DNA of 39,209 nucleotides, from IMG/VR virus record IMGVR_UViG_3300030329_003379, positions 1 to 39,209 of that record; one strand, given 5' to 3'. The DNA is from a virus. Shown piece by piece: positions 1 to 39,209 of this stretch; position 1 is the stretch's first letter; every line of letters starts with the position of its first letter. The position numbers and the translations under genes are program-made. The notes beneath the pieces were generated by a model. It saw only the letters and a program-made list of their open reading frames with translations, did not search any database and had not been told where the DNA came from.

Positions 1-1
1 G

Positions 2-502
2 ATCGGCCATGCGGAAAGCGCGCAACTGTTCGCGCCGAAGGTGAAGAAGCACCTCGCCCGCTGGTATCCCGGTTTCCGGGTGGAATTCTGGGGCGACCCG
101 CGCGGCGGCGACGGGACGCAGGCGACCGAGGACACCGCCTTCGACGTCTACATGGCCCACGGGATGAAAGTGATCCCGGCCACATCGGACAACGACGTGG
201 AGCTGCGCCGGTCGACGGTGGAAATGGTGCTCGAAAAGCGCGGCGGCCTGCGCGTGAACCCGCGCTGCACGGTGCTGAAACGCGGTCTGGCGGGCGGTTA
301 CCACTTCCCGAAGATCAAGGGCCGGCCGGGGCTCTACGCCCCCAAGCCTCTGAAAAATCTCTATTCCCACGCGGTCGAAGCGTTCGAGAACGGCCTTCTC
401 GGCGGCGGCGAGGGGTATCAGCTCGTCGCGAACAAGAGCGTCGAGCGCGCGCGTCCCATCCGCAACAAGCGCCAGCGGATCAAACTCAGGAGGTCCGCGT
501 GA
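2..502 (+). CDS. Terminase large subunit, C-terminal part (5' end outside window)
   Basis: The open frame runs in from the left edge (first whole codon at 2) and ends at a TGA at 500-502, giving 166 residues. The stretch starting WGDPRGGDGTQATEDTAFDV is the kind of segment found in the RNase H-fold nuclease half of phage large terminases; the Asp of GDP is a likely metal ligand. The protein would cut concatemeric DNA during packaging. The ATPase half lies outside the window. The stop overlaps the ATG of the next gene (TGATG), so the two are translationally coupled. The downstream order (portal, scaffold, coat) supports the call. The family is inferred from motif and context only. Confidence 0.8.
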   Translation: MGHAESAQLFAPKVKKHLARWYPGFRVEFWGDPRGGDGTQATEDTAFDVYMAHGMKVIPATSDNDVELRRSTVEMVLEKRGGLRVNPRCTVLKRGLAGGYHFPKIKGRPGLYAPKPLKNLYSHAVEAFENGLLGGGEGYQLVANKSVERARPIRNKRQRIKLRRSA

Positions 503-1077
503 TGGAGGATGATCGCGCATTCCTGTGCCGAGACTGCGGCGTTAACACGTTGGAGATCGGGGAATATTACTCAGTCACTGACGCTCTTTGGCGGCGATCC
601 GGGCTCCGTTCTGACGGAGGAATGCTCTGCATTGGGTGTCTGGAGCGGCGGATCGGTCGCAGGTTGGACGGGAACGACTTCGTTCGACCACCGCTCAGTC
701 ACCATCCATCAGAACGGATCATGACGCGCATCATGAGCGCGCCACAGGAACCCGGCTCTCAGGTCGGTCGCCGCGCGGAGCGTCAACCGCGAAATCGGAA
801 AAAGGACACCGATATGCACGTGAAACTGCACATGGGCGATGAAAATCCGCCCGAAACCCACGTCAGCGATTCTGCCGCTGGACTGGTGCGCTACAAGTTC
901 AATCCTTCGGGGCTTGAGGATGTGCAGCGCATCAAGTTTCTCGCCGCCGCCTTGATCTCGGAGTGCGAAGCAATCCGTGGTGAGAACGGTCCGGGCGCCA
1001 GAGAAGCGGCTATCGCGATCACGGACATCCAGAAGGCCTCGATGATGGCCGTCGCAGCCGCGACCGCGCATCTGTGA
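502..1077 (+). CDS. Zinc-ribbon protein joined in frame to an Acb2/Tad1-like cyclic-nucleotide sponge
   Basis: A single open frame of 191 codons starts at ATG 502, behind AGGAGG at 488-493. Residues 1-80 hold two CxxC pairs (C9/C12 and C43/C46, in FLCRDC and MLCIGC) and match a small zinc-ribbon protein common in phages. Residues about 81-104 are an Arg/Lys-rich linker. Residues 105-191 resemble the Acb2/Tad1 hairpin family: YKFNPSG, then RIKFLAAALISECE, then REAAIAITDIQKASMMAVAA. That family binds cyclic nucleotides made by CBASS and Thoeris defences. The second half has its own start at 814 (listed separately), so one or two products are possible. Hand-counted G+C of 541-600 is 52%, well below the neighbours, which suggests acquired cargo. 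The sponge role is inferred from family resemblance. Confidence 0.7.
   Translation: MEDDRAFLCRDCGVNTLEIGEYYSVTDALWRRSGLRSDGGMLCIGCLERRIGRRLDGNDFVRPPLSHHPSERIMTRIMSAPQEPGSQVGRRAERQPRNRKKDTDMHVKLHMGDENPPETHVSDSAAGLVRYKFNPSGLEDVQRIKFLAAALISECEAIRGENGPGAREAAIAITDIQKASMMAVAAATAHL
814..1077 (+). CDS. Acb2/Tad1-like anti-defence protein from an internal start
   Basis: An in-frame ATG at 814 is preceded by AAAAAGGA ending at 806 with a 7-nt spacer, a good ribosome binding site. It would give an 87-aa protein, about the usual length of free-standing Acb2 proteins. The sequence has the expected plan of a short N-terminal tail followed by two helices: FNPSG cap, an IKFLAAALISE helix, a loop with PGARE, then an AAIAITDIQKASMMAVAAAT helix. 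Known relatives sequester cyclic di- and trinucleotides so that CBASS or Thoeris effectors are not triggered. Catalysis is not expected. Whether this form is made alone, as the fused form, or both cannot be told from sequence. Confidence 0.65.
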   Translation: MHVKLHMGDENPPETHVSDSAAGLVRYKFNPSGLEDVQRIKFLAAALISECEAIRGENGPGAREAAIAITDIQKASMMAVAAATAHL

Positions 1078-1092
1078 TTGGGAGGAAGCCGG

Positions 1093-1575
1093 ATGATCCT
1101 TGAGTGGTATTTCGGCTTCCACCCCCCGGCCGGGTTGACCGAACTCCGGGCCGGGGCGTCCTTCCGCGCGATCTTCGGCCACGTGGAGGCCTGGGGCTAC
1201 ACCGCCGACCGGACGTGGATGTTCTTCGATCCCCGCGGCGCCGGGACGCGGATCCGGATCACGCACCACATGGAGGAGGTGGAGGAGACGATGGCGCGGC
1301 GGTTCGCCACCTGCCAGACCATCCTCAAGATCGCGCCGACCGGCCGCGAATACCGCCTGCCCCTCTTTCCCCCGATGAACTGCGCCACTCAATGCGCCCA
1401 CCTCGTCGGCCTCCGTGCATTCACGCCCGCCGGGCTTCGCCGCACATTGCTCGCGAACGGAGCGGAGTTGATCTATGGGACCGAAGGAAGACCCCGAAGC
1501 GAAGAAGGCACGCGAGAGGGAGCGGCGGATGGCGCGCTACGAGAGCCGCCGGGCCGCCCAGCAGACGGCATCTGA
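1093..1575 (+). CDS. Conserved phage protein of unknown function upstream of portal
   Basis: 160 codons, starting at ATG 1093 behind GGGAGGAAG. The N-terminal and middle parts (GHVEAWGYTADRTWMFFDP, then MNCATQCAHLVGLRAF near residues 120-140) look like a compact enzyme-like domain found next to portal genes in related podoviruses. The NCATQC segment could hold a catalytic cysteine, but this is speculative. The last 28 or so residues overlap the next small gene in another frame and are low in character, so the conserved domain probably ends near residue 130. I do not recognise a function. Confidence 0.6.
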   Translation: MILEWYFGFHPPAGLTELRAGASFRAIFGHVEAWGYTADRTWMFFDPRGAGTRIRITHHMEEVEETMARRFATCQTILKIAPTGREYRLPLFPPMNCATQCAHLVGLRAFTPAGLRRTLLANGAELIYGTEGRPRSEEGTREGAADGALREPPGRPADGI

Positions 1576-1639
1576 CCTGCGCACCGACATCGGCTCGGTC
1601 TACGGCCTGCCGTCCATCTTCTCTATGCGGAAGTCCTGA
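1475..1639 (+). CDS. Small charged protein just upstream of portal
   Basis: 54 codons from ATG 1475 to TGA 1637-1639; the stop overlaps the portal ATG (TGATG). The sequence begins MGPKEDPEAKKARERERRMA, then has RRAAQQTASDL and ends in VYGLPSIFSMRKS. A short basic helix followed by a tail with YGLPSIF is typical of the small ORF seen before the portal gene in many BPP-1/T7-like phages. It overlaps the 3' part of the preceding gene by 101 nt. Codon third positions are GC-rich in this frame, which supports coding. Function unknown; it may assist portal or terminase assembly. Confidence 0.6.
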   Translation: MGPKEDPEAKKARERERRMARYESRRAAQQTASDLRTDIGSVYGLPSIFSMRKS

Positions 1640-3147
1640 TGAAGCCTTCCGAGGATTTCAGCACGCGCCTAAAGACGGCGCGGCTCTGGCGTGACGCGGC
1701 GAAGCCCTACATCCAGGAGATCTTCCGCTTCTGCGCGCCGGGCCGCTCCAACGACTTCGACCGCAAGCCGGGCGACGACAAGTCGATCAGCGAAGCCGAA
1801 ACCTTCCACTCCCTGCCGGAAGAACTAGCCACCGACCTCGCCGGCGATCTGGTGAACTACTACACCCCGGCCGAGTCCCGCTGGTCCGAATTCTCCGTCA
1901 CCGCGCCGATCCCGGAGGACATGGCGGACGAGGTGAAGGATCTCGTGGAAAACCGCGAGGAGGAGCTGTTCGACCTCATCACCGCGTCGAACTACAACGA
2001 CATCGCCCCGCAATGGGGCTTCGAGGCGGCCACGCACGGCACGCCCGCGGTCTGGGTTCAGCAGGCGCACATCGCCCAGGCGATCTACATGGAGGTCGTC
2101 CCGCCCCACGAACTGCTCATCACCCCCGGCCACATGGGGATCCTCGACCGGTTCCGCGAGCACTACGTCGCCTACACCAGCCTCAAGGCCACGCTGGCGG
2201 GCTGGAACGCCGACCTGTCGCACCCCTCGATCGCGACGAAACTCACCAAGCCCGGACTGAACGCCAAACTGTGCTGGGGCTTCTGGGTCGATTGGGAAGA
2301 CCCGGGCCGCCCGCTGTGGAAGATGGAAGTCACCGTCGACGACAAGCAGGTCGTCAAGCCGGTGGTCATCGGCGATCTTGCCGGCGCCTGCCCGCTCCTG
2401 ATCGGCCGCTTCAACCCGCAGCCCATGCGCCCGTGGGGCCGCGGGGCCGGGTGGAAGGCCCTGCCCGACATGCGCACACTGGACAAGGTGGACGAGGTGG
2501 TCATCACCAACCTCGACGACGCGCTCCAGAACACCCTCATCTACCCGGATGACGGCTTCATCGACATGTCCGAGGGGATCATCGCCGGGACCGCCTACCC
2601 CGCGCACCGGGGGTTCACCCGCGACCAGATCTACGAATTCCCCAAGGGCGGCGAGCTCGATTACGGGTTCTATTCGGAGGAGCGGTTCGAGGCCCGCCTG
2701 CGCACCGCCTTCTACCAGGACGGGCCGCGGCAGAGCGGCGACACGCCCCCGACCGCAACGCAGTGGGTGGACGAGCGCCGCCGCATCCAGCAGCGCCTCG
2801 GCAAGCCGTCCGCGCCGCTGTGGACCGAGATGCTGGCGCCGCTGATCCAGCGCGTCGAATACCTCGGTGTCCGGTCGGGGCGGCTGGAGCAGGCCATCAC
2901 GCTCAACGGCAACCAGCTCACCCTCCTGCCAATCTCGCCGCAGCAGAAGGCCCACAACCAGGATCAGGTGCTTGTCGCCCGGTCGAACCTCGACCTCGCA
3001 GTGGCGACCTTCGCCGAGAACACCGGCAACATCGTCGACGGCGTGGGCACGTTCCAGAACATCGTCCGGGCGTCGGGCGACAAGCTCACCGTCATCCGAC
3101 CCCAGGAGATCGTTCCCGATGAAACCACTCCCCCTTCGGGTGGCTAA
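1639..3147 (+). CDS. Portal (head-to-tail connector) protein
   Basis: 502 residues, within the usual 500-560 range for podovirus connectors. The family shows in the N-terminal helix set (RLKTARLWRDAAKPYIQEIF), the segment EELATDLAGDLVNYYTPAESRW, the central GDLAGACPLLIGRFNPQPM, RGAGWKALPDMRTLDKVDE, and the C-terminal stem-like region TATQWVDERRRIQQRL followed by LAPLIQRVEYLG. Twelve copies form the DNA channel at one capsid vertex, binding terminase during packaging and the tail adaptor afterwards. It is coupled to the previous gene by a TGATG overlap and is followed by a Bbp19-like gene that starts 29 nt before its stop. Confidence 0.9.
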   Translation: MKPSEDFSTRLKTARLWRDAAKPYIQEIFRFCAPGRSNDFDRKPGDDKSISEAETFHSLPEELATDLAGDLVNYYTPAESRWSEFSVTAPIPEDMADEVKDLVENREEELFDLITASNYNDIAPQWGFEAATHGTPAVWVQQAHIAQAIYMEVVPPHELLITPGHMGILDRFREHYVAYTSLKATLAGWNADLSHPSIATKLTKPGLNAKLCWGFWVDWEDPGRPLWKMEVTVDDKQVVKPVVIGDLAGACPLLIGRFNPQPMRPWGRGAGWKALPDMRTLDKVDEVVITNLDDALQNTLIYPDDGFIDMSEGIIAGTAYPAHRGFTRDQIYEFPKGGELDYGFYSEERFEARLRTAFYQDGPRQSGDTPPTATQWVDERRRIQQRLGKPSAPLWTEMLAPLIQRVEYLGVRSGRLEQAITLNGNQLTLLPISPQQKAHNQDQVLVARSNLDLAVATFAENTGNIVDGVGTFQNIVRASGDKLTVIRPQEIVPDETTPPSGG

Positions 3148-3514
3148 GCCCGGCCCGCTGATCGAATACCTCGAGAATCTGCGCGAGCAGGCGCGGCGCG
3201 CGAAGGAAGCCAGGAAGGACGGCGCGGCGGCCGAACTGTTCGATGCGGCGGCCCGAACGGAGGCCGCGGTGCGCCGGGTCTTCGCGAGCGAGGATGGCCA
3301 GATAGTCATGGAACTCCTCGAAAAATCAACGACTTGGGCCATCCTCGATCCGCTTGACGATGTTCGTGCATTGGGCGCGCGCAACGCTCAGAGATTTATT
3401 GCTCTCGATCTCAGGAGGATTGCGAGCGATGAACGTAGCGAACTGGAAAAGCAGATTTCTGTGGGCGCCCGAGGACGAGACGGGCGGCGGAACCGGGACG
3501 ACGACCGGGGCTGA
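3119..3514 (+). CDS. Bbp19-like small head protein
   Basis: 131 codons from ATG 3119, with CAGGAGA 12-18 nt upstream inside the portal gene. Residues 58-110 (FASEDGQIVMELLEKSTTW, then VRALGARNAQRFIALDLRRI) follow the Bbp19-family pattern of one short domain with a DG motif and a terminal basic helix. In BPP-1-like phages this gene sits between portal and scaffold. The last 28 residues overlap the scaffold gene by 86 nt and are an Arg/Asp/Gly-rich tail of poor codon quality. The exact role in the head is unknown. Confidence 0.5.
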   Translation: MKPLPLRVAKPGPLIEYLENLREQARRAKEARKDGAAAELFDAAARTEAAVRRVFASEDGQIVMELLEKSTTWAILDPLDDVRALGARNAQRFIALDLRRIASDERSELEKQISVGARGRDGRRNRDDDRG

Positions 3515-4211
3515 CACCGTAGCCGCGGGCGGCGAGGATACCGTCTCGCCCGGTGCCGACACGGTTGCGGGCGGCGGTGACGACACCGTAGCCGGACCGG
3601 ATTTCTCCTTCATCGGCGAGGACTTCCACAAGGACGGCCAGCCCGACTTCACCGCGTTCGGCACCCACTACCAGGATCTGCTCGCCGAGAAGGCGCAGCG
3701 CGACGAAGTGCTCGCGAAGGTGCCGGAGAACGGCGAATACGACTTCGCGATCCCGGACGATTTTGACCTCGGCGTTGAACTACCCGAAGGCGTCCGACCC
3801 GAGATTTCCACCGACGACGAGACCTTCAAGCCGCTGTTCGGCGAACTCGGCGCGTGGATGAAAGAGAACAACCTGCCCTCCGAAGCCGGGCAGCAGGTCA
3901 TGGGGATGCTGGCGAAATACGAGGCCGCCCGGATGGGCAAGAACTTCGCCGCCGCGAACGAGCAATACGAAAAGCTCGGCCCCAACGACGCCACGCGCGA
4001 TGCCCGTATCGGCAAGGTGGAACGCGCGCTGGAAACCGCTCTCCCGAAGGAACTGGTGGACGGGCTCAAGCCCGCTATCCGGTCCTACGCGGGCATCCGG
4101 GCTCTCGAGGCGCTGATCGGGCGCGGCGGGATCTCGACCTCCACCACCACCCCGAAGCCCCGTTCGGTCCAGGAGGACATGGACGCCTACTACAACAACC
4201 CCGCGCAGTAA
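3429..4211 (+). CDS. Capsid assembly scaffolding protein
   Basis: 260 codons from ATG 3429 (AGGAGG at 3412-3417). It is acidic, with a Gly/Thr/Asp-rich segment in the first 60 residues containing five DTV repeats (GADTVAAGGEDTVSPGADTV), then ENGEYDFAIPDDFDLGVELP, which is typical of scaffolds of this phage group. A helical C-terminal part (LPSEAGQQVMGMLAKYEAA, ALETALPKELVDGLKPAI) leads to a basic/Ser-Thr-rich tail. It lies directly before the coat gene. It should guide procapsid assembly and leave before DNA entry. Longer N-terminal starts exist, but the ATG with a ribosome site fits the family. Confidence 0.8.
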   Translation: MNVANWKSRFLWAPEDETGGGTGTTTGADTVAAGGEDTVSPGADTVAGGGDDTVAGPDFSFIGEDFHKDGQPDFTAFGTHYQDLLAEKAQRDEVLAKVPENGEYDFAIPDDFDLGVELPEGVRPEISTDDETFKPLFGELGAWMKENNLPSEAGQQVMGMLAKYEAARMGKNFAAANEQYEKLGPNDATRDARIGKVERALETALPKELVDGLKPAIRSYAGIRALEALIGRGGISTSTTTPKPRSVQEDMDAYYNNPAQ

Positions 4212-4224
4212 GGAGACGACCTGA

Positions 4225-5256
4225 ATGGCGACCCTGACGCAATCGACCCAAAGCATGATCGACCACTACAAGTCGCTCGACGGGATGGGTCGCTACATCA
4301 ACACGATCGAGGTGCTGAACGACACCTCGCAAGGCATTCTGGACGATTGGGTCTGGATGGAATGCAACAGCGGCACGAAGCACATCCGCTCGATCCGCAC
4401 CGGCCTGCCCTCGCTCGCGTGGGGCATGCTTTACCAGGGCATCCCGCAGTCGAAGTCGGCGAAGCAACAGGTGACCGACACGACCGGGTTCGTCGAAGGT
4501 CTATCGCCCGTCGACGAGCGGCAGCTCGACCTCTACGCCGACAACAAGAACGCCCTGCGTCAGGAGGAGGGGAACACCTTCCTCGAAGCGATGGCGCAGG
4601 AACTTATGACGGCCATGTTCTACCACGACCCGGACAGCAACCCGAAATACCCGATGGGCCTCGGCGCGCGCTTCGGGCAACTCGGCACCTCGGGTGCGGC
4701 GAACCAGGTGATCGACGCCGGCGGCTCCGGCTCCGACAACACCTCGATCTGGTTCGTCGAGCACGGCTATTCCGGCCTGTCGGTGATCTACCCGAAGGGA
4801 ACTCCGGCCGGGATGCAGCGCAAGAACCGCGGATCGCAGATGGTCACGGATGCGAACGGCGATCCCTACTTCGTCGAAATGGAGGAATTCCGCACCCACG
4901 TGGGCTTCTCGATCGGCGACTGGCAGCGTGTCGTGCGGATCGCGAACATCGACGTGTCCGACATGCAGGCCGGCTCCGTCGACCTCTACAAGTGGATGCG
5001 CAAGGGCTACTACAAGCTCAAGAACCGCCGCGTCTCCAAGGTGATGAACCAGGAGAGCCCGGGTCGCGTGTCCATCTACTGCAACCGCGACGTGCTGGAA
5101 GCGCTCGATGCCCTCGGGACCAACGACGGCGCCTCGGACAGCTTCATCCGTCTGCGGCCGCAGGAAATTCAGGGGCGCGAGGTGATGACCTACCGGGGCA
5201 TGCCGATCCGCGAGACGGACGCGATCCTGAACACCGAAGCCGAAGTGACCACGTAA
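4225..5256 (+). CDS. Major capsid protein (Bbp17-like)
   Basis: 343 residues, with AAGGAG 5-10 nt before the ATG. Diagnostic stretches include MIDHYKSLDGMGRYINTIEV, FVEGLSPVDERQLDLYADNK, a long QEEGNTFLEAMAQELMTAMF helix (the HK97 spine position), PKYPMGLGARFGQL, and the C-terminal RGMPIRETDAIL. This matches the coat proteins of BPP-1-like podoviruses, which have an HK97-type fold. It forms the icosahedral shell. It sits between scaffold and cement genes and has very regular GC-rich codons, as expected for the most expressed gene. Confidence 0.9.
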   Translation: MATLTQSTQSMIDHYKSLDGMGRYINTIEVLNDTSQGILDDWVWMECNSGTKHIRSIRTGLPSLAWGMLYQGIPQSKSAKQQVTDTTGFVEGLSPVDERQLDLYADNKNALRQEEGNTFLEAMAQELMTAMFYHDPDSNPKYPMGLGARFGQLGTSGAANQVIDAGGSGSDNTSIWFVEHGYSGLSVIYPKGTPAGMQRKNRGSQMVTDANGDPYFVEMEEFRTHVGFSIGDWQRVVRIANIDVSDMQAGSVDLYKWMRKGYYKLKNRRVSKVMNQESPGRVSIYCNRDVLEALDALGTNDGASDSFIRLRPQEIQGREVMTYRGMPIRETDAILNTEAEVTT

Positions 5257-5266
5257 GGAGACGGCC

Positions 5267-5707
5267 ATGATCTTCAACAAGAACCTCCTCCTCTCGGAAG
5301 GTCAGGCGATCACCGCCACGGCCGTCTCCGAGAACGTGATCGCGTGGGAGACCATGGGGACCGTTCCCTATGACGCCGCCGCGATCACGCGCAACCTCGG
5401 GCGTGGCGTCCCGATCCCGATGATGATGCTGGTCACGGAGGACTTCGCCACCCTCACGTCGCTGACCATCACGCTCGAGACCGCGACGAACGCCGCGCTC
5501 TCGTCCGGCGCTGTCGTGCTGGCCTCGTCCGGGGCGATCGCGGCGGCCTCGCTGGTGCAGGGCTACCGTCCGACCTTCTCCGACTGGCTCCCCTCGGCCA
5601 CGATGAAGGACTACTTCGGCCTGCGCTACACCGTGGGCGGATCGAACGCGACTGCCGGCAAGATCTGGGCGGCGCTGGCGACCGAGAACCAGGATTGGGC
5701 AGCATGA
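5267..5707 (+). CDS. Bbp16-like capsid cement protein
   Basis: 146 residues behind AAGGAGA. The sequence MIFNKNLLLSEGQAITATAV, then NLGRGVPIPMMMLVTEDF, TLTITLETATN and KDYFGLRYTVGG, matches the Bbp16 family of jellyroll-like trimeric proteins that staple the capsid surface. The position right after the coat gene agrees. The TGA overlaps the ATG of the next gene (ATGA at 5704-5707). Confidence 0.8.
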   Translation: MIFNKNLLLSEGQAITATAVSENVIAWETMGTVPYDAAAITRNLGRGVPIPMMMLVTEDFATLTSLTITLETATNAALSSGAVVLASSGAIAAASLVQGYRPTFSDWLPSATMKDYFGLRYTVGGSNATAGKIWAALATENQDWAA

Positions 5708-6156
5708 CGAGGTTCAACGAGACGATCACGGTCATCGCGACCGACAAGGGTGTCCGGCGCAAGGGCGTCGTGCATCCGGGCGAGAAGTTCGAGGTCGCCA
5801 TCCGGGCCTATTCGCAGTCGTGGATGAAGCCCGCGACCAAGGCCGACGCCGAAAAGCTCGACGAGATCCTGCCGGAATGGCTGGACTTCAAGGCGAAGAA
5901 GGCGGTGCAACTGGCCCAGATGGAAGCGGCCCGGAAACAGGGCAAGCCCGAACTGGCCGAAGCGATCGCACTGGCCGAGGAGCGACTGGAGGTCGTGCAG
6001 CGCGAGGTGAAGGATCTGGAGGCGCTGCTTGCCAGCGCGGAACAGACCGCCGCTCAGGAGAAGAAGCGGGCCGACAAGGCCGAAGCGGATCTCGCTGCGC
6101 TGAACGACAAGATCGACGCGGCGCAGAAGAAGTCGGCCGCCACCAAGACGACCTGA
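5704..6156 (+). CDS. Coiled-coil structural protein of the head module
   Basis: 150 residues. Residues 1-60 form a small globular part (FNETITVIATDKGVRRKGVV, PGEKFEV, AYSQSWMKPATKADAEKLDE). From about residue 75 a long charged coiled coil (EERLEVVQREVKDLEALLAS, EKKRADKAEADLAALNDKID) runs to the end. It is translationally coupled to the cement gene and followed by a strong terminator, closing the head transcription unit. The family is not recognised; a head accessory protein is inferred from position. Confidence 0.65.
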   Translation: MTRFNETITVIATDKGVRRKGVVHPGEKFEVAIRAYSQSWMKPATKADAEKLDEILPEWLDFKAKKAVQLAQMEAARKQGKPELAEAIALAEERLEVVQREVKDLEALLASAEQTAAQEKKRADKAEADLAALNDKIDAAQKKSAATKTT

Positions 6157-6186
6157 CCGCCTCTGCCTGGGATCGCGGTTGTGTCC

Positions 6187-6216
6187 AAGGGGCCCCTCCC
6201 TCGGGGGCCCCTTTCT
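6187..6216 (+). terminator. Intrinsic terminator closing the head gene unit
   Basis: A perfect 10-bp inverted repeat, AAGGGGCCCC (6187-6196) and GGGGCCCCTT (6204-6213), with a 7-nt loop, is followed by TTTCTC. It lies 30 nt after the stop of the coiled-coil gene and directly before a promoter-like element. It is the clearest terminator in the window. Confidence 0.85.
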
Positions 6217-6220
6217 CGTT

Positions 6221-6261
6221 GGTGCATATGAGAACGCCGGGCCGCCGCTCATCTTCGCGGC
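6221..6261 (+). promoter_or_regulatory. Late promoter-like element, copy A
   Basis: GGTGCATATGAG at 6221-6232 and CATCTTCGCGG at 6250-6260 recur, with almost the same spacing, in two other intergenic gaps (16683-16724 and 21246-21287). If CATCTT is the -10 box, transcription would begin at the A of ATG 6262 and the mRNA would be leaderless. The element follows a terminator, which fits the start of a new unit. The sigma factor or activator is unknown; the -35 region is not the usual TTGACA. Confidence 0.55.
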
Positions 6262-6855
6262 ATGGCTACCGAATTTTCCAGACTTGGGATCATGAACGCC
6301 GCCCTGCTCGCGCAAGGGTATCAGGAGGTCGCGTCCGAGAACGACGGGACCGAGGAATTCCTTGCCCTGTCGCGCAACTGGTCCGGCATCGTCGAATCCG
6401 AACTGGAGGAGGGCCGCTACAACTTCACGAAGCAGGAGGAGGTGCTGTCCACCCGGATCGACGGTAAATTCGGGTTCGACGACGGCTACCTTCTACCCTC
6501 GGAAACCCTTCACGTGCGCCACCTCTGGGTGCTGGATGCCACGGGCGAGCGGTGCGCGGTGCCGTGGGTGCAGGATGACCGCTACGTCTACGTGGACAGC
6601 GAGGACGGCTGCACGGTGGAGACGGTCATCGTGAAGACGACCAACCTCTGGAGCGCGAACTTCTGCACCGGGGTCCAGCGCAAGCTCGAAGCGATCCTCC
6701 TGCGCCTCGGTGGTGAACCGTCCGCCGCGCAGAGCATGGAACAGCAGGCGGAGGTCTATTTCCAGCGCGCCCGCACGAACTCGTCGAAATCGCGCAGCGC
6801 GGCGCCGGTGGTGAAGTCGAGCCGCATCGCGCGCGCGAGGTTCGGGCGTGGCTAG
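6262..6855 (+). CDS. Tail adaptor / head completion protein (tubular protein A-like)
   Basis: 197 residues. The opening FSRLGIMNAALLAQGYQEVA, then NWSGIVESELEEGRYNFTKQ and EAILLRLGGEPSAAQSMEQQ, match podovirus adaptors that bind the portal ring and carry the nozzle. No Shine-Dalgarno sequence precedes ATG 6262; the family's usual N-terminus still favours this start. A Ser/Arg-rich tail (TNSSKSRSAAPVVKSSRIAR) ends the protein. It overlaps the nozzle gene by 8 nt. Confidence 0.8.
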   Translation: MATEFSRLGIMNAALLAQGYQEVASENDGTEEFLALSRNWSGIVESELEEGRYNFTKQEEVLSTRIDGKFGFDDGYLLPSETLHVRHLWVLDATGERCAVPWVQDDRYVYVDSEDGCTVETVIVKTTNLWSANFCTGVQRKLEAILLRLGGEPSAAQSMEQQAEVYFQRARTNSSKSRSAAPVVKSSRIARARFGRG

Positions 6856-9031
6856 GGTCAAGGACACGATCTGGCAGCGGGATTTTTCGCTCCTCGAGGT
6901 GCGGGAAGACCTGCTTGAAGCCGACGACACCGATCTTCGGAAGCGGTCACTTCGGGAGGCCACGAATTGCCGGGCCCTCGCCACTCGGATCCTGACGCAG
7001 CGCCCGGGCACCTTCTATCTGTCCGATCTGGACTTTTCCCGCGCGGTGGAGGTCGAGCCGCAGGATGGCGTGAAATTCGGGATGATCCCGCGCGATGCCG
7101 ATGTCCTGATGCTGAACGAGACCGGCGGCGTGGTGGAAACCATCTCCCCGGTGCCGTGGTCCTCCGCTGACGATCTGTGGATCCTCCCGCTTCGGGACGA
7201 GGTGCTGATCGGAGATCCGGCGACGGGGATCTACTCGCTCACCTACAACGGCACATGGACCCTGGGCGACTTCACGTTCTCCACGGCGCCGGGCGGCCAG
7301 CGGGCACAGCCGTATTGGGTGTTCCACCAGAACACGACGATCCGGCCATCCGCCCGCGCGGGGAACATCTCGATCACGGCGAGCGCGGACGTGTTCCAGC
7401 AGGGCCACGTCGGCACGCGCATCCGCTACGGCCAGCGCGAAATCCTCATCACCGGCGTGATGACCTCGAAGCTGGCCCTCGGCGCGGTGGTGTCGAAGCT
7501 GCCGCCGTCCTTCCGGCTGACCTTCAACACCGCGATCCAGTATCGGGTGGGCGAGACTGTCGTCGGGTCCGACACGAACTACCAGGGCATCATCGTCGCC
7601 ACGAACGAAAGCGCGAAGACGGTCGACGTGGTAACCACGAACTTCTTCGATGGCCCCGACGTGGGCGAGGACATGTCGAGCGAGAGCTTCACCGCCATGC
7701 TCACCGCCCGGTCGGAGATCTCGCCGCTGGCATCGACGATCTGGGACGAGCAGATGATGTCGCCCGTGCATGGCTGGCCCCGGTCGGCCACGGCCCGCGG
7801 CGGTCGACTGTTCCTGGCCGACTTCCCCGCAATTCCCTCCATGGTGGCCGTGTCCTCCGCCCGCGACATTCGGGACTGGAAGACTGGCGCGGCCGATGAC
7901 GACGCGATTACGAGGGAGGTCGGCGACAACAAGCCGCGGTTCCGCCATGTGATCGACGCGGGCGACGTGATCCTGCTGGCCGACAGGGGCTGCTACCACA
8001 TCAACACGCGGGACGGTTCGACGTTGACGCCATCGAACTTCAACCCGGTGCGGTTCGACCAGCGCGGGTGTAGCGCCATTCCCCCGGTGCTGGTGGACGA
8101 TGCCGTGGTCTTCATCGAGACGAACATGAAGACGGTCTCAGCCGCGCTGCTGTCGGGGAACGTCTACCTCAAGTGGACCGTCCGCAACCTGACACTGATG
8201 CACAACCACCTGATCTCCGGGCCGGTGGCGCTCTGTGGTCCGAACGCGGAGGCGGCGGAGACGGAGAAATACCTGTTCGTCGTGAACAGCGATGGCTCTC
8301 TGGCCGCAGCCTCGTGGAATGACAGCTTCGGGGAGCGCGAGGTCGGTCTGTCACCGTGGCGGACGGAGGGGGCATTCAAGGCGGTGTTCCCGATCTTCGG
8401 GACGTATTGGGCCGCGGTCGACCGGGATCTGTCCGGGGGCACGACGCGGATGCTGGAGCGGTTCAGCGTCGATGCGTGGATGGACAGCACGATCTCGACG
8501 GCCGAACCGGCGGCGGACACCATCCTGACGATGGACGGCGACCCGGTGCTCATGCAGGGCGAGGAAATCGTCATGGCGCGCCAGGGGGCGACACACCTCC
8601 CGGGGATGACCGTGGCCTACATGTTTGGCGACACCTACGCGGGCGAGTGGCCTGTCAGCGCGGACGGGACGATGGCGGCAGAGCCGGGCCTGACGGGGGA
8701 TCGGCAGATCGGCCTCCACTTCGAGTGCCGGGCGAAACTGTGGCCGGTCGAGGTGCTGGAAAGCCCCCGGGTCGGGCTGCTCAAGGCACGCGTCTACAAG
8801 CTGGTGGTCTCGGTCCAGAACACCTGCGTCTGGCAGGCGGTGGTCAACGGCAAGGCGCGGGTGCTCGGCGGCTACAGCGTGGGCGATGACCTGTCGGCCG
8901 CCCCGCCGCGGCGCACGAAGGTCTACAAGGTGCCGGTCTTCGGCCCCCGCGATCACCCGGATCTCGACATCGTGAAACACCAGCCGGGCCCGTGGTGGGT
9001 GCTGGCCGCAGGACAGGAGGTTCAAGGCTGA
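6848..9031 (+). CDS. Tail nozzle protein (tubular protein B-like)
   Basis: 727 residues, mostly beta-rich. Near residue 50 it has TRILTQRPGTFYLSDLDFS, a segment (RPGT) typical of nozzle proteins in this phage group, where the N-terminal part begins a beta-propeller. Further markers are MMSPVHGWPRSATARGGRLF, LADFPAIPSMVAVSSARDIR and FVVNSDGSLAAASWN. Six copies should form the tail tube end. The position between adaptor and internal virion genes agrees. The TGA overlaps the next ATG. Confidence 0.8.
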   Translation: MARVKDTIWQRDFSLLEVREDLLEADDTDLRKRSLREATNCRALATRILTQRPGTFYLSDLDFSRAVEVEPQDGVKFGMIPRDADVLMLNETGGVVETISPVPWSSADDLWILPLRDEVLIGDPATGIYSLTYNGTWTLGDFTFSTAPGGQRAQPYWVFHQNTTIRPSARAGNISITASADVFQQGHVGTRIRYGQREILITGVMTSKLALGAVVSKLPPSFRLTFNTAIQYRVGETVVGSDTNYQGIIVATNESAKTVDVVTTNFFDGPDVGEDMSSESFTAMLTARSEISPLASTIWDEQMMSPVHGWPRSATARGGRLFLADFPAIPSMVAVSSARDIRDWKTGAADDDAITREVGDNKPRFRHVIDAGDVILLADRGCYHINTRDGSTLTPSNFNPVRFDQRGCSAIPPVLVDDAVVFIETNMKTVSAALLSGNVYLKWTVRNLTLMHNHLISGPVALCGPNAEAAETEKYLFVVNSDGSLAAASWNDSFGEREVGLSPWRTEGAFKAVFPIFGTYWAAVDRDLSGGTTRMLERFSVDAWMDSTISTAEPAADTILTMDGDPVLMQGEEIVMARQGATHLPGMTVAYMFGDTYAGEWPVSADGTMAAEPGLTGDRQIGLHFECRAKLWPVEVLESPRVGLLKARVYKLVVSVQNTCVWQAVVNGKARVLGGYSVGDDLSAAPPRRTKVYKVPVFGPRDHPDLDIVKHQPGPWWVLAAGQEVQG

Positions 9032-9456
9032 TGGACCCGGTATCCCTCTCTCTCGTGGCGAAGGCTGGCTCCGCGGCGTTCAGCGGTATCTCGGCCCTTT
9101 CCCGCGCCAAGGCGGAGCGCGAGCAGGCGGAGCGCAACGCCTTCATCGGGCGAACCCGTGCCATGCAGACGGACACGACCGCCCGGCAAGGCCTGTCGTC
9201 AGAACTGGCGAACGTCCGGGCGGTGCTCTCCGCCAACGGCCAGCGGCCCGGCGTGTCCACGTTCGAGATCACGAAGGATCTGCGCCAGACCCGGAACCGG
9301 GAGCGCCGCATCTCCTTCGGCAACGAGATGAACCGCGTCTACGACTTCGAGCAGTCGGGGCGGAACGCCATGTCGCGCGGCCGGGCCGGGTTCGCGCTCG
9401 GGATGCTCGAGGCAGGGCCGTCCCTGTTCGACCTCTACCAGTATCGGAGCACCTGA
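9031..9456 (+). CDS. Internal virion protein, gp14-like
   Basis: 141 residues. After a short hydrophobic start (SLVAKAGSAAFSGISALSRA) come amphipathic helices RAKAEREQAERNAFIGRTRA, an Arg-rich middle, and SANGQRPGVSTFEITKDLRQ. This plan (small hydrophobic patch, charged helices, a segment with ANGQRPG) matches the small ejection protein of T7-like and BPP-1-like virions, which enters the outer membrane during infection. It lies between the nozzle and two large internal proteins, with TGATG overlaps on both sides. Confidence 0.6.
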   Translation: MDPVSLSLVAKAGSAAFSGISALSRAKAEREQAERNAFIGRTRAMQTDTTARQGLSSELANVRAVLSANGQRPGVSTFEITKDLRQTRNRERRISFGNEMNRVYDFEQSGRNAMSRGRAGFALGMLEAGPSLFDLYQYRST

Positions 9457-12125
9457 TGGCCGAGATCCGCCGCATCGTTCGCTCGAACCCGTTGTCGACC
9501 TTCCGTCAGGTGGGGCCGGAAGGCGGGACCGCGTTCGCCGCGCTGGCCGACGCCGCGAACAAGGCCTACGACTTCATGAAGCCCGCCGCGGTGGATCAGA
9601 TGACGCGCGAGGGGGCAGAGGCCGGCCGCCAGATGGCGCGGCGCCAGATCGGCGACAACCGCGTGCCGTTCGCCTATCCCACGGGTGGGGAGATCGGCGG
9701 CGGCGACCTGAGCGCGATCGGCGCGGCGAAGGATGACGTGGAAGCGGCCGGCCTCCTCCTGAAAGGCTTCGAGGGGTTCCGCGGCTCGCCCTATTGGGAC
9801 GTGAACGCGCACCGGCTCGGCTACGGGTCGGACACGATCACCAACCCGGACGGGACGGTGCGCCGGGTGCAGAAAGGCGACCGCGTGACGCGCGAGGACG
9901 CTGACCGCGACCTGTTCCGCCGGATCAGCACTGAATTCATGCCGATCGCAGCGCGCGCGGCAGGTGAGGCGTGGAGCCTGTTCGCGCCGCACCAGCGGGC
10001 GGCCCTGACCTCGATCGCCTACAACTACGGCAAGATCCCCGGGCGGATCCTCGATGCCGTGCGGTCGGCGGACACCCGGGCGATCGCAGCCGCGATCCGC
10101 GGCCTGGGCGGCGACAACGACGGCATCAACCAGCGCCGCCGGAACGAGGAGGCCCGCCTGTTCGAGATGACGGGCGGCCAAGGGCTCGACATGGGTGAGG
10201 CGGAAGCACCTGTGGTCGGTAGCGCCGAAAACCCGGTGGCGCTGGAGCCGATCACCGTGGAACCGGTCATGGTGACCACTTCGACCGGGGGGCAGGAACC
10301 GCGGCTCTACTCGCCGCTGTCCGGGGAGATCCTGCAGGCGCACAACGCCGCCGCCAGCACCGCCTATCTCGCCGACATGAACCTCGCCGGGCGCCGCGAC
10401 CTTCTGGCCCTCGGCACGCAATTCCCGCTCGATCCGGAGGGCTTCCTGTCGGCCGCGCAGGGCTACGTGGATCAGCAGGTCAAGTCGGCGCCGGAGATGT
10501 TCCGGCCCGACCTCCGCGCGAACCTCGAGCGCGACCTGCAGAGCAGGTATCTCGGCATCGTGGAGGAGAAGCACGCCGACATCCGGCGCCGGGCCGACAA
10601 CTCCAGCTCGGCGCTGGTGGACCGCTGGTCGGACGACTATGCGAACGCGCTGGCCGCCGGTGACGAGGAAGGGGCCGCCGCCGCCCGGACGCGCCTCGAG
10701 GACGCCCTTTACAACCGGGAAAGCCTGCCCGGCATCGCGTGGACGCGCGCGCAGAGCGAGAACGTGATCCTCGGCGCGATGGACAGCGCGGAGAAACTCA
10801 AGGCGAAGCGGCGCAAGGAATGGTCGGACGACACGAAGGCCCGGCTAAACACCATCGTCGGGGCCGCGGAGGAGAATCGTCACGCCGCGGACGAAGCCAT
10901 GCTCGACGATCCTGCGGTATGGGCGGAACACCCTGATCTCGCCCGGGAGGCGGCGGCCAAGGTCGCCCTGCGCGACACCATCCCCGGCTTCATGGGCATG
11001 ACGGCGGCCGAGCGCGAGGCGATCATCGGGAACGAGCGCGACCGCGCCGTGGGCGACGAGTGGGAATTGGACATCCTCGACGCCATGGAGAGCTCGCACG
11101 AGACCGCGACCGATATGGCGAACGACGATTTCGTGGCCTACGCCGAGAAATACATGGCGGACAAGCCGCCGGAACTTCCGGCCGACATGAGCAATCCGGA
11201 CACGGCAGAGCAGACCGTGGCGGCGATGGAAGCGCGGCGCCAGTGGGCGGCGGGCGCCGTCCGTCAGGGGTATACGAAGGCGCCGGTCTTTTTCTCCAAG
11301 GCGGAACGCGAGGCCATGGCCCCGGTCTTCGCAAAGGGCGCTGACCCGGCGGTGAAGGCGGCGGCCGTGGCGGCGGTCACCATGGCATTCGGCGCATCCA
11401 GCGGCGCGGCGCTGACGGAGTTGAAGGCGGATGACGTGAGCCGGCACGTCGGCGGCCTGATCGGCGCCGGGGCAAGCGCGTCCATCGGGCAGCGGGCGAT
11501 CTACGGCCAGCAGTTGATCGACGAGGGCGTGGTGATGATCCCGACGCAGGCGACCAACGTCGCTGCGATCACGCCGGAGGTAGCCGCCGCCCTTCCGCCG
11601 GGGGCCGCACTCCAGGGCCGGGTGCTCAAGACGGCGCAGGCGCTCTATGCGTCCACGGCGCGCGGCGTGGATCACACCTCGGACGAGGCGGCGGAACTCA
11701 TGGGCGCAGCGGTGCAGGAAGCCCTCGGGCTCGAACAGCAGAGCGGCCAGCGTGTCACCGGCGGCGTGCAGGAGGTGAACGGGATGATGACCCTCCTGCC
11801 CCCCGGTCTGACGCCGGATGCCGTGGAGGGTGGCGTGCAGGCGGCGCTCGGGCAGGCCAACCGTGGCAGAGGGCGCGATCCGATCCCGGCGGACCCGACG
11901 CGCTGGGGCGGGAACGGTGTGCCTTCCTGGGCGGGCCGGCCGCTGTCGAAGTCCGATCTCGACAACGCGCGGTTCGTGCCGATCACCACGGCAACGGGCG
12001 ACATCGTGGACGGCTTCTACCGGATGGAGATCATCACGCCCGGCGGCGCGATCACCGATGTCGAGAACGAGGCCGGCAACGCATTCATCTTCAACATGAG
12101 GACGCTGGCGAAAGGGAAAGGCTGA
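9456..12125 (+). CDS. Internal virion protein with GH24-like lysozyme domain
   Basis: 889 residues. Residues about 96-240 form a T4-lysozyme-like (GH24) domain: catalytic Glu106 in GFEGFRGSPYWD, Asp115, then LGYGSDT, and later APHQRAALTSIAYNYGKIPG. The spacing Glu-8-Asp fits GH24, but the usual Thr before the GYG motif is Arg120. The remaining 650 residues are long helices with no domain I know. It should be ejected with the DNA and locally open peptidoglycan during entry, separate from the amidase used for lysis. It is tightly coupled to its neighbours. Confidence 0.75.
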   Translation: MAEIRRIVRSNPLSTFRQVGPEGGTAFAALADAANKAYDFMKPAAVDQMTREGAEAGRQMARRQIGDNRVPFAYPTGGEIGGGDLSAIGAAKDDVEAAGLLLKGFEGFRGSPYWDVNAHRLGYGSDTITNPDGTVRRVQKGDRVTREDADRDLFRRISTEFMPIAARAAGEAWSLFAPHQRAALTSIAYNYGKIPGRILDAVRSADTRAIAAAIRGLGGDNDGINQRRRNEEARLFEMTGGQGLDMGEAEAPVVGSAENPVALEPITVEPVMVTTSTGGQEPRLYSPLSGEILQAHNAAASTAYLADMNLAGRRDLLALGTQFPLDPEGFLSAAQGYVDQQVKSAPEMFRPDLRANLERDLQSRYLGIVEEKHADIRRRADNSSSALVDRWSDDYANALAAGDEEGAAAARTRLEDALYNRESLPGIAWTRAQSENVILGAMDSAEKLKAKRRKEWSDDTKARLNTIVGAAEENRHAADEAMLDDPAVWAEHPDLAREAAAKVALRDTIPGFMGMTAAEREAIIGNERDRAVGDEWELDILDAMESSHETATDMANDDFVAYAEKYMADKPPELPADMSNPDTAEQTVAAMEARRQWAAGAVRQGYTKAPVFFSKAEREAMAPVFAKGADPAVKAAAVAAVTMAFGASSGAALTELKADDVSRHVGGLIGAGASASIGQRAIYGQQLIDEGVVMIPTQATNVAAITPEVAAALPPGAALQGRVLKTAQALYASTARGVDHTSDEAAELMGAAVQEALGLEQQSGQRVTGGVQEVNGMMTLLPPGLTPDAVEGGVQAALGQANRGRGRDPIPADPTRWGGNGVPSWAGRPLSKSDLDNARFVPITTATGDIVDGFYRMEIITPGGAITDVENEAGNAFIFNMRTLAKGKG

Positions 12126-14239
12126 TGTTCGTCTCCGGAAATGACCTGAACCTGCCAGAGATCCCGGCGCGTAAAGCAGCCCGGGATTTTTCCGGTTTTC
12201 GGGAGGGGCTGTCCGCCGCCTTCACCGCTGAGCAGATGGAAACCGATGCGTGGAACCGCCGCGCATCCACGGCAGAGGGTGTCTACAGTGACCTCGAGAA
12301 GAACCTGCGCGAAATCATGGGTGACGAGGCGGTCGACGAAGCCCTGCGCGGGCCCGGCCGGCGGGAACAGCTCAGTGCCCGCAAGCGCAGGGAGCAGGAA
12401 GCCCTTCTGGGTCTGGCTCAGCAGTCGGGCGACACTTCGCTGCCGTGGACGCAGGACGCGGTAGAGGAGCGCACTCGCGCGCAGTATCGGGCGGAGTATG
12501 ACGATGCCGTCGAGACGCTGGACTACATGCGCGGCTGGAGCGGCATCGCGGAATTCTTCGGGCGCGGCGGCGCGGCGATCACCGACCCGCTTTCCATCGC
12601 CCTGATCCCCCTTGGTGGCGGCTCCGGTTCGCTCGCGAGGATCGTGGCGCGTGAAGCGCTTCTGGGCGCGGCCGGCGAGGCTGGCATCCTCCCGCGGCAA
12701 TACGAGATGTCCGAATACCTCGACATCGAGGATCCGAACGCGGCGGCGCAGATCGGCCTTGGCGCGCTGTTCGGCGGCGCGCTCGGCGGCGCGAGCGTGG
12801 CGCTCACCCGGGCCGGGCGGCGGCAGATCAGCACCGAACTTGCCCGCGCGCTGGAGTATGCCCGTGGTCGGCACGCAACCCCGGCGGCGGCCTCCAGCCC
12901 CATCGACGTGAAGACGACGATCGACGACGCGGAAGACGCCATGGCCGCGGAGACCGAAGTTACGGTGTTCGAGGAGGGCCCGCGCCCCTGGGAGCAACCC
13001 GGGGATCCCGGACCCTCCGAGCCGCCGGCAGAGGTGGACCCGGTGGAAACCGAGCTGATGGCGGAGATCCAGCGACTTCGGGGCGAGACGGGCGGCCGGA
13101 CCCGACCGGTGGCGTCGTGGATGCGCGGCGCGCGGGACGCGGACGGGGTGACGTTCCAGATCCACCCAGAGGGCCCGGCGGCGGCGGAACTTCGCGCGCG
13201 GGGTATCACGGCCCGGACGATGCCGGGGCTGTTCTCGCGCGCCGGGCGGAAATCGTTCGATAACCTCGTCCCGTCCGAGATGGAGGAGATGTTCCCCGGA
13301 ATCACGGATGAGGCGGGGGTATCCGGCGACTATCTCGACGAGATGGGCTTCATCGGTGTGCTGGTCGACGAGATCAACGGCGTGAACCGGCTGCGGAACA
13401 ACGTCGACCTCGCCGGGGCGGAAAACGACCTGGATCAATACCTTCGGCGCCGGGATGCGCTCCGTGAGGCGGTCGACCCCTTACCTGAAACCGACGACAT
13501 CACCGAACTGCAGGCGGGTATGCGCCGGATCGGCGATGCGGTGGATAGCTTCGCCCGGCAGGAAGGGCTCGAACTGTCCGAGGCGGAGCGCGGCGACGTG
13601 GTGCAGGCGCTCGCCGAACGTGGCGGTAGCGTGTCGGACGCCTTCGATGCTATGGAGATGGCGGAACTGCGCGCGACCGCAGAGGAGATCGACGATGGCG
13701 CATCGACTGGCAGAGGATCTTCGCCTCGGGATGTCACCCCAGATGCGGGCGAACCACGAGGAGGCGACACGGCAACTGGCGTCAGGCAAGTTGACGCCGG
13801 CCTCCCAAGAGCGGGTGAAGCAGATCAAGGACCGGATCGAGCGGCGCGCTCGGAACGCACTGACGCAGGCGACCAGCTCCTCGTCGACGGAATAGACCCG
13901 ATCTCCGACCGGAACCGGCTGGAAAGCCAGATGCAGGCCGCCATGCGCGGCGGCGATCAGGCGGCGGACTTCGGGCTGTTCGACCTCACCGCACGCGACC
14001 AGATGGACATGTTCTCCGAGGGCGGGGCCACGAAGGACGTGGACGCCATGAACACTGCGGCAGCGCGCGATCTGCGCGAGGCGATCGAGGAGAGCGGCGA
14101 TTTCGACGCGGTGATCCAGATGGAAGATGGATCCACGAGGAAAATGTCGGCCAGCCAGTGGCTTGACGAACTCGACGCTGAGGAGGATTTCGCCCAGATC
14201 GCGGAGATCTGCGCACCGAACAGGGGAGCGACCACATGA
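12125..14239 (+). CDS. Large internal virion (ejection) protein
   Basis: 704 residues. The N-terminal helices (GLSAAFTAEQMETDAWNRRA, YMRGWSGIAEFFGRGGAAIT) are followed by hydrophobic Gly/Ala-rich stretches (LGALFGGALGGASVALTRAG, about residues 216-235) that could insert into membranes. The middle is acidic and proline-rich. Residues about 524-590 have unusual codon use because a second frame (13695-13895) reads as the better coding frame there. Position between two other ejection proteins gives the role; the family name is not certain. The end overlaps the next ATG (ATGA at 14236-14239). Confidence 0.65.
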   Translation: MFVSGNDLNLPEIPARKAARDFSGFREGLSAAFTAEQMETDAWNRRASTAEGVYSDLEKNLREIMGDEAVDEALRGPGRREQLSARKRREQEALLGLAQQSGDTSLPWTQDAVEERTRAQYRAEYDDAVETLDYMRGWSGIAEFFGRGGAAITDPLSIALIPLGGGSGSLARIVAREALLGAAGEAGILPRQYEMSEYLDIEDPNAAAQIGLGALFGGALGGASVALTRAGRRQISTELARALEYARGRHATPAAASSPIDVKTTIDDAEDAMAAETEVTVFEEGPRPWEQPGDPGPSEPPAEVDPVETELMAEIQRLRGETGGRTRPVASWMRGARDADGVTFQIHPEGPAAAELRARGITARTMPGLFSRAGRKSFDNLVPSEMEEMFPGITDEAGVSGDYLDEMGFIGVLVDEINGVNRLRNNVDLAGAENDLDQYLRRRDALREAVDPLPETDDITELQAGMRRIGDAVDSFARQEGLELSEAERGDVVQALAERGGSVSDAFDAMEMAELRATAEEIDDGASTGRGSSPRDVTPDAGEPRGGDTATGVRQVDAGLPRAGEADQGPDRAARSERTDAGDQLLVDGIDPISDRNRLESQMQAAMRGGDQAADFGLFDLTARDQMDMFSEGGATKDVDAMNTAAARDLREAIEESGDFDAVIQMEDGSTRKMSASQWLDELDAEEDFAQIAEICAPNRGATT
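13695..13895 (+). CDS. Nested small gene inside the internal virion protein gene
   Basis: 66 codons in the +1 frame relative to the host gene, from ATG 13695 to TAG 13893-13895. GAGGAG at 13682-13687 gives a 7-nt spacer. Third codon positions are mostly G or C here, while the host frame over the same bases uses rare codons (AGA, CGA, GGA, ATA) and has about half A/T third positions. The peptide (MAHRLAEDLRLGMSPQMRAN, then KLTPASQERVKQIKDRIERR) looks like a soluble basic helical protein. It is either a true overlapping gene or a mark of two compensating frameshifts. I recognise no family. Confidence 0.45.
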   Translation: MAHRLAEDLRLGMSPQMRANHEEATRQLASGKLTPASQERVKQIKDRIERRARNALTQATSSSSTE

Positions 14240-16683
14240 CCTTCGCCGACTGCATGGGCCGGGCCGCCGGTGAGCACCCGGAGCACAAGGGCCGGGCAAA
14301 AGACTGGACCGACGAGTGGAAGACCATGGCCGATGCCTACGAGCGGCAGGGCTGGTCTCGTCATCAGGCGGAACAGATGGCGGCCGACGACGTGAAGGCC
14401 CGCCTCCGGAAGAAGACGCAGCGCAGCCGGCACACGATCATGGCTCAACTCGCCGTGGAGCGCCGCAACGCCCTCATGGCGAACCGGTCGCAGAAGCCGG
14501 AGGAATTGCCGCTTCGGATCCTCGAGGCATCCACCGCCTCCTCGAACCAGATGGATACGGTGGTCGGGACGATGAACGCGCTCCGCAACCAGTTCGACGG
14601 CATGATGTCCACGCTCCTGCGTCAACACGGTCGCGACCTTCTCGGGCGGGTGCGGAACAAGGCGAAGCTGAAAGACATCATCCGCGAGGCGCATGGGGAG
14701 GCCACCGGAAACCCGGAAGCCGCGGCCATGGCGAGGGCCTGGACCGACGCGAAGGAGCGCGCCCGGCAACTGTTCAACGCAGCCGGTGGCGACATCGGGC
14801 TACTCGACGACCACGGCGTGCCGCACCGCCACGACCGGGTGCGGATCATGCAGGCCGGATTCGACGAGTGGTTCGACGAGGTGGCGCCACGGCTGGATTG
14901 GACGAAGATCGAGAACTTCTGGACGAAGAAACCGTTTTCGTCTGACGGCATGCCGCCGCCGCTGGAGGTGCAGCGCGGGTTCCTGAAAGAGATCTTCGAC
15001 AACATCGAGACGGACGGCTGGGTGAAGAGCGATGTCACGTGGGGGATGCAGAACGGAGCCGCCTTGCACAACCGGTATTCGGAGGCACGCACCCTGCACT
15101 TCCGCTCGGCCGACGACTGGATGGCCTACAACGACCGGTTCGGCAGCGCGGACCCCTACTCCGCGATGATCGGGCACATGCACAGGATGGCGCGGGACAT
15201 CGCCATGATGCGCGTTCTGGGGCCGTCGCACAGTGCCGGGCTCGACAACATCGTCAACCACGCGATGAAGAAGGTTGCCGGGAACAAGGCGCTGGAGGAC
15301 AAGCTGGCCGCCAACGCGAACACCGCGCGCGCGATGCTGGCCCACATTTCCGGCGCCGCGAACACGCCTCACAACGAGCTCTGGGCGCGGTTCTTCGGCG
15401 GCACCCGTCAAATCCTCTCCGCCGCGCACCTCGGGTCCGCGATGCTGGTCTCGGGGTCGGACAGCGTGGCGATGACGCTGGCGGCGAAATCGGTCGGGAT
15501 GAACCCGGCGAACGTGGTCTCCCGGCACGTGTCCCTCATGGCCTCCAGCGTGAACCGCGAGGAAGCCGCGCGCATGGGGTTCGTGGCCGACACACTGGCC
15601 GACGCCGGTAACACGCTGCTGCGCTATCTCGGGGAGGCGCCAGTGGCAGATTGGGCGGAGCGAATGTCATCGTTCGTCATGCGCGCGCAGGGCCTGTCGT
15701 TCTGGACCGACATGGCGCGGGTCGCCTTCAACATGGAAACCGCGGGCATGTTCGCCGGGGCCAAGCGTCTTGATGACCTGGAGCCGCGGTTCGCCGCCCG
15801 GCTGCGGCAGCGCGGGATCACCGACGACGACTGGAGGCTGTTCGCCCGGGAGGATCTGCACTTCCGCACGAGGGACGGCATCCGCTTCGCCTCACCGAAG
15901 CACTGGCGCGAGGCGGCCCTGTCCGCCGGTATCGAGCCAGAGCGCGTGGAGCGGATCGTGCTGACGATCGACGGTCTGGTGCAGGAGATGACGGAGATCG
16001 CGGTGCCGTCGAACTCCTTCGAGATGCGGGCGCGGTTCATGGGCCAGAGCCAGCCCGGCTCCCTTCCGGGCGAACTGGCCCGCTCGCTGGTGGCCTACAA
16101 GAGCTACGCCATGACCTTCACGATCAACCAGTATCGGCAGACCATGGCGATTCCGACCGGGATGGGTAGGGCGCAGTATGTCGCCGCCGGCATGGCCGGG
16201 TTCACCGTCATGGGCGCCCTCGGCGTGCAGTTGAAGGAGATGGCGAAGGGGAACGAGCCCCGGCCGATGGACGACGCCTCGTTCTGGACCGCGGCGGCGC
16301 TGCAGGGCGGCGGTCTCGGCATCATCGGGGATCTGACCTCTGCCTCCAGCACGCGGCTGGGCGGCGGCCTGATGGGCTACTTCGCGGGACCGGTCATCGG
16401 CCTCGGCAACGACATCGGCGCGCTGACCTTCGGCAATATGGCGGCGGCGATCCGCGGCGACGAAGCGCACCTCGGCCGCGACCTGACATCATTCGCGAAG
16501 CGATACACCCCCGGCACGACGTTCTGGCCGACCCGCGCGGCCATGGACCGGCTGATCTGGGACCAGATGCAGATCCTCCTCGACCCGGAGGCCGATACCG
16601 CCATGCGGCGCGAGGTGAGGCGCCAACAGCGCGAGTATGGCAACGGCCAGTGGTGGCCTTCGGGTGAGATGACGCCCGGCTAG
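14236..16683 (+). CDS. Largest internal virion protein (DNA ejection channel candidate)
   Basis: 815 residues. It opens with MTFADCMGRAAGEHPEHKGR and DAYERQGWSRHQAEQMAADD, then long helices. The C-terminal third has two hydrophobic Gly-rich stretches (YVAAGMAGFTVMGALGVQLK and RLGGGLMGYFAGPVIGLGND) separated by an aromatic region, which could cross a membrane. It ends QQREYGNGQWWPSGEMTPG. The size, order and C-terminal hydrophobicity match the last core protein before the tailspike in BPP-1-like phages, comparable in role to T7 gp16. No transglycosylase motif is seen here, unlike T7 gp16. Confidence 0.65.
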   Translation: MTFADCMGRAAGEHPEHKGRAKDWTDEWKTMADAYERQGWSRHQAEQMAADDVKARLRKKTQRSRHTIMAQLAVERRNALMANRSQKPEELPLRILEASTASSNQMDTVVGTMNALRNQFDGMMSTLLRQHGRDLLGRVRNKAKLKDIIREAHGEATGNPEAAAMARAWTDAKERARQLFNAAGGDIGLLDDHGVPHRHDRVRIMQAGFDEWFDEVAPRLDWTKIENFWTKKPFSSDGMPPPLEVQRGFLKEIFDNIETDGWVKSDVTWGMQNGAALHNRYSEARTLHFRSADDWMAYNDRFGSADPYSAMIGHMHRMARDIAMMRVLGPSHSAGLDNIVNHAMKKVAGNKALEDKLAANANTARAMLAHISGAANTPHNELWARFFGGTRQILSAAHLGSAMLVSGSDSVAMTLAAKSVGMNPANVVSRHVSLMASSVNREEAARMGFVADTLADAGNTLLRYLGEAPVADWAERMSSFVMRAQGLSFWTDMARVAFNMETAGMFAGAKRLDDLEPRFAARLRQRGITDDDWRLFAREDLHFRTRDGIRFASPKHWREAALSAGIEPERVERIVLTIDGLVQEMTEIAVPSNSFEMRARFMGQSQPGSLPGELARSLVAYKSYAMTFTINQYRQTMAIPTGMGRAQYVAAGMAGFTVMGALGVQLKEMAKGNEPRPMDDASFWTAAALQGGGLGIIGDLTSASSTRLGGGLMGYFAGPVIGLGNDIGALTFGNMAAAIRGDEAHLGRDLTSFAKRYTPGTTFWPTRAAMDRLIWDQMQILLDPEADTAMRREVRRQQREYGNGQWWPSGEMTPG

Positions 16684-16724
16684 GTGCATTCTGGGAAGAC
16701 GGAAGCGCCGCGCACATTCGCGGC
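16683..16724 (+). promoter_or_regulatory. Late promoter-like element, copy B
   Basis: GGTGCAT begins on the last base of the preceding stop codon (16683-16689). CACATTCGCGG at 16713-16723 stands where copy A has CATCTTCGCGG. The last 8 bases before the start codon plus the first 10 coding bases (TTCGCGGCATGGCTACCG) are identical to copy A. The gap here is only 41 nt, so it holds little besides this element. The -35 side is less like copies A and C after GGTGCAT. Confidence 0.5.
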
Positions 16725-19700
16725 ATGGCTACCGTATCTTCCGCCCCCCGCGTCAACGAGATCACTCTTGCGAGTGACAGCGCCGGCCCGTTCGAGGTCG
16801 GCTTTCGGCTGTTCGAGGCGGACGCCCTCGAGATCTACGTCAACGAGGTGCGGCAGACCACCGGCTACACGATCACCGCCAGCTTCTCGGACGGCTACGA
16901 CGACGACGCCACGCTGAGCTTTACGACCGCGCTGTCCAGCGGCGACGTCATCCTGATCCTCGGCAACATGGCACCGGCCCGGGGCGAGGATTACCTGCCC
17001 GGCGACGGCCTCCTCTCGAACAAGCTGAACATCGAACTGGCCCGGATGTGGGCCGCGCTGTCGGAGACGCGCTCGCTGGCGATGCGCTCGGCCCGGATCC
17101 TGTCCAGCGAGGACTTCGGCTACCTGCCCGCCACGCCGAACAACCTGATCGGCATCGGCGAGGACGGCGCACCGGCGCTCTATCCCGCCGTGACCGAGGT
17201 GCTGGAAGAAGCGATCTTCCTGTCCTTCTCGACGCGCGCGGCGGCCGAGTCCGTTGATGCCAACACCGCGACCCGGAAATACATCCTGGTCGAAGGCCTG
17301 ATCTACGCCTACGAGGAAGGCGCGACCGACCTTGTGACCGGCGACGGGCGCACGTGGAAACTGGCGGATCGCCTGTTCTTCGCCACCTACGACGACCTGC
17401 TGGCCGACACCCGGAGCTGGTTCTGGGAAGGCTTGCCGCTCTACATCGGGACGCATGGCGTGGCCGTGGTTGCCGCGGATGACGCGACCGATCACGTCGG
17501 GACGACGGCGGGCGGCGTGAAGGTCTACACGATCGGGATCTCCGACACGGAATCGTCCGGGTTCTACCGCGGCGCCGGGTCGAAGGTGAACTTCCTCCGG
17601 TGGCGCGGCCGGGTCTTCGGGGCCGACAGCTACAGCTTCGCCGGGTATGCCTCCACGTCGGTCGACGCCCTGGGGGTGACGCGGAACTACCGCACGGGCT
17701 CCTTCCTGAACGCCTCGTCCGAGAACGCGCCGGCCGGGTATCCGACCGAGACGACCTCGGGCGCGACGACGCACCTCGACGAAGGGACGAACCTGTTCGC
17801 GGTGAACGGCGACGTGGTGGTCCTGGCCTCGAGCATCGACGCGACCACGGCCACGACGACGCTCCCCATCGTGGATGCGAGCGCTCTGCCGAACAGCGGC
17901 GTGATCCGCTGCGGGTCCGAGCTGATCTATTACACCGGCAAGAGCGGGAACACGCTGACCGGCGTGGTGCGCGGCTTCAACCCGGTCAACCAGACGCAGG
18001 GCACGGCGGTCGGGATCTACACGACGCTGGCGAGCGGCATCACCTCCGTCGCCACGACGATCCCGCTGGCCGACGCTTCGGTCTATCCGACCTCCGGCAC
18101 GATCACGATCGGGTCGGAGACGATCACCTACACCGGCAAGAGCGGGAACGATCTCACCGGCGCCACGCGCGGCGCGGGCGGCACGACGGCGGCCGCCCAT
18201 TCCTCCGGCGCTGAGGTCCGGGCGGACCCGGTTGCCGATGCGAACCTCGTGACGGCGCACGCGGGCGGGACGGCCTACACCACCGGCTCGCTCGCCAGCG
18301 CGATCGACAACAGCGTGACCACGATCCCGCTGGTGAACGCGAGCAGCTTCGCCTTCTCGGGCACCGTGCGGATCGGCTCCGAGCTGATCTCGTATACGGG
18401 GAAATCCGGCAACAACCTGACCGGTGCCACCCGAGGCGGCAGCGCGGTCAGCCACGGGGCGGGCGCGTCGGTCGTGCAGGGCGACCGGGCCTACCTCGTC
18501 TTTATCGGCACACGCCTCCGCGGCTACGAAGCGAACGCGCAGATGGTGTGGTCGACCGACCGCGGCGGGTTCGCGATCGTCGGCGCCGCGCAGACCACGA
18601 GCTCGCAGCCGGGCATCGGCGTCTCCGGCATCGTGCGGCTGGCGTTCTCCGGATCCACGAACGGCTGGGGCGGCTACTTCGAGGCGGTGCGCGGCGACAA
18701 GGTGGCGGGCGGCGGCCTGTGGGCGATCGAGGCGTCCGCGGTCAACTACCGGATCTCCCCGACGACGCAGAAGGTGAACCCCTACTCGGACGGGTATGCC
18801 GGGCACAACAAGGTGTTCATGGCGAACGCCGGGGCCGACGAGACCAACGTCTTCGACATCGACGTGTTCTACCACGCCCGCGGCCATTACTACCTTGACG
18901 AGAGCGATCCGGCCTACGACGGGAAGCCCAAGGGCGCCCGGGCTATGGCGCTGCTGGTCTCCCCGGACAAGGGCCTGCGGGAAACCTCCTCGGACGGCGG
19001 CACGTCGGCGGCCACGAAAAAGTCGTTCATGCTCGGGTCGATGCACGCGATCACGGGTTCGGATCCCACGGCGGACAGCAACAACCCCCGGATCGGTCAG
19101 GAGCTGTTCTACAACCACCTCACCGGCGCGTGGACCTCGAACCGGACGAACCCTCCCGGATCCACGCCGATGCTCTGGGATTACCGCGTCTCCGGCACGT
19201 CCCAGCTTGCCCTTGCAGCCCGCTCCGGCGGCGGCGTGTCGTGGAACACCGCAGGGGTCACGCTGTCTCTCGGGTCGCGGGCGGCGCTGGTCACCTACTG
19301 GGCCAGCCATAGCGGTAAGCACGCTGCAGGTGATCGCCTGAGCGATGGCGAACTCGGCTATTTCGTGATGCCAGCGGGTCATGTCGCGTATGGCTCCGAT
19401 CCCATCTCGGCGCTACCGGGATTGGCCCCGGTTCCAGAATGGATCGACGCCCGGCACTTCGGTGACATCGGAAATGGGGTGATGGCGGATGACACTGCCG
19501 CGATCCAGGCAGCAATCGACTATGTGAACCTGACCAGCGGCGGAGTGGTCAACATCCCCTCTGGCACGTTCATCATCGACGGGGCCAAGGGTGATGCAGA
19601 GACTTACAATGCCAACCTCGGCGGCGGTCTGCGCCTTCTTTCCGGAGTTACCCTACGCGGGCGCGGGCCGTCTCTGACGTCCCTCCAGAACGGCGCTGAT

Positions 19701-21173
19701 GAGTGGCGCTCGGTCATTGGTATCCGGGATCCGCGTGACTTCGGTATCGAAGATATGACCATTGACGGGCAGTGGCCGACCTACGATCCGCACCCGACCG
19801 ACCCCAAGCGGGGCGAGTGCATCATCACATGGAACGACGCTGATCCGCTGGTGAACGGCAGCCTCAAGAGGCTGGTGCTGAAAAACTCGGCGCACTACCT
19901 GCTCGGCCTGCAGAACGTCAGCCAAGAAGGTCTGCAGGTCGAAAGCATCGTTGGGGAGAACGCGGGCGGCGACGGAATCGACATCAAGTCCTTCACCCAG
20001 ATCCTGAGCACTGCCGTGACCGAGGATCGCATGACCTCGATCAAGCATATCTGGATCAAGTCGTTCATGCAGAACCCGGATCACGACGATCAGGCGGGCG
20101 TGGATATTCGCGGGACCGTCCACGCGGATCACATCTTCGTGGAACAGACGTGGGATCTGAAAACCGGCCAGACAGCGAAGACAGGTATCCGCATGAACGC
20201 GCCGGTGACCGCGAGTAGCCGCCTCGGTGCGGCGCGGTCGAAGCTGGGCTATCACGTGGTCACCTCCACCAAGCCCGCAGGGAACGGCAACACGACGGAC
20301 GAGTTCATCACGGGCGTCGAGGTCAACGACAGCTACGTGAATCTCTCGCCCGGCGTGGTTGAGGATCAGTTCTACGGTTACCGATTTACTGCCAACCAAG
20401 ACGGCGTTCCCGTTGGGGTGCAAGGCACAGGCCTCACTGCAATCCGCTGCAAAGGCACGTCGGGAGATGGTCGGGCCTTCGATTTCGGAGCAGATGCGGA
20501 CCACTGCAATATTCAAGGTTTCGCGGATGACTGCGACTATGGCTGGGATAGCGGCGGCACCTATAACCACCTGTCCGGGTCGGCGCGCAACTGCCTTGTC
20601 GGCTTGAGTTACGATAGTGACACCGCGTTCCCGCACAGCCTCGTGTTCGAGGGCTGCACGACCGATGTTCAAGACAGGTCAGGCGGCTATGCCGAGACGG
20701 GAAACATCGTGCCCCGGATACAGGCCATCATCGGCCCTCGGCAGGTTTATCAGGACATCGTTTCCACGGCGGACGATAGCGGCTGGACGGGCGATGACGC
20801 CATCCTGGGCGGGGTTCGGTTCTATAAATACGACCAGACTGGCGGCAACATGGGTCTCTTTGGCGAGATGACCATGCGGGCGACCGGCTCCACGGGCGGA
20901 AACTTCGCCATGTGGTTCGCGGTGCAGGACGCCGCCGGAACTATGGTCGATGTGCTGGAGCTGCAGTACGGCAGAATCCGTGCCAAGGTTCCGGTGGAAA
21001 GCCCCGTCTACACAGTAGCAACCCTGCCGTCTGGCGTCTCTGCCGGTGCTACGGCATATGCCTCCAACGGTCGAAAGTCGGGCGAGGGTGCAGGCGCGGG
21101 GACGGGGGTTCCTGTCTACTGGGGTGGCGCGGCGTGGCTCACGTATTACGACAACACGACGGTCCAAGCATAA
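16725..21173 (+). CDS. Tailspike with N-terminal tail adapter and pectate-lyase-like beta-helix
   Basis: 1482 residues. Residues 1-150 are the virion-binding domain of the T7 fibre type (FEVGFRLFEADALEIYVNEV, GEDYLPGDGLLSNKLNIELA). Three related repeats near residues 367-416, 435-482 and 523-570 share IGSELI-YTGKSGN-LTG. From residue 913 a pectate-lyase-3-like start (FGDIGNGVMADDTAAIQAAI, then GGVVNIPSGTFIIDG) begins a beta-helix typical of polysaccharide-cleaving spikes. The C-terminus YWGGAAWLTYYDNTTVQA is a common fibre tip. Bases 20341-20400 are 53% G+C against 70% for 18001-18060, so the distal receptor part looks swapped in. No Shine-Dalgarno is seen before ATG 16725. Confidence 0.85.
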   Translation: MATVSSAPRVNEITLASDSAGPFEVGFRLFEADALEIYVNEVRQTTGYTITASFSDGYDDDATLSFTTALSSGDVILILGNMAPARGEDYLPGDGLLSNKLNIELARMWAALSETRSLAMRSARILSSEDFGYLPATPNNLIGIGEDGAPALYPAVTEVLEEAIFLSFSTRAAAESVDANTATRKYILVEGLIYAYEEGATDLVTGDGRTWKLADRLFFATYDDLLADTRSWFWEGLPLYIGTHGVAVVAADDATDHVGTTAGGVKVYTIGISDTESSGFYRGAGSKVNFLRWRGRVFGADSYSFAGYASTSVDALGVTRNYRTGSFLNASSENAPAGYPTETTSGATTHLDEGTNLFAVNGDVVVLASSIDATTATTTLPIVDASALPNSGVIRCGSELIYYTGKSGNTLTGVVRGFNPVNQTQGTAVGIYTTLASGITSVATTIPLADASVYPTSGTITIGSETITYTGKSGNDLTGATRGAGGTTAAAHSSGAEVRADPVADANLVTAHAGGTAYTTGSLASAIDNSVTTIPLVNASSFAFSGTVRIGSELISYTGKSGNNLTGATRGGSAVSHGAGASVVQGDRAYLVFIGTRLRGYEANAQMVWSTDRGGFAIVGAAQTTSSQPGIGVSGIVRLAFSGSTNGWGGYFEAVRGDKVAGGGLWAIEASAVNYRISPTTQKVNPYSDGYAGHNKVFMANAGADETNVFDIDVFYHARGHYYLDESDPAYDGKPKGARAMALLVSPDKGLRETSSDGGTSAATKKSFMLGSMHAITGSDPTADSNNPRIGQELFYNHLTGAWTSNRTNPPGSTPMLWDYRVSGTSQLALAARSGGGVSWNTAGVTLSLGSRAALVTYWASHSGKHAAGDRLSDGELGYFVMPAGHVAYGSDPISALPGLAPVPEWIDARHFGDIGNGVMADDTAAIQAAIDYVNLTSGGVVNIPSGTFIIDGAKGDAETYNANLGGGLRLLSGVTLRGRGPSLTSLQNGADEWRSVIGIRDPRDFGIEDMTIDGQWPTYDPHPTDPKRGECIITWNDADPLVNGSLKRLVLKNSAHYLLGLQNVSQEGLQVESIVGENAGGDGIDIKSFTQILSTAVTEDRMTSIKHIWIKSFMQNPDHDDQAGVDIRGTVHADHIFVEQTWDLKTGQTAKTGIRMNAPVTASSRLGAARSKLGYHVVTSTKPAGNGNTTDEFITGVEVNDSYVNLSPGVVEDQFYGYRFTANQDGVPVGVQGTGLTAIRCKGTSGDGRAFDFGADADHCNIQGFADDCDYGWDSGGTYNHLSGSARNCLVGLSYDSDTAFPHSLVFEGCTTDVQDRSGGYAETGNIVPRIQAIIGPRQVYQDIVSTADDSGWTGDDAILGGVRFYKYDQTGGNMGLFGEMTMRATGSTGGNFAMWFAVQDAAGTMVDVLELQYGRIRAKVPVESPVYTVATLPSGVSAGATAYASNGRKSGEGAGAGTGVPVYWGGAAWLTYYDNTTVQA
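17823..18440 (+). repeat. Three diverged repeats within the tailspike gene
   Basis: Units at about 17823-17973, 18027-18173 and 18291-18436 each encode about 50 residues with the pattern TTIPLxxAS...SGxxxIGSExIxYTGKSGNxLTGxxRG. They are separated by spacers of variable length. DNA identity is highest over the part encoding YTGKSGN. Such units probably form stacked beta-modules between the tail adapter and the receptor-binding helix. They could recombine to change shaft length. Confidence 0.8.
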
Positions 21174-21191
21174 GAGTTGGGCGCGACCGTA

Positions 21192-21218
21192 GCGGCGTAA
21201 CCAGCGCCGCCGCCCTTT
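21192..21218 (+). terminator. Candidate terminator after the tailspike gene
   Basis: GCGGCG (21192-21197) pairs with CGCCGC (21205-21210) around a 7-nt loop, followed by CGCCCTTTC. The stem is only 6 bp and the T run is short, but it lies 18 nt after the tailspike stop and just before promoter-like copy C. Confidence 0.4.
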
Positions 21219-21245
21219 CGGCCAGGATCGGGCGACGGCTACCAC

Positions 21246-21287
21246 GGTGCATACGAGCACCCCCCTCCCCCACCTATCTTGCGGACC
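21246..21287 (+). promoter_or_regulatory. Late promoter-like element, copy C (lysis unit)
   Basis: GGTGCATACGAGCACCCC at 21246-21263 matches copy A in 15 of 18 positions, and TATCTTGCGG at 21275-21284 stands at the same distance as CATCTTCGCGG in copy A. TATCTT is a fair -10 box; TACGAG lies 17 bp upstream in the -35 position. Unlike copies A and B, about 25 nt of leader and an AGGGA ribosome site separate it from the first gene (ATG 21312). Confidence 0.55.
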
Positions 21288-21311
21288 ATCTGCGGTTTTC
21301 AGGGATGAGAG

Positions 21312-21527
21312 ATGGGAGTGGACTGGTCAGAACTCCTCGGAGCCTTCGGGGGCGGTCCATCGGCGGCCATGATCGTCGTCCTCCTCGGCGCGGTGGTCGC
21401 CCTGTGGCGCCGGAACACCCAGCAGAGCGATGCCCGTCTGGCTGACCAGAAGGAGCACACTGCGCAGATCATCGAGACAACCCGACTGATCGACACCGCC
21501 GTCCGCGTGATGGAGGCCCGCAAATGA
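21312..21527 (+). CDS. Small single-span membrane protein, lysis region
   Basis: 71 residues. One hydrophobic span at about residues 17-33 (PSAAMIVVLLGAVVALWRR) is followed by a charged helix to the end. AGGGA sits 8-9 nt before the ATG. It is the first gene of the lysis unit. A role as holin, antiholin or accessory is possible from position; there is no family match I can name. Confidence 0.6.
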   Translation: MGVDWSELLGAFGGGPSAAMIVVLLGAVVALWRRNTQQSDARLADQKEHTAQIIETTRLIDTAVRVMEARK

Positions 21528-21682
21528 ACTGGTTCTCCCGCACGAAGAAGGAGGAGCGCGCCAAGGAGCGCGAGGAGATCGACCGGGTGCATCAGGCCGC
21601 CGAGCGCACGCTGATAGAGCGTAGGAGCCGCCTCGAGGAACTGATCGAGCAAATGAAGGAAGAAAGGCAGGCCAAGACGTGA
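21524..21682 (+). CDS. Small highly charged helical protein, lysis region
   Basis: 52 residues from ATG 21524 (overlapping the previous stop, ATGA) to TGA 21680-21682. The protein is almost all Glu, Arg and Lys in one helix: MNWFSRTKKEERAKEREEID, then RRSRLEELIEQMKEERQ. No membrane span. Tight overlaps on both sides suggest a real coupled gene. Function unknown. Confidence 0.5.
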   Translation: MNWFSRTKKEERAKEREEIDRVHQAAERTLIERRSRLEELIEQMKEERQAKT

Positions 21683-22110
21683 TCGACTGGAACCTCATCA
21701 CCTCCGTGCCTGCCGTGCTGGCCCTGGCGCTCGTGGCCCGAGGGTTCATCCCCTTCTCCTCGCGCGCCGGATCGGAGGAGCTGCGGCTGTTCTCCCTCGG
21801 GATGCTCTGGATGATCGCGACCTTCATGCTGCGCACGGCCTATTGGGGCGTCGTCCGGAGCACGGTGCTCGCGATCGACCCGGATCTCTGGCGCGGCTGG
21901 AGCGAGATCGTCGACGGCCCCGACCACGTGAACGCCCTTTTCAACATCGGGTTCATGGTCGGCGGCTTCTACATCCTGCGCGGCTTCTACGTGATGATCC
22001 CGGCGGAGGAGCGGCACAACTGGTCGGTCATCTCCGCCCCGTTCTACCCCGGCGGCTGGTGCGTGCGGCGCCTGACCCGCCTGCTCAGCCAGAAATGGAG
22101 ACAGCGATGA
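21679..22110 (+). CDS. Membrane protein, holin candidate
   Basis: 143 residues starting at GTG 21679, which overlaps the previous stop (GTGA). Three hydrophobic segments are visible: SVPAVLALALVARGFIPF (about 9-26), FSLGMLWMIATFMLRTAYW (about 38-56) and LFNIGFMVGGFYILRGFYVM (about 87-106). The gene lies directly before the amidase, with an ATGA overlap. Three spans and this position fit a class I holin or a regulator of one; sequence alone does not decide. Confidence 0.55.
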   Translation: MIDWNLITSVPAVLALALVARGFIPFSSRAGSEELRLFSLGMLWMIATFMLRTAYWGVVRSTVLAIDPDLWRGWSEIVDGPDHVNALFNIGFMVGGFYILRGFYVMIPAEERHNWSVISAPFYPGGWCVRRLTRLLSQKWRQR

Positions 22111-22565
22111 TCTACCAAGGCAAGGCGCAGTATCGCATCCGCGAAGTGATCCTCCACACCTCGGCCACGCCGGGCGACTGGTCGAAGGGGAAGACCGTCG
22201 AGCAGATGCGCGACGAGATCCGCGGCTGGCACAAGGCGCAAGGGTGGCGGGACATCGGCTACCACCGCGTCGTGGCGCCGGACGGGTCGATCGCCATCGG
22301 CCGCTCCATCCACGAGATCGGCGCCCATGTGCGGGAGCGGAACCGCGGCACCATCGGGATCTGCATGGTCCCGGTGCGGACCCACGCCGGGGTGAAGACC
22401 TTCGAGACCTACTTTACGCCGGAACAACGCAAGGCGGTGCGGAACTACCTCGCCGAGCTGCAGGACTATGCCGGCGGCGACATCGCCTGGGTGACCGGTC
22501 ACAACGATTACACGAACCAGAAGGAATGCCCCGGCTTCAAGGTGCGGACGGAGGACTGGCTGTGA
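22107..22565 (+). CDS. Endolysin: N-acetylmuramoyl-L-alanine amidase, T7-lysozyme-like
   Basis: 152 residues, the size of T7 lysozyme (151). Zinc ligands and catalytic residues are in place: His17 in ILHTSATP, Tyr52 in DIGYHRVV, His132 in TGHNDY, Lys139 and Cys141 in KECPGF. It cleaves the amide bond between muramic acid and L-alanine in peptidoglycan. No signal peptide is seen, so it needs a holin. It overlaps the preceding membrane protein by 4 nt and the following small gene by 4 nt. Confidence 0.92.
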   Translation: MIYQGKAQYRIREVILHTSATPGDWSKGKTVEQMRDEIRGWHKAQGWRDIGYHRVVAPDGSIAIGRSIHEIGAHVRERNRGTIGICMVPVRTHAGVKTFETYFTPEQRKAVRNYLAELQDYAGGDIAWVTGHNDYTNQKECPGFKVRTEDWL

Positions 22566-22657
22566 TCGGCATGCTCGGCGACATCATCGTCATCGTGGCC
22601 TTCGTGATCGTCGCCGCCGCGCTCTGGAAGATCTGCTGCTCCTGGGAGGGCCTGTGA
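22562..22657 (+). CDS. Very small membrane protein in the lysis cassette
   Basis: 31 codons from GTG 22562 (GTGA overlap with the amidase stop) to TGA 22655-22657. It is nearly all one hydrophobic span (MLGDIIVIVAFVIVAAALWK) followed by ICCSWEGL. The next gene begins 2 nt later. The tight packing supports translation, but the length makes it uncertain. It might modulate lysis timing. Confidence 0.4.
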   Translation: MIGMLGDIIVIVAFVIVAAALWKICCSWEGL

Positions 22658-22658
22658 C

Positions 22659-22922
22659 ATGATCGCCTACCTCCTCGCCGGGGCCGGTGGGCTCGCGATC
22701 ATCGCCGGTGGCTGGGCCTATGTCGAGCGGCAGCAGAACGAGGTGCTGCGCCACGAGATCGCGGCCGTCGAACTTCAACTCGGCGCGTGCGAGGCGCGGG
22801 CCGACAACATGACAGAGGACAAGAGGTCTGACGATGAAGTGGATCGCATCCCTGACGACGGCCTGCGCGATGCTCCTGACCGCTGGATGCGCCAAGCCCC
22901 CGGAGCCGGTGGCGTCTACTGA
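22659..22922 (+). CDS. Inner-membrane spanin (Rz-like)
   Basis: 87 residues. An N-terminal signal anchor (MIAYLLAGAGGLAIIAGGWA) is followed by a short periplasmic helix (ERQQNEVLRHEIAAVELQLG). A lipoprotein gene begins inside it in the +1 frame, as in Rz/Rz1 pairs. It is shorter than lambda Rz (153), which fits the minimal spanins of small podoviruses. The C-terminal part after residue 58 overlaps the lipoprotein gene and is probably constrained by it. It should pair with the lipoprotein to fuse inner and outer membranes. Confidence 0.65.
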   Translation: MIAYLLAGAGGLAIIAGGWAYVERQQNEVLRHEIAAVELQLGACEARADNMTEDKRSDDEVDRIPDDGLRDAPDRWMRQAPGAGGVY

Positions 22923-23064
22923 GGCGCTGTTCTGCGACGTGGAGGAGCCGCGGCGATTCTCTCAAGAGGAGCTGGACTGGCGGGCCGCCAACGCGCCGTG
23001 GAACCTGCGGCGGGACTACAAGACGAACCTGACATGGGAGCGTGAGTGCGATGCCGGAGATTGA
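22834..23064 (+). CDS. Outer-membrane spanin lipoprotein (Rz1-like)
   Basis: 76 residues. Signal peptide MKWIASLTTACAMLLTAGC has a clear lipobox (LTAGC, Cys19), then Pro-rich KPPEPV. It starts within the Rz-like gene in another frame and ends 142 nt past it. AAGAGG precedes the ATG. The mature part, with several Trp and acidic residues (FSQEELDWRAANAPWNL), is somewhat longer than lambda Rz1. Confidence 0.75.
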   Translation: MKWIASLTTACAMLLTAGCAKPPEPVASTEALFCDVEEPRRFSQEELDWRAANAPWNLRRDYKTNLTWERECDAGD

Positions 23065-23587
23065 CGAAAGCGCCCGCACGTTTGTCGCGGGCCAGATGGG
23101 CTCGAACGACTGGCTCGTGATCTTCGCGATCTCGGAAGATGCCGGCGGCAAGGCCCGGGTGTCGGAGTTTCTGGCCGCGCACAGCATCGTCGTCGAGGAG
23201 AGCAGCCCGACCTTCAACGATGTGACCGCGGACAACGTGGCGGCCACCACAGGCACGGTCGGGGATCTGGAGGTCTCCACGTCCATCAAGGTCAGCGAGG
23301 ACGGCTCCCTGATCGAGAGCGTCCTTCTGCGGGAGGTCTCCGTCGCTCCATCCGACATCACCGCCGGATCCAGCGAGACGGTCAATGTCACGGTCACCGG
23401 GGCCGCAACGACGATGTATCTGAGCGGGGCGGCGCTGACCGGCGCGCTTCCTGACGGCCTCACCATGCAGGCGTGGATCTCCGCGGCCGATCAGGTGAGC
23501 TTCAAGTTCCACAACAACTCCAGCGGAACGATCACCGGGGCGATCTACACCGCCCGCCTGACGCTCATGTCCGCCGGCACGCCGTAA
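23051..23587 (+). CDS. Fibre-like structural protein
   Basis: 178 residues from ATG 23051; GTG 23042 is an alternative start but its ribosome site would be too close. Residues 1-50 are a small helical head (DWLVIFAISEDAGGKARVSE). The rest is beta-rich, with TADNVAATTGTVGDLEVSTS resembling a fibre shaft and an end domain (SAADQVSFKFHNNSSGTITG) of the form found at the tips of phage fibre and coat-associated proteins. It overlaps the Rz1-like stop by 14 nt. It may be a short side fibre; no function is proved. Confidence 0.55.
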   Translation: MPEIDESARTFVAGQMGSNDWLVIFAISEDAGGKARVSEFLAAHSIVVEESSPTFNDVTADNVAATTGTVGDLEVSTSIKVSEDGSLIESVLLREVSVAPSDITAGSSETVNVTVTGAATTMYLSGAALTGALPDGLTMQAWISAADQVSFKFHNNSSGTITGAIYTARLTLMSAGTP

Positions 23588-23597
23588 GGAGGCATCC

Positions 23598-23846
23598 ATG
23601 GACAAATTCACCACCACCACGACATTTCCGAATGGCGGTCCATTTCCGGCCACCGCGCACGACCGGACGGTCATCGTCGACGCCAACGGCGGCTCCATGG
23701 CGATCGAGGCCAACATGGGAGACGGCACGTGGATCGCCCTGCCGGATAGCCCCTACTCCGCCGACACCGTGTTCCGGCTCGAGGTGTCGGGCACACAGTT
23801 CCGGTTCACGCCTTCCGGCGGGGCAACGGTCGCGGTCAGCAACTGA
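23598..23846 (+). CDS. Small beta-rich virion-associated protein (unknown)
   Basis: 82 residues behind AAGGAGG. The sequence (NGGPFPATAHDRTVIVDANG, WIALPDSPYSADTVFRLEVS, TQFRFTPSGGATVAV) looks like one beta-sandwich of the decoration or fibre-tip type. The TGA overlaps the next ATG. It lies between two probable fibre proteins. No family is recognised. Confidence 0.55.
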   Translation: MDKFTTTTTFPNGGPFPATAHDRTVIVDANGGSMAIEANMGDGTWIALPDSPYSADTVFRLEVSGTQFRFTPSGGATVAVSN

Positions 23847-25069
23847 TGGTGACGCGCTCGATCGCCCGGCCGATCTACAGAGCCCTAGGCTCGCTGCCGG
23901 ATGCGCTCTCCGCTGAGTTGGTGTCCCGAGCCGAAGCGATTATCGCGGCGGCTGATGCCTACTCCTACCCCGGCGATCTGGCATCCGCGCCCACGGTCAG
24001 TGTCGGCACCACCGGGGCAAACAGCACGTTGAACAGCGCCAGCGTGAACAGCCCGACCTACAGCATCGACAACGCCGCGCATGTCTGGCGCATGGGGCCG
24101 CTCGCGGCATACTCGGGCAACGAAGCGTTCGGCTGGACCGGCGCGTGGGTCACCAAGAGCGGCACCCGGTCGCCCGGTGGTGCAGGCATCGCCTACAGCT
24201 TTCAGGCCACGAACCTCACCGCTTTCGACATCATGATGACCGGCAATGCCGCCCGGGTCTTCCGCGTCCGGGTGAACGGCTCCTGGGCGCACGCTGACCA
24301 GACGGTGAACTTCTCGGGCCGGGCCTATGTGAAGGTGACCTTCGCCTCGCCCGTCTCCGGGACAATCGACATCTGCCTTGATGCCCTGACCCCGATCAAG
24401 GGCGTCAACATCGACGGCGGTGCGACGTGGGGCGGCCCAGCCAACCCGGTCTTGATGGCCTCGATCTTCGGGGACAGCTACACGCAGGGGAACAGCGGAT
24501 GGACGATCCGGGGCACACCTGCGCAGCGGTTCGGGGAGAAGATGGGGATCCAGAACATCGTCCCGCACGGAGCCTCCGGGCAGGGCTATGCCACGCTGGT
24601 TGACGGCGAATACATCCACACGCGGATCGCGAAGGACGCTGGCTATATTCAGGATCAGCTCGGGCGAGACGATCCGCATTTCGTCGTGGCCTATGGCTCG
24701 GTGAACGACCGGGGCGGCGACACGGCTACAATCGCGGCCAACATCGCAACGGGCATCCAGTCGCTCCAATCTGCCTATCCCGACTCGTGGGTCATCTTCT
24801 TCGCCAGCTTCAACACGACGGCGGGAACGCCGTTCTCCTCGGCCGACATTGCCGCGTTCAAGGCGGAGGCGGACGGGGTGGCGGACGCCCGAACGCTGGT
24901 GATCGACACAACCGATTGGGAGGAGGTGTCGCAGACCGGGACGCTTCCGGGCGGCTACGGGAGTCACGACAGCCCTGATGGGGTCCACCCCGGCCCGAAC
25001 GAAACTGAATATCTTACGGACCTGATGGTTAGCTCTGCGGTCGCGGCGCTGGAGGCTGCAATCGGCTGA
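23846..25069 (+). CDS. SGNH/GDSL-type esterase, tail-associated
   Basis: 407 residues. The SGNH hydrolase blocks are present in order: GDSYTQG (Ser211), the Gly in HGASGQGY, AYGSVND (Asn287) and SPDGVHPG (Asp378, His381). A beta-rich N-terminal part (residues 1-195; VKVTFASPVSGTIDICLDAL) precedes the catalytic domain and may bind carbohydrate or attach to the virion. Related phage enzymes remove acetyl groups from capsule or O-antigen sugars. No signal peptide is seen, and the gene follows fibre genes, so a receptor-modifying tail protein is likely. It is the last gene of the late strand. Confidence 0.75.
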   Translation: MVTRSIARPIYRALGSLPDALSAELVSRAEAIIAAADAYSYPGDLASAPTVSVGTTGANSTLNSASVNSPTYSIDNAAHVWRMGPLAAYSGNEAFGWTGAWVTKSGTRSPGGAGIAYSFQATNLTAFDIMMTGNAARVFRVRVNGSWAHADQTVNFSGRAYVKVTFASPVSGTIDICLDALTPIKGVNIDGGATWGGPANPVLMASIFGDSYTQGNSGWTIRGTPAQRFGEKMGIQNIVPHGASGQGYATLVDGEYIHTRIAKDAGYIQDQLGRDDPHFVVAYGSVNDRGGDTATIAANIATGIQSLQSAYPDSWVIFFASFNTTAGTPFSSADIAAFKAEADGVADARTLVIDTTDWEEVSQTGTLPGGYGSHDSPDGVHPGPNETEYLTDLMVSSAVAALEAAIG

Positions 25070-25099
25070 CCGTTCGCGGTCGTGCTGCGCTCCCATGGT

Positions 25100-25294
25100 C
25101 TATCTCTCCGAGGGGGAGGGGGTGTGCTCGTCCCAGAAGTCATCGTCTTCCGGGTAGAAGTAGCCTTCGCCGTAGCACGCGATACACTCTTCGTCATCCC
25201 ATCCGCAGATGCAGTCTCCGGGCCAGCAATCGCAATGGGTATAGCCACGTCCGTTGCAGACTTTGCATTTGATGGGCTGGTCGCTGTCGTCCAT
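25100..25294 (-). CDS. DnaJ-type zinc-finger small protein
   Basis: 64 residues. Eight cysteines in four pairs: C10/C13 (CKVCNGRG), C21/C23, C28/C30 and C37/C40 (CIACYGEG). The two CxxCxGxG units are the DnaJ cysteine-rich pattern and should bind two zinc ions. The tail is acidic. It converges with the esterase gene across a 30-nt gap. It lies 3 nt after the stop of the next gene on this strand. Function unknown. Confidence 0.65.
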   Translation of the reverse strand: MDDSDQPIKCKVCNGRGYTHCDCWPGDCICGWDDEECIACYGEGYFYPEDDDFWDEHTPSPSER

Positions 25295-25297
25295 CCC

Positions 25298-25885
25298 CTA
25301 CTCCCCCTCTGCTTTGTCTTGGGCGAGGGCGCGGAGGGCGACGGGCTGAACTGCCCATCCGTGCTTTTCCAGCGCCTCTCTGGTGCCCTTGGTGCCCTGT
25401 GGGTAGGGGTGATTAGAGGCTCCGCTGTAGAGGGCGGCCTCCTCGCAGCGGATTGCTGCGTCCCACGCCTCAGCCTCGGTGTTGCGGACAGTGGACGCGA
25501 CGGGGACGGGCTCGCCCCAATTCGGGTCGATCAGGGCAAACACCGACTCCCCCACATCAGGGGCGCTGACGTCCTTTCCCGACTTCACCATGTCGCCCCT
25601 CAGAAGGGTCCAGACCACCTTCCCGCTGGGGTGGAACTCAGCGCCGCCGCAACTGAGGCCCTTGGCGTCATACATTTGGAACTCCACGACGCCGCTCTCG
25701 TCCCTGTGGATTTCCACGCTGTCAGGGCATCCGGGACCATCCCCCACATCAGGGGCGCGGCGGAGGGCGTCTATGGCGTCGGCGGCTTCAAGGACGATGC
25801 GAGCGCCGTATGGCAGCTCCGGAGACGGCGGGTTATTCCACCGTGCATATGTATCCCGCAGCCGCTTCGGCAGATCATCGGTCAT
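25298..25885 (-). CDS. Unknown protein with an internal repeat-flanked segment
   Basis: 195 residues. The N-terminus (LPKRLRDTYARWNNPP, GARIVLEAADAIDALRR) is a form common in phage accessory proteins. The C-terminus (EAEAWDAAIRCEEAALYSGA, TREALEKHGWAVQPV) is probably a second small module. Between them a 19-bp direct repeat (25548-25566 and 25740-25758) brackets about 64 codons in frame; both copies encode APDVG. The stop overlaps the start of nothing but is 3 nt from the next gene. Function unknown. Confidence 0.5.
   Translation of the reverse strand: MTDDLPKRLRDTYARWNNPPSPELPYGARIVLEAADAIDALRRAPDVGDGPGCPDSVEIHRDESGVVEFQMYDAKGLSCGGAEFHPSGKVVWTLLRGDMVKSGKDVSAPDVGESVFALIDPNWGEPVPVASTVRNTEAEAWDAAIRCEEAALYSGASNHPYPQGTKGTREALEKHGWAVQPVALRALAQDKAEGE
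25548..25758. repeat. 19-bp direct repeat bracketing 64 codons
   Basis: TCCCCCACATCAGGGGCGC occurs at 25548-25566 and again at 25740-25758, exactly 192 bp (64 codons) apart and in the same reading phase of the minus-strand gene. Recombination between the copies would remove the middle segment without breaking the frame. Confidence 0.9.
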
Positions 25886-26280
25886 TGGCCTTCTCCTTTC
25901 TTGAGGGCGGCGCGGAGTTTCTGGTAAACCTTGGCTTCTGTGTGTGTTATAACCTGTTCACCCTCGGCCATTCTCAGCCAAAGCAGTTGCACCACTTCTT
26001 CTACAGCCTGCCGTAACTCCTCGATTGTCTGATGTTGTGCGGCTGAATCATTCATTGCCCTTTCTATGAAATCAGCCTTTAGATTTATGTTGTCCTCTGC
26101 TGCGGCCAATGCGGTGCGGGCGGCGTCGAGATCGGAGAGGAGGGCGGAGATCATTTCCTCCGCCTGCCGCGTAACCTCCGCGATGGCGGTCATGGGGATT
26201 GGCATGGATAGCGCCGTATTGCACTGGTGAACGAGGCGAGAACGTAGCGCCTCCACGCTCTCCCGTGTGGTGTCGGTCAT
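25882..26280 (-). CDS. Unknown helical protein
   Basis: 132 residues, starting at the ATG whose complement is at 26278-26280, with GAAGGA upstream. It is almost entirely helical (IAEVTRQAEEMISALLSDLD, AARTALAAAEDNINLKADFI, EELRQAVEEVVQLLWLRMAE), with a likely coiled coil in the middle. It overlaps both neighbours by 4 nt. No family is recognised. Confidence 0.55.
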   Translation of the reverse strand: MTDTTRESVEALRSRLVHQCNTALSMPIPMTAIAEVTRQAEEMISALLSDLDAARTALAAAEDNINLKADFIERAMNDSAAQHQTIEELRQAVEEVVQLLWLRMAEGEQVITHTEAKVYQKLRAALKKGEGQ

Positions 26281-26531
26281 GAGATGGGGTCCTTCTGCGC
26301 ACATTCGGAACGAACTTCGTCGGCGATTTCGTTCTGTCCGTAGTCGCAATCCCCGCACTTCGCGCAGACATTGACCGGCACGGAGCAGCTACATTCCTCG
26401 CAGCACCCAGCATTTGCCCCGCCGTAGGATTGCCAATCGTGTCCATGCTCGCGACACGGCCCTGCGGCGATTTCTCTGCGGAGGCGCGCAGCCTCTGCTT
26501 CCACTCGTTCGAGTTCGGCTTGCAGATTCAT
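26277..26531 (-). CDS. Cysteine-rich zinc-binding phage protein
   Basis: 84 residues from the ATG complementary to 26529-26531. A helix (MNLQAELERVEAEAARLRRE) precedes a dense Cys/His cluster: C26, H29, H31, then C43, C44, C47, C49, then C56, C59, C62 in CAKCGDCDYG. Similar small proteins with a CSCSVPV core occur in many phages and have no known role. It is coupled to both neighbours by 4-nt overlaps. Confidence 0.6.
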   Translation of the reverse strand: MNLQAELERVEAEAARLRREIAAGPCREHGHDWQSYGGANAGCCEECSCSVPVNVCAKCGDCDYGQNEIADEVRSECAQKDPIS

Positions 26532-27229
26532 TCCCCCGCCTCCTTCTCCACGCCCGCCGGGATGGAAGACAGAAAGCAATCCAGCCAGTCCCGTTCGTCT
26601 GCGAAGGCTTCGCTGCCCAGTGACGGAATGTGCGCCTCGACTTCATCGAAGCAGGACTGAAACTCGTCCAGTCGCCGCTTGATAGCTCGGAGGTAATATA
26701 GGTCGTTGTCGCTCGCCGCCTCCCGCAGCCCCGCGATCCGGCCCTCCTCCCGTGCCTGTGCCAGTGCGGCGTCAAGGGCGGATTGGGCGTCGTCGGGGGT
26801 GAGTGCGCGGATGACAAGTTGGGAATATTCGATCTGTTCGTCATACCGCGTCCACTCATCTTCATCTGGAGCAGCGCGAGGGTAGTCGTCGCAGGCATTC
26901 GCTGCCGCTTCATACGCTGCCGCCACGAGGGCGGAGGAGTGGTCGGCAGGGATCAAGTCGCCGGAGCGGTAGGCTTCGATCAGCGCCAGAACGAACTCTT
27001 GGTTAGCCCCGAACTCATCACCAATGCCAGAGAACTGAACGTTCAGGGCTACCCCGTCGATATTGACGTATGTGTTCGCCTCGACATACCCGTTTGTATG
27101 GCACAGCGGGCATTGGATTTCCTCGTCTTCCTCGTAGATTTCCGCCGAAGCCAAGTTCATCGGCGTTGCGGCATCGCTGAGGCGCTTCAGGCGGTCGCTG
27201 ACCCGCTCCGGGGCTTTCGTCTCTGTCAT
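26528..27229 (-). CDS. Unknown accessory protein with CxxC motif, first gene left of attP
   Basis: 233 residues, with AGGA 9 nt before the start. Residues 40-43 hold CPLC followed by HTNGYVEANTYVNIDG; the next part (DEFGANQEFVLALIEAYRSG) resembles Ea22-type accessory proteins of phages. The C-terminal third is helical and acidic. The gene and the four after it lie beyond attP from the integrase, so after integration they sit at the far end of the prophage. Function unknown. Confidence 0.5.
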   Translation of the reverse strand: MTETKAPERVSDRLKRLSDAATPMNLASAEIYEEDEEIQCPLCHTNGYVEANTYVNIDGVALNVQFSGIGDEFGANQEFVLALIEAYRSGDLIPADHSSALVAAAYEAAANACDDYPRAAPDEDEWTRYDEQIEYSQLVIRALTPDDAQSALDAALAQAREEGRIAGLREAASDNDLYYLRAIKRRLDEFQSCFDEVEAHIPSLGSEAFADERDWLDCFLSSIPAGVEKEAGE

Positions 27230-27263
27230 CTTTCAATCCTGTCTTGCTGTGGTTGAAATGGGC

Positions 27264-27282
27264 CGATCCGACCTTCGGATCG
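27264..27282. repeat. 8-bp inverted repeat near attP
   Basis: CGATCCGA (27264-27271) and TCGGATCG (27275-27282) with a 3-nt loop form a tight hairpin. On the plus strand it is followed by TGATTTTC. It could be a weak terminator isolating the tRNA end or a protein site in the attachment region. Confidence 0.5.
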
Positions 27283-27347
27283 TGATTTTCGTCTCAACCG
27301 GTCGTCGCAAGAGCCTGATTTTCCTGCCGAAAAATCCGCGCAATCCA

Positions 27348-27394
27348 GACTTTTAATCAGTGGGTCGCAGGTTCGAATCCTGCACGGCTCACCA
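27348..27394 (+). other. attP: attP core: 3' half of tRNA-Lys(TTT)
   Basis: The sequence reads as a tRNA from the anticodon loop to the CCA end: loop CTTTTAA (27350-27356) with anticodon TTT, T-arm stem GCAGG/CCTGC around TTCGAAT (27367-27383), acceptor strand ACGGCTC, discriminator A and CCA (27391-27394). The 5' half is absent: the bases before the loop (CCAGA) do not pair with TCAGT. Phages keep such a piece so that integration restores the host tRNA gene. The integrase gene lies 73 bp away. It sits between phage genes on both sides, so this is attP and not an attL or attR. Confidence 0.85.
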
Positions 27395-27466
27395 CTGTTT
27401 TCAAAGACTTGCGGGAAATTCGGTTGAGACATATCGAGGGACTTGCGACGGGGTTGAGACGAGTGG

Positions 27467-28705
27467 TCAGCTACCGCTTCTCAGCTTGACCACCTTCGAG
27501 ACCGATTCACTGCGGCCGCGGGCATAGCCATCGGTCGTGGTGATGTTCTTGTGCTGGGCTGCATCGCGCAGCAGGTAGGGATCGGCGCCGAGAGACTTCG
27601 CCTCGGTGATCGCCCCGGCCCGAGCGTCCATCATCCACACGTTTTCCGGCAGGCCGAGGTCGCCTCGCAGCCGGGCCCAGGCTTGGCTCCAGCCATACTT
27701 GGTGTAGGGCATGCCGTCCCGCTCGCTGGTGATGACCGGGCCGACGCGGTTCCGGTTGGCTAGGATCCGCAAGCGCATCTGGATCTCGCGCGCGTAGGTG
27801 AGCTCGAACCGGATCGGATCGGGCATGCTCTTGTGGGTCTTCGAGATGACCTTCTCGAACGCGCCGAGGTCGTCGTCGAACATGTCCCACGTGAGCCCGT
27901 CCTGCCACCGCTCCCACGCGACGGGTAGGTGCTTCTGGCGCCGGTTCCGGGCGAGCTTGCGGGTGATGCCGCCGGCCGCCGGGTCACAGGCGAGCCACTG
28001 ACCGCGCACGTCGACCGCGCGCAGGGCGAAGGTCCACTGGATCAGGATGCCGGTGGCGAAGGCGAACATGCCGCGGGCGTCTGCCTCGTCGACGATGGCG
28101 CGGACCTGCTCCCGGGTGGGGGCGACGGAACGCTTGGGCGGGCTCTGGAAGCGCATCTTGGACAGGACAGCGTTCACCTTCACGGCGGCCGGATCCTCGA
28201 TCAGCACCCCATAGGAGGCGACGGCGCGCAGCCGGTTGAACATGCGGTGGATATAGGAGACGGAGCGCCCCTTCTCGAGCATGGTGTCTCGCCGGTCGCA
28301 CAGGAACTCGTAGGTGGTGTTGCGGATCAGGATGTGGCCGATCGCGGTCTCCCAGCGGTCCAGGCACCAGTTGTAATTCTCGAGTGTGTTCGCCTTCACA
28401 TCGCGGATTGGGGAGTGCTTGTCGTGTCGGTATCGGTGGATCAGCCAGCCCCACGTCCCCTGCTCCAGCTTGGGGCTGTCGGCGTGGTAGTAGGCCAGCA
28501 TCTCCCGGGTCAGACGGCGGGCCTCCCTGGCGCGCTCCTCGTCCCGGCCGTCCCCCTTCTCCCCGGGCAGGCGGACGGAGGACACCGGGTAGCCCATCTT
28601 GCGGAACTTCGGTGTCGGCTTCCAGTAGCACCAGCGACCTGACCACCCAGCCCCGGGGGCGTAGAGCGGGTCGGACCCATCGAACAGAGCTTCGTCATAG
28701 CGCAT
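27467..28705 (-). CDS. int: Tyrosine-recombinase integrase
   Basis: 412 residues. The N-terminal part (WGWLIHRYRHDKHSP, ANTLENYNWCLDRWETAIGH) is the core-binding SAM-like domain. The catalytic domain shows Arg229 in FALRAVDVRG, Lys near 289-292, Arg362 in MMDARAGAITEAK, His385 in AAQHKNI and nucleophile Tyr394 in TDGYARG. The usual His of the HxxR box is Met359 or Asp360 here, a tolerated change. It would recombine attP with the host tRNA-Lys gene. It overlaps the excisionase by 11 nt and lies 73 bp from the attP core. Confidence 0.9.
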   Translation of the reverse strand: MRYDEALFDGSDPLYAPGAGWSGRWCYWKPTPKFRKMGYPVSSVRLPGEKGDGRDEERAREARRLTREMLAYYHADSPKLEQGTWGWLIHRYRHDKHSPIRDVKANTLENYNWCLDRWETAIGHILIRNTTYEFLCDRRDTMLEKGRSVSYIHRMFNRLRAVASYGVLIEDPAAVKVNAVLSKMRFQSPPKRSVAPTREQVRAIVDEADARGMFAFATGILIQWTFALRAVDVRGQWLACDPAAGGITRKLARNRRQKHLPVAWERWQDGLTWDMFDDDLGAFEKVISKTHKSMPDPIRFELTYAREIQMRLRILANRNRVGPVITSERDGMPYTKYGWSQAWARLRGDLGLPENVWMMDARAGAITEAKSLGADPYLLRDAAQHKNITTTDGYARGRSESVSKVVKLRSGS

Positions 28706-28937
28706 CGTCGTTGACCTTCATTGTGGTTGTCGATTCTTCGACCTTACCCGGATCCCTGACGGTGCGCCTGCTTTCGACCCACGCGCGCACGTCGGCCTTG
28801 AGGTATTTCCCGAGGATGGGATCTGGCTTCGGGAACCCCTCGGCCTCAAGCGCGCGCCGCTTCCGCTGGAATTGCGACCGGCTCAAGTCGAGGTATTCGT
28901 GCAGCCACGACAGGTTTCCATAGGCGCTGTCGGTCAT
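28695..28937 (-). CDS. xis: Excisionase / AlpA-like winged-helix protein
   Basis: 80 residues from the ATG complementary to 28935-28937. The pattern LSWLHEYLDLSRSQFQRKRR, then GFPKPDPI, KYLKADVRAWVESRR is the MerR-like winged helix of AlpA and small excisionases. It overlaps the integrase start and is read from the same leftward mRNA. Likely roles are directing excision and possibly regulating int. Confidence 0.7.
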   Translation of the reverse strand: MTDSAYGNLSWLHEYLDLSRSQFQRKRRALEAEGFPKPDPILGKYLKADVRAWVESRRTVRDPGKVEESTTTMKVNDDAL

Positions 28938-29395
28938 GGGCTTTTCCTCCCCCTGAGGGCGCGAGACACTGTGGCTTGCGAACACCGAAGCTCCTTCGCA
29001 ATCTGCCACTGGAGTAGACCTGATGCGCGGAGTTGAAATGCTCTCTCGACATCCTCCTCCGTCAGCACGGATTTGTATCGCGGGATGCCATCTTCGGGAA
29101 ACTCTAACGCCGTCTTGTGAAGACCCCGAACTGGTCGAACTATTAAGTGACCAGGGTCGACGCATCGCTCATTATCGCACGATAAATCAACGAAGTAGGT
29201 CTCAGGAATGGGAAAGTGGACAAGCTCCCATATGGATCGCCGGGCGTTGACAAATCGACGTTTTCTTTCGGTGCTATCCTCTAAATAAGGCAAACCCTGA
29301 TTGAACGCTCCAATCCAGATAATATGACCACCATCATCCAATGTTTTCCGCTCAAATTTACGCAGGACAATTTCTCTTTTGGATGGGGTAGGCAT
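28934..29395 (-). CDS. HNH-type endonuclease with C-terminal helix-turn-helix
   Basis: 153 residues. The HNH_3-like part has IIWIGAFNQG, ARRSIWELVHF, and a cysteine box CDNERCVDPGHL (C73, C78, H83). Residues about 111-149 (LTEEDVERAFQLRASGLLQW, QIAKELRCSQATVSRALRG) are a helix-turn-helix. The combination is that of free-standing homing endonucleases with a DNA-binding module. Hand-counted G+C of 29161-29220 is 47%, far below neighbours, so it is probably a recent arrival between the excisionase and the nuclease gene. Confidence 0.65.
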   Translation of the reverse strand: MPTPSKREIVLRKFERKTLDDGGHIIWIGAFNQGLPYLEDSTERKRRFVNARRSIWELVHFPIPETYFVDLSCDNERCVDPGHLIVRPVRGLHKTALEFPEDGIPRYKSVLTEEDVERAFQLRASGLLQWQIAKELRCSQATVSRALRGRKSP

Positions 29396-29400
29396 CTCCG

Positions 29401-29622
29401 TCACTCCCTCTCCGGGCACCAATCGAGGTGCTGACCATGGATCTGCCGGCACTCTCCACACCGGCGGCGGAACGTGGGGATCAGCGGCCCGGTCATCCCG
29501 CCGATTGTGGCGATGTCGATGATCTCCAGCTCGTAGGCCGGGCGCTTCCGAACCGGCGTCCTGTCCTGCGCCGTAACCTCTCCCTGCACGATGCTGGAGC
29601 CGATCTGGATGCAGCGGATCAT
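29401..29622 (-). CDS. Small unknown protein with C-terminal cysteine motif
   Basis: 73 residues from the ATG complementary to 29620-29622. MIRCIQIGSSIVQGEVTAQD, a middle with LEIIDIATIGGMTGPLIP, and a terminal zinc-like box RRRCGECRQIHGQHLDWC. It overlaps the preceding YbcO-like gene by 4 nt. Function unknown. Confidence 0.5.
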   Translation of the reverse strand: MIRCIQIGSSIVQGEVTAQDRTPVRKRPAYELEIIDIATIGGMTGPLIPTFRRRCGECRQIHGQHLDWCPERE

Positions 29623-30014
29623 TTCGTAAACTCCGCGTCTGGAATGATGATGATGCCCATCTCGAGCATGGCGGCCCGGGTCTCTCGCCCCGCCTGCCGC
29701 AGCCGGAATTCCACCGCGCCGCCGTGCTCCAGAAGCCAGTGCCGCTCCTTCGGCGACGGCTGGTCCAGAAGCCGGTGGCATGTCGCGCAGCCGCAGACGG
29801 CTTCAAGGTCGCTGGTCTTCGTGCTGGCGCCTTTGTCCGGGCCGCTCGTGTGATCCATGCAGCAGGTCTCGTCTGGGGCGCAGGACAGGCCGACGAACGA
29901 CGCGATCCGCAGCGTGCACGGCATGAAGTCGCCGGTCTGCTCGCGGTAGATCTTCGGGAGGTTGCGGATCCGGGTGGAACGAACCTTGGGCAACATGTGG
30001 GGCCGGTAGTTCAT
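29619..30014 (-). CDS. YbcO/DUF1364-like nuclease
   Basis: 131 residues. The start LPKVRSTRIRNLPK and the sequence CTLRI (Cys33) followed by CCMDHTSG, and then CGCATCHRLLDQ, match the YbcO/DUF1364 family of phage nucleases with an HNH-like zinc site. The usual LAH segment is replaced by MDHTS. Such enzymes occur in the recombination or nin-type regions of lambdoid phages. It overlaps neighbours by 4 nt at both ends. MNYR at 30014 is taken as start; MLPK, 6 codons later, is possible. Confidence 0.6.
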   Translation of the reverse strand: MNYRPHMLPKVRSTRIRNLPKIYREQTGDFMPCTLRIASFVGLSCAPDETCCMDHTSGPDKGASTKTSDLEAVCGCATCHRLLDQPSPKERHWLLEHGGAVEFRLRQAGRETRAAMLEMGIIIIPDAEFTK

Positions 30015-30328
30015 TTTCTACCTCGCATCAGGTGATCCCAGCCATCCTTCGACAACATGTAGTGGATCCGGTGGAGCGGCATTTTCAGCGCCTCGGCGAG
30101 CTGGTGTTCGGTCATGGCGGTGTTCTTCTCGAGGAACCGGGTCAGCCACGACGGGTTGTAGGCGCCGCTCGGGAGGAACTTCGGGATCTCGAGCCCGACC
30201 GAATCCTCCCAGCCGAAGGTCGCGGCTTCCGAGACGACGCTGGGGCTCACCCCAAGGGCTTCGGCCGCCGCAGCGTGGGACGGATACTCGACACCGCGGA
30301 CGGTGACGGATTTCCGGTCCCAGGGCAT
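30011..30328 (-). CDS. Small DNA-binding candidate with HTH-like segments
   Basis: 105 residues. VRGVEYPSHAAAAEALGVSP looks like a NUMOD-type or HTH segment often attached to homing nucleases. The C-terminal EHQLAEALKMPLHRIHYML is a second HTH-like helix pair. It overlaps the next gene by 1 nt. It may be a regulator or a relic of a nuclease partner; not certain. Confidence 0.45.
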   Translation of the reverse strand: MPWDRKSVTVRGVEYPSHAAAAEALGVSPSVVSEAATFGWEDSVGLEIPKFLPSGAYNPSWLTRFLEKNTAMTEHQLAEALKMPLHRIHYMLSKDGWDHLMRGRK

Positions 30329-30642
30329 CAGACCGGACCCCCTACCCCGCAATAGCCGCGGTCCTTCTTCTCGTCCGGGAAGGTGTAGGCGTTGGGATCC
30401 TGCTGGACCTTCTTCACCGCCTCCTTGTGCAGAACGGCGGCGTTCGAGGTGGGTCGATCCACTTTCAGAAGCGCGACCTCTCGCTGGACGGCCGACACGT
30501 AGCGCGGATCCCGGGCCGACATCGGCATCCACCGCCAGCACGCGCAGGCCGGGCCCCTGCATTTCCCCGTGTCGGCCTTGCCAAAGGTCTTCGCGAGCGG
30601 GCAGAGCATGGTGCCGGCGTCGGTGGCGAGAACGGAGGTCAT
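30328..30642 (-). CDS. Cysteine-containing phage protein of unknown function
   Basis: 104 residues. Cys14 (MLCPLAKTF), Cys28, Cys33 and Cys35 (KCRGPACACWRW) and a late GYCGVGG. This CPLA...CxGxxCxxW arrangement recurs in small phage proteins that probably bind zinc. It is coupled to both neighbours (1-nt and 4-nt overlaps). Function unknown. Confidence 0.5.
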   Translation of the reverse strand: MTSVLATDAGTMLCPLAKTFGKADTGKCRGPACACWRWMPMSARDPRYVSAVQREVALLKVDRPTSNAAVLHKEAVKKVQQDPNAYTFPDEKKDRGYCGVGGPV

Positions 30643-30986
30643 GCTCGACCCCCGCCTTCCATCTCGGCCGTCTGGCGCTCGTAGGCGGAGACGAGGCGAC
30701 CGAGGATTTCATAGCGCTCCTCGGCCACTGCGCTGACCTCCGACTCGTTCGTCATGTCGCGGTCTTTGAGGCCGTGGATGTGCTGCGCCAGATCAAAGGC
30801 AGCTTCGTTGTCAGCGCACTCGAGTGTCGAGAACAGGTCGATCAGAAGCGCACACGCTGCGCTCATCGGGTGCTGGCCGCTCAGCGTGATGTATGTGCTG
30901 ATCGCAGCCGTCGTGATCTGGTTCAGTTGGTCATATCGGGGGTCGCCCGGACCGAACGTGCCCCGCCGAAGTTCTCCGGTCTTCAT
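30639..30986 (-). CDS. Unknown helical protein next to RecT
   Basis: 115 residues from the ATG complementary to 30984-30986. Helical (DQLNQITTAAISTYITLSG, MSAACALLIDLFSTLEC, AVAEERYEILGRLVSAYERQ). It overlaps recT by 4 nt. No family is recognised; conserved position in a recombination operon hints at an accessory role. Confidence 0.5.
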   Translation of the reverse strand: MKTGELRRGTFGPGDPRYDQLNQITTAAISTYITLSGQHPMSAACALLIDLFSTLECADNEAAFDLAQHIHGLKDRDMTNESEVSAVAEERYEILGRLVSAYERQTAEMEGGGRA

Positions 30987-32008
30987 TCCACTTCCTCCTC
31001 GCTCATTTCGGCGTCGGCCTTGTTCCATCCGGCCCGCCAGTTCAGTTCGTTCTCGCTGCCCGCGTCATACGGACAGTCGGAAAACTCGGTCCCGTCCCGG
31101 CGCGCGGTCTCGCCCTCGGCGTATTCCATCGCGTTCGGGTCCGGCTCGGGGTGGCTGTCGATCGTCTCGGCGTCCTCGATGTCGCCGGCATCATCTTCCG
31201 GCTGAACGTCCTGCGGATCTTCACCCCGGCGCGCGGCAGCGGCCCGGGCGGCGAAGCCCATGCTCTCCGGCTCCTTCGGGGTGACATCGCGGATCGGCGC
31301 CGTGTCCTCGTCGGTCATCACCCGGCGGACGTCTTCGGAGCTCATGTCGAGGCGCTTGCAGAGACGGCGGATGACCGTCTTCTTCCACATCTCCTCGAGC
31401 CATTCGAGCCAGATTCCGAGCGGGGTATCCGAGGCGCGTGGCCGCTGCCCTCGCTCGTAGATCTTCTGGGAAGCGCCGGCGCGGCGCACCTTGTCGATGT
31501 CAGCCGCCGACATGAACTCGCGGACCTTCGACCCATCGGTGAGGGTTGCGATTGCGTAGGCGCCCACAGGCTCGCCACGCTCGCCGAACAAGATCGGGTT
31601 GTGCTCCAGCCGCTCGTCGTCGCCCACCACGTAGGTGAAGCGGCCCTCGTCGACCTCGCGCTGGTAGACGATGTGGGCACGGATGTCCTTCACCGTGCCG
31701 GAGCGGCGGACCATCTTGATGAGGCCGAAGACCATGGGCATCGCCTGGCACTTCTCGCCGTCCTTCGTGCGGAAGGGGACCAGCGCCGCCTCGCGCCCGT
31801 CAGGAACGAGGCCAGCGGCGGCCAGCGTGCGGATGCTCTTGAACACCGACTCCCGGTCGCAGTTGAGGATCTTCGGGTTGTCCTGCACCGCGACCACGGC
31901 GGCGTTGCGGAACGCCTCGGGCTTCACGTTGCTGGGCAGCGCCAGCTCCTTGCGTTCGATCAGGGTGCCGATGTCGCGCTTGAACGCGACGAGGGGGTTG
32001 TCGGTCAC
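30983..32008 (-). CDS. recT: RecT-family annealing recombinase with C-terminal RMF/CrpP-like domain
   Basis: 341 residues. The RecT core is plain: PEAFRNAAVVAVQDNPKILN, SVFKSIRTLAAAGLVPDGRE, AMPMVFGLIKMVRRSG and EEMWKKTVIRRLCKRL. It anneals single strands made by the neighbouring exonuclease. After an acidic linker, residues 295-336 (GETARRDGTEFSDCPY, then NWRAGWNKAD) match the ribosome modulation factor/CrpP pattern: small residue, G, then CPY (312-314), Trp324, and GW (327-328). Such a tail is unusual for RecT. The core call is secure; the tail call rests on motif spacing. Confidence 0.88.
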   Translation of the reverse strand: MTDNPLVAFKRDIGTLIERKELALPSNVKPEAFRNAAVVAVQDNPKILNCDRESVFKSIRTLAAAGLVPDGREAALVPFRTKDGEKCQAMPMVFGLIKMVRRSGTVKDIRAHIVYQREVDEGRFTYVVGDDERLEHNPILFGERGEPVGAYAIATLTDGSKVREFMSAADIDKVRRAGASQKIYERGQRPRASDTPLGIWLEWLEEMWKKTVIRRLCKRLDMSSEDVRRVMTDEDTAPIRDVTPKEPESMGFAARAAAARRGEDPQDVQPEDDAGDIEDAETIDSHPEPDPNAMEYAEGETARRDGTEFSDCPYDAGSENELNWRAGWNKADAEMSEEEVE

Positions 32009-32277
32009 AGCACTGCCCTCCCCTTGCCGGAGATTTCGGCGAGTTGCTTGCGGACAGGCATGACCTCCCTATCCCGGCCGGGGCCGTAATAGGTCTGGAA
32101 AAGAAGGCCGTCCCCGACGTTCTTCGCGAGATCGTCGATCATCATGTTCATGCTGCAGATCGTGTCTTCTAGGCGCCTGATCCGCTGGAGCGCGGTGTCC
32201 ATTGCGCCCTTGGCGCCGATCATCTTCTGGACGGCCTCCTTCTCGGCGGCGATACGGTCTTCTGCCTTGTCGTTCAC
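32005..32277 (-). CDS. Unknown coiled-coil protein between RecT and exonuclease
   Basis: 90 residues. Helical throughout the first 55 (EDRIAAEKEAVQKMIGAKGA, ALQRIRRLEDTICSMNMMID), then a short LLFQTYYGPGRDREVMP segment. It overlaps recT and the exonuclease gene by 4 nt each. It is probably an accessory of the recombination pair; no family is recognised. Confidence 0.5.
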   Translation of the reverse strand: MNDKAEDRIAAEKEAVQKMIGAKGAMDTALQRIRRLEDTICSMNMMIDDLAKNVGDGLLFQTYYGPGRDREVMPVRKQLAEISGKGRAVL

Positions 32278-33293
32278 GGTGCAACTCCTGCGGTCTGCAT
32301 TTCGGAAAGGGCGGCTTCACGCCGCGCGTCGGACATCTGGTAGACGCCGGTGTCATCCCCCGGCCCCGGCCAGTGACCGGCGGCGTAGCATTCGGCAAAG
32401 CGGGTGAGGCTCTGGCGGTTGTAGAAGGCGCCGATGGACAGGGCCTCCGCGTCGATCTCGCGCAGGATGACCTCGTAGGGAGGCTCGTCTTCCTGGAAGG
32501 CCAGACCCACGGCGGACGGCGGGTTGCCGGTCTCGCGCTGCCATCCCTCGGCGGCGAAGGCCATCTGCATGTCGTAGCCGTGGCGCTCGATCAGTGCGTC
32601 ACAGCGGGCGGGAATGAATGGGCCGCCCTGCATGTTGACCTTCTTGTAGTCGGTGATCGTGCTGTCCATCCGCACGTTGTCGGGCCGGGACAGGCACCAG
32701 ATACCGGTGCGCTCGTCCTGCCACGCCATGGTGATTTCCGGCTCACCGCCGAAGCAGTAGGCGGCGGCCGGGTCATTCGCGAGCGCGCCGCCCATCGTCA
32801 CCAGAAGTTCGTATTGCGCCTCGGTGATCTTCGCCCGGGGATCCTTGTCCACGTCCGACCAGAAGGCGATGGACCGGCGGGCCGACTGGCTCTCCCTGCC
32901 CTCTGCCAGCGCACGGAGCTGCTGTTTCGTGGGGCGCGCCGGGCGGTGATCCGGGAGCACCTGGAACTGTTGGTGCAGCATCTCAACCCCGCCCTCGACG
33001 ATCGCGGCCATCGCGCGGCCGAGGATCTTCGCCTCGGTTTCCTTCTCCGGGTAGCGGTTCGGGTTCAGGTAGTGGGTCGCCCAGACCTTCGACGGCCCGT
33101 GCTCCAGCATGCGGCGCAGCACGCCGCTGGTGACGGAGACGGCGGTGATCGGGGGCATGGTGCCGTCAGCCTCGAAAGCCTCGCGCTCGTCGGGCGACAT
33201 GCAGGGCTGCGCGTGGTGCCGGTCGATCGAGAGCCGGTAGAAGCCCGGCTCGGTGATCCAGTCGTCTTCGGCGAGGTCGTGGATCTGGATCAT
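32274..33293 (-). CDS. RecE-like exonuclease (PD-(D/E)XK)
   Basis: 339 residues. The family (exodeoxyribonuclease VIII C-terminal type) shows in SVTSGVLRRMLEHGPSKVWA, EKETEAKILGRAMAAIVEGG, GEPEITMAWQDERTGIWCLS, RPDNVRMDSTITDYKKVNMQ (motif Asp and DYK) and IERHGYDMQMAFAAEG. It digests one strand of linear double-stranded DNA so that RecT can anneal the other. It is part of a leftward operon with 4-nt overlaps on both sides. Confidence 0.8.
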   Translation of the reverse strand: MIQIHDLAEDDWITEPGFYRLSIDRHHAQPCMSPDEREAFEADGTMPPITAVSVTSGVLRRMLEHGPSKVWATHYLNPNRYPEKETEAKILGRAMAAIVEGGVEMLHQQFQVLPDHRPARPTKQQLRALAEGRESQSARRSIAFWSDVDKDPRAKITEAQYELLVTMGGALANDPAAAYCFGGEPEITMAWQDERTGIWCLSRPDNVRMDSTITDYKKVNMQGGPFIPARCDALIERHGYDMQMAFAAEGWQRETGNPPSAVGLAFQEDEPPYEVILREIDAEALSIGAFYNRQSLTRFAECYAAGHWPGPGDDTGVYQMSDARREAALSEMQTAGVAP

Positions 33294-34339
33294 CAGACCA
33301 GCACCTTCACGTTCGGGATCTTCCCGGCGATCATGGCGTCCACGATTGCCGGCATGCTGCGCGGCTCGATCTTCGCCATGGCCTGAATGATGTCGGCGCG
33401 AATGCGGGCCCGGTTCTTCTCGTCAGCCAAGGCCTTCTCGCGCGCCTCGTCCGCCTTGCGCTGCTCCTCGGCGATCCGGGCGCGTTCCCGATCCGCGGCC
33501 TCCTCGGCCTCACGCTTGGCGGCGGCAAGCTCCTCCTGGTGCTTCCGCTCGGCTTCCTCCTTCTCCCGCTGGGCGGCGGCGGCGCGCGCCTTCTCCCGCT
33601 CCTCCTCGGCTTTTTTCCGGGTTTCCTCCTCGGCGGCGGCCCGGGCCAGGCGCGCTTCCTCGGCGGCGGCTTCCTCGGCCTTCCGGGCTTCTTCCGCCCG
33701 GCGGGCCTCCTCCTCGGCTTCACGCTTTGCCTTCTCGGCGCGCAGTTCGGCCAGCTCGCGCTCCTGCGCTTCCCGGCCCTCGGCCACGCTGAGGTCGGCG
33801 GTATACTTCTTCACGGCCTCCGCCTTCGCGGTCTCGGCGTCCATCGTGAATTCGGCGAACGCCTCCTCCGTGACAGCGGTCTCCTCGATGCGGTTCAGCA
33901 GGGCCTTGATCTCGGCCGCGCTGGACATGGCGGTGAGCTGGTCGGTGTCGAAGATGAGCATCTGCTGCTGGATCTTGCGGACGCGCTCGGTCTCCGCGGC
34001 CTCCCACGCCTTCACCGGCGCCTTCACCTCGTCGCGCAGGGCCTCGAGGGCTTCGACAGCCTCCTTCTTCACGGCGTTGACGGCGGCAGTCTTCTTGCGC
34101 CAGTCCTCGGTCAGCTCCTTGCCGGCCTTCTCGATCAGCACCTTCGAGGAGGAGACCTTGGACGACAGGCTGGTGGCGAACTTGCGGCCCTCGGCGGTGC
34201 TGGCGTCGATGTGGTGCGCCCGAACGTCCTTCTGGATGCGCGTGACGAGATCCATCAGCGCGCCGTCCTTCATGTAGAGGTCTGGCAGATCCTTCACGTC
34301 GGGCAGGACGATCAGGTCGGTTTCGGTGTCAGTGGTCAT
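33293..34339 (-). CDS. Long coiled-coil protein of the recombination operon
   Basis: 348 residues from the ATG complementary to 34337-34339. Residues 1-180 are helical (EGRKFATSLSSKVSSSKVLI, KAPVKAWEAAETERVRKIQQ). Residues about 195-310 are an almost pure Glu/Ala/Lys/Arg coiled coil, resembling TolA by composition only. The last 40 (IIQAMAKIEPRSMPAIVDAM) form a small globular end. Similar proteins accompany RecE/RecT pairs in other phages. Role unknown; perhaps host nuclease control or a scaffold. Confidence 0.6.
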   Translation of the reverse strand: MTTDTETDLIVLPDVKDLPDLYMKDGALMDLVTRIQKDVRAHHIDASTAEGRKFATSLSSKVSSSKVLIEKAGKELTEDWRKKTAAVNAVKKEAVEALEALRDEVKAPVKAWEAAETERVRKIQQQMLIFDTDQLTAMSSAAEIKALLNRIEETAVTEEAFAEFTMDAETAKAEAVKKYTADLSVAEGREAQERELAELRAEKAKREAEEEARRAEEARKAEEAAAEEARLARAAAEEETRKKAEEEREKARAAAAQREKEEAERKHQEELAAAKREAEEAADRERARIAEEQRKADEAREKALADEKNRARIRADIIQAMAKIEPRSMPAIVDAMIAGKIPNVKVLV

Positions 34340-34536
34340 CAGATGAGGCCCTTCTCGCTTGCCATCCATTCCGGGACAGTCACGGTCTCGATGCCGCCGA
34401 ACCCGGTGGGGTGAATTTCGATCTGCGACAGGGGAAGCCACACGGCCTCCTCCTTGTTGCCGGTGTGGACGAGGACCGCGCGATCGGTGCGAGCGGTGAC
34501 CTCCACGTCGATGTCGATGACGGTGCTGCGGCTCAT
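34339..34536 (-). CDS. Small conserved phage protein
   Basis: 65 residues. DRAVLVHTGNKEEAVWLPLS, QIEIHP and TVPEWMASEKGLI form a compact beta domain found in many phage recombination operons, usually with PEWLA near the end. It shares one base with the coiled-coil gene. Function unknown. Confidence 0.6.
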   Translation of the reverse strand: MSRSTVIDIDVEVTARTDRAVLVHTGNKEEAVWLPLSQIEIHPTGFGGIETVTVPEWMASEKGLI

Positions 34537-34702
34537 GCGCGGTGGTCTCCTGTGGTTGATGGGCCGGGACGCTCGGGCAACGCCCCGGCCCGCTCCCGCC
34601 TCGGGGCTGTGGATGTGGTGGCGGGAGATCTCGGTGTTGGGCCCCGGCCGGGTCTTGGGAGGAGGAGGTAAGCCTCCGGCCGGGGAGTAGCGCGGGAGTG
34701 CG
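34537..34702. repeat. Gene-free gap with two GC-rich inverted repeats
   Basis: 166 nt inside the leftward operon hold no convincing gene. GGGCCGGG (34561-34568) pairs with CCCGGCCC (34584-34591). CCCCGGCCGG (34642-34651) pairs with CCGGCCGGGG (34676-34685) around a 24-nt loop that contains GGAGGAGGAGGT on the plus strand. Neither stem is followed by a T run on either strand, so they are not ordinary terminators. They could slow or regulate leftward transcription or protect mRNA ends. Confidence 0.65.
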
Positions 34703-34969
34703 CTACATGGCGGAGGCGACGGCGATCACGAGCGCGATCAGCGCCGCCAAGAAAAACCACGGGGTTGCGGACGAGGTGGGCGTCCGCCGCTCATACCGAT
34801 CCGCAACCAGCACCAGCGCCTTCGCCCAGCGGACCTCCTCCTCGTTCGTCGACATCAGGCCAACGAGGTTGGCGGCGTCCACGATCTCCGTCTGGGAGTG
34901 GGCCCGGCAGTTGGCGATGACCTCGCGGGCGTCGGTGAGGGGCTGGGGAGTGGGTTCCGCGTCGAACAT
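34703..34969 (-). CDS. Small membrane-anchored protein
   Basis: 88 residues from the ATG complementary to 34967-34969. A soluble helical part (AREVIANCRAHSQTEIVDAA) ends in a C-terminal membrane span (ATPWFFLAALIALVIAVASA), so it is probably tail-anchored on the inner membrane facing the cytoplasm. It overlaps the next small membrane gene. It lies early in the leftward operon; function unknown. Confidence 0.5.
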   Translation of the reverse strand: MFDAEPTPQPLTDAREVIANCRAHSQTEIVDAANLVGLMSTNEEEVRWAKALVLVADRYERRTPTSSATPWFFLAALIALVIAVASAM

Positions 34970-35130
34970 CACGCCGCCTCCCGTGCCGCGAAAAAGATCG
35001 CGAGAGCCGTCCACGCGATACCCATGGCGAGCGAGAACCAACCTGCGATCATGGCGCCGCCGTTTGCAGAGGTCAGGATTGCCGAGACCAGCCACGGTTG
35101 CGCGCAGGCGAGACAGACGAAAACCCGCAT
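34969..35130 (-). CDS. Small two-span membrane protein
   Basis: 53 residues, from the ATG complementary to 35128-35130 to a TGA at 34969-34971. Hydrophobic segments CLACAQPWLVSAIL and GAMIAGWFSLAMGIAWTALA fill most of it. The start and stop overlap both neighbours. Early expression of small membrane proteins is often linked to superinfection exclusion, but nothing proves that here. Confidence 0.45.
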   Translation of the reverse strand: MRVFVCLACAQPWLVSAILTSANGGAMIAGWFSLAMGIAWTALAIFFAAREAA

Positions 35131-35435
35131 CACGCCGCCTCCCGTGCCATGGCCTCGACCTCGGCCGCATCGAGCGGGCCCGGACCCTGCCGCCCCGGGA
35201 AGTCCAGCGCGATCAGGTGGTCGAAGGTCTCGGGGGAGATCTCGGCGTAGGGCGTGAAGTCGACCTCCACAGTCCGCCCAGTGTCCGAGTTGACCGCGAC
35301 GTGGATCAGCTTGCGGCACATCCGGCGGCCGGTGGCGTCGTCGTATTCGTAATCGTCGGCCCGCAGGTAGACCCAATCGCCCCGGCGGAACACTTCGTCC
35401 GCCAAATCGGCCCTGTGTCGTTCAGTGTGTGCCAT
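35130..35435 (-). CDS. First gene of the leftward operon, unknown
   Basis: 101 residues. RRGDWVYLRADDYEYDDATG, then RKLIHVAVNSDTGRTVEVDF, TPYAEISPETFDHLIALDFP. It is beta-rich, likely one small domain; the family is not recognised. It stands about 30-35 nt from the predicted leftward start site, so it would be the earliest product of that promoter. Confidence 0.55.
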   Translation of the reverse strand: MAHTERHRADLADEVFRRGDWVYLRADDYEYDDATGRRMCRKLIHVAVNSDTGRTVEVDFTPYAEISPETFDHLIALDFPGRQGPGPLDAAEVEAMAREAA

Positions 35436-35468
35436 GATGACCCTCGGTGATGCGATCTGTTTCCGAGG

Positions 35469-35497
35469 ACCGTAGTAGTCAAATTGAATACCGTCAA
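35469..35497 (-). promoter_or_regulatory. Predicted leftward early promoter (PL) with operator in its spacer
   Basis: On the minus strand TTGACG (complement of 35492-35497) is followed by a 17-bp spacer and TACGGT (complement of 35469-35474). The spacer is exactly the operator 35475-35491. The -10 box is weak. It would drive the recombination and integration genes and be shut by the repressor. Confidence 0.55.
35475..35491. promoter_or_regulatory. Operator O1 (one mismatch)
   Basis: GTAGTC-AAATT-GAATAC: the same 6+5+6 layout as the two perfect operators, with G for T in the left half. It fills the spacer of the leftward promoter. Confidence 0.65.
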
Positions 35498-35504
35498 CAA
35501 AAAA

Positions 35505-35521
35505 GTATTCAGACCGAATAC
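35505..35521. promoter_or_regulatory. Operator O2
   Basis: GTATTC-AGACC-GAATAC is a perfect inverted repeat with a 5-bp spacer. It lies 30 bp from O1 (about three helical turns), suited to cooperative binding. It also overlaps the -35 region of a possible rightward promoter with TATGAT at 35530-35535. Confidence 0.75.
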
Positions 35522-35572
35522 CCCTGCGCTATGATCGCTTCACGTCACGATGGACGGAGGGGGGTCGTAGCC

Positions 35573-35731
35573 ATGTCAGAAGCGACAAAGCTGGCAATCA
35601 TTCTTCGCGCAATTCAACGGGGTATCCCACCGGAGCGCGCCTATCGGTTGGTGATTCTGCCTGCGGAGAGGATCAGCGCCGGAAAAGTTCCGGAAGCCGC
35701 GTCTCCTGCCCGACCAGAAGGTATTCCATAG
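35573..35731 (+). CDS. Small unknown protein antisense to the repressor 3' end
   Basis: 52 codons from ATG 35573, with GGACGGAGGGGGG upstream, to the stop at 35731. MSEATKLAIILRAIQRGIPP, then ERAYRLVILPAERI. A possible promoter (TTCAGA, 16 bp, TATGAT at 35530-35535) lies in operator O2. Its last 59 bases overlap the repressor gene on the other strand. A good ribosome site favours a real gene, but no relative is known to me. Confidence 0.4.
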   Translation: MSEATKLAIILRAIQRGIPPERAYRLVILPAERISAGKVPEAASPARPEGIP

Positions 35732-35948
35732 GAACACCGTAGACGATGAACAAGCGGTATAGTTGATCGACCGTCAGCATCCGCTCGCCCTTCTCGACCT
35801 GAGAGTAGTTGCTCTTGGTAACTCCCAGCGACTCGCCGAAGTCTTTCTTGGACATACCAAGTTTCTCGCGGATGTAGATGAGCCGCCGGGTGAAAGCCTC
35901 CCGGTCGACGATGTCGTTGGAGCGAGGTGGTGTGGTGCCCGTGGTCAT
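35673..35948 (-). CDS. C1-like lytic repressor (Cro/C1-type HTH)
   Basis: 91 residues from the ATG complementary to 35946-35948; upstream in-frame starts at 35981 (ATG) or 35990 (TTG) would add 11-14 residues. None has a clear ribosome site. The HTH_3 domain spans residues 20-77: LIYIREKLGMSKKDFGESLG, VTKSNYSQVEKGERMLTVDQ, LYRLFIVYGVPMEYLLVG. There is no C-terminal peptidase domain, so RecA-driven self-cleavage is not expected. It lies between operators O2 and O3 and faces away from the Cro-like gene, the classic immunity layout. Confidence 0.8.
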   Translation of the reverse strand: MTTGTTPPRSNDIVDREAFTRRLIYIREKLGMSKKDFGESLGVTKSNYSQVEKGERMLTVDQLYRLFIVYGVPMEYLLVGQETRLPELFRR

Positions 35949-36000
35949 GCGGGGAGCATGCAATTCAACCGCTGTTTGCATAGGTATCAAATCAAATCCG

Positions 36001-36030
36001 TTGACAAGTATTCGTATTGAATACTAAAGC
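36001..36030 (+). promoter_or_regulatory. Predicted rightward early promoter (PR)
   Basis: A perfect TTGACA at 36001-36006 is followed, after 18 bp, by TAAAGC at 36025-36030 as a weak -10 box. Operator O3 (36008-36024) fills the spacer, as O1 does in the leftward promoter. The Cro-like ATG is at 36037, so the leader would be very short or absent. Confidence 0.6.
36008..36024. promoter_or_regulatory. Operator O3
   Basis: GTATTC-GTATT-GAATAC is a perfect inverted repeat identical in layout to O2, placed between the -35 and -10 boxes of the rightward promoter. Confidence 0.75.
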
Positions 36031-36036
36031 GGTGGG

Positions 36037-36246
36037 ATGCAGAACGTATCCGACATCGTGAGCGCCTTTGGGGGTCCGACAGCGTTCGGCAAGCTCCTCG
36101 GCGCCCCCTACCGCACCGTGAAGACGTGGGAGAGGCGGAATTACCTGCCCGCGGACCGCGATGTGGACCTCGTGGAGCAAGCAAAGGCGCTTGGGATCGA
36201 CCTGTCTTTCGAGACACTTGCGCGTATCCGTCATGCTGCGAAATAA
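36037..36246 (+). CDS. Cro-like regulator
   Basis: 69 residues. VSDIVSAFGGPTAFGKLLGA, PYRTVKTWERRNYLPADR and VDLVEQAKALGIDLSFETLA form a short HTH of the YdaS/Cro type, in which the WERR segment follows the recognition helix. It is divergent from the repressor and the first gene after the rightward promoter. It should favour lytic growth by competing for the shared operators. Only 6 nt separate the predicted -10 box from the ATG. Confidence 0.75.
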   Translation: MQNVSDIVSAFGGPTAFGKLLGAPYRTVKTWERRNYLPADRDVDLVEQAKALGIDLSFETLARIRHAAK

Positions 36247-36265
36247 TCTTACCGAACACAAATAT

Positions 36266-36282
36266 GTGTTCAGGCTGAATAC
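36266..36282. promoter_or_regulatory. Operator O4 downstream of the Cro-like gene
   Basis: GTGTTC-AGGCT-GAATAC has the same layout with one change (G for A). An overlapping inverted repeat GAACAC (36254-36259) / GTGTTC (36266-36271) adds a second half-site pair. It lies 20 nt after the Cro-like stop. Bases 36241-36300 are only 37% G+C by hand count. Confidence 0.6.
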
Positions 36283-36307
36283 GTTTCAAGTCCGAGATTG
36301 TGTCAGG

Positions 36308-36517
36308 TCACTCCTGCACGCAGGTCACCCCGGCGCCGTTGTCGAAGCATCGCGTCACGGGCTTGCCAGCAGCCTTCGCCATCTCAGCGTGGTAGGCGGC
36401 AACGCAGGCGCGCGTCTCTGCCTGCATCATCTCGGTCGCGTAGATCTTGCAGCCCTCTGGCGTTCTGGCGGCCTCGCAGGCGGTCAGCACCAGCATCGGG
36501 ATCATCCATTTCCACAT
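36308..36517 (-). CDS. Small lipoprotein of the immunity region
   Basis: 69 residues from the ATG complementary to 36515-36517, with AGGAGG upstream. Signal peptide MWKWMIPMLVLTAC ends in a lipobox (LTAC, Cys14). The mature part has four cysteines (GCKIYA, RACVAAYH, RCFDNGAG, VTCVQE), so two disulfides in the periplasm are likely. It is read against the Cro-like transcript, so it is best expressed when the lytic promoter is off. That suggests a lysogenic conversion or superinfection-exclusion role, not shown. Confidence 0.6.
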   Translation of the reverse strand: MWKWMIPMLVLTACEAARTPEGCKIYATEMMQAETRACVAAYHAEMAKAAGKPVTRCFDNGAGVTCVQE

Positions 36518-36614
36518 GTCTCTGTCCTCCTGACAGAGAGGAAAGCACGCCGCGCGCGGTGTGTCACCAGTTACCACCCCCGGAGTGACGACAGCCGCTC
36601 GCTGAGGCTGCGAC

Positions 36615-36660
36615 GACCGCATCGGGCCGGGGTGTGGGGCGCTGTCAACCCGATGCGGTC
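36615..36660. repeat. 12-bp perfect inverted repeat in the lipoprotein upstream region
   Basis: GACCGCATCGGG (36615-36626) and CCCGATGCGGTC (36649-36660), with 22 nt between. On the minus strand a TTGACA (complement of 36643-36648) lies inside, facing the lipoprotein gene, though no good -10 box follows at 17 bp. It could be an operator or a hairpin. Confidence 0.7.
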
Positions 36661-36671
36661 ATCAGGCGCCA

Positions 36672-36693
36672 GCCGGGGAGCGAGATCCCCGGC
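36672..36693 (+). repeat. Hairpin in the leader of the HNH gene
   Basis: GCCGGGGA (36672-36679) pairs with TCCCCGGC (36686-36693), loop of 6. It lies 20 nt before the HNH start codon, with GAGGT after it. There is no T run, so it is a leader structure rather than a standard terminator. The 196-nt gap 36518-36713 holds nothing else I can support. Confidence 0.6.
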
Positions 36694-36713
36694 ACCGGAT
36701 TTGAGGTAGCACC

Positions 36714-37049
36714 ATGGGTAACGCTTCCAGGTTCCTATCTCGCCATTTCGAGAAGATCCGCTTCACTGGCTCGGGCTGCTGGGAGTGGACTGCCGCAACA
36801 TCCGGCAAGATGAGCTACGCGAGTGCGTGGTCTCCAGAACTCAAGAAAATGGTCCGAGCGCACCGCCTCAGCTTCGAGGACACGTTCGGAAAGATACCGG
36901 ATGGGAAGTTCGCTTGCCACCGCTGCGACAACCCTCTGTGCGTCAACCCTCACCACATTTTTCTCGGCACCCAGAAGGAGAACATCCGAGACATGTGGAT
37001 GAAGGGAAGAGCCCGCCGTCAGCGCGACGGCACCTGCAAGTCCCTGTAA
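36714..37049 (+). CDS. HNH homing-type endonuclease
   Basis: 111 residues. GSGCWEWTAATS, MVRAHRLSFEDTFGKIPDGK, FACHRCDNPLCVNPHHIFLG, TQKENIRDMWMKGRARR. Active-site His69 (CHRC), Asn78 and His80/81 with zinc cysteines C68, C71, C76 match the HNH_3 family. This short form is free-standing. It sits at the start of the rightward gene block. It may be a selfish element, or cut DNA during packaging as some HNH proteins near terminases do. Confidence 0.8.
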   Translation: MGNASRFLSRHFEKIRFTGSGCWEWTAATSGKMSYASAWSPELKKMVRAHRLSFEDTFGKIPDGKFACHRCDNPLCVNPHHIFLGTQKENIRDMWMKGRARRQRDGTCKSL

Positions 37050-37065
37050 CAGAAGGAGCCAGCAT

Positions 37066-37590
37066 ATGGCGAAAGACGAAGGAACCGGCGAGCTTACCGT
37101 CTCGCACGACGAGCTGATCGACCAGATCCACGCTCGCTCGAAGGAGGAATACGCCCGGCAGAGCGATGCCGGCGAGAGTGGCGCCAAGGTCAACGAATTC
37201 CTCGAGAAGACCGGCATGAACGGGCAGGCCTTCGGCTGGCTCAAGTCGATCATGAAGAAGCTGCCGAAGAAGGACGGCTCGGTGAAGGCGCTGGACATCA
37301 TCCGGTCGCTCGAGATCGGCCTGCCGATGGTGAAGAACCACATTCAGGGCCAGCAGCCCGACCTCGGCTTGGGCGATCCGGCGGATTACGAGGATCCGGA
37401 TCAGGAGCCCGATGATGGTGACGATGATGACGAGGGCATCGGCGCCGAGTTCCCGGACGGCGAGGAGATGGAGCCCGCCGACGAGGACAGCATCGACGAG
37501 GACGCGGAGGATTTCGAGGCCGCGCTGGCCGACCTCGAAGACGAGGACGACGAGTCGAACGTCACGCCGTTGAAGAAGGCCGGCAAGTGA
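37066..37590 (+). CDS. Unknown protein with very acidic C-terminal half
   Basis: 174 residues, GAAGGAG upstream. The N-terminal half (VSHDELIDQIHARSKEEYAR, VNEFLEKTGMNGQAFGWLKS, LDIIRSLEIGLPMVKNHIQ) is a helical domain found in some alphaproteobacterial phages. Residues 95-165 are dominated by Asp and Glu (DDGDDDDEGIG) and could mimic DNA or bind basic partners. The next gene product is strongly basic, so an acid-base pair is possible. Confidence 0.55.
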   Translation: MAKDEGTGELTVSHDELIDQIHARSKEEYARQSDAGESGAKVNEFLEKTGMNGQAFGWLKSIMKKLPKKDGSVKALDIIRSLEIGLPMVKNHIQGQQPDLGLGDPADYEDPDQEPDDGDDDDEGIGAEFPDGEEMEPADEDSIDEDAEDFEAALADLEDEDDESNVTPLKKAGK

Positions 37591-37904
37591 TGGGGTTCGC
37601 GAAGCGTCTCAGAAAGTCCCTGCGCGCGGCGGCGGCCAGAGAAAGCGGTCGTTACCCGGACGGAGCCTTGGACCCGCTCACCTTCCAGCGTCGGCGCGGC
37701 TCCGTGATCGGGGCTGGAATGCAGCGCGAGGCGGAGCGGATCGAGCGGATCCGGAAGGCCAACCGCAAGATCAAGTCGGCGCAGGAACGCACGAGGCAAC
37801 AGATGCGCGCCCTCGATCGCGCCGCGCTGAAACGTCGCCGTGCTGCCTTCAAGCGCCAGATGATGGACAAGCGCCTACCCGGCGGCGCGGCGGTGATCCG
37901 GTGA
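37590..37904 (+). CDS. Small strongly basic protein
   Basis: 104 residues from ATG 37590 (GTG 37587 also in frame). It is rich in Arg and Lys over its whole length: FAKRLRKSLRAAAARES, REAERIERIRKANRKIKSAQ, RTRQQMRALDRAALKRRR. One long helix is likely. Start and stop overlap both neighbours. A nucleic-acid-binding role is inferred from charge only. Confidence 0.5.
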   Translation: MGFAKRLRKSLRAAAARESGRYPDGALDPLTFQRRRGSVIGAGMQREAERIERIRKANRKIKSAQERTRQQMRALDRAALKRRRAAFKRQMMDKRLPGGAAVIR

Positions 37905-38422
37905 CCCGGGTTATGGCTTTCGATGTGGCGACCCAGACCGGTGTCGCTTTCGGTGTCGCGGGGAAGGTTCCCCGCGCCACCACGTATGTCTTCGGCAAGT
38001 CGATGGGGGATCACCCCGTTCGGTTTGCCAAAGCCATGCGCGCCGTCTCGACGCTGATGGAGCGGTATGAGCCGGACCACGTGTTCTTCGAGGCCCCTAT
38101 CGGCGGCGAGAAAGCTAACGCCTTCCTGATCGGGCTGACGGCCTGCATCACCGGCACGGTGGCGTCATACGGCGTCCCCGTGGAGCGTGCGCCGGTCCAG
38201 TCGGTCAGGAAGCACTTCCTCGGCAAGCACCTCGTCAAGAAGGACTTCCCGGGCATGTCCGAGGCGCAGGCCCGCGGCGCGATCAAGCAGCGCGTCGTGG
38301 GGCGCTGCACGGCGCTCGGGTGGACGCCGAAGAACGATGACGAATCGGACGCCATGGCGATCTGGGACTACGGGTGCGGCCGCCTGCGGGTGGCGAACGC
38401 GATGCCGGAGGGCCTGTTCTGA
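37901..38422 (+). CDS. RuvC-like Holliday junction resolvase
   Basis: 173 residues starting at GTG 37901 (GTGA overlap with the previous stop); ATG 37913 is an alternative start that keeps the active site. The RNase H-fold acidic residues are in place: Asp8 (MAFDVATQTGVAFG), Glu64 (VFFEAP), and Asp147/Asp150 (NDDESDAMAIWDY). Phage members resolve branched DNA before packaging. The place close to the terminase supports this. Confidence 0.85.
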   Translation: MTRVMAFDVATQTGVAFGVAGKVPRATTYVFGKSMGDHPVRFAKAMRAVSTLMERYEPDHVFFEAPIGGEKANAFLIGLTACITGTVASYGVPVERAPVQSVRKHFLGKHLVKKDFPGMSEAQARGAIKQRVVGRCTALGWTPKNDDESDAMAIWDYGCGRLRVANAMPEGLF

Positions 38423-39209
38423 TGGTCAGCCCCTACCTCCTCCCCGACGGCAACGTGCAGATCGCGTTCAGCGGCGGGCGCACCAGCGCCTACCTGCTTC
38501 ACCAGATCCTCGAGGCGAACGGCGGGATCCCCGAGGATCGCTGCGTCGTCTCCTTCCAGAACACCGGGCGCGAGATGCCGGAGACGCTAGATTTCGTTGC
38601 CGAGGTCGGGCGGCGCTGGGGCGTGTCGATCACCTGGCTGGAATACCTGCCGACCGCGCCCGGCTTCATCGAGACCGGCTATCAGGGCGCCAGCCGGAAC
38701 GGTGAGCCCTTCGAGGCGCTGATCCGAAAGCGGAAGTTCCTGCCCAACGTGATGTCGCGGTTTTGCACGACCGAACTCAAGGTCCGCACCGCCAAGAGAT
38801 ACCTCATGTCGCTCGGATGGGAGCGCTGGACGAACATCACGGGGATCCGGGCCGACGAGGCGGCGCGGGTGCAGCGCGGCATCAACGGGGCGAAGAAGGA
38901 GCGCTACGAGGTCGCCTTCCCGCTCTACCACGCCGGGGTCACGAAACACGACATCGCAGCCTTCTGGCGCGCGCAGGACTTCGACCTGAATCTGCCGAAC
39001 GTGAAGGGCAACTGCTGGCTCGGGAACTGCGACGGCTGTTTCCTCAAGAGCGAGGCGAACGTCGCCGCCTTCACCCGCGAATACCCGGAGCGGGCCGCGT
39101 GGTGGGAGGAGATGGAGGAGCTGGCGGGAGACCTGACCAGCGGCACCGCGGCGCATTGGTCCAAGCGATACACGCGCCGGGAGATGCGCGAATTCATGGC
39201 CGCGCAGGG
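38422..39209 (+). CDS. PAPS reductase / DndC-like ATP-pyrophosphatase family protein (3' end outside window)
   Basis: 262 codons are visible and the frame is open at the right edge. The PP-loop is FSGGRTSAYLL (residues 16-26). Cys115 (RFCTTELKVR) and C198, C203, C206 (NCWLGNCDGCFLKS) form a set of four cysteines that could hold an iron-sulfur cluster or zinc. Such phage proteins are usually annotated as phosphoadenosine phosphosulfate reductase, but the substrate is unknown; sulfur transfer to nucleic acid, as in DndC/TtcA-type enzymes, is as likely as sulfate reduction. It overlaps the resolvase stop by 1 nt (TGATG). Confidence 0.7.
   Translation, partial: MVSPYLLPDGNVQIAFSGGRTSAYLLHQILEANGGIPEDRCVVSFQNTGREMPETLDFVAEVGRRWGVSITWLEYLPTAPGFIETGYQGASRNGEPFEALIRKRKFLPNVMSRFCTTELKVRTAKRYLMSLGWERWTNITGIRADEAARVQRGINGAKKERYEVAFPLYHAGVTKHDIAAFWRAQDFDLNLPNVKGNCWLGNCDGCFLKSEANVAAFTREYPERAAWWEEMEELAGDLTSGTAAHWSKRYTRREMREFMAAQ

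Follow-up and report, generated by a model that had tools for sequence, protein, structure and literature searches.

The DNA upstream of the tail tubular A-like (TTA) gene of an uncultivated virus carries a short element that recurs before further late genes, and it raises the question of whether this element is a promoter and what reads it. The window—the whole stretch of DNA analysed here—is IMG/VR virus record IMGVR_UViG_3300030329_003379 and spans 39,209 nt at 65% G+C. The + strand features a T7-like virion module consisting of head–tail adaptor/portal, major head protein, two tail tubular proteins, internal virion proteins, and fibre; the − strand encodes an integrase, a RecT-like annealing protein, and an exonuclease. 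The window virus is a temperate podophage. Comparison with the relative G004 reveals that approximately 8 kb of relatives are absent between the window end and the window start, a region that in relatives harbours the replication initiator, a DnaB-like helicase, the helix-turn-helix (HTH) protein P4, TerS, and most of TerL. The window record is, hence, cut from a longer genome. The phage collection contains no nucleotide-level relatives of the window, and no known RNA families or tRNAs were found in it. An Rz-like spanin match at 22659–22922 falls into the putative lysis cassette. In addition, the RecT-like protein (30983–32008, −) resembles in a C-terminal stretch the ribosome modulation factor (PF04957, E 0.0012, below the cut-off); a GDSL lipase/acylhydrolase domain protein (23846–25069, +), which possibly modifies a host surface polysaccharide, closes the late region; and the early operon encodes a phosphoadenosine phosphosulfate reductase domain protein (38374–39207, +).

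Copies of the element in the window

The element features GTGCAT, a spacer of 22–23 nt, and nAnnnT, and lies before the tail gene (6221), the fibre gene (16683), and the lysis genes (21246). GGTGCAT begins at each of these three positions as described in a sequence-only reading of the same DNA, and copies A and C indeed agree in 15 of their first 18 bases. The second box YATCTT, described there as shared by all three copies, holds for A and C; copy B carries CACATT instead, with a spacer longer by one base. Two further copies, D and E, are absent from that reading. The features are as follows.

1414–1448, +: copy D, CGTGCATTCACG ... CACATT, inside the 3′ end of gene 1078–1575
3365–3398, +: copy E, CGTGCATTGGGC ..., in coding sequence just ahead of a scaffold-type gene (3354–4211)
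6187–6213, +: terminator hairpin just upstream of copy A (−22.8 kcal/mol, z −3.0)
6221–6261, +: copy A, putative promoter of the TTA operon; box GTGCATATGAG at 6222–6232, −10 CATCTT at 6250–6255
6262–6855, +: TTA gene (PHROG 394), without Shine–Dalgarno sequence, predicted leaderless
16683–16724, +: copy B, putative promoter of the tail fibre gene; box GTGCATTCTGG at 16684–16694, −10 CACATT at 16713–16718
16725–21173, +: tail fibre/spike gene, without Shine–Dalgarno sequence, predicted leaderless
21189–21213, +: candidate terminator hairpin upstream of copy C
21246–21287, +: copy C, putative promoter of the lysis genes; box GTGCATACGAG at 21247–21257, −10 TATCTT at 21275–21280
21312–21527, +: first gene of the putative lysis cassette, 3′ of copy C

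Transcription is predicted to start at the A of ATG 6262 for copy A, at ATG 16725 for copy B, and at about 21287 for copy C, the latter leaving a leader of approximately 25 nt with a purine-rich stretch before ATG 21312. Copy B overlaps the stop codon of the upstream gene (TAG 16681–16683) by a single base. The claim that two copies follow terminators stands for the strong hairpin before copy A and is weaker for copy C, where the whole stretch folds no better than shuffles (z −0.9). Copies D and E both begin with CGTGCAT and lie in gene ends, before the portal and the scaffold gene, respectively. Copy D is located upstream of a small gene (1475–1639) and the portal gene (1639–3147), at a position conserved in nearly all relatives; copy E has a poor −10. 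The TTA and fibre genes have in common a 15-mer, GCGGCATGGCTACCG, that spans the start codon (6257–6271 and 16720–16734).

Exact GGTGCAT occurs on the + strand only four times in 39.2 kb, and the fourth copy (21586) is intragenic and lacks the second box. The strict pattern GGTGCAT-N20-28-YATCTT is matched twice in the window—by A and C only—against 0.01 matches expected from shuffles. The loose pattern GTGCAT-N20-22-nAnnnT is matched three times against 0.6 expected, a mild excess given a maximum of three in 200 shuffles. A standard sigma-70 scan of the window yields no excess over shuffles and recovers no copy of the element; the −35 slots of the window copies read TATGAG, TTCTGG, and TACGAG. 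With the window alone giving only a mild excess of copies over chance, the case is decided by conservation among relatives.

Conservation and layout of the probable late promoters in related phages

Computation shows that the element is conserved, keeps its spacing, strand, and position relative to genes, is almost absent from host chromosomes, changes in concert, occurs together with P4, and, at TTA and fibre, mostly stands before genes without a Shine–Dalgarno sequence. Relatives were collected in a first round by a capsid protein search, yielding 24 contigs, three of which are syntenic through the tail genes, and further via tail-protein alignments, yielding IMG/VR contigs and prophages in Rhodobacteraceae genomes. 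The prophages reside in Oceanicola, Pseudooceanicola, Primorskyibacter, Pseudorhodobacter, and MAGs, with Primorskyibacter flagellatus, Oceanicola sp. S124, and Pseudooceanicola endophyticus among the hosts. The element precedes the TTA gene in 30 distinct relatives, 28 of which carry exact TGCAT, one GTGCCT, and one GTGCGT, and TGC(A)T lies 39–40 nt before the ATG. A sigma-70-type −10 box, nAnnnT with A at −11 and T at −7, is in register at 27 of the 30 sites, and the remaining three have one extra spacer base. The distance between box and −10 is nearly fixed, whereas the distance to the ATG slides by one base. The −10 box is separated by 17–18 bp from a poor −35 slot of the form T-(T/A/G)-(T/G)-G, some sites reading TTGGCT or TTGCCC. 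The signature of sigma-54—an invariant GG at −24 and GC at −12—has no counterpart in the 30-site alignment. In addition, a terminator-like hairpin is found just before the TTA site in 28 of 33 relatives. Taken together, the comparative sequence data render a promoter function well supported.

At TTA, TerS, and fibre, the ATG falls approximately 6–7 nt after the −10 and would coincide with the start of transcription if nAnnnT is the sigma-70 −10 box. Shine–Dalgarno sequences are present in only 15% of TTA and 12% of fibre genes; MCP, IVP, p5267, and p1475 all have one. An ATG at the predicted start site together with a Shine–Dalgarno sequence that is mostly missing at TTA and fibre leads to the prediction of leaderless mRNAs, and the TerS, TTA, and fibre messages are all predicted to be of this kind. 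The same fixed distance before the ATG at TTA and fibre and the same missing Shine–Dalgarno would also suit a signal in the 5′ leader, acting in translation or at the RNA level, rather than a promoter. This reading is highly improbable: other sites are located 50–300 nt before genes with a good Shine–Dalgarno or inside upstream genes, the distance from box to −10 is better kept than that to the ATG, and the 41-mers of the sites show no consistent structure (mean z −0.55). As the box also precedes genes with good ribosome binding sites, it is not a translation signal in general.

A motif search in related phages, proposed in the sequence-only reading, finds late-gene sites throughout the family with a strong bias for the late strand. 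A profile built from the TTA sites detects 100 late-strand against five opposite-strand sites at a score of ≥14 and 85 against two at ≥15; these counts include the training sites and some duplicate contigs and are not independent. The sites precede TerS, TerL, the small gene before portal, scaffold, TTA, fibre, and a mobile gene of unknown function. In fibre genes of relatives, the site lies 40–44 nt before the ATG, and a weaker site (TTGCATCGGAC) follows the fibre gene in G021 and L069. The expectation that copies would occur only in intergenic gaps turned out to be wrong: two site classes are situated inside coding 3′ ends of upstream genes and are themselves conserved. Nearly all relatives retain the codons CGT-GCA-TTG at the scaffold site despite a usage of approximately 10%, 14%, and 10%, which points to selection on the DNA. 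The repeats are thus likely to act as on-switches of late genes common to a large family of integrating viruses with marine-type Rhodobacteraceae hosts, as judged from sequence comparison.

The mobile gene encodes a protein of approximately 170 aa and is found at 23042–23587 (+) of the window, at 15437–15960 of L132, and at 42334–42878 of G008; its place differs among relatives. It usually comes with its own late-promoter box, which is lacking in the window. In L132, the gene is now beside TerL and has retained its site.

Candidate readers of the box

Five whole host genomes (approximately 23 Mb) contain nine pattern matches, seven of them inside prophages, and a reversed control pattern yields none. 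Moreover, the box changes in concert. At each of the four homologous sites tested (portal, scaffold, TTA, and fibre), the GTGCCT phage G001 has GTGCCTTGC, and distant phages—TTB at approximately 28–30% identity—feature GTGCGT at the same places, including a record named Microcystis phage Mwe-JY08. Concerted change within a phage points to one trans-acting, sequence-specific reader per phage. A late-promoter family is supported by fixed spacing, strand bias, late-gene placement, phage-only occurrence, and this concerted change. Comparative evidence thereby upholds the initial proposal of a noncanonical promoter read by a host polymerase with either a phage activator or an alternative sigma factor. 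The host could also provide the reader itself, as an alternative sigma factor or a regulator, given that these hosts have many sigma factors and that the −10 is polymerase-like. However, the element has almost no copies outside prophages in the five host genomes, and the box varies in concert within single phages, which makes a host reader very unlikely.

Mwe-JY08 (L124, PP395640.1; GC 66%) has virion genes and a GTGCGT layout as in alphaproteobacterial prophages, and these shared features render its host label doubtful. Its TTB coding region contains an annotated tRNA-Gly.

T7-like tail and capsid genes and promoters repeated before late genes would be reminiscent of a single-subunit phage RNA polymerase. 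Yet no such gene is found in 12 records including near-complete prophages, with a positive T7 control, in line with the initial remark that none is seen, and the two-part layout resembles sigma-70 promoters. Promoters of the T7 kind are, hence, extremely improbable and, as far as relatives of the T7 enzyme can be detected, refuted. The late promoters are probably read by host RNA polymerase helped by a viral DNA-binding protein.

The best candidate for this protein is P4. P4 is an XRE-type HTH protein (HTH_3) of approximately 165 aa encoded downstream of the DnaB-like helicase. All 13 contigs covering the region in a first examination encode it, as do others found later; in the window phage, its gene belongs to the missing region outside the window. 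P4 was picked by conservation, position, and domain from an early region that also holds further genes of unknown function. In the alignment, invariant Cys residues mark the N-terminal part, and the helix DHLAK is conserved. The predicted structure is confident, with a mean pLDDT of 85.5, and its HTH resembles HipB, SinR, and P22 c2. The GTGCGT phages encode related HTH proteins with GHLGK, GYCSK, or GYTGK instead of DHLAK, a difference in the recognition helix that fits P4 as the reader but follows phage phylogeny and is therefore not independent proof. The P4 of the GTGCCT phage was not recovered: the region is not part of its contig, and GTGCAT is the box in related contigs.

A phage factor other than P4 might serve the same promoters, such as another early protein or a sigma-like protein that has diverged. 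Matches to sigma region 4 appear as weak fragments below the cut-off in four contigs, and further early genes are conserved (RuvC-like, 37066–37590). The sigma matches are, however, scattered with none above the cut-off, the family of 37066–37590 is acidic without a DNA-binding match and not found in GTGCGT phages, and P4 is the DNA-binding regulator present throughout. Another phage factor is, thus, unlikely, and we favour a phage activator that acts on sigma-70 over an alternative sigma factor. Two specific candidates were rejected: the protein 37066–37590 as activator, for the properties just given, and a GafA-type activator, as P4 matches HTH_3 (XRE) and yields no DnaA or sigma match.

With P4 as the preferred reader, we infer a mechanism that entails the transcription start, the use of sigma-70, binding of the box by P4, and a contact between P4 and polymerase. 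Early and replication genes would be expressed first; P4 would then switch on several late units at once, namely TerS, TerL, portal, scaffold, tail, fibre, and lysis. The activator box GTGC(A)T(T/A)(T/G)G would occupy about −41 to −32, where it overlaps the −35 element and takes its place, with the sigma-70 −10 box (nAnnnT) 17–18 bp downstream of the −35 slot. The phage protein on the box would recruit host sigma-70 polymerase, and at TerS, TTA, and fibre, the start site would be the first base of the ATG, giving rise to leaderless mRNA. We consider it quite probable that the element is a late promoter of temperate, T7-tailed podophages of Rhodobacteraceae at which a box-bound phage protein, with P4 as best candidate, recruits the host sigma-70 polymerase.

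Comparison with known late-promoter systems

Late regulation is poorly known in temperate podophages with T7-like virions but without an RNA polymerase, and no earlier description of these promoters was found in the open-access literature. On balance, we lean toward an undescribed system of late regulation in a large, diverged group of alphaproteobacterial temperate podophages. It would combine an XRE-type activator carrying an N-terminal Cys motif, dispersed sigma-70 promoters, several leaderless late mRNAs, co-evolution of box and recognition helix into at least three specificities (GTGCAT, GTGCGT, and GTGCCT), and some boxes in coding sequence under codon constraint. The finding offers a testable regulator–box pair and allows late transcription units to be mapped from sequence alone in uncharacterised prophages. 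It also predicts leaderless late mRNAs, and the natural series of altered specificities bears on how activator and box co-evolve.

The layout is that of class II-like activator-dependent promoters: a conserved box beside the −35, a fixed −10 distance, and several late operons. At lambda PRM with CI and at T4 middle promoters with the MotA box, the activator site likewise adjoins or replaces the −35, and the activator contacts sigma region 4; box, spacing, and protein are different here and, as far as tested, not homologous. T4-type late promoters, which consist of a −10 only and depend on the phage sigma gp55, lack the extra upstream box found here. No sigma region 4 is detected above the cut-off in the present phages, but gp55 itself is divergent.

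Alphaproteobacterial sigma-70 promoters also feature a −10 plus a weak −35 at 17–18 bp and are mostly devoid of T at −7 (PMC8407463). In contrast, T at −7 is nearly invariant in the phage sites, and an upstream box is added.

GafA and GafY–GafZ control gene transfer agents in Rhodobacter and Caulobacter (PMC9638019, PMC11150451). GafY brings host RNA polymerase through RpoD to promoters with a degenerate −35; GafA/GafY feature DnaA-like and sigma-like domains, and GafY binds far upstream and needs IHF (PMC9638019, PMC11150451). The likeness lies in prophage-like alphaproteobacterial late clusters, a degenerate −35, and, by prediction, a dedicated activator. Here, in contrast, the box is in direct contact with the −35, and the candidate activator belongs to the XRE type. 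This resemblance is looser than that to GIL01.

In the Bacillus tectivirus GIL01, the single late promoter P3 is activated by gp6, a LexA homologue (PMC6182141). A small phage HTH protein over the −35 region of a late promoter served by host polymerase is common to GIL01 and, by prediction, to the present phages. The latter differ by the XRE-type candidate, many dispersed promoters, and several predicted leaderless mRNAs. The element is set apart from both GIL01 P3/gp6 and the Gaf systems since the protein families differ.
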